Shown: positions 1 through 64,000 of the stretch, one piece after another
Position numbering within the stretch: position 1 is the stretch's first letter
Layout: each line of letters begins with the position of its first letter
DNA from: Hericium rajendrae
Lineage: Eukaryota; Basidiomycota; Agaricomycetes; Russulales; Hericiaceae
DNA: 64,000 bases
Direction: 5' to 3'
Assembly (NCBI GenBank): GCA_033439255.1
Contig: CM065878.1
Coordinates: 496,001-560,000 of the forward strand
Made by a program: the position numbers and the translations under genes
Notes under the pieces: model-generated
Seen by the model: the letters and a program-made list of their open reading frames with translations, nothing else
The model's database searches: none
Told to the model about the DNA's origin: nothing

Positions 1-560
1 CATGCGCTGACTTCTCCTCTTGTGTGCCTACACCGACTCCCTCTGCCTCCCGCGCACCCCTCCTCCAGCTCCCGCATGCCTCCGTTGACTCCCTCATGCC
101 CATGCCAACTCGCTCGTGCCCTCATCGACTTGCTTGCTCGTGCCCCCATTGACTCGCTCGCACCCCTGCCACCTCCCGGCACACCCATGCTGCCTCCCAC
201 ACACTCTTGCCAACTTACTTACCCCTGCGGGCATGCAGGAGTCAATAGGGGCACGCAGGACGTGGGCCAGTGGTGATGCATGCAGGTTGATGGGGACGTG
301 TGAAGGTCAGCACATGTGTGCACAAGTTGACGTGGGTGCGAATGAGTCGACGGGGGAGCGTTGGGCTTGGTATGGGTGCATGAGAGGCGGCACGGGCGTG
401 CGGGAGTCAGTGGTGGTGCGAGTGAGTCAGTGGGGGTGCGAGTGAGTCGGTGGGGTGCACGGAAGTTGGAGTGGATGTGCAGAAGTCGGTGTGGGCGTGC
501 GGGAGTCGGTGAGGGTATGCGGAAGTCGGCGAGGATGTGCAGGAGGTGGGAGTGTACAAA
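1..560. repeat. GC-rich degenerate minisatellite, fold-back arrangement
   Basis: Loosely repeated units of about 15-18 bp built on GACTC...CATGCCC. From 1 to about 235 the pyrimidine-rich form lies on the plus strand; from about 235 to 560 the complementary purine-rich form (gggagtcggtg) is on the plus strand, so the block can fold back on itself. Similar arrays lie inside the elements at 43238-46170 and 57190-59855. Open frames across it are Pro/Cys/His-rich by composition only and are not genes. The left edge runs off the window. Confidence 0.75.
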
Positions 561-562
561 AC

Positions 563-596
563 GAGAGTATCACTCGACACCACAAGCGATACTCTC
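563..596. repeat. GAGAGTATCGCT-type hairpin next to GC-rich array
   Basis: Imperfect inverted repeat (gagagtatcact ... agcgatactctc). The same hairpin occurs at 1102-1137, 44763-44796 and 58584-58616, each time at the edge of a GC-rich array. Three copies (here, 44.8 kb, 58.6 kb) are followed by TTGATTAGTAC or CTAGATTAGTAC and then, read on the minus strand, by a splice-donor-like GGTRAGTA. It may be a regulatory or mobilisation signal of this family; no function is shown. Confidence 0.7.
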
Positions 597-599
597 TTG

Positions 600-1100
600 A
601 TTAGTACAAGAAAGCTACAGCAAAAAATATAGCTACTCACCTTTATTCCCAGCCTGACAAGAATCAAAAAAAGATTAAGAGACACTTACAGTAAAAATTC
701 CACCATGAGGAAGGGGTGGGTGGATGGAAGGAAGATAATGTGGCAGGCAAAGTGAAGTCGCGCTTGAGTCGCACGCAAGTCGAGCTGCATGGGGCCGCAC
801 GGCCCGATTTGTTTTATTGACCATATATGAGCAACAAAACAGCACGGTGCACGGCGGGCCGTGCGTGCATGCATTTCGACTTTGAACAAAAAAAAGGTAG
901 AGGGCGCATGGGAAACATTTGGCTACAGCCAAACACGTCCCACGACTGTTTTTTCTTACTTGCAAGGTACGTTTTCCTCTGTCAATGGACAACTAACATG
1001 CATTTCTCAGGTATTTTAAGCTGGACTCAATACAGGGAGGAGTTGCAAACAGCCACATAGTGAGTAAAGTTGTTCTTTTGACCTTGTTTTCCACTGATAC
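600..1100. other. Spacer between two hairpins of the GC-rich repeat
   Basis: No coding signal. Near 635-645 the minus strand reads a donor-like AAAGGTGAGTAG, conserved in position with the 44.8-kb and 58.6-kb copies. Around 909-942 lies a near-palindrome (GGGAAACATTTGGCT against AGCCAAACACGTCCC) that resembles another at 1891-1930. The rest is unremarkable. Confidence 0.5.
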
Positions 1101-1101
1101 A

Positions 1102-1137
1102 GAGAGTATTGCCTGTTTAAATTTGGGCGATACTCTC
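1102..1137. repeat. Second GAGAGTATCGCC-type hairpin
   Basis: gagagtattgcc and gggcgatactctc are inverted around an 11-nt AT-rich loop. With the 563-596 copy it brackets a 500-bp core. The array on the left is in purine orientation and the array on the right in pyrimidine orientation, so the whole unit is roughly symmetric. Confidence 0.65.
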
Positions 1138-1139
1138 GA

Positions 1140-1870
1140 CTGAACCGCTCGACATGCCACTGATCCGCATGCCCCACTATCAAACCCCATGCATGGTCAC
1201 CAACCTCTGTATGCCCACACTGACTTCACAATGCCTCCGCCGACTCATGTGCGCCCCTGCTGACTCATGCACCCCCACCGACTCGTGCATCCCCACTGAC
1301 TCATGCAAACCCACCAACCTCTGCACACCCCCGTCAACCTGTGTGCATCACCGCTGACCCAGCAAGCCCCTGCTAACCCGCGTGCACTGCTGCCAACCCC
1401 ATGCACTGCTGCCGACTCGCCGCACTGCTGCCAACTTGTGGGCACTGCTGCCGACCCACACAAGCCCCCGCCAACTTCCACACGCCCCCTCCGACCTTCG
1501 CGTGCCCCCTCCGACCTTTGCGTGCCCTCGCCGACTCCTATGCACTCTCGCCAACTCCTGCACGCCCCCACTGACTCCCATATGCCCTGCATGCCCCACC
1601 GCCCCATGCGCCCCGCCGCTGCCAACTCCCGCATGCCCCACAGCTCACTTAGGCACACATGCCACTGCCGACTTGTGCACAGCCCCTCCGACCCACTGCG
1701 CAGTGCCGCTAACTCATGTGCGCCGATCCCTGCAGGCCACTGCTGACTCGTGCATGCCCCACCAACTTGCACACACCTCTGCCGACTCCCACGCATCCTT
1801 GCTGACCCATGCGCATTGCGCTGAACCACACATCCCCCCCCCTCCGACCTGTGCATGCCCAACACATCAC
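1140..1870. repeat. GC-rich degenerate minisatellite
   Basis: Same pyrimidine-rich unit as at 1-235 (variants of CCGACTCGTGCATGCCCC), diverged and irregular. Both strands give open frames of 100-220 codons (His/Pro/Cys or Gly/Arg/Trp-rich), as expected for a stop-poor GC-rich repeat, so none is called as a gene. Confidence 0.75.
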
Positions 1871-2330
1871 CACAAACCCCTGCAAATTGACATGTGGGAA
1901 ATGTTTTGCTGCAGCCAAACACTTCCCATGGGGAGAGATGTAATTACATGTTGGCCTTATAAATTAGATATGCAATATATGAGAACCTGGCTATATTGTG
2001 AGCTACAATGCAGAAAATTTGAACTGCTGGACTTGTCAACCTAGCATCTGTGAGCCTGCAGGTTGCCTCTACAGTGCAAAAATCCCATGAACTACAGAAG
2101 CTACAGTAGGTTGCTCCCTGATGCATGTAATACCGGGTTGAAATCAGTACCTGAACATCAGCTATCATATGTCTATTTGTAGTACAGGCACTGATACTGT
2201 AGCATAAGGTAACATTGCTCTGGCTATCAATCAAAAAATACTTTTTCCTGATGTTCATCATCTTCTTTGATGTACCAAAGTTACATCTGCATATATGCAG
2301 TGTGCAAGTGCTCTTGAAGATTCATTTCAT
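1870..2330. other. No gene seen; near-palindrome at 1891-1930
   Basis: Apart from the near-palindrome (GGGAAATGTTTTGCT against AGCCAAACACTTCCC), which is a diverged copy of the one at 909-942, I see only unstructured AT-balanced sequence leading into the MULE remnant. Confidence 0.5.
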
Positions 2331-3190
2331 GCAGGTCAATCTTGAGCTGCCACAAGTGCAAAAAATTACTTCAAAAAAGCCTGGCTCAAATTGTCCAACA
2401 TCTCTTTCTGAACATTCTTACATTGTTGATGTGAAGACCTGGTTGTGTAACTGTGGTGCTCAAAAGTATCATGCCTTTCACCTTTGCAAACATTTGGTTG
2501 ATGCTGTTGGACCTATTCCAACAGCCTTTTGGAAACAAATTACTCAGTGCCAGACCATTCCCCTTTATTGACATGATTTATTTCAGAATGGCACTATTCA
2601 GCAGATTGGTCTGGAGCAAGATGACATTTTGGATGGATCTATTACAGATGGTGATGATCATGTTTGGCTAGGTGATCAACAGATGCTTGAGAGTAGAGAA
2701 TACTAGGAGAATCTCATTCCTGAGAATATTCCTAATATGTTGGAAGAACAAAGCAGATGCAGCTCTATGGCAGCATCTATCAATGAGGTTGATGATATGT
2801 TGGAGGAGTATGACTTGGAGATCACAAGCAAGGCACCTTCTGAAGCTGAAGCTGAAGGAGAAGATGATATAGATGAGGTAAAATCATCAAAGTATTTCTG
2901 ACAACTTTTTTTTCTCTGATCATTTTACTCTTAGCTTATTGAAGAAGCAAAGGAGAAAATTAGCATGGCAAGAGAAGCAGCAAATATAATTGAATCTCAG
3001 CTTCCATTCAAAAATAAGCTTTTCTTGAAGAATGTTACAAGGCCAGGATTTGCCAAGGACTTGAAGAATTTTAGAGATGACATCAAGAAGGTTGAAGAAA
3101 CTGGGCAGAAAAGGAAGCCCACCTAGGAAACAGGTGGAAGAGATAATGAAAGAGCAAGGAATGTGATAGGATATCAAATAACATCTGATT
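2330..3190 (+). pseudogene. MULE (Mutator-like) transposase, C-terminal fragment with SWIM zinc finger
   Basis: The translation shows a SWIM-type finger, CxC ... CxH: WLCNC (2440-2454) and CKHLV (2484-2498), followed by DAVGPIPTAFWKQI, the pattern at the C-terminus of fungal MULE transposases. Downstream pieces (IQQIGLEQDDILDG, then from 2938 EEAKEKISMAREAAN and the tail GYQITSDL) match the usual basic tail of this family. The catalytic DDE core is absent. Reading frames are broken by stops (TGA near 2569, TAG near 2704 and 3124), and a GTAAAA donor near 2877 suggests an intron to about 2934. Family assignment is from memory of the motif order. Confidence 0.7.
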
Positions 3191-3267
3191 TGTAGAGCAT
3201 GTGCTCAATTTAAATCATTTTTCACTTGAAACAATACTTAACAAGAGCCTTTTATATATTTTCATTG

Positions 3268-3345
3268 TATATATATATATATATCGATTTTATCTGATTT
3301 TACTCGATTTTATATGATTTTACCCGATTTTATATGATTTTTTTC
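3268..3345. repeat. (TA)n followed by 10-bp-phased GATTTT repeat
   Basis: A TA run (about 3268-3284) is followed by six units of GATTTTNNNN with an exact 10-bp period (gattttatct, gattttactc, gattttatat, gattttaccc ...). T-tracts phased at the helical repeat are known to bend DNA. Confidence 0.75.
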
Positions 3346-5090
3346 AGGCCAGAAACAGGGTCAGCAAGTATTTCGAAGGCAGAGGTAAGCCGCGCATCCA
3401 AAATAGGCAGTTGGGACGATGTGCAGGAAAGCATCACGTGACGATGCGGTGCATAACATGGTGGGAGGATTGCATTCAGTGGGCGGAGGTTGACATACGT
3501 GAACATGAACAGTGCTAACATTTTGAAGAGAGTACTTATTGCATGTACATACCACACAAGAGGGATCAGGGACATATTAAACAGGCATACCTGACATTCA
3601 TACGCCAGACAATGATCTGTTCGTCCCGCTGCACTCCGCTCCTCCGGGATGCAGCATCCACAATGTGCTCGGGGAGCTTGGCAGGATCGCATTCATAGGT
3701 TGTTGTCACTGCCTCGCTCGTTCTTGCTGGTATGCGTAGATTCATTTTAGCAGCATGTTGCGTATTCAACGAAAATGCAGGTGAGAACATCATTGCCAAA
3801 TATTCAGATGTGCTGATGAGCGAAGGAGTTGCAATGAGTGCAGACAAGACGATCATGCAGGTATGAGCTGCTGTCTGCTGTCGACAGCACCATGTGCGTG
3901 AGTATGGTGCCGAAGGGCAAGATGCCTTTCACTGGCATGTCAATCAATGGCGACGAGGTGAACACACGGACGCTGCATTGCCTGGAGATGTTGCTCGCGA
4001 ATGCTGTGCGGAACATAGGCAAACACATTGAGAGTCCGATGGAAGCATCAATGTTATATCCAGTGCTGTGACGTGGATCATGGCTCCTGTGCTGGTACAT
4101 GCCCGTGGTTCTTTATTGCGGCCATTGTGAGCAAGGGGCAAAGGTCAGCCCTGAGCTGTCTTTGAGAATGTACGGTTTTGCCCACATCACACGGTCAGAG
4201 CGCACGAGTTCAGGGTTGCAGAGAATCTAAATATGTAAAGTGAACTGTGTTTGACAGGGCATAGATTTGGTGCTTCAGGCATTGGTTTTATGTACAGACG
4301 GACCATCTGTGCAAATGTGGAGGAAGAGTGTCATCACCAATGTCCCTGATAACAGTGAACTGCAGGAACACATCTGCGAGATGTGCTTGAGATATGCATG
4401 TGATGAGGCACAGACCCAGATTGAGTCCATAAACAAGGTAAGCAATTTATCGTCACCCGGGATGTGCTTCTGTGCTGCTCTGGACAAGACCCAGTGAGTC
4501 AATGATGACTGCCATATGCTCATGTTAGGCAAGGAAGAACCCCTGCGAAGCAGGACTGGATATGATGTCTACCAGCTCTAGCTATGATCCGACATGCTCA
4601 CAACTCTCGTGCACACGCGGTGGATGGCCCTGCTTGCTGCCTTTCAGCTTGTGCTCATGTGCAGCACAAAGCGCTCAATTGAGCTGTATGCGCACAATGT
4701 ACTGTACCATGCAAGGCAACATGCACATGCGGGTACATCAGGCCATTGAGGCCGAGCACGAGTTTTTTGACAGGCTGTTCGACGCGGCACTAGCAGCACG
4801 CATGATCGGCAGAGTGGCTGACGGGTGTGGGTTCCATGCACAGGTACTGCAGAGCATGCATGTATGGGAGGGTGTGGCCATCGTAAACAAATCTGCTCGA
4901 GTTGTACACCGTGGCAATGGCACGGACCATCGGCGAGGGCACCATGCTGATGGTGACACTTTAAGAAATCATCTACCTAGTGTACGAAGTGTTGTTTGAG
5001 TCACATGCCCCTGTGTACAACTGTCTGACATGCATCGCGGGCATGCTCATGCTGTACAAGTTCAAGATGCGGGTACAGGAGCTCATGTAG
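3345..5090 (+). pseudogene. Unidentified decayed multi-exon coding remnant
   Basis: Several short open stretches look exon-like but could not be identified: 3838-4071, 4267-4436 (SELQEHICEMCLRYACDEAQ, ending in a clean donor AACAAG/GTAAGC) and 4690-4860 (AIEAEHEFFDRLFDAALAAR). An acceptor-like TTTGACAG precedes 4258. Stops and frame changes separate them. A minus-strand frame at 3566-3856 is an alternative for the first part. It may be a captured host gene or the cargo of a transposon; no function is assigned. Confidence 0.35.
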
Positions 5091-5335
5091 GAACACGATG
5101 CCATGCAGGCACAAACAGCACCGCATGGGTGCGAGCAGCACTGAACCAGCACTGACAGCACCAACCCGGTACGAGCAGCGCCTCGCAGGTGCTACCAGCA
5201 CCACGCAGGTGCAAGCAGCACCGTCCCAGTGCAGACAGTGCCGGTCCAGCACGAGCAGTGCCACGCAGGTACATGCAGCACCATACCCATGCAGACACTG
5301 CCAGTGCAGCACAAGCAACACCGCAGCTTCCTAAC
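5090..5335. repeat. Minisatellite, GCAGCACCACGCAGGTAC-like unit
   Basis: Degenerate tandem repeat of about 15-18 bp (gcagcaccacgcaggt, gcagcaccgtcccagtgc, gcagtgccacgcaggtac). Open frames on both strands follow from the repeat and are not called. Confidence 0.7.
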
Positions 5336-5479
5336 TTACATAAGAGGATCAGTAGAAATACAAAAAAAAACACAAGGCAAAAAGGCGCAACAGCATTGAC
5401 ATGATTTGAACAAGCCTCGACAACTGCCTTGACCTAAATGAATAGACATTGACAGTATCAGATGGAAATCAACATGTCT

Positions 5480-5725
5480 AAACATGTGTTGACAGGACAG
5501 AGATGTGTGTCAATGGGATACATACGAGTGTCGACAGGACACAGACAAGAGTCGACAGGACATACACGAGTGTCGACAGAACAAACATGTCAACAGGACA
5601 CAAACAGGCATCAACAGGATGCATACAGTGTCGACAGGACGTGAGCACCATCAACAGGATGCACATAGTTGTCAACAGGACAAAGGCAGACATCAACAGG
5701 ATGCATGCAGTGTCAGCAGGACAAG
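5480..5725. repeat. Minisatellite, GTGTCGACAGGACA-like unit
   Basis: About ten units of roughly 20-24 bp sharing TCGACAGGACA or TCAACAGGA(T/C). Two frames on the plus strand and one on the minus strand stay open because of the periodicity. Confidence 0.75.
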
Positions 5726-6232
5726 TCAGATATCAATACAAAGTAAGATCAAGAGTATACCATCAGCATCACCCTTGTACTTTGAACCAGATGAAGCATC
5801 CAAAAGGTGCAAGCCAGAAGACAGTAGCGGATGTACGTGTCAGTTAGGGGTTGTATATTGCTAGGTTAGACTCCTAGTTGGGGATTCCAGAAAATGAAGA
5901 TCCGATAAGCAGCATGACAGAAGAGCAGTACAGAGACAGGAAAAACATGTCAAAGACAATCTATGCCGAGAAAGGACGGGAGTGCTGATGGTATGAGATG
6001 AAGAGACAAGAGGACATCTCACTGGCTCTACTCATCTCGTTTAGTCAGCACTCCCTGAGCCTATCCTCGCAGGCTCGTCATAGGCTCAGTCCGACAGTGC
6101 AACCAGGTTCGAAGAGCAGCTTTGCACTTGAGCCTCTCTTTCTTCCCTCCCTCCCTCCCTCTGCTCTTGCTCATCTCAGGTGTGTTTGATTATTTATTGT
6201 GATAAATCAGTACTAAAATCTTGCTAGACTCA
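5725..6232. other. Probable upstream region of the Helitron remnant
   Basis: No gene. A pyrimidine-rich tract (tctctttcttccctccctccctccctctgctcttgc, 6134-6169) resembles a fungal transcription start region and lies about 65-100 bp before the first ATG of the Helitron frame at 6233. No convincing TATA box is present. Confidence 0.4.
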
Positions 6233-6907
6233 ATGCCAACAACAGATCCTACTTTGTTAGCTGACAAAGCTGCACGTCATAATGAGAAGAGATGAATGCA
6301 GCCTGATGAGCTCATTCAATTATATGAATATCAAGGATCTGCTCCTATCCCTGCTATGTCCTCTCGAGTCTCAACCAGACCCTTCTCCTGATCCATCTCT
6401 AACACCACTGCCTCAATTTCCTATTGTACCTAGAGCAGGTCCATTGCAGACTGGAGGTGCTGGCCTTTCATGAACTCCTATGACCCCACCACATTATTGT
6501 TAGAGACTTACACAAATAATCAGACCAACTCATAGTATGTAATTGTATCACATTCTAATTATATTGAAGATGATCATGCTATAAAAGTAGATTATAAACA
6601 GGCTGAAAATCATTTGGCTGGTAATCCAATTACTCCTCCATCGCCAAATGAAAATGATGGTGAGTAAAATAAATTTGAGCTATGATGATATTTACTTTTT
6701 AAAATAGAGTCCAATACATCTGCTCCTGGAAGCAGATGTCTTCATTCTCAGAGAACACCTGGTATGCCAGCAACTCATGAAGCATCTGAAAAATAAGTTC
6801 ACAGATATCATGGTCTTTTTTCATCTCCTGAAGATGCTCTGAATCGTTCTAATCTTGGCAACATTGATGATGCTCTGGATGCTTCTAATCTTGACATTTT
6901 GGATGCT

Positions 6908-7020
<113 letters not shown>

Positions 7021-8171
7021 ATTGCACCAATAAGACTTTTTGATGATGCAAATGCAGCTGGTGCTCAGACACAGAATTTAAATGCTGCTGGTGCTCAGAT
7101 ACAGAGTTTAAATGCTGCTGATGCTCAAACACAGAATCTCAATGCTACTAGAGATATTACAGATGATGTTTTTATTACTGGAGGTCAGCCACAGTTAAAT
7201 GATGCTCAGAAAATGCATATCAATAATGCTATCTTCTAATATCACTGTATCATCTGGTCATAATAATGAGCTTCACAATCATAGTTCTGCATGTCATGTA
7301 GGTGATGCTCGAATATCTCCACCTACTCATCATAGAATTTGAGATACACATGCTCATCAGCCACATCCTGCAGATCCTCAGAGACTATGGTGCACAAAGT
7401 CTGGCCATTGGGTTCATATATCTATATCTGGACAAATGAGACAATGTGAGAGATGTCATAAAAGAGAGTGTTCAGCTTGAGCTCATCAAAATCAGAGAAC
7501 TCTCAATGCACAAGTAGAAATTCAGCTTAATCAGCAGATTGATCCACCTGTTGCACCTGAGGCTTCTGTTATACATGATAATTCTAACAATGCTGCTCAG
7601 CTTGATGCAAATAATCCTTCTTCAGATCTGGCTATATCTGCTGAAGATCAAGCCTTACAAAAGTGCTGTAAAAAATTAATAAAGATTGAAATGAAAACAT
7701 GTCTTTACTGTCATGAAAGATGGTTTGACCTTAATGTTCAAAATGATCACTGTGCTAAATGTCATGCAAAAAATAATTTCACCAAATATCAGAATAGCAA
7801 CAAGATGTATCCAGGACCAGGTGCACCAAATAATTTGCCTGAATTGACACAATTGGAGGAAATGCTTATTTCTCCTGTACATTCAATGATGCAATTATGG
7901 CAAGTACGTGGAGGACAAACTAAATATCGAGGTCATACGTGCAATTTTGCACATGATAATGCAATGTTTCATAACAGATTGTCATTATTGCCTACTGAAT
8001 GTGATATTATTATTATGTGAAGATCTGGCACTAATGCTAACTCTGAGCAAAAATTTCAGGACTTTTGAGTCCACAGACATTCAGTTCAACAATGGCTTGA
8101 GTATTTGAAAGACAATCATCCAACATTTAGAAATAATCGCATAACCATTGATTATAATCCTCCGCTTTGGT

Positions 8172-8475
8172 CATGTTTGGTTGTAGACTCTGCTGCGTAC
8201 TTCGTACGCTACCCCATCTCCCGAGACACGTCGTTGCGCCTTGACATCATTCCAGTCGCATTGTTCTCCATGCCAAGTATCGAGTGGGACATTATTTAAG
8301 TTATTGCACGTCATCCCGCCCTGCGACACTACGTGTCATCCCGCACTGAAACCGCACGCGCAGGATTGACATCTGCTTCATACCTGTCATGTTCGCCCAT
8401 TAAACAAGGCTAATTCGTGCGCGCAGTTCCCAATTTTTACCCGCTGCAATGTCTTCAGCTCTAATTAGTGGCAAT
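8172..8475. mobile_element. Small inserted repeat, longer copy
   Basis: Begins GTCATGTTTGGTTGTAGACT and ends in AATTAGTGGCAATTT. It interrupts the Helitron coding sequence between DYNPP and CRFGY. A shorter copy with the same ends lies at 8639-8755. Its GC-richer middle (8190-8440) contrasts with the AT-rich Helitron. Probably a nonautonomous element. Confidence 0.55.
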
Positions 8476-8638
8476 TTGCAGATTTGGATATCCAAAAACA
8501 TGTAGAGATGAGAGCATTTATGCAAAAGAAGATGGAGATAAATTTGTTGAATTTTACACATATAGAAATGATGATTTGTTGAATCCATATTCCTCTACTA
8601 TTACCCACATGGCACTGCAGCAATTGTATATGTTTGGT

Positions 8639-8755
8639 TGTGTCATGTTTGGTTGTAGACTCTCTGGCCTTTATGACATCATTCCAGCAGCCCGCCAGCA
8701 TGCCAAGTCGAGTGGGGTGATGAAGCAATGTCTTCAGCTCTAATTAGTGGCAATT
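8639..8755. mobile_element. Small inserted repeat, internally deleted copy
   Basis: Shares both termini with 8172-8475 but lacks most of the middle (the shared inner segment includes TGACATCATTCCAG and CATGCCAAGT). It directly follows the last recognisable Helitron codons. Confidence 0.55.
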
Positions 8756-9540
8756 TCGGCTCGAGCGGACCGGGTACGCCCTTCAAGTTGTTGGGATTAC
8801 TACGATTAAATACTGAACTGTAGGATAATCTACTCACATTTTAATATAATCCAGTCCTGCATAGCCAAAGCCGGGAGGATAAGCATTGGCATGTAGTATA
8901 ATCATGGTATTCAATAGTATCCCGCTCGTACTCAGATTTAATATTATTTTTGGACAGCCCTGGATGGAACCCCCTCAGTACCAGTTGACAGGGGTCATGC
9001 TACTGGCCGCGCTATCAAGCATCTGGTTTCTGATCGATGATCCCCAAATTTGGAAATCCAGTTTTCAGTGGCTCGGTGGCTCGGTGGCTCGGTGTGGCTC
9101 GGTATTGGATGATGGGTGAGTCCAGACCAGTGACGTGCCGGTCGGAGACTGAGTCTCGCAAAGCGTCGAAGTCTGGTTTCGTAGTCGCAGACCGGGTTTT
9201 TCGGGACCAAGACTGGCTGGGGTTTTCGGGTCTCTTGAGCTCTGCACTCGGGGTTTTCGCGTAAGTTATGTGCAAGTTGATTTCGCTTCGCACCTCCTCA
9301 TGATGTTTTTGAATCGCATGATGGGTAAAACAGGGACATCCGGTACCTCCTCGAAGTCTGAAGTCGAAAAGAAGCGAGACTGAGTCGTACGAATATTCTG
9401 ATGGTCTAGTCTCCAACCTGAGACTTACGACCTGAGGCTTTCCATCTCTGGTTCAGACTCCAGAGTACACTTTCATATATTTCCTTCCAATGCATATAAC
9501 ATGATACTGTTACAATGATAACTCAAACTGACACTGATAC
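8756..9540. other. Intergenic; solo arm of a GGCTCGGT fold-back element
   Basis: No gene. At about 9043-9108 CCCAAATTTGGAAATCCAG is followed by TTTTCAGTGGCTCGG and further GGCTCGGT units. This matches the right arm of the element at 19790-20340, so it is probably a solo or degraded end. The segment 9420-9540 should be the 3' flank of the following minus-strand gene. Confidence 0.5.
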
Positions 9541-12500
9541 CTAATCACTTTCCTCATATATATCACTCTCATCCTCATCCTCATCCTCATCCTCATCCTC
9601 ATCCTCATCCTCATCCTCTCCATCTGCTCTGTTCCTTGCATCATCCCATCCTTCTATTTCACTGCCCCACTCTTCAAGTTCCTGATCCTCCCTTGTCGCA
9701 TCACTCCATACCCCTCTGACCTCCAGAACAGCTGGTTCTTCTCCCTCATTATCTTCCTCCCTGTGTTCCATTTGTCGTTCAGCCTGACTATCCCCTTTCT
9801 CTTTCCCCTTGCCTTTTCGCACCGGTGGTTTCCTTCGGTTTCGTGATGCAGCCGATCGACGGTCTGCCTGCCGTTTCTTCATGTCTTCTATGGCTGCATT
9901 CCTCATTCTCTCTCCGTTCTGTTTTCTCATCTCCATTTCAAAGTTCTTTTTTGACCTTGCGATCCCTTCTCGCGTCAAGGTCCGTCCTTTCTCACCTGAC
10001 AGCCGCTGTATCTTATACCACCTCGGGTTGCACACAATTGCCAGCCCTTTGCCATCCTTGGTCCAAGGCGAGGACGTCTTCACATTTGGTAGGCAGCGCA
10101 GGTTCATGAAAACCGTAGCCAATTCTCCATCCAAATAATCAACTTCATCGTCGCCCTCTTCTCCAGCTTGCAAGCTCTCACACCAGTTCCAATATTCCCA
10201 AAGGTAGCCACCAGGTCCTGCAAATCGCATCCAGGCCCGCCCCAATGCCCTCCGGTCAGATAAATTCTCCCTCCTGCAGAAGAACATGTATGTCCGCTGC
10301 CCAAAAGTTGGTTGTGCAGCTCCTGGCATGCTCCCTTGGAGTCCAGCATGACTCGCTATGAACACCATTCGGGTCAGTACCTTCTCAATTTCCTCTGGGG
10401 TCCAGAGTCTCATGGCTTCCTCCAGGCTTTTCGGTTCAGGAGCAGGACCCACTAGCCACATTGCTCGGAGGTACAGAAACATCTGTCGCGTGAACAGCAC
10501 AAACAGATGGGCCAGCCTTGCATTCTTCTCAGGCTCCCACCCTCTGTGGTATTCAAAGGGTACCATCAGCATGGCAGGCTGGCCTCGGATGGCTTCCTTC
10601 AATTTTGCGTAAGTGGGCTCCGGCCCTATGGGCCAGTGCTCCAAGGCCCCTTCTGATCTGTCTTGGTTCCCCCCCACCCTGGAAAGGGGACCTTCCCGGC
10701 GCTTTGCCTTGAGTCCCAGGCACTGCAACACGCCGGCGTCGTCTGCTTCCCAAGCAGGATGAGCGCTGCTCGAGCTGTGCACATCCAGTTCCTGGAAGAA
10801 CAGCATCCCTTGTTCTTTCATCACCGAGTTGGCCTCGAGGGCTTTCAGAGCCCTTTCTACATGTGTGTGCACATTTCGTGGCGAACTATCCAGGGAGCGC
10901 AGGACGTGCATGAGAACACCGGTGGCCACTCCGTAGTTTTCAGGGTCTGTCCTCCGCAAAGAAATCTGGCAAGCCTGCACTTCTTCCAGGCGCCTGGCCA
11001 GAAAGCGAAACCATACATCTGAAGGGACCCAAAGAATAGGACTCGACGCCATAAAGTCCTTCACCTGCAGCCCCCGAGCGAGGTGAGTCAGCGCATCCTC
11101 CGGTTTGTTCTTTGGGGATCATGGTACTTACCAGTTGGGGCAATGCCTTCAACACGTCCTCCACAGCTGCAGCTCCCACCCTGTACTCATCTCGAACACC
11201 GAAAGACTTGCTCCTTGAGGTCTGGTATGTGCTCACCCGACTCTCACAAGCTTTCTGCCATTTTTCGCTGAGCTCGTACGCATCCCCGTCATCGCAAAAA
11301 AAGGGCTGATTGTCTTTTGGTCTTGTCACTTCGTACAACAGGTTGTACGAGATCCGGTACAGAACGTGCGTGCGTCGGCTCCTTTCTCGGCTCATCATGG
11401 AGGCCATTCCTCCGTACCGATGGAGCATGCTCAGATGATGCATCACCCCTGCGTTGAAGCCCCCAGAGCCGTACGATGCCTCAAGGGCCTCCAGCCTCCA
11501 TAGTCCTGTGGCTGCGATGTCGTCGTTCACCGGATTGAAGGCGAGACCGATGTCCACCACCAGCTCTCCCTTTGTTCGGTCTTGCATGTACCTCCAGTCG
11601 AGCTGTGGATGCTCCTTTGTTAGGACATCCCACAGGTCTTCGTTATCATTGTCCTTCAATGGCTGCTGGGTAGTCAGCTTGATCCCTTTGGCTTCAAAGA
11701 TGAAAAAGAACGATCCAAAGCGTCCCAGAAGGTCATCGTGGTCCAGCATTTGCATACGGAGCCTCATCTTGGACACAAGGTCCTCGAACTCACTTCCCCT
11801 CAGATGCTTCTGTATACCCTTGTACATGGCTCCCGAGCCTCCGGTTTTGCCATAGGCCTTTTTCATGTGCTCCTGGACCGAGGCATCTAGATAAGCTCGC
11901 TTGCTCTTTGATGTGGCCTCCAAAACACATGGCAGCACAATGCCATCCCAGAATGCTGTCAAGATCTCCAAGGGGATATTGGTTTTTCTCCAGCCGGTGG
12001 ATTCGTCCCTGTGGATCATCCGAGGAAATGCGATCAGAATCTGGAACGCGCCTGTCTGGGCAAATTTTGTGTGGGGAACCATGCTGTGTCCCATCAGCAA
12101 CTCCTTCCAGGGCCTGTTTGGATCGGACAGCTCTGCGTCCTTCGGCGGGTGTAGGATCTGGACACTTACATGGTTTGACTTGCTGATCGGCACGGTGCGG
12201 CTAGTGGAAGGCGTTAGCTGCACATCCACAGCCAGGGAGGTCCGTGGAAAACGAGTGGTCCAGACGATGCTATCAATGTCCACTGTCACCAACAACTCGG
12301 GAGGCTCGGACAGTGCATCGCGCTCGAGGTCCAACGTGACACACTTGGTGCCCTCCTCACAGCGACCCCGCATGAACAGCTCGAAGCTGTTCTGGGTAAA
12401 CCCATGGCCGGCGGCATCCAGCATCTCTTGCATGCCCATAACCTCGATGTCCCACCGCCTCCGTGTCCGAAGATCTGGTATGATAGATCTGGAGACTGCC

Positions 12501-15500
12501 TTCTCTAGCATCTTCTGCGAATAGTACCTTGAGTAATCGTATGTGGGAGTGGGTCCGATGGTGAGAACATGGGTCTCGGGCTACAGCGGTGCACGGTTCC
12601 ATTCAGAAGGGGGAACGAAGAGGAAAGAAAAGAAGAGGGCTTGCCTTCATGGGAGGGAGCATGTAGAACATGTGGGCAAATCTAGTGGTCAGCCGATAGC
12701 CGTAATCCCTCCAGAAGGTCCAGTTGCTCTTGATCTGGAGCGTGGCATATGGATTTATGGGGAACGTGAACAAGGGATCCTCATAGAGCCTGAGGTCCTC
12801 TGCAGTGGGGCCACTGAAGTAAGTGTCGAATATGATGTCGAACCTGGGCCACAGGGGACATTTGGTCCGAATCATCGTAGCCTGGTCGTCCTCCATCTGT
12901 CGTTCAGCGGATGCAATGGGCAGCCTACGGGGCAGCAGCCTGCCTGATCTGTATGTTGGACCATAGGCCCTTCCGAGGGGCAGGGCGGGCCTGTCATGTT
13001 GAGCCAACGGGCCATCGACGTCATTCTGGGCCGACGATGGGGCAGGCTGTTGTTGAAGGGGAGACATCGTTGGTGGAGAACGGTGCCTGGGCAGTGGCAT
13101 GCTCGGACCCTTCCCCTCAGGCAATCCTTGCTGTGCACATTGGATCCGAGGGGAACCCGAGCAATCCGGACAGGTGTCGACTAGGCGTTGTAGGGTGCAA
13201 GCCGTAGGTGGATTCTCGTGATTGAGGTCTTGGATGACCTTTGGTGTTACCTGCAGGGAACCGTATGCCAGGGTTGGGTTGATGTCACCCACAGACCAAG
13301 ACTGCCACTCCTCTTGTGGGGGCGTGTCTCGAAGGGAGTCATGCATGGCCCACATCTCTGCAAAGATGCCCTGGCATTCTCTGTACATGGCCAGCCTTAC
13401 CTGATGACCACAGAGGATTGGGTGGTGCAAGAGGTTGCCGTCTGGATGGAAATGAAGCCCGTATTTGAAAAAGTCTGTCAAAAGCTGAATGATGACAATG
13501 CCGCAGTCGTAGCCATTCTGCTGGGGGCTCAGATGGAAGAAGGAGAGATGGTCCCAGTCGGGTTCCGGCCACTCGTGGAGCCGGCAAATATGCCTGTAAG
13601 TTTCTGAGCCTTGCAAAATCGATTCCCATTTCCTCCGGATGGGCGCAGAGTCGTTGGTCTGAAAGTTAGACCCTATTATGTAGACCTGGGAGAGTTGGGG
13701 AACGAGCACTACGAGCAGGAAGTGGTTTTCATGCTCGAGCACGGCATAGGCAACAGGCTTAAGAGGCAGAGGGCCGGTCTCGGCATGAAAATATCGCCGA
13801 CGAAATTTGAGGATGGCGTGTTCGTCGATTGCAAGAGCTCCACCTTTCCAGCCCATTGCCGTCTGAGTGTCTACATAGTTGACCTGTGTTGTCGAAGCGT
13901 ACGAGTACCACTTGTAGAGCAGATAATAGTCCAGAATATACTGGCTGAGCCAGCTCTCGGGCCGGAGAGTGACCAACTCAGACATGGCAGGTGCCAAGAG
14001 GTCGGGGGTGGAAAGGTACAGGGCTACAGCAGAAGAAAAAACAATGTGAGCTACGGTAGCGTGGGAAGTCTCCGTGGGTGAGGGACCTTACCTGACCTTC
14101 TTGTGAAAGGATCTTCAGATAGAGAGCGGCGTATCCGCTGTGTCGGCGGTCGAGGCACGTTCTGCGATGTAGCCCTTGGCCTGGGAGTGGGATCTCGCTG
14201 TGTCAAATTTGACACTTGAACAGGGAGCCGTGATGCTTCCTGGGGTGAGGAAACAGAACTCGTGTGACATGCGGGGTTGTCTGAACAATCCGGGCAAATC
14301 CTGACCATCTTTTCTAAGGCTTGGGAAGTGGGGTTGGCCGTCCTGAGGTTTTCCATGTCGTGTCTGACACAGCTCTGGGCGGCATCGTCGACATCCTGCA
14401 GCTCCTCTGTGCACCAAGACTCCCACTCTTCTCGAGGAGGTGTCTTTCGCAGGGACTGATACATCTCGCTCACCCCAAAGAAAATCTGCCGACACTCCTT
14501 GTACAGCTCGAGCCTGAGGCGGTGACCGCAACGATGGGGCGTTGGGAGGATGCCTCCGTCGGGACGGAAGTCGAGCCCATTTTGGAAGAAGGCCATCAAG
14601 AGCTGAATGACCACGATGGCACTGTCGTGTTCCTTTCGCGGGCCCTTGATGCGGTGGAATGTCAGGTCAGCCAAGTCCCTCTGTCGCCAACCATGCAGCA
14701 TGCAGAGGTGCAAGTAGGTTTCGCGGCCATTCAAGGACTCCCATCTTTGCCTGAGGGCAGTCTGGTCTCCAGGTTTGATGTTGGATCCCGCAATGTGGAC
14801 CTGCAAAGACTCTGGAATGAGTAGTATGAGCAGAAGGCAGTGATTGTCAGACACGGTGTATGCAACGGGCTTGAGGGGCAGCGAACCCCTCTCCGGGTGA
14901 AAGTACCGTTTTCGGAAACGGCTCAGCAACTGCGACCTGGAGAGGTTATGTTCTTCCCTGCCAGGGCCGACCTCTTGTCGCTCCCCTGTCACCTGCTTGT
15001 CCACATAGTTGACCTGAGTTGTGGGAAAATGTAAATACCAGTGGTGGAGCAAATAGAAATCGACGAGATCATGCGATAGGTCCTCCTCAAGGCTGAGACC
15101 TGGCAACGCTTTCAGTGCAGAAGGCCAGAGGCTGGGAGCGGAGAGATAGAGACCTGGGAGAAAGAGTCAAACAAGGGATAACAGAGGGAGATGCATCCAC
15201 TGTAGGGTCGTACCAGACTTGTGTTGCACGAGAGCTAATGACGGGGGAGCCTGAGATTGTTGAGGACTTTTTCCGAAGGTGGCCCTGGTTTTACGCGTGC
15301 GAGAGGTGGATCGGGGATTATGGAGCAGTTCATCTGTCTCTGACCATGTGGGACGATTCCGGGAGGCCGGTGAGTCGGGTAACCATTCGTCAGCCTCATG
15401 GTCATCATCGAACATCTCATCATCGTGATCAAAGAGAGTTGGGCTGCCATCGTGGTGGGCCTGTAAAGTATCAAGGAAGAAGGAGACTCGGTCCAGCTGC

Positions 15501-15781
15501 TCATTATATATACTTTCATTGCTGGACGGTGGGGGGTCTGGGATGGAGCGAATGAGGTGGTAAATCTCTTGAAAGCCTCCTTCGAAAGGCACTATGGAAT
15601 GCTCCTCATCCTCCCCGGGCCCCATAATGGCTTGCATCTTGGCGGAGAGAGTGGGAGAACCCTGGTTGATGAGTGGAGATCCACAAGAGCCATCAGAGTC
15701 AAAATCTCCGGTGTCGAGCGCCAAGAGCCTTTGCATCTGCCGGTCGAGGCTAGAGATAGGGGCAGAGGCACTAGAGGACAT
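9541..15781 (-). CDS. 1993-aa protein with tandem Ulp1-like (C48) peptidase domains and a large unknown C-terminal region
   Basis: Five exons on the minus strand: 15781-15214, 15153-14092, 14023-12645, 12580-11132 and 11064-9541, total 5982 nt with no internal stop. Introns are 60-68 nt; three are GT-AG and the third (12581-12644) appears to be GC-AG (AAG/GCAAGC). Residues 1-190 are low-complexity and acidic. Residues about 195-430 and 550-790 are two related Ulp1-like domains that share LYLS..., QVNYVD, RFRKRYFH and GSLPLKPVAY-type motifs. Domain 2 keeps His (HENHF, about 644) and QQNGYDCG (Cys about 717); domain 1 reads EHDSA at the equivalent site (about 366), so its nucleophile is lost. 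The usual Asp position is Gly in both (YIIGSN, HIAGSN). Residues about 1000-1990 match nothing I can name; the end is an Asp-Glu run. Known Ulp1 enzymes cleave SUMO-like conjugates; this activity is only inferred here. Intact and GC-richer than the surrounding repeats. It could be a host gene or a passenger of an old transposon, since Ulp1-like genes occur in fungal KDZ-type elements. Confidence 0.88.
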
Positions 15782-15921
15782 GTCAAGTTTGAACGGGATA
15801 TTCAGTAGCAGTACGTCGGGTCGAGAAAACGCAGAGAGAGGACGGAAAGGGGAACTTGAAAGGAAACAGCTTGTGGCTTGCGCCCATCAACGTACGTAAT
15901 GGAATTCACCGCCGTCCCTGC

Positions 15922-15926
15922 TTATA
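15922..15926 (-). promoter_or_regulatory. TATA-like box upstream of the Ulp1-like gene
   Basis: On the minus strand GCTGTATAAGCAGG lies about 141 bp before the ATG, in a gap with no other gene. Placement is typical of a fungal Pol II promoter with a 100-nt leader; inferred only. Confidence 0.4.
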
Positions 15927-15989
15927 CAGCGCCGAAACCATAAGGCAACAGCACGGCGGTGTGGAGCAACGCATTGGCATTACTTAACC

Positions 15990-17455
15990 TGTCCAGAAAA
16001 TGATTATGTAATGGGTATCTGGCCGGACAACACGTGATCTAGGCGAAGAAATTTTTTTGGCATCGATACTGAGCATAACAGTGTCAGGCACATCTGCAAA
16101 TGTAAACATTGGACTTTTATAGTAACAATTTCCTTTTTTGAGGATAGCCAAATATAACGTACGTCATTACTTATCTTCCCACTCTACATGGCTCGCTAAC
16201 TCCCACCATTATTATCGACAGCGACATAACTCTCTCATCGTCGATATACATAACGGCATGAATCGCCAAAACAAAAAAGAACGAAAATGCAAAACTCCTC
16301 CCAAAAAATGCTGCGTTATCTTTACTTGTACCATTATCTCCTCTCTCTTGTACTTGTACAGCTTAGACTATTTCCTCTCTCTCTTATGTACAACTACTAT
16401 AGTATGAAACACCATGCCAATGCTAGTGTATCTCGTGACATGAGAAAATCCATGCACTTCAGGCGGCCAAAGCCTCCAAGCAAGTCTACATAGTCGCCAA
16501 CGGCGACCCTTTGAGTTCTGCCATCTGCCGGCAAAGTTCGCGCCGGCGAGTTCTAGTATGTAGCACAACTTTTTTATAATTTCTAACGGGCCTGATCTTT
16601 AGGATCTGGTCAAACACATGGTTTTTCGCTTGATGGGCTGTGTCTTTAGACACCTCTTAAGCCCTGGTATCAAGCCTACAAAAATTGAAATTCAGCATAT
16701 ACATTTTTCAAAGCATTATAAAACATTTCACTAAGCTAGAGAGATAAAACACGCATGATGCGTCGCTCGCGGGCGCTAACACCCTCGAGCGTTGGTCAAC
16801 ACCGGGTTCCCAGCACCCGTGTGCGGCATGCGGCACCCCGGGGACAGCACACAGCACACGGCAACGGCGCCTGCCCCCCCCCCCCCCCCCCAACCGCATT
16901 CAGTCTCCAGCACACCCACGCGACGCTAGGCCTTGCGTACGACGCTAGCAGCCACGCGCACTGCTAACAGCCGCGCGTGACGTCAGAGGACCCCTGAATA
17001 CTCGAAGATATGTTCCATCCGTAATGCTGACGGAAAAGGGGTCCTCTGGGAGGGCAAAAACGACTTTCCCGGAGGATTTTGGAAATTTTGGCTGCGGAAG
17101 TCAACAGAAGAGGTGAATATGCCCTGATCCACCACCTCATCCGGCAAATTGTGCCTAGGACTTTCCCTCTATGTGGCGAACAAAACCAAAAAACACGTCC
17201 GCATTAGGATGGAACCGCGGCGGGGGATCAGAGACCGCGGGAAGAGGCTTGAGTAGCCGAATGCGGGAGGCACACGGGCTCATAGCCACGGCAGGAAGTG
17301 CAGCGGAGGGCCTCCGCCGGCGGCGGGGAGTGTGCCCAGGCGCATAAACAGGAGCGGGACATGCGAAAGCACGAAGGGGAAGGGAAGCCCTCAACTTAGC
17401 TGCAACCACATGTCATTCAAGAGTTCGCCAGAGAAGTAGTAAGAAGATACTAACC
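15990..17455. other. Intergenic, no supported gene
   Basis: Contains a C18 run (16874-16891) and a perfect 12-bp inverted repeat CAGAGGACCCCT (16984-16995 and 17037-17048) around a 41-nt loop. The small open frames here lack start context, splice sites or recognisable motifs. Confidence 0.55.
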
Positions 17456-17459
17456 CTGC

Positions 17460-17592
17460 AGTAATTGTATGCATCAATCAGTGTCATCTTTCCGGCACTG
17501 TTCTTACCACAGAGACCGCAGCGGTGTCCGCACTTGAGACGGGTTCAAGCGTTGAGCAGAATCTTGGCACCATAAGCGAGCCAGAACTGGCA
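17460..17592 (-). pseudogene. Elongation factor 3 (ABC-F ATPase) fragment
   Basis: Minus-strand translation reads LAYGAKILLN, a TGA stop, TRLKCGHRCGLCG and then KNSAGKMTL. This parallels the start of an ABC cassette of fungal EF-3, where the Walker A is GPNG(A/C)GKST. Walker A residues are altered (GKNSAGKMT) and the piece is only about 45 codons long, so it is a remnant, perhaps from a retroposed or captured copy. EF-3 clears the ribosomal E site in fungi. Confidence 0.55.
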
Positions 17593-17599
17593 AGGATTA

Positions 17600-18770
17600 C
17601 ATAAATAAAGACAGAAGACAATCATTGGGGAATATGTGCTAGCACACAATGCCCGAGCTCGCTATACATAAGAGGGATGAAATATTTTTCGAATTACTTG
17701 TAATAAGACCACAGACACATCCCAACCAAACTTCTCAACACCCTTAAGCTTTATGTAACACCCATAAGAATGTCCTACATGAGGAAGCTGTTTCTTCATA
17801 AAGACAAGCAAGGTTTATGCAGGTTTATGCCGACGCAGTCGGCGCTTCCCTGGTCTTGTTGTCGATCTGGGTAACACGTGACCAAGTTGTTGAACAGCTC
17901 GGCGCTTCGGCCGGGATGCGGTCTTCAACCTACAGTAACTCGCCATTTCCACGACCCCAGTGCTGCGAAGGGCCCTTCGTTGTTCTGGCTCGTTGGATTG
18001 GAAAGGCTGCTCCGCGTTGCTGTGTGCGCCTGGGAATGCATGCGGTGATGCTGAATGACCTAGGTGGAAGGGGGTGGTGCGCTCCGGCGCAACAGCTCTG
18101 CCTCGAGGCGTGCTTGCATGCCCCTGGGTCCAGCTCCTTGCGTTTCCCCAGACGCACGGCAGCTGTCTTTCATTGAGTGAGGAAGGAGGCGCATCTTATG
18201 CGCGTTCCTTGGGCAGCAGTGCGTCGAGACTGACGTCGCCCCGGCCGTACCCCAATGCGTCGAGACTGACGTTGGCTGCCCGTGAGGTGGAAGCACTCCT
18301 CGGCGGGAACAGGAACACAGTCCTCTCTCTACTGTTCAAGGTCAGTTCCACCATTCTGCTTGTTGTCTAAGGTCGGTGTCAAGTTTCTGTTTCCCGTTCA
18401 AGGTCGGTTTTCTTACCATCTGTTGTTCAAGGTAGGTTTTCCATCTCTCTCTGCTGTTTGAACTTATCTTCAGGGTTGATGGGGTGGACGGTTGAGGGGA
18501 AAGAGGGCATGTTGGTGTTTCGTCGTAAGGCGCTTCTTTGCTGATTATGATGAAGTAAATTATTCCAGGCATGATGTTAGCACATTCGTCTCTGATGCCC
18601 GTGACTGTTGCAGTTCTAGGCATTCTATTTTCTATTGTGCCACAAGACTTTATGGCTAGGATTTTAGGTGATGCTCTGTTTCTCAAAAATTTGGCCACAC
18701 TGCAGCACTGATGGAAAAGGATCAAAACGACAGAAGCTTATGGGTAAATGGACGGCCCGTTGATGCAGAC
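17600..18770. other. Intergenic, no supported gene
   Basis: GC-rich part (17817-18310) with open frames on both strands but no motif I recognise; 18330-18440 holds three imperfect GTTCAAGGTCGGTTT repeats. Two near-identical pieces (GCGTCGAGACTGACGT) occur at 18222 and 18257. Confidence 0.4.
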
Positions 18771-18783
18771 TTTACGGCTTCCA

Positions 18784-19175
18784 GAACCGTCCACCTCTTC
18801 CCACGGTCTGGACTGTCCCGACCGTCCCAACCGTCCCAACTGTCCCGCCGCAGGACGGTCGGCTGAGACAGGTTGGACAGTTGCCTTATTTGGACACCTC
18901 TTCGAATTGTCCACCACGCAGTCCCTTTTTGCGCTCACGCCGGTTGGGGTTGGGATGGGTTGGGTTGGTGGTTGGGTTGGAGGTTGGGTTGGTTCGGTTG
19001 GCAGGTATATTGATGATTTTCGAGGGATGTGAGATATTGAGTTTGGGTTAGGGCTGGACAGTCGGGACTGTCCCGACCGTCCCGACCGTCCACAATTGAA
19101 TGGCTTACTTAAGCATTTTGGGACGGTTGGGACGGTTGGGACGATTGGACGGTTGGGACGGTTCCAGTTCCCGAA
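18784..19175. mobile_element. Fold-back element with inverted 9-mer (GGGACGGTT) arrays
   Basis: Left arm: CCGTCCCAA units from about 18784 to 18866. Right arm: GGGACGGTT units at about 19118-19172, plus a mixed block at 19055-19092 (CAGTCGGGACTGTCCCGACC). The core also contains a GGTTGGGTTGG run (18951-18993). No coding capacity. A TGTCC-rich stretch near 36088-36160 may be related. Confidence 0.5.
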
Positions 19176-19179
19176 AACC

Positions 19180-19789
19180 CTCTTGGTGCCGACCTACGCT
19201 TACTTGCTAATATCCGGACCGGTGTGGACAGAACGCCACCGCCGCTGCAAACGAACGGCGATTCCGCATAATTTCGCAAATGGCTGTAATCTGCCAGCAA
19301 TGTTTTTGGCTCGCCTGAAGGCCCTCATTTCACTCGGAAAGCGCCGACGAGCGTCGGCAAAACCCTTGCTTGCTAAGCATGGGTAGTGTGCATTCCAATG
19401 ACATTTTGTAGCTTAGCCAATCACACGCTTAGACTACTTTCAGCGGAGGAGTTCGATGGAAAGTCAAACGGAGTCTGAAAATTGCAGAGCAAGACGCGCT
19501 GCCGAATGCTCAGCCACCCACTGGGAGTTCGGCATGGGTACATTTCGGGGGTGCAATAACCCTTGCAAGCAAGGGGATCAATCACTTTTGGACAAGCCCT
19601 CATCCACCATGATAGGTGCAGAACTAGGGGCAAAATCTCTGAAAATGAGAGTCAAATCTTGTTTTAGGCATATCTTTACAATGCAAGAACGCACCGCTGA
19701 CATTTCAGATGTTCCTAAAAGCCGTTAACCGTGCGCGACACAAGCTGAGAACATCATTTGTAAAAAAAAAAATTGCCTCAGCTGCACTG
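19180..19789. other. Intergenic, no supported gene
   Basis: Short frames on both strands without recognisable motifs; nothing further seen. Confidence 0.4.
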
Positions 19790-20340
19790 AGCCGAGTCAC
19801 CGAGCCACCGAGCCACCGAGCCACTGAAAACTAAATTTCCAAATTTGGACATCAGATTTCAGGTCGATCGACTTCCAGAAGCGTCCTATCCGTCCGGCCC
19901 GTCCAGTCCGTCCAGTCTGTCCGAACTGTCGGCAGCAGCCACATCATGCCAGGAGAGGTCCTTCGGGACCGAAAGCGACCGTGTGCGACCGTTTGCGACC
20001 GCGTGCAACCATAGACCGCGTGGCAGCAACTCGAGTGCCGCCGGGGGCGGCGGATCCCTTGCTCGGAGTTCGAGTTCGAGTTCGAGTTCAGCTGGAAGGC
20101 TGGCAGTCGGTGCGCAGCACGATGACTTCAACATGAGATCACGCTTGATGGCATTGCGAGCACAAAAGGAATTTTTTTCCTAAAAAGGCGTTTGTTTGTT
20201 CGTGGACGCTGGGCCTGACTGAACCAACACTAAACTATATTTCCAAATTTGGAAATTTATTTTCAGTGGCTCGGTGGCTTGGCTCGGTGGCTCGATGGCT
20301 TGGCTCGGTGGCTCGGTGGCTCGGTGGCTCAGCTCAGTGG
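19790..20340. mobile_element. Fold-back or MITE-like element with inverted octamer (TGGCTCGG) arrays
   Basis: Left arm 19790-19848: CCGAGCCA units, then CTGAAAACTAAATTTCC and AAATTTGGA. Right arm 20236-20335: the inverse (TTCCAAATTTGGAAATTT, ATTTTCAGTGGCTCGG, further GGCTCGGT units). The 390-bp interior has no coding signal. A solo right-type arm lies at about 9043-9108. Confidence 0.65.
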
Positions 20341-21320
20341 CTCATGGCTCGAGCTATAGCTCAGTGTCTGGCTTGGTGCAGCTTCAAGCTTCATGTATAG
20401 CTTGGTGTAGCTCAGTGTTTGGCTCTAGGATGTCTCATAACCCAACGAGCCAGCAGATGGAGCCAGACATGGACTCGAACGAAGTCACATGTTGTCCAGC
20501 CCAACACCCCAATCATGTGATCAGCTTACATAAGTCAGCTCAAAGCCAGTTCAAAGTCGGTAGTCAGTTCTCATACGATCATCAGCCATTTCGGGAGTCA
20601 GAAGACCTCCGAATACGTGCGCTGTTGGTACTGGTGGCCGAAAATTGGACACAAATTGGAGAAGTTCTGCGCGAGCTGCGGGTTATGAGACACTGTAGGC
20701 TCCGTTGGGTCAATAATTTTTTCCACCCCCTCACACGGGAGGGAGCCCTGCGCGGGGAGTTGGGAAAAATTCGGCGGCAGCGGGGTCTGTGCCCACGAAG
20801 CGTCGGATAAGCGGAAATGGTGAACGAGAGGGCAATGGCCCTGTACGGAGCTGACATATTCGCGTTTTTCAAAGGAGGGGAGATCTCCCTCCCTTCTCTC
20901 CGTCCGCTGGTGGAACACGGAGAAGTGCACGTCGAAGTACTGAGACAGGGGTTGCTGCTGAGGGTGTGCATGAGTTCAAAACTGTTAGTTTGATCGGCAA
21001 GAGCGAGGCTTGCTGTTGTGGGTGTCAAATCTCTGACCGTTGACGCGATCCATGTCAGCAAGCAGGAAAAGTGGCTCGGGGGCAGGGTCCTTCGGCGCCG
21101 TGGATGTGGGTTGGTTCAGAGAGACAGCGGGTGCCAGCGGGTATGTAAGTTGCTGCCCCCTACGTGAAAACACATGCATGATTATTCCATGTGCAGAAAC
21201 CCATGTCATTGTCCTCTACATTTTGCGATGGTTACCGCTATCCACAATGTCGCACATCGCCGTCCTACGACATCCGGCGCCTGTTCTCCGAATCTGGTCA
21301 TGTGACCCAGGAACCGAAGT
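20341..21320 (+). other. Possible unidentified coding remnant at 20580-20990
   Basis: The plus frame at 20580-20810 (ENWTQIGEVLRELRVMRHC) and its continuation after TAA (EMVNERAMALYGADIFAFFK, to about 20980) looks protein-like but has an internal stop and no identified family. The minus strand is also partly open. The rest is featureless. Confidence 0.25.
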
Positions 21321-21328
21321 TGCTGGTG

Positions 21329-21434
21329 CGTAACACGAAATACCGACGCGCGTGTAACACGAAATACTGTTGCACGCGTAACACGAAATACCGTCGCGCG
21401 CGTAACACGGGATACCGAGGTGTATGTAACACGA
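21329..21434. repeat. Tandem repeat of about 27 bp containing GTAACACGAAATACC
   Basis: Four to five units: cgtaacacgaaataccgac, tgtaacacgaaatactgt, cgtaacacgaaataccgtc, cgtaacacgggataccga and tgtaacacgaatttgag, separated by GCGCG-rich spacers. Confidence 0.8.
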
Positions 21435-21628
21435 ATTTGAGAGTAGAAAGGGTATATATAGAGGCCATGAATATAATAAGCATAAGTCAATATGGTCTAG
21501 TGGTCTGGTTGTGTGACGTAGTGTTACCATCGTTGTCTTTCTTTCGGGCATTGGTTCAGCCCTAGTGCCCGTCGCTTTTATTATTGGCATAATATACAGT
21601 AGTTGACCGTAACACGGCGTGTTACATA
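21424..21628 (+). mobile_element. Solo-LTR-like unit (TGTAACACG ... CGTGTTACA)
   Basis: Perfect 9-bp inverted ends typical of LTRs enclose a TATA box (gggtatatatagagg, 21450-21463). No flanking duplication is visible, and the left limit could instead be 21350 because the end motif is repeated there. A tRNA-like TGGTCTAGTGGTCTGG ... GGTTCAGCCC pair (21492-21560) lies within it. No internal retroelement genes adjoin. Confidence 0.45.
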
Positions 21629-21699
21629 CACGACCGTAACACCCTGTCTAATAGACACGACGAGCGTGTATGTTTCGTGACTATTAGACACGACGGTAA

Positions 21700-22640
21700 C
21701 GTTCGACGAACTGAACACCTACGAAGATGAGAAGGACAAGGAAAGCAAAAAGGATAAAGGCCTGCAGGATGCACCATTGGAGGAAGAATCTCCAGATGAA
21801 GAGGACCCAGAGGGTGAAGGCACAGTGGATGAGGATGAAAGGCCAGCAGGGGAAGGGCTGACAGCAGAGTCATACAAGTCAGCAATGAAGGGATGGCAAG
21901 GCAAGAGTAGCAGCACCAAAGCTGCTCTCCCATTGCAGCTGGTCAAACAGCTCTGGTCATCTCAGAGTCATGATATTGCCAGCACACGAGAACCATGCTG
22001 ATCAGCATGCCTGTCACTGCTGTCTGCTGTCAGAACCAATGCTGCAACATTGTCTCATTCTAGCATGGATGGTGTTGATGACAGGCTCAAACAACAATTG
22101 GTTCAAATGCGAAAGCTCAGTCTTCCACTCTTAGGTTAGATTCAAGTGAAGAAACTTTTTTGAGGCCTAAGTAATTATTTTCTGAAGCTCCAGGAAGTGG
22201 AAAGTAACTGAGAAGGATGATGAACCTCCAGTGAGAAAGCAGGCAAAGACTGCACTAGCTGTGAAGGATGCAAGTCAAAAAAGAAGCATATCTGCATCCA
22301 AGTAAAAGGAGACTTCAGGAAAGAAGAGGGGCAGGGTATCTCACTCCTGATGGTAAGTTGGAGAGATGACTGTTTGATTTTGTAATTGTTGCATACATTG
22401 TATTTGACAGTAGCATCTTCTTGCTTTGATTGTCCTGTATATAACAAATGTGGGTTGAGTAGGAGGCATGGTGTGGCCAGGTGTGGCAGACAAGGCCCAG
22501 GATGTGGCTTTGGCCATGGAATGATGCATTGTCTGCAGATAAATATAAGTATCATGTCTGTCTGAATGCTAACCTCTCTCTTTTGCTCCTCTTGTGCCTG
22601 CCCTCCCTCATGTCTTCAAAGCCTGATCCTGAACTGAAAG
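21700..22640 (+). pseudogene. Unidentified acidic coding remnant
   Basis: A plus frame from about 21715 to 22000 reads an acidic stretch (EEESPDEEDPEGEGTVDEDE) then LPLQLVKQLWSSQSHD. A Lys-rich stretch (22190-22330) follows after a stop and frame change. No family recognised; probably a decayed transposon-borne gene. Confidence 0.3.
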
Positions 22641-24514
22641 CTCTCATGGAGAAATTCACAGGGCCTTGTCCTCACCCTGTTTGAGTCAAATGTCATCATG
22701 ATGTCCGAACTGTAGGATTGCAGTATCAAACCAAAGGTGGTAATTTAGGTCATTGATACTATATCATGAGCAGTTCTCTCTTGCTGTAAAGGAGCTGTGT
22801 TTGACTCCTCTATAGTGCTGTCAGAAGGAGACTTGCATGACTGGATGGTGTACTATCTCAGAGACCTTGTCTCTGGTGAAACTTGCTTTGATCATGTGAT
22901 TTCAGAAGGCAAGAGAGGAGCAAGCCAATGTATTGAAAGAGGCAACTATGCTTCTTAATCATGAATGCTCTATGCAGCACAACTCTTCTGGAACCTTCTG
23001 CATGCTAATGTCAAGTAGTACCTTCTTCACCTGTATAGCATTCTGGGGCTAGTCAGTCTAATGCTACACCTTCTATGCATCATGAGGTGGTATCAGAGCC
23101 TCCAATGCATTGAAATATCTTTGATGTGCAATGGGTCTCTCCTTCATCCCTGACAGTCTATGTGAGCACATCCAAAGTTGATGATCAGAACTATATGATC
23201 ATGAGTGTCTTGTTTGCATAGGTGTATTGCTGTTCAAATGTCATATGATGTTAACATTGACATCTGGTTTGTATCCTAGAATGATGACTCACCTATCTTG
23301 AAGCAGTTATCCTGGCTGAAGTTGCAGATGTTTAGTCTGCCTTTATCAGCATCCTTTTGCCTACATTACCTGTATCATTCAATGACCTTGAATGTTTTTG
23401 AAAGCCTGTCACAGCACCCCATCAGAAAGAGCTCACAAAAGGTAAAAAACTTGATCAAAGGCATAATCCACATATTTTGTCAATACATACATTCTAAATT
23501 TCTCATCTTCTGATCATGAGTCCTACATCTGTTATATTGATGACTTTTAGTGACTGAAAAGATAACAGCCAGTCTTCTCTGATACACAAAGCAAGACAAC
23601 CACCAAGACTTTTTTGTCATTGCTTGTCTTGCACACAATACTCTTGCTATTTTGCTTCAGTATTTATTGAAACTCAATTCTCAAATTCTTAGTAATAAAT
23701 GAGCTCATATTTGCAAAGGCTGAGATATAATCTTGCTTAAGCTCAAGTAATTTGAACACTTCTTCAATCATTTATACTATTTATTTACTATCTACATGCT
23801 ATTTGTCATTTTGTTTTAGAATCTTCAGAAAATGTAAATAAATGGTTGAAGCCTTAATATTAAAATAGGCAAAATACAAAAGTAAGTATTATTATGTGAG
23901 CAAAGCATGAAGCTTTTTGGTAAAGTCTTACTTTTGTAGTCAAGCAGTAGTGACAACATTGTAGAAGAGGTCACACCATATTACAGTTAAATATCATGAG
24001 ATATTGGCCAGCCATAGTAGTAAAGTAGGAGGGTAGAGGGCAGAAATTATAGAGAGGTACTGCCACAAGCAGAGTATTAGTCAACATTGAGGTAGATACA
24101 AGACAGAATATGATAGCAGAATCATCATTCCATCATCATCCTGCTTTCAGAGCTTCCTCCCTTTTAGCCTGCTCTAGCAGGTGCTGCTGTTGGATACTAC
24201 AAGATGTTGATCAACTATGGTAAAATGCTATAGTTAAGTATTATGAGATGTTGGTCAACCATAGGACCATGCAGCCTTGCAGCACATTAGATATTGGCTA
24301 AGCATACTGGTATGTCAGGTATGCTACAGTATACTGGATTATGCCTTGGCCAATCATTGCAGCATGCATATAGGCTGTAGCATGTGCATGAATGTTCTGT
24401 TATCTTATCTATTAATATAACCTAAATTGGTTAAGATAACATCATGTGATGAATTATATAAGTCACATGATCTTTCAAATCGTGTCGGGCCAATTGAAAA
24501 ATGCACCGGGAGCA
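22640..24514. other. AT-rich intergenic DNA, no supported gene
   Basis: Stops in all frames with only scattered short frames. A motif including AGTATTATGAGATGTTGGTC (24235-24258) recurs diverged at about 23988-24012. Nothing else seen. Confidence 0.45.
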
Positions 24515-25162
24515 CTACACCTGGCCCAGAAAGGAACCGCTACCTAGAAGGGAACCATCGGCCTCTGGCCACATAAATTTTGCTCGTTTCCCTTGAAAAT
24601 ATTCGTACAGGACCCTCTCATGCACAACAATAAGTCTATGTAATTTGTTTATTGTGAGGTCGAGGGAGTGGCATTAAAATCGCAAAAGTATTTGAATTGA
24701 GGCTAGGTGTATGGCTTTGCCCTGTCCGAAAACCTCAGATCCCGTCGATCGGGCACGAATCGGAACACGATTTTTGGTCAACTAATTTATTGAGAAGGGT
24801 TAAAGCTATTCATAATTTACAAGGTGCATCAATGGGCAAGCAAAGTACTGTGCGACGAGAGATGCTGAACGGCGTTACAAGGCATTACAACCTTTCACGT
24901 CTCGACGCGCTGAAAACCGTGACCAATCGTGATTAATCGTGACAATTTTTGGTTCCTTATGCAGTGCAAGGCGTCACATTCGAGTCGTCGTCTTTGACGA
25001 TGAACACATTGTTTAGCAGTCATCAAACAAATCTTGAAATTTCATATCTACTAAGGTGAGCTGTGTCTATGTGGACTCCAGGTGAAATCGAGCTGAAATG
25101 CCTCCTCCCGCCTCCGCGATCCGGAGTTGATGAAAACCGGTTCCTTTCTGGGCCAGGCGTAG
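24515..25162. mobile_element. Nonautonomous element with 25-bp terminal inverted repeats
   Basis: Arms 24515-24539 and 25138-25162 match at 24 of 25 positions (CTAC(A/G)CCTGGCCCAG then AAAGGAACCG). The interior is 600 bp with one 79-codon frame (24697-24936) of unknown nature. No clear target duplication. Confidence 0.65.
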
Positions 25163-25750
25163 CATGGGAAAGCATAGAAAAGCACATCTAAGAAGGGTTG
25201 GATTGGTTGAGATTGTAAACCTTATACAGCCTGTAAGATTATTCTTCCTAGCATCCATGTTTTTGCATTCCAGATATGCATTTCAGAAGGTAGTTTTATG
25301 ATTGTGTGAGTGGCCATGGAGAAGTGTTATCATCTGAGTTGCTTACATAAGGGGTGGTGGACTTTGCGCCCTGTCTATCTTGATACTTTGTATTTGATAA
25401 ATTCTCACTTTCTCTTCACTGATTTTTAAAATCCACCCCCAGTGTCTTTGACTTCCCACCAGCTGCTCTACTCTCCATTTTCCAGGGTGCACAGCAGCAT
25501 ACTTAATAATAAACACAATTGGCTGATGACTGAAGGCAGTAGCAGTACATGACAACATGAAGCCAAATGCATGAATGTGTCATGTGTTTAGAACGGGAAT
25601 GAGAAAGGAAGAATGGACAACATGCTGGTACGAAATTTTGGAAAAACCAACAGTGACTAAAAATGCAGGACCTGGCAAATTGGCAAATACTCGAGACAGC
25701 AGAGGCCACAAAATGGCAGAACGAGCGAGGCTTGACACCGGACTAGGTGA
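25163..25750. other. 3' flank of the JmjC-like gene, no other gene seen
   Basis: AT-balanced sequence without motif-bearing frames; it must contain the 3' UTR of the minus-strand gene ending at 25751. Confidence 0.5.
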
Positions 25751-28700
25751 CTAGTCTTCCTCCTCAGGCGAGTCCTCAGGCGAGTCCTCCAAAGGACGGC
25801 AGCTGTCATGGCGGCTGTCATTTCTCGAAGGCATCTGCAGTGGAAGCGGCTTGTAGAAAGTCAACTCATCCAGGTCCTCCTCCTCCAAACCCAACTTGAA
25901 GACCTCCAAATTGAAGCCATCCAAGTTGACCAGGTCCTTCCAAAACCGCACCACATCGTTGCACAACCGCTTGCCGATGTCCTGAAGGGGAATCCTTTTT
26001 TGGCCCCAGGCCACGACGGGCAGGTCCTCACCGTTCGTTGCCCAGTTTTCCGCCATCCTGTAGCATACAGTGATGAAATGCTTGCTGTGCTGGAACCCCC
26101 ACCATGTGATATTGTGCCAACCCCACGCCTTGTAGTATTTCAAGCATGTCTTCAGCGACGCTGCATTTGCCGCCGCCTGCGGTGCTGCCTCTTGGCTTTC
26201 TCCCATGAGGGTGCGCTGCAGCACCACTGCGTTTGCGACTGCGACAAACACCTCCTTCGAGTGCTCGGCATGCTCAGGGTGTCCCAGAAACAATGGATCT
26301 GGGCCAGAATCCATCAGCCGGCCCAATGTCCCCTCCTTGTCAAGCCTACTCACCTCCATTTTCCTGGCCAGCGGTGTGAATGTCATTGGCCCACAACGTC
26401 ATAAAGCTGGGAATCATCGCCACAGCGTCGGGATGCGTCGCATTTGTGAGGTGGTGGCCTTTCATCAGCATGTGTACAGCGCCGTAGAAGCTCTTATGCA
26501 ACTGCATCTGTGGGTAAAAGTGGCGACCGAAGACCACAGTGTGCTCCGCACCATACACCCAGTGTGGCGTGTTCGGCCGTTGAAAGCTGCCCGTGTCTTT
26601 AATATCTCCATCCGGGCACAAACTAAAAAAGAACACTCACAAGGCCATCCCGGGGCGAAGAACAAAAGCGAAGACCCAAAAGAGCGAGAGGTCAATGTTG
26701 TCGAGCTCGTTGAGAGTGTCGAAACATGTGGCCCGCGACGGGTCCAGGGTCTCCTCGTCCTTTGACACCAACACCACCCACAGCTTGCACCCGACGAGGG
26801 GTTGTGAGCATGTGCCGAGCCCGTCAGTATCAATATGCACGTCCGAGATCGAGTGTCGTGTCGCCACGGTCCCCCACGAAAGATCTGGAAGCGCGCGGAT
26901 CGAGTGCGACCCCGCAGGCAGCTTGGTTTCCATCACCCTCACGGCTTCCTCGTGAGCCGCAAACACCCTGGTGCACATCCCATGTCATGTCAGAACCACC
27001 ACAAAGAGAGAGCAAGACATCTTCCACCGTCGGCCACTTACTTCCATGATGGCATCTCTACTAGGGGCGCCGGGCAGGGATTCTCCAGCCCGTTCAACAC
27101 CTTTGTCTGTTCGGCCGCCTTCCCTGCCTGATAAATGTCCTCACGTGTGCCTGTGCGGTTCTGACGTGATGCATCCGCGTTCGAGCGGTATGCCATATCT
27201 GCAAGCAGTCGTTATCGGCCTCCATGTCCGATTCCCAAGGGCAAAACCAGATACAAATGAAACATACTGACCGTGGATGTTGACTGGTTGGTTCATCGGG
27301 CCCAATAGTTTGATCGTCGCCGGGTTCCATTGCCAGCGCCGGCTCACAGGAAGCCCCACCACCAGGATGTGGTATCGCATAAAGACCTCCTCCACATCAA
27401 CGGAGTCCATTGCATCCAGCTGCTGCCACGTGAGGATTTTCACCCCGAACGTGTGGTCCTTCTGCTCCATGGTATCGACAATTGCCTTTTGCAGGCGCAA
27501 TCCGAAGTGTCGAAGGTCGTGCTCCTGTTTACCCACGCTCAATTTTGTCGACTATTCTCCACAGGATTTCACCCACCTTGCCATCATCATCTTCTGCATC
27601 CGTCACGACCGGGTGGTAATAGATACACTCAATAGAGGTCAAGACACCGTCACTTCCATCCTGGCTCGGCTCAGCATGACAGGCCTTCAGCAGAATTGGT
27701 TTCATCTCCAGCTGGGTGCAATAATAAATTAGTACACGTCTTGTGTGTTCTCATGCGATTAGGCGAACTGACCACAGCCTTTTTCTCATCGAGCAAAGGG
27801 ACCTTGTGGACAAGAAAAAAATGACCGTGAGTTTGAGCTGAGCGTGCATGTCGATCAAGCATCCGCTCACCTTTGGCTGCATTGCTGCCGCATTGCGAGC
27901 TTTGGTTGTACCACGGGTCTTCCTGCCCGAAGTGGACGTTGTGGCTTTAGCGCGAGACTTCTTGCCCGATGAAGAGGATGGGGCAGGGATGTCCTGGAGG
28001 GGTTTTGCGATGAACGTACGAGGCCGGAGGGTGCGTTCTATTGAAACCACTTCTGGCTTGCCACCATCTTGATTGTTCAATGCGGCGCTGCCCGGTACGT
28101 CTTGCATCAGAGTGTCCGAGTGCCGATCCTCCTCTCGCCCTGCGTTCCCACCCTCCACCTCCACCTCCTGCACTGACTTCTCGGCCGTCTCCGTGTCCTT
28201 GTCTTTCAACGTGTCCTTATCCTTCCCCGCATCTTGCCCTGCCCCAACGTCCTTCTCTGCTGCCGACGCCACTGCCGCCTCTGCTGCCGCTGTTGTTGTT
28301 GCTGCATTGTCGGTCTCACTCTGCCGCTCGTCGATGTCCATGCCTTCCTCCCCACCACCTTTCCCTGCGTCCTTCTCTGCTGCAACTTCTGCCTCTCCAT
28401 TCTTTGTCTCACCCTGCTCCTCGTCCACCTGCATGTCTTCCTCCCCGCCACCTTGTCCTGCCTTGTCTACCGCTGCTGCGGCCCAATCCCCTGCCCCTGC
28501 TGCTGTTGCTCCTCCTACCTCATCCTCTCCCTCTTTCTGCTCCTTGTCCACGTTCATGTCGTCGTCCCCACCACCCTCCCGTGGCGTCTTTTCAGCCGCC
28601 GTCTTTGCCGCCGCCGAATCCCCAACCTCGCTTCGACCATCTTCCACGTCCATGTCTTCCTCGCCACCGCCCTCCATTCCGTCTGCAGTTGCTGTGCGCT

Positions 28701-30575
28701 CCTCTTCACAGACCGCCGAATTCATCGACGACACCGGCATCCTGGGGTGGGCGCTATCTTCATGTTCCTCTTCCAACCGCGCCCTCTTTCCAGACCCTCC
28801 TGCCTCCACTGCCTCCTGCGTGCGCTTCATCCCGTACCACACTCCGTCTGCATGCGCATGGCTCTGAGACAGGAGGCGCTGTGTGCTTGTCACACCCTCC
28901 TCATCCCCTTCGTTCGTCTCGATCGTGCGGACCCAATCCTGAGTGCCTACTGCAATGGTCATGGCGTTGTGCATGTCAAGATGCGATTCATGTACCATTG
29001 TCACGTGCACTGACCTTGTCGCATCCAGTCAAACCAACCCCGACCCACAGCGTCTTCCAACTCTGGCTGGTCCACATCCTTCGAGATGTTCTTCCAATGC
29101 TCCAATACCTCCTGCACCATTTCCGCCGTGCGTGCCCCTCGTGCGATCGCAAAGAGTGCATACCATGTCATGCGTTCCATCTCGACCATCTTCGATGGCC
29201 GAATCACGTTTCCGTATGCCTGTCGAAGCTAATCCAAGGAGGAAGGGTTGGTCGTCATCGCCCAGGGCCACTCCTCCCTTACTCACCTTGATATAAGAAG
29301 GCCGGGTGAGGGCGCTGTTGTGCAGCATCAACGGAACAAAACACACTAAGGGTGAGATGGCAAGGCTGGCAATCAGCGAGGCCAAGATCTTGGACCGCGT
29401 TAACCTCCCTAGCGGCTTTCTGCCTCCGCCACAAAGTCAGTGAGAAAAGAGAGCTATCGCAGCGTTACGACGGGTAGCCGACTTACCCGTGCAAATTTTG
29501 AAAGCATTTCTCCTCATGGATGTCACCCTAATCAAGGCCACGCGGATGAGGTCAAGAACAAAGAGGGAGGGCGGTCAACGTCAAACGTACCGTAATGAAC
29601 AAGTTGAGCGAGAGGGCAGCCAGCTCGAAATTTTGGGTGATGTTGAGCCGATCTATGTCCGACACACGATTCATGCAGGACGAAAGCAGGCTGGCTGAGA
29701 CTTGCTTCGCTTCCTCGTGTGTCCATGGCTGCGGTCCGGACTTGCCTTGTGCAGTCTGGGACACGACAAGCGATGTGGACGCATCTTTGGCAAGCGCTTG
29801 CCTGAAGTTCGTGTCTGCATCATCCATCATGGACACCCAATCTTTCATGTGGCTGAGGACCTGTGCAAAACACGAAGATCAGTCAACAGGTCTCATGCAG
29901 TCACCTGGTAACACCATTACCGTTTTGACGTGCGAGTTCTCCGAGATGACGGAGTCGAGGAGCTCTGGGCGAGGGGATTTCCCTTCGCCGGATGCCTCCC
30001 GACCTACCAATCTCGTGACCACGTCTGCCAGCTGATAGCGCATAATCACGTCCACGACCTTCGATGCCTGATGCGCACTCAGCTCGCTAATGTCGACGTT
30101 GGGCCGGTCGACCAGCTGCTTCCACAACAGTTCGAAGTCTGTGTCCCTGCGGGTTAAAGTCTCCTTCCCCCAGGCCTCGAGGTTGGATAAAAAAGCCTGA
30201 CGAAGTCGCGATTCCGATGTGAGCGCGTCAAGTCTCGGCAGCCAGAGTACATCATCTCACTTTTATGCATTCCCGCAGGCTCTCCACCGCCGCGAATTGC
30301 GATGCCGACACGGCCTGAGTCGAGATCACCGCCGTGCTCGGGTTCTGAGGAAGAAGCACCGCGCTCAAGTTGTCGGGGACTAGCATCGTGAGCTCGCTGA
30401 TGGTGAAAATGTGGTCGTCATGCCAGGGGAGCGCACGCATTGCATAAGCGCATTGGCGAAAGTTCACCTCGTGCTCGGCAGAGGGGGAGGTGGAATCACC
30501 GCTGAGGTGCGAACGTGCAGTCAGAAAGACGGCATCCTAATGCAGGGATACGACTTACAATGAGGAAGTGGCCAT
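25751..30575 (-). CDS. 1317-aa JmjC-like (2-oxoglutarate/Fe(II) cupin) protein
   Basis: Fifteen exons on the minus strand: 30575-30559, 30501-30261, 30196-29921, 29860-29591, 29527-29487, 29419-29287, 29228-29015, 28949-27871, 27802-27773, 27711-27577, 27524-27272, 27198-27042, 26967-26641, 26586-26354, 26298-25751; 3954 nt, open throughout, introns 52-74 nt with GT-AG ends. The start MATSSFGDSTS is split by intron 1. Residues 1-400 are helical and unidentified. Residues about 400-760 are Ala/Glu/Asp-rich low complexity with basic stretches (GKRARLEE, KKSRAKATTS) that could be nuclear signals. Residues about 950-1090 form the JmjC-like fold: SDVHIDTDGLGTC (His about 993, Asp about 995), GCKLWVVLVS, then RPNTPHWVYG (third ligand His about 1066) and VVFGRHFY. 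The HxD...H iron triad is present, so it may be active. JmjC enzymes demethylate histones or hydroxylate proteins; the substrate here is unknown. The intron at 27525-27576 is the least certain. The upstream flank (30600-30640) is CT-rich with no clear TATA. Confidence 0.85.
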
Positions 30576-30815
30576 GGGAGCGAAATGAATAGTTGGTTAG
30601 ATCAGAAAGAGAGAGCTAAGACAGGGGTGGGATTGGGCAGCACTTGCAGCCAGGAGTTAGCGGCGAATGGATGCACTTAAGAACAAAGAAAGAAGACTCT
30701 AAGATCCAGCGCGGACATGATGAGCATGCCGCGTCGTCGGGGAGAGCCGGCACAGTCTTCGGAAGACAATATTCCCACGGCTGACGCGACATCATTCACC
30801 AAGAGGTGGGCGGTA

Positions 30816-31471
30816 GTGGTGGTCCGAGGCGGAGTGAGGCGGAACGAAGTGAGGCAGAAAGCGAGTCCAACTCGCTCCACTGACAGTGATGTCAGACTTC
30901 ACTTCGAAAACCTCCGCCTCGCTTCAGTCGTGACTTGCCACATGTCGAACAATCTGGAATTACAAGTGAAGTCACGTTGCGACCAAAGCGAGCGCATGTG
31001 ATCGTAAAGTAGGACATTAACGCGTCTTGGGCGCGTCCCAAGCGCTCACATTCAACCCTCTTCATGCACAATTAAATTCAGAGACTGTCTGATCAATGCT
31101 ACCTTTAAGAGATTTGTTTTTAAGGTCAAGTTGCATTTAATGACCACTGTACATAAGTAATTCACGTGAATTGCATGTGACATCGTTTGCGGACTCGCTT
31201 GTTAGTAGTCGACAAAGGACAAACGGAGTGGCCTCACTTCAGTCAAAGCGGTATGCGTGGGAACATCACTTCGTTCCGCCTCACTCCGCCTCGGACCACC
31301 ACTATCGCAACGTGACTTCACTTGTAATTCCAGATTGTTCGACATGTGGCAAGTCACGACTGAAGCGAGGCGGAGGTTTTCGAAGTGAAGTCTGACATCA
31401 CTGTCAGTGGAGCGAGTTGGACTCGCTTTCTGCCTCACTTCGTTCCGCCTCACTCCGCCTCGGACCACCAC
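30816..31471. mobile_element. MITE with identical 166-bp terminal inverted repeats and TA duplication
   Basis: Arms 30816-30981 and 31306-31471 appear identical base for base (GTGGTGGTCCGAGGCGG ... CACGTTGCG) and are flanked by TA at 30814-30815 and 31472-31473, as in Tc1/mariner-type elements. Immediately inside the right arm, 31268-31302 carries the outer end of another copy, again followed by TA (31303-31304), so one copy seems nested in another. It lies about 240 bp upstream of the JmjC-like start. No coding capacity. Confidence 0.88.
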
Positions 31472-31473
31472 TA

Positions 31474-32019
31474 GCACTGGGCAGACGGAAAGCGACAGAC
31501 ACGAGGTCCCCCTCGGCCCGATGACAACCCCCCTTCAAACTGGTGTCCAGGGGTCTTTTCGCAGGAATCTGCATCGTAAAACCCAAAACTTTGACAGTTG
31601 ACTCAGTCCGCCCGAAAACGCTTATGTAGCCTATTTAGCACCCCCCAAAAGTCATATTTCTGATGTAGGCCAGGTACTTTTTGTGAACGAAAATCAGGAG
31701 AAATGAGCGAGTTCGAATATTTCTCTTCATTTCAGCAGAACGCGTGATGGATTCCAGCGGCGCGTCGTGGCGATCGGTGAACGACGCGTTTGCGACGCGT
31801 CTTGTTGCCAATGCGAGCCAGACGCGTCTTAAATACTTCGTCGTTGTGCTATGCTTTATTCTCAAGTCGCAAGCTCCTTGCTAGAATTCTGACATTGCCT
31901 TTCTACCCCTTCAAGCCACACCGTCACGCTCCCGAGCAACATGAACTACTCATGAACTCGCGTGCACTGGTACCACCGCATGTGGTACCAACCTCGCACG
32001 CACCAGAGAACCGTAGGGC
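31474..32019. other. Intergenic, no supported gene
   Basis: Contains an imperfect GACGCGT cluster (31740-31825). Could hold a promoter for the small frame at 32020; no clear TATA box. Confidence 0.4.
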
Positions 32020-32313
32020 ATGCCGCTTGACGGCATGTCCGCATCGGTCAGCGGACAGCCGCTCCCGGTAGCGGCGTCGACGACAGGCGACGTGCTTTTT
32101 GAACCCGGGCGGAGCCCCTCGACGCTGGGACTTGCTGTGGGGTACTCGCACATCGACATCGACGTGCTTCCCCTGTCGCCTATCAACCCATCCTCTGAGG
32201 CATTCGGGTTTACGCATGATACGAGCACCGCATCGGGCATCGCGGAGCACGTAAAATACCTTGAGTCTACATCAAGTGTGGTACCGGTTCTGAATCGAGA
32301 GGGACAACGATAA
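32020..32313 (+). CDS. Possible 97-aa protein, unknown
   Basis: ATG-initiated frame of GC-rich, codon-like composition: MPLDGMSASVSGQPLP near the start and HIDIDVLPLSPINPSSEAFG mid-way, ending VLNREGQR. No domain, signal peptide or membrane segment is recognised. The minus strand is also partly open here. It may be a small host gene, one exon of a larger one, or chance. Confidence 0.35.
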   Translation: MPLDGMSASVSGQPLPVAASTTGDVLFEPGRSPSTLGLAVGYSHIDIDVLPLSPINPSSEAFGFTHDTSTASGIAEHVKYLESTSSVVPVLNREGQR

Positions 32314-32319
32314 CATGTA

Positions 32320-33095
32320 AAGCACATTTGTCCGTCAGTTCAACTGCATGCCTCGGTTAGGGCGGCGCATTGGGTGCGATAAATTTAGTCACTATGTTTC
32401 TCTGTCTTTCTGTACAAAAGCATACATTCGTTTGTACTCTGCGAAGGTCTCCGAGCCAAACTAGATACAATGTTCAGTCAATCTATGCCTGGTCTTCAGG
32501 CCAACTCGACTTGAATTTCTGCTAAGCACTTTGACAAGTCAACCGGGGTCCGGCCAGATCCTTCATTACCCGATCCCGAGCTTGACAGGCTTACATACCC
32601 CCCCTCCCCCTTGTCAAAATCCTTGCACCTCGTGTCTGAAACTTGCGACCCGCCCACCTCTTGTCATTCACTGTGCCCATCCCCAGACTCTTCGGCGACA
32701 GCCGGCGACGACGCGCCGCAACCGCATCACGTGTTGTCGACCAGGACACCCAATGCACGTGACCACGATGCATCGTACTTTCCAGATTGTTGAATGTTCG
32801 ACTTATGTATGATCCTAGCGGTGCGCGCACTAGGCTCCATCCCATCCGCCGCTGTTGGGTCAAGATGAATCCGAGTGGGGGAATGCGACTTGAGCTTGAG
32901 TACTTTGAGTATTGGCGTGGCTAATGTAAAAATAGATTTCGGAACAAACCGAGCCTGTTTCAACATCCGCCAACCTTGTGCATCTTAACCCAAATATTGC
33001 CAGAAAGGGAGCGACGGCCCGGCCCGGTAGGGCTGCAGAGTTCTGCTCGCTCACGGTACTCCGCGTGTACTAGAACTCATTAGGATCGGAAGTAT
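32320..33095. other. Intergenic, no supported gene
   Basis: Overlapping short frames on both strands without recognisable motifs. Confidence 0.4.
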
Positions 33096-33098
33096 CAC

Positions 33099-33640
33099 CT
33101 ACTCACTAGCATGAGGAAGACTTTTGAGCATTTCAGGCAGGTTGAATGTCTTCAAAATGCAACAGTCCTCAAAGCCGTGAAGCCGAGAGGCGGTGCAGGT
33201 ATCCTTTTTGGGTATGTATTTGGCCGCTACAAACAAAAAATCGTGCGACGCTGACTGCAGTTCTTTATGCAAAGCACTGTAACCCTCCAGCGACGGCTGG
33301 TAGACAACATAGGGAAACAATCAGCCACCCCAGTCCATGGACGGTCATTGCTGATGTAAGGATGTCCTGCAATTCACCCGGAACATGCCCGGGACAGTAC
33401 TCCTAGGTATCATTATTGCCAATGCTGCTCTACTGTAGGTACCTGGATAGAAAAAAAAAATGATAGTATTGTACGACTGCACCATGGCAAGCCCGCTGTC
33501 ACCCCTCAGTACCCTTGAAGCCCTCCAGAGCTCTGGGGTCAACATGGCCAAGTTGTTAACTTGGGGGAAGAGGGCCGATGCTCTGCATGGCAATACAATT
33601 CTTTTTGAATTGTTATAACTTTGTAGTGTTATTTTCACAG
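33099..33640 (-). pseudogene. Unidentified coding remnant
   Basis: Two minus-strand frames (33638-33345, with FPQVNNLAMLTPELWRASRV, and 33320-33099, with YQPSLEGYSALHKELQSAS) read like protein and could be linked by an intron or frameshift near 33340. No family recognised. Confidence 0.3.
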
Positions 33641-33781
33641 AATTAATAAGATAGCAGAGAATTGAATATACTAGTATTGTAATGTTGCAAAGATCTCCAT
33701 CTTCAAAGTATACTGTTTTACACTTATCTCTTATTTTTAAACTTTGTTACCAGCAAGAGTTGAACTAATGACAAAATAATG

Positions 33782-33827
33782 GTCATGTGCAACAATGAGC
33801 CCGATCAGGCTCACTGTTGCATGTGAC
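33782..33827. repeat. 20-bp stem hairpin
   Basis: GTCATGTGCAACAATGAGCC, a 6-nt loop, then GGCTCACTGTTGCATGTGAC: 17 of 20 positions pair. Isolated in AT-rich sequence; possibly a very short palindromic element. Confidence 0.7.
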
Positions 33828-33829
33828 TT

Positions 33830-35075
33830 CTCAAAAATTGTGTTTGAACATTTATGAAGTACATGAGTGTGGCCTTTGAAAGTCTGTCAACTGTTGTGTA
33901 TTGCCTAGATTGATTTTATTTTTGCCTTCTAGGGGTCTCAATCAGTAATTTGGCTATATCTCTATCAATTCTCTAGCTATGAACATAAACTCAAGTGTTT
34001 CGGAATAGTACTATGAATGACCATATTATCATGATTTTTACTTATTTTTTACACCACTCAGTATGTGCCTATTCTCAGATGATTTGATGATTTGCCCCTA
34101 GACTTGAATGATTTTTTCGATTTTTTTGCTGCTTATAAATTGCTTCTGTAATCCACAGCATGGGCGAAATGATGTCTTTCCGTCCCCCTCATGATGTCAT
34201 GGAATGGGAAGACATCATTTTGCCTGTGCTGCAGATTATGTAAAACCTCAAAAAACTTCGAAAATAGTCAAATAGGAGATTCTATGATGATTTGTATATA
34301 TCTCCTTATGTACTGGAGAGATTATCAGTCCCTTGATTGCATCAGAAGGGGCTCGATTATAACTTTCCAACGACACTAGGTACATTACAATTGGATGAGT
34401 CAATAAAAAGATGTGGCCTCAACAAGTTTGCCCCTACCTCTAACACCAACCCTTCAGTAATTGCCACTGTGTTTTCTCAGTACCTATCTGATCTTCTTGT
34501 ACAATATGCTGTTGGAAAGGGAGGGATCAGAGCTTTCCAGTAGTATTTTTATTGTGTGACTAGCACCATGCGTTGCTCTGCTACGATGCAATCACTATGG
34601 TCTGCTCCTCAAAGGTATCTTTGAAGCGATTTCTTATATCTCAGTCATTTCTGGACCTATTCTCATGAAGAAAAAAAATCTGAGGAGGTAAAATTTACTT
34701 CTATTATATCATCATACACCATTAATAACTTATGTCAAGAAAAAGGTATAAACTTTACTATGAAATACATTTATCCATTATCTTGTAACAAGTTTGCACT
34801 TTTTCATACTGAGAACTTCTAGTCCTAATATGACTAGCATTGACTTACATATGCATATAGTTTAACAATGATTCAATTAGATTTAAAAGACTGAATATCT
34901 CTAAGAAATATCCAAAATTATAAGAATGGCAATTGGCAGAATCAAACTTATAATGTCACTTTATATGAGAAATTAGTTAGAGTAAATGATTTCAAGGAAT
35001 CATAATGAGATATACATGTTATGTATGATGATTATGAACAGTGACAGTGAGATATGTTGATTGTAAAATGAAATA
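33830..35075. other. AT-rich, no supported gene
   Basis: No recognisable coding. A short inverted repeat (AAATGATGTCTTTCC at about 34168 and GGGAAGACATCATTTT at about 34206) is present. Confidence 0.45.
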
Positions 35076-35170
35076 AAAGAATTCAAGGTTGAACTGGAAT
35101 TGAACCTGCAAACTCATCAGATTGTTGACTTGTGATTATATAAGCCAACTGCCAAATGGGGATGGTCATC
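35076..35170 (-). mobile_element. tRNA-derived SINE-like repeat, copy 1
   Basis: On the minus strand: CCCATTTGGCAGTTGGCTTA (A-box-like), TATAATCACAAG, then GAGTTTGCAGGTTCAATTCC, with the Pol III B-box GGTTCAATTCC at 35096-35106. A matching copy in plus orientation is at 40454-40550. It does not fold as a proper tRNA (degenerate acceptor and T stem), so it is called a SINE and not a tRNA gene. Confidence 0.65.
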
Positions 35171-35200
35171 ATTTTGGTGTCATTTTCTGGCAGTCGAGTT

Positions 35201-36035
35201 ATAGGTGGGCATAGTTTGGACCGAAAAAGAATTAATTAATTCGAAAAGAATTAAATTAATTCGAGGCAGCATGCCTCGCAAGTTCTGCATGATTTCTCGG
35301 TTACACTCGATGTTCGCATGCTCGGGAACACTTAGCATAGTCATGATGCAGACAATGCATGTATTTTTTCCCTGAGAATTCAGCATTTTTTGGATGTAAT
35401 CAGTTTTTTTCGGGCCGCCTTCGGTGGCACACTTTTTGTAACACGGTACATTGTACAGCCTCTCCTTCAGTTGGATTTGCAGCTGAGAATAAACATGAGC
35501 ATGTCACGTCTATCACCCATGTCGAATCAGGATGCATGAAGCTCAGTATTTGCAAAACAGCTCCCACCCGAGGTAAACATCCGATGCGATGCTAATACAT
35601 CATTTCTGTGTGAATGGCAGTATTTGTGTACAATCTGGGAGCACATAACTCAAGAGCCATGTCTTTCTATTAAATTGATAGCTTTCTGAACACATTGAGG
35701 CTGCACAGAACATGGTATCTGCCCAAGAGGCAGAGTGTATGTGGCAGACCATCTCACCATCGAAGATTTTAAATTTACAAACTTTGCGCAGCTCTGCACG
35801 TCTCAATAAAATTCATTCAGGATACATCCATTTGGGAAACTCGAAAAACGAAGTTATATGGCGTGCGGGTACATGCTGCGGGCTATAGAATATTTGTTCG
35901 TAGCAGCTACAATGTGCAAGAGCAATGACTAAGCGTGGCTCCTGCCGGAAAAGGCACCACTTTTCGAAGTCCGTTACAATTCAAAGTCCGCTAGAATTCA
36001 AACTCAGCTAGAGCTTGCTCAGTGCCCACCTATGG
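35201..36035. mobile_element. Candidate MITE with 11-bp inverted ends
   Basis: ATAGGTGGGCA at the left (about 35202) is inverted at the right (TGCCCACCTAT, about 36026-36036). The interior has no coding signal. The ends are short, so this is tentative. Confidence 0.3.
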
Positions 36036-36299
36036 CCCGACCGCCTCATTTTCTGGAGGGCATTCGGAAACTAGAAGTGTCCTGTCCGGATTGTCCAAAC
36101 TGTCCAAACTGTCTGTCTGAATCCATCTGAGTCAAGTCCGAGCGGTCAGAACTGTCCACCCATGCCCGATCGGACCCGATCGGAGACAGGCATCCGTGAC
36201 GGGTAACCCTAAAGGACACACTTACCCCCTAGCATAGGGTTGGGTATTACACAAGCATAGAGCACCGGCAACCTGGCGTTCGAAATTTTATGTAGCCAC

Positions 36300-36780
36300 T
36301 GATGCGTGTTTGGGCTGCTCAACCTCGCATAGATCTGCTCTTGCAGCAGCAGAGCTTCCTGCGCATGTTTCAGTACTACTCCAAGGCAGGTGCCATATTG
36401 ATGGATTGTAGCAGCTGTGAGGTCTACACGCTCTTCATTGAGCTAGATCTTCCTCACAGCTGTTCGCGTCCTCAGCCCAGAAACCAATGGCCATGTACCA
36501 ACACACAAACGGTACGCCAAAGTCAAGCTGAACACGCCCCCCAGTGCAGACACCCACACGCACCTTCACGGACGTAGAGTGTGAAGTTCTGGCACTTCCT
36601 CCTCCAGTGCCCCATCTGGCTGCAGGAGCACGAAGCCCTCAAGAGGGCTTTGAAAGTCCGTCGCTCTCTCCAGATTGGGCATTTACTGGCCAGTGATAAA
36701 GCCGCTGTGCTGCTCATGTGGTACATTGCTGCCACAAAGCATTTTGACAACATAAGTATGTTACCGTTCAACTCGTGACG
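36300..36780 (+). pseudogene. Non-LTR retrotransposon (LINE) C-terminal fragment
   Basis: The frame around 36581-36778 reads FWHFLLQCPIWLQEHEALKR, ALKVRRSLQIGHLLASDKAA and WYIAATKHF, matching the Cys/His-rich region and helical tail after the RNase H domain in fungal Tad-like LINEs (HFLL.CP...). Just upstream, QCRHPHAPSRT and a TAG continue the motif. The 36302-36577 frame is unidentified. Confidence 0.55.
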
Positions 36781-36839
36781 CAGCTTGCTAGGTCCTGTTT
36801 TGCTCTCATAGGACCTGCTATTGGATTCCTGCATGCTTT

Positions 36840-37746
36840 CGACCCCACCCTCCCTTCCGCATTACAACCCCACATATTCACATGCGCACCACGATGAATT
36901 GCAGGATCAAGCACTATGGGAAGGAGTAGGAACTTGTGTGAGGGTGCACGCTTTTCCCTACAGGATTTTTACTGCAGTTCTCCAGGATCACTGAGCAATC
37001 AGGTGAAGTGGTGATATATGGCTGGGAAAGACGGACTGGAGGATGGCTATGTACGCGATAAGCAGTAGAACCGTCGTCCACCCTGCTCCATCAACATCAA
37101 CCATATCGCTGCCTCAATTCCCCTTCAGTGTCAGCCTGGTACCCATCTCCAGCTGCTGTCAAGATCTCTACAGCCACCACCCTCTCCACACCACTTGTTC
37201 CCTCTCCTACCCACTTCTAGTGCCCGTCCTGTTCTTCAGGTCGGTGCTCGCTTTGTGCTTGCATGGAGGGGAGCTTTTGTGGTGCAGATAATATTTCGAC
37301 AACCACAACTCAAGATACATGACCCTGCATACTTAGGCACCTCAACGTTTTTCCAGCGGGCAGGGGCTTAGGGTACTCAGGGTCACACGGATGTAAAGCT
37401 GCATGATGCGCCAGCGTCAAATAGCTATATGGATACAAAAAAAAAAAAAAAAAAAAAAGAGTGTGAAGTTGACATCAACAACATGGAGGATGAGTATTTT
37501 GTGGTGCACTGCCCCCTTCTCCTGCACAGTGTCACTCAGCTCAGCAGCATCTTTCTGCACTTACAGGATGACAAAGACATCATGTCTGAAGCCGAGGACA
37601 ATGAGAACCAGTGCAGTCCACGTGCTCCATCTCATTCCATGTGTATCAAACTTCATTCCTGTGCATGCCTTTCTATGGCACTAACCCTCAAATCATACAG
37701 AGAGGGCACAAGCAATTCTCCACAGCATTGCTGAATATCACATGGC
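36840..37746. other. No supported gene; A22 run at 37437-37458
   Basis: An A22 run may be a retrotransposon tail. The following frame (37471-37730) is open but unrecognised. This is the left flank of the large Plavaka element. Confidence 0.4.
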
Positions 37747-37783
37747 CACATCAGGAACCCTCTCAACTATCTGAGCTGTCTGA

Positions 37784-38640
37784 AATTATCTGAAAAGCTT
37801 CTGAGACTGCCTGACTGTCTGATGTTTTGACTAATTTTCTGATTTCTGAGACAACATTTTTTCAGTCATATTTCAGACTTGTCAGACCTGAATCAGACAG
37901 ATCAGAATACATTCAAATTTTCAGCTATCACTCAGATTACTTGCAGATTAATATCAGAACTCTTCAGATTTATGATTTAAGTTTCAGATTAGTATCAGAA
38001 ATAAACAGAATTATTGGTGTATCTCAGAGATAATCAGAAATAATCAGACTTTAGCATAGCTTTTAGACTTTTATCAGATACTAACTAGAATGTATCTAAG
38101 ATTCAGACTTACTTCAGATAAAATCAGATTTTAATCAGATTTGTAGTCTCTTCTCAGACATGTATAAGATGTAATTAGATAAATTTAGATTATGCTAGAT
38201 ATTAGATAACTTAGGCAACTCAGGAGAGTCAGACAACTCAGACAGCTCAGACATCTATCAGATATATAAGACATACTTAGATAAACTCAGACTATGCTAA
38301 AACAATCAGACATCTCAGATACTTCAGACAACTCAGATATCTCAGACAAGTAATAGGCATACTAGACATAATCAGATAAACTCAGATTATATTCAAAATT
38401 AGATACCTCAGACAACTCAGACAACTCAGACAACTTAGACAACTCAGATATTTCAGACACCTTTGACAATCCAAACAACTCAGATATTGAAGACACCTAA
38501 GACAATTCAGACACCTAAGACAATCTAGACAACTCAGATACTTCAGACACCTAAGACAATTCAGATACTTCAGACACCTAAGACAATTCGAACAACTCAG
38601 ATAGTCTCAACAATCTAGACAACTCACTCAAACAATTATT
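37784..38640. repeat. Subterminal TCAGA(C/T) array, left
   Basis: Dozens of TCAGA/TCAGAC pentamer-hexamers at irregular 6-12 bp spacing (ACTCAGACAACTCAGACA ...). It matches, in reverse complement, the array at 53345-53775. Confidence 0.9.
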
Positions 38641-38889
38641 GAAAAAATAGTTCATCTATACAATCATTAAAAATTTTAGCCACAAAATTCTAATATATAG
38701 CCTTTTTATTATCTTATCATCTTTCAAGTACTACATCCTCATCATACTCAAATCTACACTATATTTTTATTGTTATAATTTTTAAGTTTATATACAATGC
38801 TATTAATACTAATTTTTTTTTTCACAATCATGTTCATAAAATTACTGTATTTTTAGTCTATAAAACAATTTGAAAGAAAAAAAATGCTA

Positions 38890-40385
38890 CTAAAATGCTA
38901 TTTCATTTGCATGATGGTCAGAAAATTTGTTGACATAATAAGAGTGAAAAGTATTTTGGAGTGTATAAGTGTGATCAAAGTCAGAAGGAAGATGTTCATG
39001 TCCACAAACTCCAATCAAATGAGCACTTCGAAGAATAGTATCCAAATGAACAACAGAGCAAACATTAAATCTTCATTCAATTCTCTTTCTACAATCTACA
39101 TTCCAGTATCTTCATCTGGTTTATCATCAGTTGTAATAAACCATGAAATAAGTGCACATGGATAATTCTTTCCTCTATGAATAAAAGAAAAAAAGAGCAA
39201 GACCTGTTCAACATATAGACCTTTCATTCCAGGTAAATTAGGATTACTTTCAACAAAGACACAATCACGACAAGCAGGACCATTATGCCACTTAGAGCAT
39301 GAGCAAATACGATGTCGATGAAATCCTGTCCTACCAGACAAATCACTAGGTGAATAAAGTGTAGCAATTGCTAAATGAAAAACATCAATTTTATATGGCA
39401 ACTTAGGACATTCAGACAAGTCCACATCTGATGATGTTTTTTCTGGTGTTGCTTCAATTTGATCATACAAAAAGCGACGAATTAGTTCAGCAAAGTCTGA
39501 TTGCTTAATTTTTTCTGCAACATCAAATGGCTTTCTAGGATATGTAGTTTCTCACCATTTGGCCAAAGTGACATTTGCCATATTATATCATGATCAGATT
39601 CTTCTTCTATTGTTGCTGCTCCTACTGGCTTATCTAGCATGCCACGTTTAATAAAATCATTTTTACATGCTGCTAGTTTATCAAGCCTCTGATTTGTTAA
39701 AAGCATTTGTTCAAGAGCATTAAATCGGCTAGAATGATACCATGGTTCTTTTACAGCTCTAATATGTTTTGACTCTGTAATTGATGTGCACAATCCATTG
39801 GGTGCTGCAAATTCTTCAATCCAATGATGATAATGTTTTAAGGAGTGTTGTCGAGGTAAAGAGATACCATCAGGACATACTCCAGCAGTTACAAATATCT
39901 CTCACTCTTTCCAAAAAATTTCCAAGATAGCATCCAATTCATCCAAAGTGTCTTCATCAAATATAGATCGTCGTACAAGATAACAGAAGTCTATAAGAGC
40001 ACAAACACAATGAACCATTTTTTGAGGAACAAGGCCATCAATTGCAGGCAAAAATACTTTCATCAATGCCTTAGAGTCATCTCCAGTCCATTGTGCAAAT
40101 CTACGACCATCTGGAAAGCAATGAAGCTCTGGAAATACTGGCACAGCAGCAATTCTACGATCAATTTCTGCAAGAATTTCATTTCCTTGTGTTTCTTTAT
40201 GAGTTTTCAAAATATATTGTTCAACTCAAGTTACTATATAATCATAAAATATGCCTTTAATAATTTGATGCAAGAGATCAGGAGATATAAGTTCATGAAT
40301 ATCAGCACGATAAAAAGATGCTGTAAAGGGCTGAACAAAAAGTTAGTCAATTTTTTAAAAGATACTGTAAAAATGGATGCTCACC
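38890..40385 (-). pseudogene. Plavaka transposase, C-terminal half
   Basis: Minus-strand reading: PFTASFYRADIHELISPDLL, HQIIKGIFYDYIV, then EIDRRIAAVPVFPELHCFPD, GRRFAQWTGDDSKALMKVFL, VFHLAIATLYSPSDLSGRTG, VLLFFSFIHRGKNYPCALIS, DEDTGM and a tail ending NKFSDHHANEIAF. These are hallmark segments of Plavaka transposases. A 5' intron is suggested by GTGAGC ... TTTTTGTTCAG just before PFTAS. In-frame stops at 40226-40228 (TGA) and 39096-39098 (TAG) stand where Trp is expected, and there is a frameshift near 39050. The N-terminal half lies at 46285-47640, some 6 kb away. Confidence 0.85.
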
Positions 40386-40453
40386 ATTATTACGATTCCT
40401 TAGAATCGTTTACTCTATACCACCTTTTCATAGTGAAAACGACACCAAAACGA

Positions 40454-40550
40454 TGACGATGCCCATTAGGCAGTTGGCTTATATAATCACACATCTTCAA
40501 TCTAACGAGTTTGCAGGTTCAATTCCAGCTCTGGCCAGACTTTTTCTTTT
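40454..40550 (+). mobile_element. tRNA-derived SINE-like repeat, copy 2
   Basis: CCCATTAGGCAGTTGGCTTA, TATAATCACACATC, GAGTTTGCAGGTTCAATTCC (B-box 40516-40526), then CTTTTTCTTTT as a possible Pol III stop. Closely similar to the minus-strand copy at 35076-35170. A third, 3'-half copy is at 41130-41172. Confidence 0.65.
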
Positions 40551-40559
40551 ACACTTTGT

Positions 40560-41010
40560 TTACTGTAACTTGGTCAGTTCTTGACCAATTCACACATTCT
40601 CAAATGCAGCAGAATCTACTCATTTATCGCTTTCTAGCCATATATTATGCATCTTGATCCATGCAGATCTTGCAGAATGCAAAGCATTTCTGTATTTTTC
40701 CCCCTAGTATGCTTGATCCTCAGCTAGCTCAGTCAGTTCTTGACTGATTCACTCATTCTTAGATGTATCAGAATTTACTCATTCATTGCTTTCTAGCCAT
40801 ATTTTATGCATTTTGATCTGTGCAGAACTCGTAGAACACGAAGTACTTCTGTATTTTTCCTCCTAGTATGCTTGATTCTTAGTTATCTCAATCAATTCTC
40901 CACCGATTTACTCGTTCTCAAGTGGATCAAATACTACTCATTTATAGCTTTCGAACCATATTTTTTGCATTTTGATCCATACAGAACTCATAGAATGTGA
41001 AGCACTTCAT
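40560..41010. repeat. Satellite, about 159-bp unit, three units
   Basis: CAGTTCTTGAC or CAATTCTCC landmarks recur at 40575, 40734 and 40893. Diverged relatives of the 158-bp satellite at 41653-43235. Confidence 0.85.
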
Positions 41011-41051
41011 CATGGTATAGCTGTACCATAGTTGTGATCACATGAGCACTT

Positions 41052-41077
41052 CACCATGGTACGGCCGTACCATGGTG
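41052..41077. repeat. Perfect 26-bp palindrome
   Basis: CACCATGGTACGG and its exact reverse complement meet at GGCC. A diverged neighbour (about 41012-41050, CATGGTATAGCTGTACCATA) differs mainly by transitions, so the two form a decayed tandem pair of about 42 bp. Confidence 0.9.
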
Positions 41078-41129
41078 GTGATCATGTGATGATTACATAA
41101 TCAAAACTCGGTGGTGAAGTGTGAGTTCT

Positions 41130-41172
41130 CTTGAGTTTGCAAGTTCAATTCCAGTTCATGCCAGACTTTTTT
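41130..41172 (+). mobile_element. SINE-like repeat, truncated copy 3
   Basis: GAGTTTGCAAGTTCAATTCC followed by AGTTCATGCCAGACTTTTTT: the 3' half of the 40454-40550 repeat with a mutated B-box. Confidence 0.5.
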
Positions 41173-41174
41173 GA

Positions 41175-41652
41175 TATTTTTTAATACTAAGAATAATATA
41201 ATCAATGAGCAATTAGCATTAGTACAATGTCTACTCTTATAGTATATTATAAGTACAGAAATGCCTAGAAATCTATGATTTTGAAGACTGATTATATAAT
41301 CAAAATTTTAGTTTTGAAGCACCAGCAGTAAAGTCTTGCTTTCTCATGAGCTTTACATCCTGCATGCTTGTCATGTTGGCTGCAAGGCTCGACGAGTATC
41401 TCCAAGTCATCCGCTGAGTGGTTGACGGTTTGGAACCAGGAGGTACTCGACCCGGCGGCTCACCTTGGTCGTCTTGTATGTATCTAACTTGCTGAGCTGG
41501 CAGACTAATTTACTTATAGGTCTCTAAATCTAGCACCAACTAAGGTATATTAGAGCTTATCAAAATGATATTGATAGCTGCTTCCAGATGAGGCCTTCTG
41601 AGCTATGCTAGCCTATCTGCCTAGTTGAAAATCAACCAATTATCATTATTCT
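41175..41652. other. No supported gene
   Basis: A1T-rich sequence between satellite blocks; a CTCGACGAGTATCTCCAAG ... GGTACTCGACCCGG stretch (41388-41458) is GC-richer. Nothing recognised. Confidence 0.4.
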
Positions 41653-43235
41653 AATGATCTTGAGGTAAGTCCATCAATTCTCTGCCAATTCTCTCGTTCT
41701 AAAATGTGTTGGACTCTACTGATTAATCGCTTTCCAGCCATGCTACATAGCCCCCAAACCATCCAGAACTCGAAAATCAAGACTCAAGATTGGGATTACC
41801 CCCTCAAGATCTTGACCTTGAGGTAAGTCCTTCAATTCTCCACCGATTCTCTCGTTCTAAAATGCGTTCAACTCTACTGATTAATCTCTTTCCCGCCATG
41901 CTACATAGCCCCCAAACCATCCAGAACTCGAAAATCAAACCTCAAAACTGAGATCTCCCCCCCAAGATCTTGATCTTGAGATACGTCCCTCAGTTCTCCA
42001 CCGATTCACTCGTTCTAAATTGGGCTGGAATGTACTAATTAATTGCTTTCCAGCCATTCTACATAGCCCCCAAACCATCCAGAACTCGAAAATCAAAACT
42101 CGAAACTGAGATCTCCCCCCCAAGATCTTGACCTTGAGATAAGTCTCTCAGTTCTCTACCGATTCACTCGTTCTAAAATGCACTAGAATGTACTAATTAA
42201 TTGCTTCCCAGACATGCTACATACATCCCATGCCATCTAGAACTCGAAAATCAAAACTCGAAACTGAGATCTTCCCCCTAAGATCTTGACCTTAAGGTAA
42301 GTCTGGCAGTTCTCCACCAATTTAATTGTTCTAAAATGCGCTAGAATGTACTAATTAATCGCTTTTCAGCCATGTTACATAGACCCCATGCCATCCAGAA
42401 CTCAAAAATCAAAACTCGAAACTGAGATCTCCCTCCCAAGATCTTGACCTTGAGGTAAGTCTGGCAGTTCTCCACTGATTTAATTGTTCTAAAATGCGCT
42501 GGAATTTACTGATTAATCGCTTTCCAGACATGCTACATAGACCCCATGCCATCCAGAACTCGAAAATCAAAACTCGAAACTGAGATCTTCCCCCTAAGAT
42601 CTTGACCTTAAGGTAAGTCTGGCAGTTCTCCACCAATTTAATTGTTCTAAAATGCACTAGAATGTACTAATTAATCGCTTTTCAGCCATGTTACATAGAC
42701 CCCATGCCATCCAGAACTCGAAAATCAAAACTCGAAACTGAGATCTCTCCCTCAAGATCTTGACCTTGAGGTAAGTCTGGCAGTTCTCCACCGATTTAAT
42801 TGTTCTAAATTGCATTGAAATGTACTAATTAATTGCTCTTCAGACATGCTACATAGACCCCAATCTGCCCAGAACTCGAAAATCAAAACTCGAAACTGAG
42901 ATCTCCCTCCCAAGATCTTGACCTTGAGGTAAGTCTGGCAGTTCTCCACCAATTTAATTGTTCTAAAATGCACTGAAATGTACTGATTAATCACTTTCCA
43001 GCCATGCTAAATAGACCCCAATCTGCCCAGAACTCGAAAATCAAAACTCAAAACTGAGATCTCCCCCCAAGATCTTGACCTTGAGGTAAGTCTGGCAGTT
43101 CTCCACCAATTTAATTCTTCTAAAATGCACTGAAATGTACTGATTAATCGCTTTCCAGCCATGCTACATAGGCCTCAGTCCATCCAGAACTCAAAAATCA
43201 AAATTCGAAATTGAGATCTTCCTTTCAAGCTGATC
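41653..43235. repeat. 158-bp tandem satellite, about ten units
   Basis: The landmark CTTGACCTT (or CTTGATCTT) starts at 41811, 41969, 42127, 42285, 42443, 42601, 42759, 42917 and 43074: period 158 with one 157. Each unit carries a near-palindrome GAGATCTCCCCCCAAGATCT and the string CCATCCAGAACTCGAAAATC. Element A interrupts the array at 43238; a last satellite scrap resumes at 46171 (TTGACCTTGAGGTA). Small minus-strand frames here repeat with the unit and are not genes. Confidence 0.95.
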
Positions 43236-44762
43236 TTCATCTGAGAAATTTGAATTTGACATAGCTGCAGGTTACATTATAGGTGCTATCATTGAGCTAT
43301 CAGAGCTATGAAGTTTGCTTATCCAGCTATGTAGAGCTATGAGAGCTATCATAGCCTACATAGCAGACAGTGTGACATTCATAGGGTTATCATAGCCTCC
43401 ATAGCCTGTAGTCTGATATACATAGGGCTTTCATGATTAACAAAGTGTGCTATGGCTACTATGATGCCTATGATAACTACCACAAGTCAGATAAGCACCA
43501 GATATTACAAGTCAAAATTTATCATATTAAATTGTAATAAATCTACTATCATACATATGTAAGCTAGTCGAGCTACTGCGTAGGGCACAGGATACGGAGA
43601 GCACGCAAGTCACCATGGAGGGTGCAGGCACAGGTGCAAAGACAGTGCGGGTACACAAAAGACAGCACGTGCACACAAAAGGTGGCACGGTATGCACGAA
43701 TGCCGGCATGGAGGGCACAGGGGTAGGTGTGGGCTGCACGCAGCTACACATGGTCCAGCTGGGTTGCCATGCCCACAAATGGAGTCAGGGCTGCCATGCA
43801 TGCACACAGGTTGCGTACATGCACGTGGGACGTTGCACACATATGCAGAGCATCTGAAGGGTGCAGAGTGTTGAGCGGGCACGCGGAAGCACGCATGCAT
43901 GCAAGGCATTGTAGGCAAGTGGCGTTGAGTGTGAATGCTGGGTGTCATATGTACGTTGTTGTGGGATGGGGCCTTGCAGCACCACCATGCACTGGCATCT
44001 GTGCACATGCAGAGGCAAAGCTGGGCACGTGCGGGGGATGTTCAGCACGTGTGGGTGTTGAGCATGTGCGGGAGGCCTGGAGCGAGCGTGCGGGACATTT
44101 TGCATGCACGAAGAGACACTGTATGGCACGTCATGCATGTGTGGTTGTCGTGCATCTGTGCAGGTTGTTGCGCACACATGCGGGGCATGTTGAGTTGAGC
44201 AGGTGCAGGAGCATACACGCAACCGGGCATGGCGTGCATGTCTGGGGCATTGTGAGCAGGTGCGAGGCATTGTGAGTGGGTGTGGGGGCTTGAGCACGCA
44301 GACGGGACATTGCAAGTGTGCACGGTGTTGAACACAAGCATGAGGCCTTGTGGGGATTGAGATGAGCATGCGGGGTCATAGCTGATAGGCATGAATGACA
44401 TCCGAGTCCCATTGCCATGGCAATGGGACTACAGCACATGCACATGCATGGACGTGGGGCATGGACGATGACATAGCCCATGCGCACATGTCGTTGATGT
44501 CGTGCAGACAACGCCATGTGGTACACGCATGCGTGCATGCTGTGGCCTTGTGCACACTGGTGCACGTAGAAGGGGATGGTGGTTGGAGGCATGCGCAGGG
44601 GTCGCAGCCTGTTGTTGGAGTCAGGCATGGGGTGTACGAGCTGCATGTGGGGCGTGGATGTGGTGTAGACAGGCCAAGGAAGGGGCGATGAGAGTGCAAA
44701 AAAGGCAGCAGGATCATAGGATGGTAGCACAGGGATGTGGGATCAACAGAATAAAAGATATC

Positions 44763-44796
44763 GAGAGTGTTGCTTGAAAAACAATTGACACTCTCT
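44763..44796. repeat. GAGAGTGTTGCT hairpin of element A
   Basis: Arms GAGAGTGTTG and TTGACACTCTC pair imperfectly. Followed by TTGATTAGTACG and, on the minus strand, a GGTGAGTA donor-like site at about 44838-44845. Confidence 0.65.
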
Positions 44797-45250
44797 TGAT
44801 TAGTACGAAAAAATGATAAGAGGCTTTTTTTTTACTCACCTAAGGCCCTCTAAGTATCTGCTAAAAAAAACCATCCCAGCCGTATTGAAAGCTGATAGAG
44901 AATGAAAGAAATGGAAGGAAGGAGGCTGGAGGAGGAAACACGAAGGAGGGGAAGGGAGACTGGTCAAAAGGAGTGAAGTGTCGATGTGTTAAACTCAGTG
45001 CTTCAGCCACCAAACGAGCGAAGCTTCATTGCTCGAGCCTCAGCAAATCAAATAAACTTGTATAAATTCAATGAAAAAAAGGACAGTGATAGATTATACA
45101 TTTAATTAGAATGTATGAGAACACTGTGTATCTACTGGACTGTAAATCTGTGAGCAGCAGCATCAATGTAGTAAAGTCTGGCATCCAGTCTCTGTCACAA
45201 CACTCGGCAAGCGCCCGGCAATCACAAATCCCAGTTCTGTCTGGGATTCC

Positions 45251-45260
45251 TATATAAGGC
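45251..45260 (+). promoter_or_regulatory. TATA promoter in element A
   Basis: TATATAAGGC preceded by GGGATTCC and followed by TTACCTCTTGCTCTTTAAC. The same block, with TATATAAGG, stands at 59043 in element B. A splice donor (AAAG/GTATGC, 45434) lies about 185 bp downstream. Confidence 0.6.
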
Positions 45261-45560
45261 TGGCATGACGCACTTTACCTCTTGCTCTTTAACCCCCACC
45301 ATCCCTTGCCATGTCGACACATTTGTCATTGTTGTTTGCTCACTTGTCATCATTTGCTCACTTGTCATCATCATTTGTTCACTCGTTGTTGTTGTTTGCT
45401 TATTTTATTATTATTGTTCTCTTTGTTGTTAAAGGTATGCTGTTATTCTTAATTATCTTATAACTTATACTAATGTCTTCATACTTATTACACTACCATG
45501 TAGTCCTACTAGGTAAGCTTGATTGTTTTTTTATACTGATGTCTTCAAATTGTCTTGTAG

Positions 45561-45583
45561 ATTTTTGCTTTTTTGTTAATCTG
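45561..45583 (+). other. Conserved 23-nt exon-like segment between splice sites
   Basis: TGTCTTGTAG / ATTTTTGCTTTT...AATCTG / GTAAGTC. Element B has TCTTTCAG / ATTTCGCTTTTTGTT...TTG / GTAAGTT at 59239-59259. Conservation of both splice signals around so short a segment suggests a spliced leader exon; there is no coding sequence downstream. Confidence 0.5.
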
Positions 45584-46284
45584 GTAAGTCTTCATATATT
45601 ATCTTTGTTATCTTCTAATACTCATGTCTTTTCTTATTTGTATCTTTTGCTTTTTGTAGTCATTGTAAGTTTGTTACCTTTTGTAGTTCTGTAGTAGTCT
45701 CTGTAGCTATAGTAATGTTTTGTAATGAAATTGTTTGAGTAATATAATTTATCCAATTTTCGATGTTTGTGACTGTAAGACATCAGACTATTGAATCTAT
45801 AATATATTTATTTTATATGCTATTTTAACATATTTGATAAAAGTAATATAGAGTAGATAGAAATCTTACTAGCTAGATATAATATAATGATAGAGATATA
45901 ATATAATGATAGAGATATATTATATAGTTAATATAGCTTCTATAGTTATCTTATACTAGAATAACTATGATAGCTATGATAGCTTATGCCCTATGCTATG
46001 GTAGCCATGGTAGCTATGATAACTTATGCCTTATGCTATGACAGCTATGACAAGCTATGATAGCTTTGCATAGTTTACTTGACTGCTATGTATAAAAGAG
46101 GACAGCTATGGACCTAGGAAAGCTATGTAGCTAATATAGTGTTATATACCAGTGACATATTTCTCAGATGTTGACCTTGAGGTAGCTATAGATTTTATAG
46201 AGATTTATAATCAATCTGACAAGTGAGACTTTACATCATTTATGCACTGTTTCTAAATATAACTAACAATAAAAAAGGAATCGT

Positions 46285-47640
46285 ATTGCCGTGCGAAGCA
46301 TCGGCCCTCTTCCACCAAGTATCTGGTACTATACCATACTCAGGCCATAATTTTGTCTTACTTGTAGACTGAGTCAATTTTCGTGTATCCTCATGACTTC
46401 TCAATCCTTGGTCTGGATTATTATCAAGTTGATTTGGTCTGCATTTGCATGTAAAACACCAGCCTTGAACAATAGCAGACAGATCAACTTGCTCTTGATA
46501 ATCTCCAATATAAGGGCCAAGGCCATAAATAATACGACGCAAGTGTCTATCTGGACAGCAAAGCACTTCAGGTGTAATCATGCCAGGCCGTAAAGATTTT
46601 AGAATGACCTTTAAGGATTCATGCAAAAGTTTTCGCTTAAATCTGCAAAATGGAACACTTTTTTTGAATCTACAATCTGCTTTTGCAATAGAAAGATATC
46701 CCATAACAGTCAAAGCATCACAATGAGCATGTCGAACATTGTTATGCACATTTCCTATTGAGGCATAGAGTGGATGATACTCAGTATTTCCTGTACCAAC
46801 TGAGACTATTGTTTTATCACTACCCATGATTAGAGGTACAAACATTGCACCATGAGTATTTGGATCTTCAGCAATTATATCAGCCTGATGTCATGCCCAA
46901 TTTCCAGACATAAAATCAGTCCATTGATGTTTTCCATTTTTAAACACATGCTTTGAAGCATAATCAATTTCACCCTTGAAATCAGGATTTGCCAGCTGAT
47001 TTTTAATAACTGTATGTGGATTGTGATACCACACATGATATGTATTTAACATCCATCTTGGAGGATTTTTCTTGGGTATCTTTCCATTATAATTGACTGA
47101 AAAATGAAGCCATGGTGCATCTCCCAAAGTAATAGAATCAAGAACATGATTCAAGTCCTTTTGATTTGCAAAAGGAGGTTCACCATCATTAGTAGCAGCC
47201 CACAAATCCATAAGATCATCATGATTATCCTCTGAGATCTGAATACGACGAAATAGCAAATCTGCAGTCTCAAATTCAACTCGATTCTGAAAAGGAGACC
47301 AATCATCATTAGCTTTAGGCATAGGAAGGCCATGTGGCTCTGCATCATCATCAAGATCATTGCCAAATTCATCACAAGGTCTGCCATCGAGTAAAGGATG
47401 CCTCTCTATTTGAACATTATTATTATCATCATTATTTTCTGCATCCATAGACAAATCAGAGTCAGATTGCAAGGGAAAACCATGATCAGGTGATGCTGGC
47501 CGAGTACGAGAGGGAAAAGGATGAATTGCATCTATGTGTTGTTGAAGACCCCAAGATGTCCGAAAGTCATGACGACAAGACTTTATTGTAGGCGTCGGAC
47601 AAACAATACTTCGTGAACGATGAGATGGTCGCAAAGGCAT
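46285..47640 (-). pseudogene. Plavaka transposase, N-terminal half
   Basis: Starts with a basic stretch and a C2H2-like finger (CRHDF...LQQHIDAIH), an acidic linker, then PFQNRVEFETADLLFRRIQI, MLNTYHVWYHNPHTVIKNQL, ANPDFKGEIDYASKHVF, TDFMSGNWA, a TGA stop (46891-46893) where Trp is expected, HQADIIAEDPNTHGAMFVPL, NVHNNVRHAHCDAL, KPGM-like RPGMITPEVLCCPDRHLRR and IYGLGPYIGDYQEQVDLSAI, VQGWCFTCKC and EYGIVPD. Conservation stops near 46290-46305, about where the C-terminal half resumes at 40385, so roughly 5.9 kb of satellite, SINE and element A separate the halves, perhaps inside or next to an intron. Plavaka transposases are RNase H-fold cut-and-paste enzymes of fungi. Confidence 0.85.
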
Positions 47641-48296
47641 ACCAGAGATAAGTCAATGACAAACAGTGTGTCGCTTGGATTGTCAGAACACATAAGAGAA
47701 TTTCGAAGCAATCCAGAAGTTCAATATTCTGCCAGTGAGCAGCTCCAAGAATATAAGCAGAGAGCAAGAGTATGAATAGCCCAAGAGCAACAGCACACTT
47801 GAGATGTTGTGCCCAAGATTGCACAAGAAAGGAAATCATGAAGTTACTAGCCGAGGTGACTTGTGTCCAGACGCAAGTCGGTGGTGCCACCGCTACTCAT
47901 CTCGCTTGTGGTTGTCACTTGTTGCTTCTTGCTGTTACTACCACCTGCCCAACACTACCTGTCCATTTTGATGTAGTCAGTATGTGAGCAGCACCTCGAA
48001 AATGACCTCGAGAAGCTCACCAAGCCCCGAGTATTGCCAACGACAGAGAACTGAGTGCCGATGACCAACCGAAGACACCACGGAAGAAGCATTGGTTGGA
48101 ACTGGAGCTGCTCGCAGATGATGCTGCAAGAAACAGTACATTATGTCGAAGGAGCTGAGGGACGCGAGCGGGATCACAGCGATTGGGGCAAAGAAACGAT
48201 GGGAATGTCGTTCGTGAGTAAATTCCTCATATGTAAGTTGACATGCAGCAAACTTACCTTTGATCTGCAGAACAAAAACCCATTTTGGCAGCAGTG
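47641..48296. other. Divergent intergenic region between transposase and cargo gene
   Basis: Both genes point away from it, so it should hold two promoters. It contains ATGTCGAAGGAGCTGAGGG (48144) opening MSKELRDASGITAIGAKKRW, which may be an upstream exon of the cargo gene joined through GTGAGT (48212) to CTGCAG (48270), but the join does not stay open into 48297. Confidence 0.4.
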
Positions 48297-51200
48297 ATGT
48301 CAAACACTGCACCAGACGGCAGTGAAACCGAGTCTGATGATGGTGTTGAGCCTGATCCACCGATCTGTCAAGCTGTGCGAGAAGAGGAAGAGGAGGAATC
48401 CCAAGAGGTGCAGCCGATCGGCCTCGATGGGGGGAGACAGAGGTTGGAGGAGTTGAAGGAAGAGCTACAAGAAGATGAATACAAAGGTCAGTGCTCAGAG
48501 TCATCATGTTAATTCATCATGACTTACCGTCAGATGTTCAAGATGAACACCAAGTCAGCCCAGATATGCTGATGACAGAGGATGTGCCGATGGTAGAGGA
48601 TGAGCACAAAGAAGGGTGTGAAGAAGGTAGCGGGGATGACAGTGACATTGAAATGGACATTGATAACGTTGATGACTCGGATTGGGTCGAACATCCACGA
48701 AGGCAGAAGAACTGCAAGAAGGAAAAGGTCAGCTTCAAGCAGTGCGATGAAGGCATGCTCGACTCGATACGGAAATTTGCTGATGTGTACGTAGATGCTC
48801 ACCTTTTGTTCCCAGCCACATCTTTGCTAACTATTCCCATACACTCCGAATGCCCTGACATCACCATTGACTCACCTTCCAATCTCGCAGGGTTGGCATT
48901 CGGAAAGACTGGCATGAGAAAACCGACTATCATGACCGTGCTGAAAAAGGAGCAGGAGATGAGGCTTCCGAAATGAACGAACGAAGCCCAGAGATAAGTG
49001 ACAACAAGAGACTTGAAGATGTTGAGGATTCTGAAGACGATGAGTTTGGCGAAGCACAAGCACAGAGAGGGCCGACACAGGTGAGTAGTGCTCAGTATCA
49101 TATGGCACTGTACTAGCTAATAGCTCATTCTTTTAGCTCAAGATCACCTTCAATGACAATGACAACAATGAGCTCGAATTTAGCGGACACCATCGGATGT
49201 CGCCCCCTGGTATACCTACTTGCCGCATTTCGACTTCTCCCGACTCCAATTCCAGCCCAACTCACTCTCACGACGTTTCGCGTGGGCCGACGCCTTATCT
49301 CCCCGATCTGCCCAGCCCGGCTCACCCTCGCAACATTTCATGGGAGCCAATGCCATACTCACCCAGCCCAGTTCGCTCTCGTGATGTTTCACGTGGGCCA
49401 ACACCTTATCTCCCTGACCCGCCCAGCCCGGCTTGCCCTCGCAATGATTCGTGTGGGCCGACGCCTTATCTCTCTGATGCACCCAGCCTGGCCCGCCCTC
49501 GCGATGCTTTGCACAGGCCAACACCATACCTCCCTGACCTGCCCAGTCTGACTCATCCTCGCGACGTTTCGTGGGAGCCCACACCGTATTCACCCAGCCT
49601 GGCTCGCTCCCGTGACGTTTCATGTGGGCCAACACCGTACCTCTCCGACCCACCCAGCCTGGCCTCTTGTCGCGACCTCAACAGAAATGAACATTCCAAT
49701 GGGGATGAACTCATGCATGTCGACATGCGTGACATGGGACGTGGGCACCTCTCTGGAGGCGAGCCTGCATGCACCGACTTGCACAGTGCTGCGAAGGGAC
49801 GCAAGTACGATGAGGACAAGCCCACCAATGCTCATCCCCATTCTTCCTCAAGTTCTGCACGCGGCAAGGGGAAAGTGCGACAGTGTGGCAAGGCCAAGCC
49901 TGTGCCTGTCGACTCGTGCAAAGTAAGGAGTGGACGCAGCTATGACGAGACCGAGCCTGCATGCATCAACTTGCACAGCGGTGGGAGCGGGTGCCGCTAC
50001 AACGAGGCTGAGTCTGCATGTACTGATTTGTGCCAGTCGGGGAGGGGGCACCACTATGACCAGGCCGAACCCACACGCACCGACCGGCAGGAGCGGGCAT
50101 GCTACGATGAGGCTGAGTCCGTGTGCACAGATTCATGCTACGAGGGGGATAGGTGCTGCTATGACGAGGCTGAGTCTGCACTCACCAGTTTGCACCAAGT
50201 GGGGAGGGGGTGCTGCTATGACCAGGCCGAACCCACATGCACCGACTCATGCAGTGAGGGAAAAGGACACAAGCACAATGAGGACGAGCCACTCAGGGCA
50301 CGTCCTCATCTTTCATCGAGCTCTGCACAGAATGAGGGGAATGGGGGCCACCATGGCGAGGATGACCCTGCACGTGCCGACTCGCAAAAGGTGGGGAACA
50401 AGCACCGCTATAACAGGGATGAGTCCGCATGCAACCAAAGGAGCAGGCATCACTACGACGAGGACGTGCTTGCCCACAACAACTTGCACAGCCGGGAGAA
50501 AGGGTGCAGGCACAACAAAAATGAGCCACTCAGGGCACGTCCTTGCCCTTCATCAAGCTCTGCACGGAATGAGGGGAATGAGAGCTGTATGATGAGGACA
50601 ACCCCGCACATCTCGACTCACACAACATGGGGACAAAGCACCGTTACGACGTGGATGAACCCCCGTGTGGTATGGGGAGCAGACGTTGTTATGATGGGGG
50701 CAAGATCACATGTTTCGACTCATGCAATGTGGAGAGCGGGTGCCACTACAATGAGATGGAGCCCGTGCGCACCACCTTGCATGACAAGGGCAAAGGATGC
50801 CAGTACAGTGAGGATGACTTGGAGCCCGCTGAGGCTCGACGCCATCCTTCTTCAAGCTCTGCACGTAACAAAGAGAAAGCATGACAGCACAACAAGGCCG
50901 AAGCCATGCGCACCGATCCGCACAGCAGCGAGAGCGAGCCCCGCTATGATGGGGGCGAGCCTATGCATTTCGACTTGCAAAATGTGCAGAGCGAGTGCAG
51001 CTACAAGGAGGACAAGCCTGCATGAGGTGCTTCATGTGACAGGGGCAAAGGGTGCAAGTACGATGAGGATGAGTCCACCGAGGCTCATCCGCATCCTTCC
51101 TCAAGCTCTGCACGCAGCAAGGGGAAAGCACGGCAGCATGACAAGGCCGAGCATACTGACTCGGAGTCCCTTTTTCCTTCTTCCATACTCGACGACATAT

Positions 51201-53071
51201 GAGACAATACATGCAATGGGGGCAATGGGCACCATTATGAGAATGAGTCGGTAGAACCTCATTCTCGTTCACCATCAAGTTCTGCATGGAATGGAGAGAA
51301 TGGGTGCTGCTATGATGGAGATGAGCCCGTGCATGCCGACTCGCACAGTGTGAGGAAAGGGCATCAGCACAACGAGGACGAGTCAGTCAACACTTGTCCT
51401 CATCCTTCATCAAGCGGTGTGCGGAGTGGGGGGAGAGGGAGCCACCACAGCGAGGACGAGCCTGTCGAGGCTCGTTCTCGTCCTTCGGCAAGTTCTGCAT
51501 GCAACAATGAGTGTCTCAAGGGCAAAGGGCACCAATATGATGATGATGAGCCCACCCATCTTCCATCAAGCTCTGCGTGCAAGGGGAAGCACCTGCACCG
51601 CCATGATGCGAGTGAGTCCGGCAATGACAGCAACCACGCGGATGAGCCCCAACGGCCTCTGCATTCCAAGCCATCTGCTGGTGGCAGGCCTCTCCCTGTG
51701 AACCCTGATGATGACCAAATGGCCAATGTTCATCATCGTACAGTCATGGAACCGCATGCGATGCCAGCATGCAGTGACGCCAGTCGCCGTTCATTTTCGG
51801 TGCCCACCAATGCCCGTACTCCAGTAAGTCCTTCTTTCAATTGTTGACATGCTATCTAATTGCTATTTAGCAGCAGACAGCGGCAGCTACATCTACTGCT
51901 CATCGGCCCTGTCATGCTCGAGGCCAGCGTGCACGCAGTACAACCTTATCTCAAAGGGTAATTTACTATATGCTGTCTCTGCAGTTGCAATACTCATGCC
52001 AATTTCTAGCCTTCTCACACACTTCACTCCTGTTCTCGGTGGCACAGTGATCATGAAGCCAATTCGGATGATGCTCAAGGCTCAAGATGAACAAGGAAGC
52101 TGAGTAACAGCAACTTACTGCCCAGCACGCTCAGGCGTTGGCAGGATGTATTCCTGTTCATGTGGCGCGACGTGATGGGCACCCATAAGTACCCATGGGA
52201 TACTCAAGATGTTCTTGAGCAGGTTCAACGGCTCTGGAACAAAGTCTTTTCTAATGTCCCTCGCAGTTCAACAACAAAGATGATCTGGTTTATGGTTTGG
52301 TATGTTTCTGTTCATGTATTGTTACTCAAATTTCTGATTCATCTTGTGCTTCAGCTCGTGCAGCGTACTTACGAATGGAGGAGCGGCTTTGCAGTTGCTG
52401 CTGTCGAGGCTGTTGCCGATCACCTCAATGATTCTGATATAGATAGTGACGAAGATGCAGAGGAATGCACTGCCACTTATATGCTTGGTATGAAAAGTGA
52501 CCGCGACGACATGTCACTTCCATTTATCTTCTGCTTGTCAACCGAGTATGATGATGGCAGCATAGTATGTTTTCTCCTTCTGCTTGATCTTGCTACTAAT
52601 TTATTATTATCAGGAGAATGAAGACGCATTCATGGAATGAGCAATTCTGAAGACTTTTGGTGTTGCGCATCTGCAAAATCTTAATAAGATACCTGAGGGT
52701 GCTTGGCATCGTAAACGGCCAGTTGGTGCACTTGCCCTGGCAACTGCAGTGGTAAGTCCTTTGTTTTTCTTCCTTTACCTATCTTATCTCTGTTACAGGT
52801 TGAGCGTGCATGGACCAGACGGCTGCCCTACCCAGATGATCCAGATCCAGACTTGGAGGCTAGGATGAAGAGCTCATTTTCTTGTGGGACATGGGGTGAT
52901 GCCACAGATGAGTATGCAGAAGCTATTGCAGATCTTTCTAATGAAAAGTGAGACCCTATTATTGCTCAGGCGAAAAAGCTAATTTGGCCTACTAAGCTCA
53001 AGGATGATGATTCTAGCAAGTCAGTCATTTCTACTTGTCATCGTGGACTCAAGGCATTGGTCAACAAGTAG
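48297..53071 (+). pseudogene. Cargo gene of the Plavaka element: acidic N-terminus, long repeat region, conserved C-terminal domain
   Basis: Exons 48297-48486, 48534-48786, 48891-49080 and 49137-51833 join in frame with GT-AG introns; later exons start at 51871 and 52799. The N-terminus is very acidic. 49200-49700 encodes degenerate repeats of PTPYLPDPPSPAHPRDVS type; 49700-51700 encodes Cys/His/Tyr/Asp/Glu-rich repeats (HHYDQAEPTCTDSC, ARPHLSSSSARNEG). A one-base frameshift near 50590 and stops near 50882 and 51023 break it. The C-terminal part (LVQRTYEWRSGFAVAAVEAV, FGVAHLQNLNKIPEG, RPVGALALATAV, VERAWTRRLPYP, WGDATDEYAEAI) resembles uncharacterised agaricomycete proteins I have seen with YEWRS and GALALAT..VERA motifs; no function is known to me. 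TGA stops at 52638-52640 and 52949-52951 sit where Trp would fit. Confidence 0.65.
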
Positions 53072-53344
53072 ATTTGTTTTATTACTCTTGATGCATCTAA
53101 CTTTAGATTTGAAATTTTGATTATATCTTCTTATAACATGCTCTCTCCACTCAGTCTCATCCTTTTGTCTACATTTCTTTAATATGTTCTCTGACTACTA
53201 CTTGCTTCACTTCTAGATCTTTTTACTTTCTTTCATCCTTATCCCTTGCTTAATTTTTTTTCTTGTCCCTTTCAGTTTGGGTTTGACTTACAAATGATGT
53301 CTGGTTGATTTTTACATCAGAATCTAAAGTTGTGTTGGTTTATT

Positions 53345-53775
53345 TCTGGTGTGACTGTGAATTATCTAGTCTGACTGATCTGATCTGATCTGACTGATCT
53401 GACCTAAAGTGTCTGATCTGATCTGTTTGATCTGACAATCTTAATCTGACAACCTCTGATCTGAGAACTGAATCTCTGATCTGAGAACCTCTGATCTGAG
53501 AACCTCTGATCTGATTTTACTTTCTGGTCTGACAACCTCTGATCTGACTTGGATTTCTGATCTGACAAATTTCTGAGGCATCTGATTTCAGACATAAATT
53601 CTGATGTCAGATATTATTCTGACATCAGATGTTAATTCTGAATGTCAGAATTTATGTCTAATAGCAAAACTTAATTCTGATTTCAGAACCATTTTCTAAT
53701 CTTCTGAGTGTCTGAAATCTGAAATTTTTCTGAAATTTTCTGATTTTAGACAAATCTCAGACACATCAGACAAGA
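53345..53775. repeat. Subterminal TCTGA array, right
   Basis: TCTGATCTGA, TCTGACAACC and related units; the reverse complement of the left array at 37784-38640. The stretch 53072-53344 before it is AT-rich with nothing recognised. Confidence 0.9.
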
Positions 53776-53812
53776 TCAGACAGCTCAGATAGTTGAGAGG
53801 GTTCCTGATGCA

Positions 53813-54850
53813 GTGCATGACTCTGTGCCATCGTATTCAGCATATCACTTGATGCACTGTACGCACATTCAGTCTCGTGCACTACTGCAACTTCTGTCCA
53901 TTCACCTCGCCGGAGCTTGTGCAATTCTCCAGCCTTGCAGTCAACCCGAGCAGCGAGGCCATTGCTGTGGTCTCAACAGACTCGTTCGAAGTCTTCCTGT
54001 GGTCCGTAACAATTGGCAAGCTGCTTGTGCTCTGTGAGTGGGCTTACATTCTTGCTGACCGCAAAAGTGCTCACGAGTGGGACAAGGCCGTGCACACCTG
54101 AGCACAGATGTGCTCATGCTCATGTTCCAGCCGGATGGGCAGAAACTCATTGTCATGAGCCTCAACGGCAGCTGTCATTCTTTTCAACAAACCTTGCACA
54201 GCAGATGGGTGTCATCGAGGGCTGGTGTGACATCATGGGCCGGCTATGCATGGATGACTGCATGGCAGTGGGGAACAATGCATTGAGCAAGGTGTTCACG
54301 AGTGTCGAATGGAGCATGGACAGTGTGGGTGCATGCTCGTGGGCAGGAATATCAAGTATGTCCCACTATATGATGTGCATGAGGGCATGCTCATGCAGTG
54401 CTGACAGACCTTGGAGAATGTGTTGATTCATGATACCAAGGAGTTCCTCAACAGCTGGTGCATGATTGAGGTGGGAAACATCGACTTCATCATTGACCAC
54501 TGTGATGCGAGCGACCTCGAGGACTGGCTGGACACCATGCTCCCTGGCACATAGTGAGGTAACCTCTCGAAGTGGCAGCGTGGACAAAGTGCATGCACTT
54601 CTCACTGACACAGTGCTTGTGGGCACTGACATCGACAGAGGGTCTCTTGTGTATGCCATGGACAAAACGGCCACATTCAACCTGTTCGATCTTATGATGG
54701 AGCTCACATCGCAGATGGTGGAGGCTGCGCTGAAGGAGGGTGCATTCTGCTGCATGCTTGTGATGGTGTTCTGCCTGAACGAAAAGGAGATCATGCAGGC
54801 AGTGTATGGTGCCATGTTCCACCAGAACACATGCAGGCATATGATAGATG
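53813..54850 (+). pseudogene. PWP2: PWP2-like (U3 snoRNP/UtpB WD40 protein) pseudogene fragment
   Basis: Starting at the Plavaka right end: VRTFSLVHYCNF, TSPELVQFSSLAVNPSSEAI, STDSFEVFLWSV, then in other frames a VIEGW-like segment, CDASDLEDWLDTMLPG, GTDIDRGSLVYAMDK, TATFNLFDL, VEAALKEGAFCCMLVMVFCL and NEKEIMQAVYGAMFHQN. The order matches the middle WD40 repeats and C-terminal region of PWP2, a component of the small-subunit processome needed for 18S rRNA maturation. Frameshifts and TGA stops show it is dead; a functional copy must exist elsewhere. The N-terminal half is not recognisable on the left side of the transposon. Confidence 0.75.
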
Positions 54851-55274
54851 TACCTATGAAGCTACAAATATTTTGGTGGAGATTGAAGATGTGTAGATAT
54901 GAAATTCAAGTAAAATCAGATCTCCAAGCATGGAAAAACATGAAAACTGCCCAGATTCCAGCCATCAGATCTTGTAGAAAATTCCTTGAAATCATCTTAG
55001 GTCTATCTATGATGCCCCAACTCACTAAAGTGCACTGATATGGACAGAAGGCACAAAATGCACAGGAATCAAGGCAGAATTCTGGAGTCCAGCATGTCCA
55101 AGCTTACGTTCAAGCTCAACGTGTCAAGCACTAAATCATTTAATCACAAGCGCTGTATTGCTTCCTACGTGCTTCCTCGAATTCTCCTTTCCCTACAGCA
55201 TCAGATTGGTATGGTTTTCTCTTCGCCCATATATTCTCGGATGCTCACACTATCTACTTACTATAGACTGAGAA
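54851..55274. other. No supported gene
   Basis: Short frames only; AT-rich to 55030, then mixed. Nothing recognised. Confidence 0.4.
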
Positions 55275-55590
55275 TGTAATGACCTGGTGCATTGCAGGAA
55301 GGATGCTCCCCCCCACCCTGATTGTAAGGAATCACACTTTGTAGTATCTACAGTCACACAAGCTGAGCAGAATCCACTGTACCTGATGGGTGTGAGATGG
55401 ATTGCACAGGCATAGTGTGGATGTAGTTACAAAGGTAAAGTGACAGGCACCATGATCAGCACCCATAAGTCCATATATAAACATGTACAAATGCACCCAT
55501 AGGCATGGGATCCAGTCCTATCCAGCCTGAGTCATGTCGACGATCACATGTGTACAATGTTATTGAATGGCCGTAAGGCACTGCCTTACA
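55275..55590. mobile_element. LTR of a retrotransposon (TGTAATGACC ... CCTTACA)
   Basis: About 316 bp with TGTAA/TTACA ends and a TATATAAACATG box (55474) on the plus strand. Just outside the right end is CCCTCCCCCTTT, which on the minus strand is a polypurine tract (AAAGGGGGAGGG) next to TGTAAGGC, as expected before a 3' LTR of a minus-strand element. TATA placement favours the plus orientation, so orientation is unsettled. No 5-bp duplication is visible. Confidence 0.5.
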
Positions 55591-55693
55591 CCCTCCCCCT
55601 TTGGACCGAGTGTACGGTTCATTTTTTTGAATTAGTCTGAACTATACCCCACCAGCCATTTTGGTGGTAAGGTAAAGTTGTGTGAGGACTAGC

Positions 55694-57137
55694 CTACTCG
55701 GGTCCTTGCATCAAATTGTCATCATCCTTGTCAGGGAGAGGAGGGAGCAGCGGTGACTTCGGAGGATCACATTTCATGTCCTCCTCAGCCGATGATGCAA
55801 TAGCGTCTGAGTCAGGCTCCTTGTCACCATCGAGGTCCTTAGCCGCATGTTTTGTGGGCTTGTATAGGTCCTCGACGGATGACTCGGAGTTGGTGGGACT
55901 CCTGCTGCTGCTACGTGAATGATGCGTTGCATGGGCTGAGTTGGTAAGGTCGTCACGGTCGACGATCATGTGTGAGTCTGCTATTGCAGATTCTTTGTGG
56001 ATTGGGGGGGCCTGATGGGGTGTTGTCAGGGGCAGACGACTCGATCATCGTCTGTGCTGTTGGCTCGCAAGGCCAATCGGACATGTCGTCGTCTGTGCGA
56101 TGCAAGATCTGGTTGCGGCACACACAGTTGATCTCTTCAAGCAGCATCACCATGTTATCAGTGATGCCATTGTGGAGCAGGTGTTCCACCACTTGCTCCG
56201 GGGTGACATTCCGTGTATCCCGAGCATACAAGATCACATTGATCATGTTGCTCCAGCATGCGTGTAATCTGTGGGCAATCTGGTTGAACCAGCCTGGAAC
56301 CAAGAACAGGTTCATTATCTCGCAGTTCCACCATGCATGCTGGTTGTTGTCAGGGCTGCACGGTGGGCCGCTGTTCGATGCAAGAATCCAGGCTTCTCCT
56401 TGACGGAGGGTGATCTGACCTGAGTACCCTCCTACACCATCAGGTGCCTGTCGTGGGTGCTCACACCAGTGTTCCACCATCTCCGGTATGGTTATGTCAT
56501 TATGTGTTAACTGCATATTGTCATGAAACCAGGGATCAGGGGCAATCCTGGGGTATGTTCGTTCCATGGCTGCAGTGTTCCTGCTGCTGGCAGAAGCTGC
56601 AGACCCTCCCCCCTGAGAACTAGACACCATCTGGCGAGGGTGAGTCAGCTCGGGTGCGGAGGTTGGGGCATAATGTCCTGCAGCCTGGGGCATCTGCCAC
56701 TTGTGGACAGATGGCACAGGCTGGGTGCCCCCAGGCGGTGGGGCAAATGCAGAGGGGTAGGGGTCGGGCACGGCAGTGGACATGGCTTCGGCCTCAGCGC
56801 GCACCTGACGCTTGCATTTGGCAGTGCCATGCTGCATCCATATGCACAGCAGGCCCACCTGCCATTCAGTTCACTCAGTGGCAGACACCAGGTTGGTGTG
56901 TGAAACCTCAGCATGCACATGCGAGTGTGCAGCAGCCAATGTGTCACTGGCAGCGATGATGCGCTGCACCTTGTGCATGTTGCAGATTGGGAAGGTGGCC
57001 CAATCTATGGGCGCGGCAGGTGGCGGCATGACGGCATGCTTCTGTTTAGGGGCGCAGGATGTGGTGGTCAGGACGCCAGTGGAGGAGGCAGGCAGCAGGC
57101 GAGGCGCAGTCGGATTCGACACGGTCAGCAGTTGCAA
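55694..57137 (-). pseudogene. Gag-like or uncharacterised retroelement-associated protein
   Basis: The minus frame from 57137 reads on to 56871 (TGA), continues in the same frame to about 56010, then shifts by one base at a G7 run (56004-56010) into 55969-55694. Recognisable stretches: FHDNMQLTHNDITIPEMVEH, AWWNCEIMNLFLVPGWFNQI, EQVVEHLLHNGI and an acidic tail ending DKDDDNLMQGPE. I recall similar uncharacterised agaricomycete proteins but cannot name a domain. Element B is inserted just upstream at 57190, and the flank beyond 59855 may carry its 5' part. The G7 frameshift could be a sequencing error. Confidence 0.5.
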
Positions 57138-58583
57138 TGTGGTTGAAGATGGTGCAAGTGCCGTGGAGGTGACACAGCCTGGACGGGAGCATCAGAAAAA
57201 TCAGTTTTCTACATAGCTTCCAGCCAATGATATGGCTCCTATGATAGTTCTATGCACTCTATGTATTTTGGCAGCACAGCTTTATAGCTCTATAAGACCT
57301 ATCATAGGTTCTATAGCTGTTGGTGGTGGGTATATAGAGCTATGTAGTTTTGAGTGACAGCTATGCTAGCTATATAACATTATAGGGTTGCTATCAATGC
57401 TATGATTCCTATCATACCATACCTAGAACCCCAAAATATACTAAGGCAAGAGCACCTTAAGCCAATTGTCTAGGTTGAAAATATATTTAAATTATGGGCT
57501 CAGGAGTAATAAACAACAGCTAATTCTACTATATTAAAAGTAAATAAGTAATTAGGGCCAATGCGGGCATGCATCCACGGCGCGGGAGGCCGTCGTGGGC
57601 CCGGGGCCCGTACACGAGAGTGCGTGCACTGGCCGACGCGCATGACACGAGGCGCACACGCACGAGGCACGGCAGGCCTGCGCGCGCGAGACGGGAGGGC
57701 CGTGCACGAGGCACAACAAGGCGTGCACGAGGCGCTGGGTGGCAGCGGGCCCGTGCGTGATGCGGCAGACGTGCGCGCAGGAGGTGCGGGGCCCGTATGC
57801 CAGGCGACGGGCCTGTACGCGAGGCATGGGGCCCGTGCACGAGGCGTGGGGCCCATGCACGAGATCTTGGGCCACCACGGGCTCGTGTGCGATGCGTCAT
57901 GCCTGCGTGTGGGAGACACAAGGCGCGCAGGGCGCATGGGCGAAGCGTCGAGGGCGGTGGGCCCATGCGCGAAGCACTGGGTTGCCACGGGCTCGTGCGT
58001 GAGGCGGCAGCCTGCACGCGAGGCGCAGGGTCTGTGCGCGAGATGCCGAGGGCGTGCGTGAGGCATCGAGGGCGTGCGTGAGGCGTCGAGGGTGGCAGGT
58101 CCGTGCGCGAAGCGTCGGGCGGCCACGGGCCCGTGCGCGAGGCACTAGACTGCCGCGGGTTCGTGCGTGACGCGGTAACCTGCACGCAGAAAGCGCGAGG
58201 CGCGTGGAGGGGCGTGGGCGAGGGTCGAGGGCGGCGGGGCCGTGCATGAGGCGCAGGGCCGGGCACGAAACGTCGGGCTACCGCGAGCCCGTGCGCAATG
58301 CAGCAGGCGTGCACGCGAGGTGCGATGGCGTAGACGTCGCGAGGACGGACAGGGCCCCGTGCGATGTGTGTGCGCTGGCATGCCCGTCCCGGGTCGCGGA
58401 CGACCGTGCGCACTCCGCTGATCGTGGTCGTTGGAGGCGACGCGCTGGGTGCTAGCGACGTGGCGGCGACGCGACGTGGCGGCGAGGTGGCGAGGCGGCG
58501 AGGTCGGCGGAGGGCAGGGTGTTGCGGGATAGGCAGCAGTCGGAGGCGAGAGGGGATGAGGGCGCGGGAGGACGAAAGAAGTC

Positions 58584-58616
58584 GAGAGTATCGCTCGTCG
58601 AACCAGCGATACTCTC
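58584..58616. repeat. GAGAGTATCGCT hairpin of element B
   Basis: Perfect 12-bp arms GAGAGTATCGCT and AGCGATACTCTC around 9 nt, the best preserved of four copies. Followed by CTAGATTAGTACG. On the minus strand GTACTAATCTAG resembles a branch site and acceptor of an intron whose donor is GGTAAGTA at about 58652-58659, preceded by ATGCCGAGGGCCTCAAAG. Confidence 0.85.
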
Positions 58617-59042
58617 TAGATTAGTACGAATAGATGAATTGAGACTTTTTTTACTTACCTTTGAGGCCCTCGGCATCTGACTATCCTCCTCCGGTGTTCG
58701 ATCCGATGGGAGCGAGAAGAGGGATGGCGAACGGGCGAGACAGGGGAGTGAGGGTGGTAGGGACAAGACTGACTTTGACGCGCATTCGGTGCTTACAGCC
58801 ACCGAACGAGCGAAGCTACGTTGTTCGAGCTTTAACAAACCAAGTAAAATCGTAACAATTCAGAGAAAAAGAATACTATGATAGATCATACAGTAAACCA
58901 GAATTAATGAGGATTCTATGTATCTACTGCACCATGAATTGCTGAGCAGCAGCATCAACATAATAAAGTCTAGCGCCCAGTCTCTGATGCGACGCTCGGC
59001 AAGCGCCCGGCAACCACAAATCCCGGCTCCATCCGGGATTCG

Positions 59043-59050
59043 TATATAAG
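59043..59050 (+). promoter_or_regulatory. TATA promoter in element B
   Basis: CGTATATAAGGC followed by TTGCCTCTTGCTCTTTAAC, conserved with 45251 in element A. A donor (TTTAAG/GTAACC, 59172) and the tiny exon 59239-59259 follow. Confidence 0.6.
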
Positions 59051-59238
59051 GCTCGCGCGACGCACGTTGCCTCTTGCTCTTTAACTCCCACTGTCTCTTG
59101 CCACGTCGACACCTTCGTCGACGTGCTTTGCTTGCTCGTCATCATTCTTTACTTTGCTCGTTGTCTTTAAGGTAACCTTTCATTGTTTTTTCTTATTGCT
59201 CATACTAATACTAATATCTTTTAAGTTGTCTTTCAGAT

Positions 59239-59259
59239 TTCGCTTTTTGTTACTTTGGT
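59239..59259 (+). other. Conserved 21-nt exon-like segment
   Basis: TCTTTCAG / ATTTCGCTTTTT...CTTTG / GTAAGTTTTC; counterpart of 45561-45583. Both flanking splice signals are conserved between the two elements. Confidence 0.5.
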
Positions 59260-59855
59260 AAGTTTTCATGTGTTATCTTTATCTTTCAAGACTAATGTTT
59301 TTTTTTTACCTTTGATTACTTATCTTATCTTATCTTATCTTGTACTACTTATCTTATCTTATCTTATTTCTTACTTTCTTACTTATGTTTTTGCTTTTTA
59401 ATTAGTAGTAGTTTTCATGATATCAATATACTCTTAATGCATTGAAATAGTTTATACTTGTGTGATCATATGTTACTAATTCTGATATGACTGTAAAAAA
59501 TATTCATAGTTTCAACAGATTTTATTGCTTTAATATGATATTGAATATAGAATATGTAAGACACATATTAAATGTAAGATATATGAGACACATACTGAAT
59601 GTAGAATATATAAGACACATAAGCCTTATAGCTTTAATAGACACTTATAGCTTTCATAGCTAGCTAGACTATCATAGCTACATAGTTAGCTATCATAGCT
59701 ATCATAGCACTTCATAGCATCACCCTTTAGCTTCATAGCACTACATAGCATTCCCCTTTAGCTATGCTGGCTATAGAGAAAAGGGCAGTGCTATGGAACT
59801 ATGAAATCTATATAGACTTTATAGAGCTATGTACCACTTACACATTTATCTGATG

Positions 59856-60268
59856 AGTGGCGGACTTGCTCGCATTGTGCTGCTAAAGTCACACTGGTGT
59901 ACATGGATGCCTGGTGGAGCAGGGAGTCCCGAGGGAGCCAGAGGTGAGGCATAGCCAAGATTAGTCAGCAGACACCTTTGTAGCAGTAGCCATGTCTCCT
60001 GCACACTCATGCCATCCACCACCATCCCTCCTTGTGTGCTCGCTAGGGTGCTCCCATCGTGGTGATGAGAGTGTAATCTGAGTCATGATCAGCTTCACTT
60101 CGCTTTGCTCTGTTTCTTTTGCTGGTCCGTCTTAGGCAGCTCACACACCACACGAGTTTCCAAGAGTTCATGAGTTTCCACAAGTTTCCACAAGTTTACG
60201 AGTCCTACGAGTTTCTGCTTCCACAAGTCCTACAGGCACCTGATGTCTCCCACATGTCACTATCTTCC
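59856..60268. other. Junction between element B, split gag-like gene and Gypsy leader
   Basis: 59858-59945 on the minus strand may be the upstream part of the gene split by element B. An imperfect GAGTTTCCACAAGTTTCC repeat lies at 60150-60205. No clear LTR or primer-binding site was found before the Gypsy gag. Confidence 0.35.
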
Positions 60269-63200
60269 AACCATGTCAGACTTATTGAAAAATGCAGACA
60301 AGCCTCGCAATCACCTAGGGCAGTACACGAAAGTCCCAAAACATTACATGCATGCTGCTGCCCTATCACCATCACCTGATCCTGATTCACCCACTGCATC
60401 CAACTCATTGTTCAGCCTCGTCTCATGTCCAACCACTGCTGGCACTGCATCGGATGTAGTCGATAATGAATGGTTGAGCACCACATCAGATGACGCAGCC
60501 ATCCCTGGGGCATGGTCCACCCCCAGCTCATGCCTGATCATGCCTGTTCACCGTGTCAAGCCTCATGCCACAGGTGAGGCACTGGCACATCTGATCTTCC
60601 CATCAGCCTCCAGCAGTGAGGCAGAGGCAGCTGACAGTTCAAAGGCCAACAATTCAGAGGCAGAGGATACAAAAGCCAAAATAATTAATCTCTCATACCT
60701 TCCTCTGCCCAAGCCTATGCTCATGCTTCAACCTGCCAGGAAACACAGCATGAACTTCTTCCACCTTCTCATCCCTGCTGCCAGCCCCTGTTCCATACCA
60801 GTTCAGGCCTCCTATCCGATCATGCTCAGCAAATTCTGTCACCCTTTCAGAGGGGATGGCAAGGACAGCAAGGATGTACAAGACTTCATGTGCTTCTTCA
60901 AGCACCAGCTACGCACCATGACAGCGATCACCACAGATACCGAAAGACAAGCTCTGTTCTGCAAGCATCTCGCATCAGGGTCACACACAGATCGATGAAT
61001 GATGGCTCTTACCACCAAGGAGTTGGCCACATGGACAACATTCACAACCACATTCGAGGAGGAATGGCCGGTCACGATGGAGGCAGCAAAGACAAAGCAG
61101 GAGTTGCAGAGGAAGTTGCTGAGCATGACATTGCCAGAGAACCAGTTGGGGATGAAGACGACAGTTGGTGGGAAAGAGGTCTGGTCACACGTTGCCTGGG
61201 CTGACTGTCTCCTCATGATTGCTCGCAAGGGCAAGATGGCCAATACGGAGACCTGCATTTTCTTGGTGTGTGAGAAGATGCCCGACCTGCTCAAGCAGAA
61301 GGTTCCTGGTGATACCACATCATGGCAGGACTTCGTCAAGAAGGTGAAGGAGATCAACATTGACTACATTCGCGACGGGATCCAGTGCAAGGCAAAGGAC
61401 AACGCCCACCTCGATGCCCTCCAGCACCAGCTGGAAGCCCTGACCATGTCCTCGCAGATCTGCTCTCTGCCAGCAGCACCTCCTCAGTGCTTTGCATTGC
61501 CTTCATTTACCCCAACCCACATGGGAACCCACTTTTCTCCCACACAGTCCAGCCCAGCCACTGCCCCAAACCGTCCATTCGAGCACAAGCCCTTCACCCT
61601 GTGCATGCCGCTCACGGAGGAACAGAAGTCCACCCTTCGAGCCTGCCTAGACTCATTGCCACACCACGACACGACCCCCGCTGGTCAAGCAGTGTATGAA
61701 GCTCAAATTGCCACCTGGTTCACCACCCATGGCCAGACTGCATGAGTCTCTGAGGAGACTCCATTCCCACTGCATCCGGGAACAGCCCCCATCTGTTCCA
61801 CTGAGTGCTTTATCTGTGGGACACATGGACATTATGTGCATGAGTGCATCATCCAGAGAGGGGATCCTGCCGGTCTCCATCCTAAGGAGCATGCCTGGTG
61901 CAACATATGCATGAAGGAGCTCGGGCTGATCAATAAAGATAGTGGAACCGAGATCCACCTTGTCAGCTATGACAAGGAGGGTAATGAGGTGGATTGCAGT
62001 CGAGGCACCCACCAGGGAAATGGGAGTGGGTCATTTGCGTGAGAGAGAACCGAACGACCCCACTTACATTCTCTTATGCCCCACCTTCATTGGTCCTTGT
62101 GCACGAGGAGGCACTGTGCAAGGACTCACCTTCTAGCCCCATGGTTTTAGTAGATATCAGTTCTGTAGCGGTTCACGCTTCTGTCTCGGTCAATAATGAT
62201 GACATTGAACTCTATTCCATGGCGGCCACAACATCTACCCTTTCCCCAAGCATGGCCACTGTCCCTTTCATTCACGAACTTGTTATCCTCAGCCCTACAG
62301 ACAAGAAAGTGCGCATCTGCAGCCTGTTCAATGAAGGAGCTATGATCGGTGCCATGTGCTCCACCATCTTCGACAAGATCAAGCACCGTCTCACGGGCTG
62401 GACAGCATCAACAGGCATGCTGTGCATGGTGAATGGATCACGAGTCCCATCGGTTGCTACATGGCAAGGAACGATGGAACTTGATGGTGTCCATGTCCAA
62501 GGCGAGTTTGAGGTGTTCAACAGTGGAGGTGGCTGGGCATTCCTACTTGGAAAACCCATGCTGCATGTCTTTAATGCCATACACGATTATCGGACCGACA
62601 CCATGTGCATTTCCAACAACACGCAGACATCCATGCTTCATAACCAAGTCCATTCACCCCAAAACGACCACCTTCGAGCATTGTCGGGACTACTGCCCAT
62701 GGCAGATTGGAAACAGCGTGAACATTTGTCAGGGAGAAAGTTAAAGCCCCCCACAAGGCACGTTCACAAGCCCCGATCATCCCACCTTGACAGTGCTAAC
62801 ACCGTAGACATTGCAAACTCACATGCTCCTTCCCTCTTACAACCCACCACGAATCCCAACGATTCCCTCACGACAAGCACTGTTCCCAGTATGACTCCAC
62901 TTGATCGCAGAGAAATGGGTATAGCAGATGTGCAGGAAAGACAAACTCAGATGAACACATTGCACAGAGATGCACGGGGGGATGAGAAATCCCCCTTGAG
63001 GCGAGTCTCTTCCAGCTCAGATACTGTATCGCTGCCCATCGCTAATGCTCACTCCCCATGAGGGACTCCACTGGAGATGTTAACAGACACAACGTGCACG
63101 TCGCATTCCGTATCAGCTCGAATCATCGATGCAGTGACTGCGGTGCATGACGAGAAGCAGTGCACCACCAGAGTGTGCAAGAGGAGTGTCTCAGAGGGAA

Positions 63201-64000
63201 CCCAGCATGCAGCTATATGGGGGAGTGATGACAAGCTCCCCTCGAGGGAAGTCCAACCGACTCCAGCTACTCCCATCACCTCCATCCCCACTGATGTTAC
63301 GTGGCCACTAGAACCACAATTGCCTCCATCACTGCCTATCAATGAGATGTCTGTCACAGATGATGCGGCGATCTTCATGTGCCTCACCAATCCACACAAC
63401 CCGCAACGTGTCGAACAGCTTATCGACATCGGAACAGACCTCACGCCGCAAGAGCACAGTTCTGTCGAGGCTCTGATCACTGAATTTGCTGATTGTTTTG
63501 TGCTCTCACTCAGTGAAGTCAAGGTGGCAGATGGTGCAGTCCATCACCTGAACATACCCCCAGATGCTAAGTTCTCACTAAAACCAAGACAACGGCCGTT
63601 AACACCTCCCCAGCGGCAATATCTGGATAAGAAGATAGACAAAATGCTGGCAGCCAGCATCATTGAATCGGTCCACCTGTGCAGGTCAAAGCCATATCGC
63701 CGATGACACTTGCTCAAAAGGTGCATGAAGGTGGAGGGCTCAGTCTCGAGGAACTCCAACATCGCATTAATGATGAGTGCATCGCAGCAGGCCTCCCTTC
63801 CATGTTCGACATGCCACCATGCCCATCACCGTCTGATGCACAAGCACCCATGCCATCACCACCGCAGAAGTGGTGAGTATGCCAAAACTTCAATGAGGTC
63901 AACAAGGTGACTCCTATTGCCCCCATGCCACAAGGCAACATCTGCGCCAAGCAACAGTGGTTGAGTGGACACCGCTACCTTTTGGTGTTCAATTTCTTTG
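60269..64000 (+). pseudogene. Ty3/Gypsy retrotransposon gag-protease-reverse transcriptase, 5' part, decayed
   Basis: Gag opens at 60269 (MSDLLKNADKPRNHLGQY) and passes FRGDGKDSKDVQDFMCFFKH; a TGA near 60996 and a frame change lead to DLLKQKVPGDTTSWQDFVKK. A CCHC knuckle, CFICGTHGHYVHEC, is at 61806-61847. The protease region (61994-63061) has CSLFNEGAMIGAMC (Asn, AAT at 62330, where the catalytic Asp is expected), GEFEVFNSGGGWAFLLGKPM and NAIHDYRTDT. RT begins with EFADCFVLSLSEVKVADGAV, HHLNIPPDAKFSLKPRQRPL, TPPQRQYLDKKIDKML, then after a frame change LAQKVHEGGGLSLEELQHRI, PPQKW, a TGA stop (63874-63876), VCQNFNEVNKV and MPQGNICAKQQWLSGHRYLL. The catalytic RT motifs and integrase lie beyond the window. 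Confidence 0.85.

Follow-up and report, generated by a model that had tools for sequence, protein, structure and literature searches.

The window, a stretch of 64,000 nucleotides of Hericium rajendrae contig CM065878.1 (positions 496,001 to 560,000), contains a complete Plavaka element at 37749-53810, with a transposase gene on the minus strand, a large second gene (ORF2) on the plus strand and arrays of short motifs inside both ends. Its parts and immediate flanks are as follows.

37747..37748, no strand: target site duplication CA, left (flank letters and empty site)
37749..37783, plus: left terminal inverted repeat, 35 bp, perfect
37770..37849, plus: left outer block, 7 inward-reading TCTGA, overlapping the inverted repeat (motif count)
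37873..38601, plus: left inner array of inward-reading TCAGA (motif count)
38880..40364, minus: 3' part of the transposase gene, conserved stretch (78-84% DNA identity to six relatives)
40391..46285, no strand: nested insertion of about 5.9 kb inside the transposase gene (not in relatives; high-copy family)
46286..47652, minus: 5' part of the transposase gene; holds the PF18759 domain and, at 46891-46893, an in-frame stop (domain match, relatives)
48000..53073, plus: ORF2, limits approximate (relatives, frames)
53370..53743, minus: right inner array, inward mostly TCAGA with some TCTGA (motif count)
53757..53789, minus: right outer block, TCTGA inward from the right end, overlapping the inverted repeat (motif count)
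53776..53810, minus: right terminal inverted repeat, 35 bp, perfect
53811..53812, no strand: target site duplication CA, right (flank letters and empty site)
53812..55040, plus: right flank, belonging to the target; decayed sequence resembling PWP2/Utp1 (PDB PWP2 match, stops)

The limits proposed in a preliminary description of this DNA proved exact to the base. Its perfect 35-bp ends are inverted copies of one another with no mismatch, and the arms, extended beyond 35 bp, reach 45 nt at 93% identity. Both copies of the CA duplication are in place and are backed by an empty paralogous site elsewhere in this genome (C7:996596-996990), which aligns to the joined flanks of the element through one CA; agreement of two flanking bases by chance has a probability of 1/16. 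The target of the insertion is a repeated sequence, and the PWP2 match in the right flank has an E value of 2.6e-6 (search against the PDB with a piece of frame 54466-55038). The proposal would have been refuted had no other copy with such ends existed; the end pattern in fact recurs genome-wide, its 18 bases occurring 114 times with at most two mismatches as against once for the reversed control, although the exact 18-mer is confined to the element's own two ends.

Described initially as 16 kb long, the element is indeed complete, with its own ends, duplication and arrays, but about 5.9 kb of that length is a later insertion. The extra length is a nested high-copy repeat. Once this is subtracted, the element measures about 10.2 kb, like its relatives, and consists of two divergent genes between identical ends and inverted arrays. 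In six relatives the insert is missing and the matched transposase parts lie 22-48 bp apart. The repeat, which the preliminary description did not mention, is bordered by inverted ends of 11 bp and contains 158-bp tandem repeats, with no transposase recognised at 40391-46285, and its family has at least 40 genome occurrences at 84-100% identity. Given a near-identical copy elsewhere (99.94% over 1.7 kb), it looks recent.

The name Plavaka reportedly originated with Iyer et al. 2014. The minus-strand Plavaka transposase reported inside the element is confirmed by a match to PF18759 at 46240-47652, in two pieces of one frame split by the in-frame stop (E 3.1e-63 and 7.4e-25; 214.4 and 88.3 bits, against a cut-off of 26.3), and the dN/dS of the transposase domain is 0.14-0.28. 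With a nested repeat in the transposase gene and with stops or a frameshift in both genes, this copy is not autonomous now. The coexistence of perfect ends with a dead transposase had been taken to suggest mobilisation in trans or conversion of the ends, a reading that is not supported, as 10 of 10 other tabulated copies also have perfect inverted ends, 23-46 bp long. A target duplication of at least 2 bp accompanies 11 of 13 tabulated copies, with none in C12a and C12b. Insertion first and damage later is the simplest order of events, because perfect ends are the rule among the other copies and because the insert is a high-copy repeat with a near-identical copy. The element would have moved by cut-and-paste, its transposase acting on CATCAGGAACC ends, and both genes would have been damaged only after it had inserted.

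It is very unlikely that this copy, already damaged, was mobilised in trans once its transposase had died. Its ends are intact, and trans-mobilisation is likely within the family given six tabulated gene-less elements of 199-261 bp that carry ends of the same kind; yet perfect ends are normal among copies, the nested repeat looks recent, and a 200-bp ORF2 probe matches only itself in the genome, revealing no further copy of the composite. Gene conversion is likewise an unlikely source of the identical ends. It would account for end variants that change in step (TTACAA at both ends of C9a and C9b; TTGGAA at both ends of C7, C12a and C12b) despite an identity of 88-90% between C7 and C9a across the transposase and the 3' half of ORF2, but a single transposase that selects both ends yields the same pattern, and 35 bp lies inside the range of the other copies.

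The large plus-strand gene that had been described inside the element is present, though common to the family. ORF2 comprises a basic N-terminus, a coiled-coil-like stretch, a repeat region (the open frame 49137-51254) and, from about 52091, a DUF6532-like C-terminal domain split across four exons, and its C-terminal exons are damaged by one frameshift and two in-frame stops. Its interpretation as cargo is not borne out. Nine places were fetched, of which C4, C18 and C2 hold neither gene; in 6 of the 6 copies that hold a transposase, ORF2 is present too, with place and orientation constant. The C-terminal domain has a dN/dS of about 0.2 (0.16-0.26 over 10 pairs) and, judged from these substitutions, is under purifying selection about as strong as that on the transposase, the test covering this domain and not the N-terminal and repeat regions, whose alignment is poor even for the pair C9a and C7. 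Consequently, it is highly improbable that ORF2 is a passenger acquired by the element, as in Starships or Helitrons, despite its length, its many repeats, a GC content above that of the transposase half and the lack of a Pfam match in its window frames. Starship-like cargo carriers are defined by a tyrosine-recombinase captain gene, and no captain domain was found in the nine ORFs scanned. ORF2 looks like a regular component of the element family, and the genome-wide arrangement argues further against cargo: of 50 ORF2 clusters, 41 have a Plavaka transposase as a divergent neighbour within 12 kb, the distance being 3.6-5.3 kb in 32 of these, where shuffling gives a mean of 3.0 and a maximum of 8 (2000 draws). 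These pairings are not independent, some being copies of one element, and two C13 transposases each serve as mate for two ORF2 clusters.

DUF6532 proper behaves similarly, 11 of its 15 clusters being paired with Plavaka within 13 kb against a shuffled mean of 0.39 and maximum of 3 (5000 draws), with three of the pairs having a common gap of 8503-8506 bp. Viewed from the transposase, 53 of the 79 Plavaka clusters in the genome are accompanied by a DUF6532-like gene, and 26 have neither ORF2 nor DUF6532 nearby. All four ORF2 C-terminal domains give a weak match to DUF6532 (PF20149; E up to 0.01, best 1.7e-4); the scores shown, 21.2 and 21.9 bits, lie under the Pfam curated cut-off of 24, and ORF2 is therefore at most related to DUF6532 and not a certified member. 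KDZ transposons are listed alongside Plavaka in mushroom genomes, but with 130 KDZ places used, none of the 50 ORF2 clusters and none of the 15 DUF6532 clusters is divergent from KDZ; within the element, PF18758 (KDZ transposase) is found in none of nine ORFs scanned, and none of the KDZ places among the matches listed falls inside it. In a search of largely open-access article texts (including PMC12730594, PMC8290104, PMC9674265, PMC11075540, PMC8955403 and PMC2613891), nothing was found that links Plavaka to DUF6532 or describes Plavaka with cargo. In the accessible text of these sources, the sole passage naming Plavaka and DUF6532 together is a domain list that draws no link.

The inverted, mirror-image TCAGA arrays of the preliminary description are present at both ends, with 41 TCAGA in the first 850 bp and 34, read inward, in the last 700 bp. 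This density is about 40-fold above the base-composition expectation, and the interior holds 2.1 TCAGA and TCTGA per kb. TCAGA ranks first among the 5-mers at the left end of all 7 copies and at the right end of all 6 copies examined; within the 100 bp corresponding to the left outer block, six relatives have 8 TCTGA. Ends of the CATCAGGAACCCTTTCAGTCTTC type (L025, L027, L035, L036) are without an array close to the end. Array orientation flips between the outer and the inner part at each end, a feature absent from the earlier account.

In plants, CACTA/En-Spm elements are a two-gene system of TnpD and TnpA, of which TnpA binds subterminal arrays. The present element similarly combines a transposase with a second protein, short subterminal motif arrays at both ends and gene-less relatives that keep the ends, but it has CATCA instead of CACTA ends, a 2-bp instead of a 3-bp duplication, and two divergent genes where CACTA/En-Spm has spliced products of one region. 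By this analogy, the element may be a two-component system like TnpD/TnpA, in which ORF2 would supply a second protein, essential or helper, that putatively binds the TCAGA arrays. ORF2 has no Pfam match to TnpA-type families, no recognised DNA-binding domain was found in it, and no solved structural relative was found up to E 0.1. Alternatively, ORF2 may be an anti-silencing factor that reads the arrays and is not the cutting partner, which is possible but somewhat unlikely. VANC of plants is such a factor, a TET/JBP dioxygenase thought to aid escape from silencing occurs in some PlavakaB families of other fungi, and short-motif arrays are compatible with either role; the ORF2 pieces scanned, however, contain no TET or other modification domain.

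In the accessible text of Kojima 2025 (PMC12730594), CACTA/En-Spm is defined by CAC..GTG ends and a 3-bp duplication and Plavaka is placed near CACTA, and PlavakaB, within the CMCT group, has 5'-CATCA..TGATG-3' termini and 2-3 bp target duplications; no common second gene is mentioned there for PlavakaB, and the words "subterminal" and "TnpA" are absent. The element is like PlavakaB in its PF18759 transposase, its CATCA..TGATG termini and its 2-bp duplication, all three being present, and unlike it in the nested insertion and in having no TET/JBP domain in the frames scanned. PlavakaB also has C(2)C and H(3-4)H motifs between the second D and the last E; here frame 46240-46890 contains a CxxC stretch and frame 39482-39901 one that is rich in H, as read in frames unaligned to the catalytic columns. 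The element is very probably a dead two-gene PlavakaB with a nested repeat, damaged after insertion, in which ORF2 is a putatively array-binding component and not cargo.

More tentatively, and with somewhat less than even likelihood, Plavaka as a whole may be a two-component superfamily in which the orphan fungal family DUF6532 and its relatives would be a TnpA-like partner binding lineage-specific arrays (TCAGA here), with movement requiring no more than the outer 100 bp or so that the 0.2-kb elements retain, and the inner, flipped array being regulatory. Taken by itself, the element is an unremarkable, dead copy of PlavakaB. The pairing has wider implications: it offers a testable role for DUF6532, a domain of unknown function, and it suggests that Plavaka and CACTA have a two-protein, motif-array logic in common. 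For annotators, ORF2 and DUF6532-like genes are not to be counted as host genes or as cargo.

RIP-like mutation of the element was also considered and rejected, the comparison yielding a modest excess in mixed contexts with no clear RIP signature. The ORF2 C-terminus, the fourth stretch compared, yielded no usable sites; at 2224 sites where four relatives agree, this copy differs at 283, with 91 changes of the C>T or G>A type as against 63 of the T>C or A>G type.

The Plavaka element lies where the preliminary description had placed it, flanked on both sides by CA and bounded by perfect inverted repeats; its features and the relatives of its target sequence are these.

37749-37783 and 53776-53810: terminal inverted repeats, perfect
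40391-46285: nested insertion, extra DNA of the window copy, with 11-bp inverted ends
~48.0-53.07 kb, plus strand: second gene (ORF2)
C7:996596, C16:912120, C1:722895 and C13:854637: target paralogues

The minus strand of the element matches PF18759 (Plavaka), for which the genome (46.8 Mb, 19 contigs) holds at least 132 matches in 79 clusters. Its ends recur in the genome: a search with an 18-base end pattern, allowing for 2 mismatches or fewer, finds 114 places against 1 for a reversed control. As far as the consulted part of PMC12730594 goes, Plavaka elements divide into A (TGT..ACA) and B (CATCA..TGATG, with 2 or 3 bp duplications), and the window element fits the B type. On C7, the paralogue of the left flank (37549-37748) stops at 996793 and that of the right flank (53811-54010) begins at 996792. 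Given that the two overlap by exactly CA and that the C7 sequence aligns with the joined window flanks unbroken across the junction, this locus is an empty site, paralogous rather than allelic. Target duplications of at least 2 bp accompany 11 of the 13 tabulated copies (window, C9a, C9b, C7, C2, six of 199-261 bp, C12a and C12b), the exceptions being C12a and C12b, which have none.

The 16-kb element of the preliminary description is sound in extent but not as a native length. Nine places were fetched for comparison, and both genes are matched in six (C9a, C9b, C7, C12a, C12b and C5); matches at C4 and C18 are restricted to ends and nested-repeat pieces, and those at C2, besides its own ends, to nested-repeat pieces. 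In the six relatives the DNA matching window 38.88-40.36 and 46.32-47.62 kb is contiguous except for 22-48 bp. The left 200 bp of the intervening DNA has 43 genome matches (84-100% identity) and the right 200 bp has 40, many left and right matches pairing in a single orientation ~4.9-6.1 kb apart when the two lists are compared by eye; a copy on C11 is 99.94% identical over 1.7 kb. Because this extra DNA is missing in six relatives and repeated across the genome, ~5.9 kb was inserted later, into an element that originally measured ~10.2 kb. The relatives span 9,658-10,099 bp, apart from C12b (12,227 bp), which holds an insertion of its own.

Counterparts of the second gene occupy the same position and orientation in all six relatives. 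The 277-residue C-terminal domain from C9a, its exons joined at GT-AG introns, finds 93 genome matches in 50 clusters. A divergent Plavaka transposase lies within 12 kb of 41 of these, and for 32 of them the distance is 3.6-5.3 kb. Over 2000 draws each, random positions average 3.0 such clusters and reach at most 8, and local shifts average 3.3 and reach at most 10; conversely, ORF2 is near 42 of the 79 Plavaka clusters. Two C13 transposases are each mate to two ORF2 clusters, and copies of one element count separately throughout, so that independent pairings are fewer. KDZ, at the 130 places compared, neighbours none of the 50 divergently, one convergently and two on the same strand.

The association extends to a possibly related domain. 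All four ORF2 domains examined match PF20149 (DUF6532) weakly (best 1.7e-4; two scores shown fall under the cut-off), and a PF20149 search yields 18 matches in 15 clusters, none overlapping an ORF2 cluster. Eleven of the 15 are divergent to a Plavaka transposase within 13 kb, a limit chosen after a 12.2-kb pair had been seen (10 at 12 kb); random placement gives a mean of 0.39 and local shifts 0.34, each with a maximum of 3 in 5000 draws. For the other four (C18, C3, C6 and C8) no such transposase was found within 13 kb. The 11 transposases all belong to Plavaka clusters with no ORF2 match, and some gaps are shared, three at 8503-8506 bp and two at ~7.5 kb. In this one genome, ORF2 or DUF6532 thus accompanies 53 of 79 Plavaka clusters, and 26 have neither.

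Over all 10 pairs of C9a, C7, C12a, C5 and the window, dN/dS is 0.14-0.28 for the transposase domain and 0.16-0.26 for the ORF2 C-terminal domain, which is therefore under selection; alignment of the N-terminal and repeat parts is poor even for C9a against C7, and the result covers the C-terminal domain only. Synonymous divergence is greater in ORF2 than in the transposase in nine pairs (C9a-C12a, 0.69 vs 0.19; C9a-C5, 0.71 vs 0.19) and equal in C9a-C7 (0.18, 0.18). The gap would be explained if the transposase halves had been exchanged or homogenised; a generally faster ORF2 would account for it as well, but leaves C9a-C7 unexplained. Element middles align too poorly to locate a breakpoint.

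TCAGA is the top 5-mer in the left 850 bp of all seven copies and the right 700 bp of all six in which a right end was found (that of C5 was not). Within the first 100 bp, left ends carry 7-8 inward TCTGA each before flipping to TCAGA, and right ends 4-5 TCTGA and 4 TCAGA, TCAGA predominating beyond. Six copies of 199-261 bp retain the TCTGA-inward blocks at both ends. Among 16 further ends, eight carry 4 or more TCTGA within their first 100 bp, L017 has 1 and the CATCAGGAACCCTTTCAGTCTTC-type ends (L025, L027, L035, L036) have 0-1; L022-L024, with 0, look like chance pattern matches, and L034 has array and ORF2 together. L025, L027, L035 and L036, as CATCAGGAACCCTTTCAGTCTTCTTAG-type ends, lack a TCAGA array near the end.

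The two-gene layout, the ends and the arrays are conserved, the tested domains of both proteins are selected, and a 2-bp duplication is present. The transposase would cut at the element ends, and ORF2 may bind the subterminal arrays, a step based on analogy because no binding domain was recognised in ORF2. The analogy is with TnpA of En/Spm; according to the consulted part of PMC2613891, TnpA recognises subterminal repeats and is needed together with TnpD. A silencing-related role for ORF2 is the main rival to such array binding. In the window copy the transposase has one in-frame stop within its domain in addition to the nested insertion, and ORF2 has two in-frame stops in its C-terminal exons and a frameshift; a 200-bp ORF2 probe finds itself alone, and nothing found suggests that the copy moved once damaged.

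Several further observations concern the surroundings. The nested repeat (window 40391-46285; C11:1138-7039; C18:432216-432421) belongs to a high-copy family of ~5-6 kb with 11-bp inverted ends and 158-bp tandem repeats, in which no transposase was recognised. TTA precedes it at 8 of 8 loci seen; one copy begins 1.1 kb from the C11 start and another is truncated by the C18 end, and the repeat is possibly subtelomeric. C12a and C12b (L044-L047, C12:966055-1000114) are 98.8-99.6% identical and lie inverted 12 kb apart, one with 2.6 kb extra in the second gene. Window 9541-15886 carries a series of long open frames on the minus strand, and the three that were scanned (10940-12580, 12603-14087 and 14051-15166) matched no Pfam family at E 0.001 or better. 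The target (37549-37748 plus 53811-55040) is itself repetitive, four or more contigs carrying paralogues. The right flank (53811-55040) looks like a decayed PWP2/Utp1 copy: stops are present in its reading frames, and an 80-residue piece of frame 54466-55038 resembles solved PWP2 chains (E 2.6e-6).
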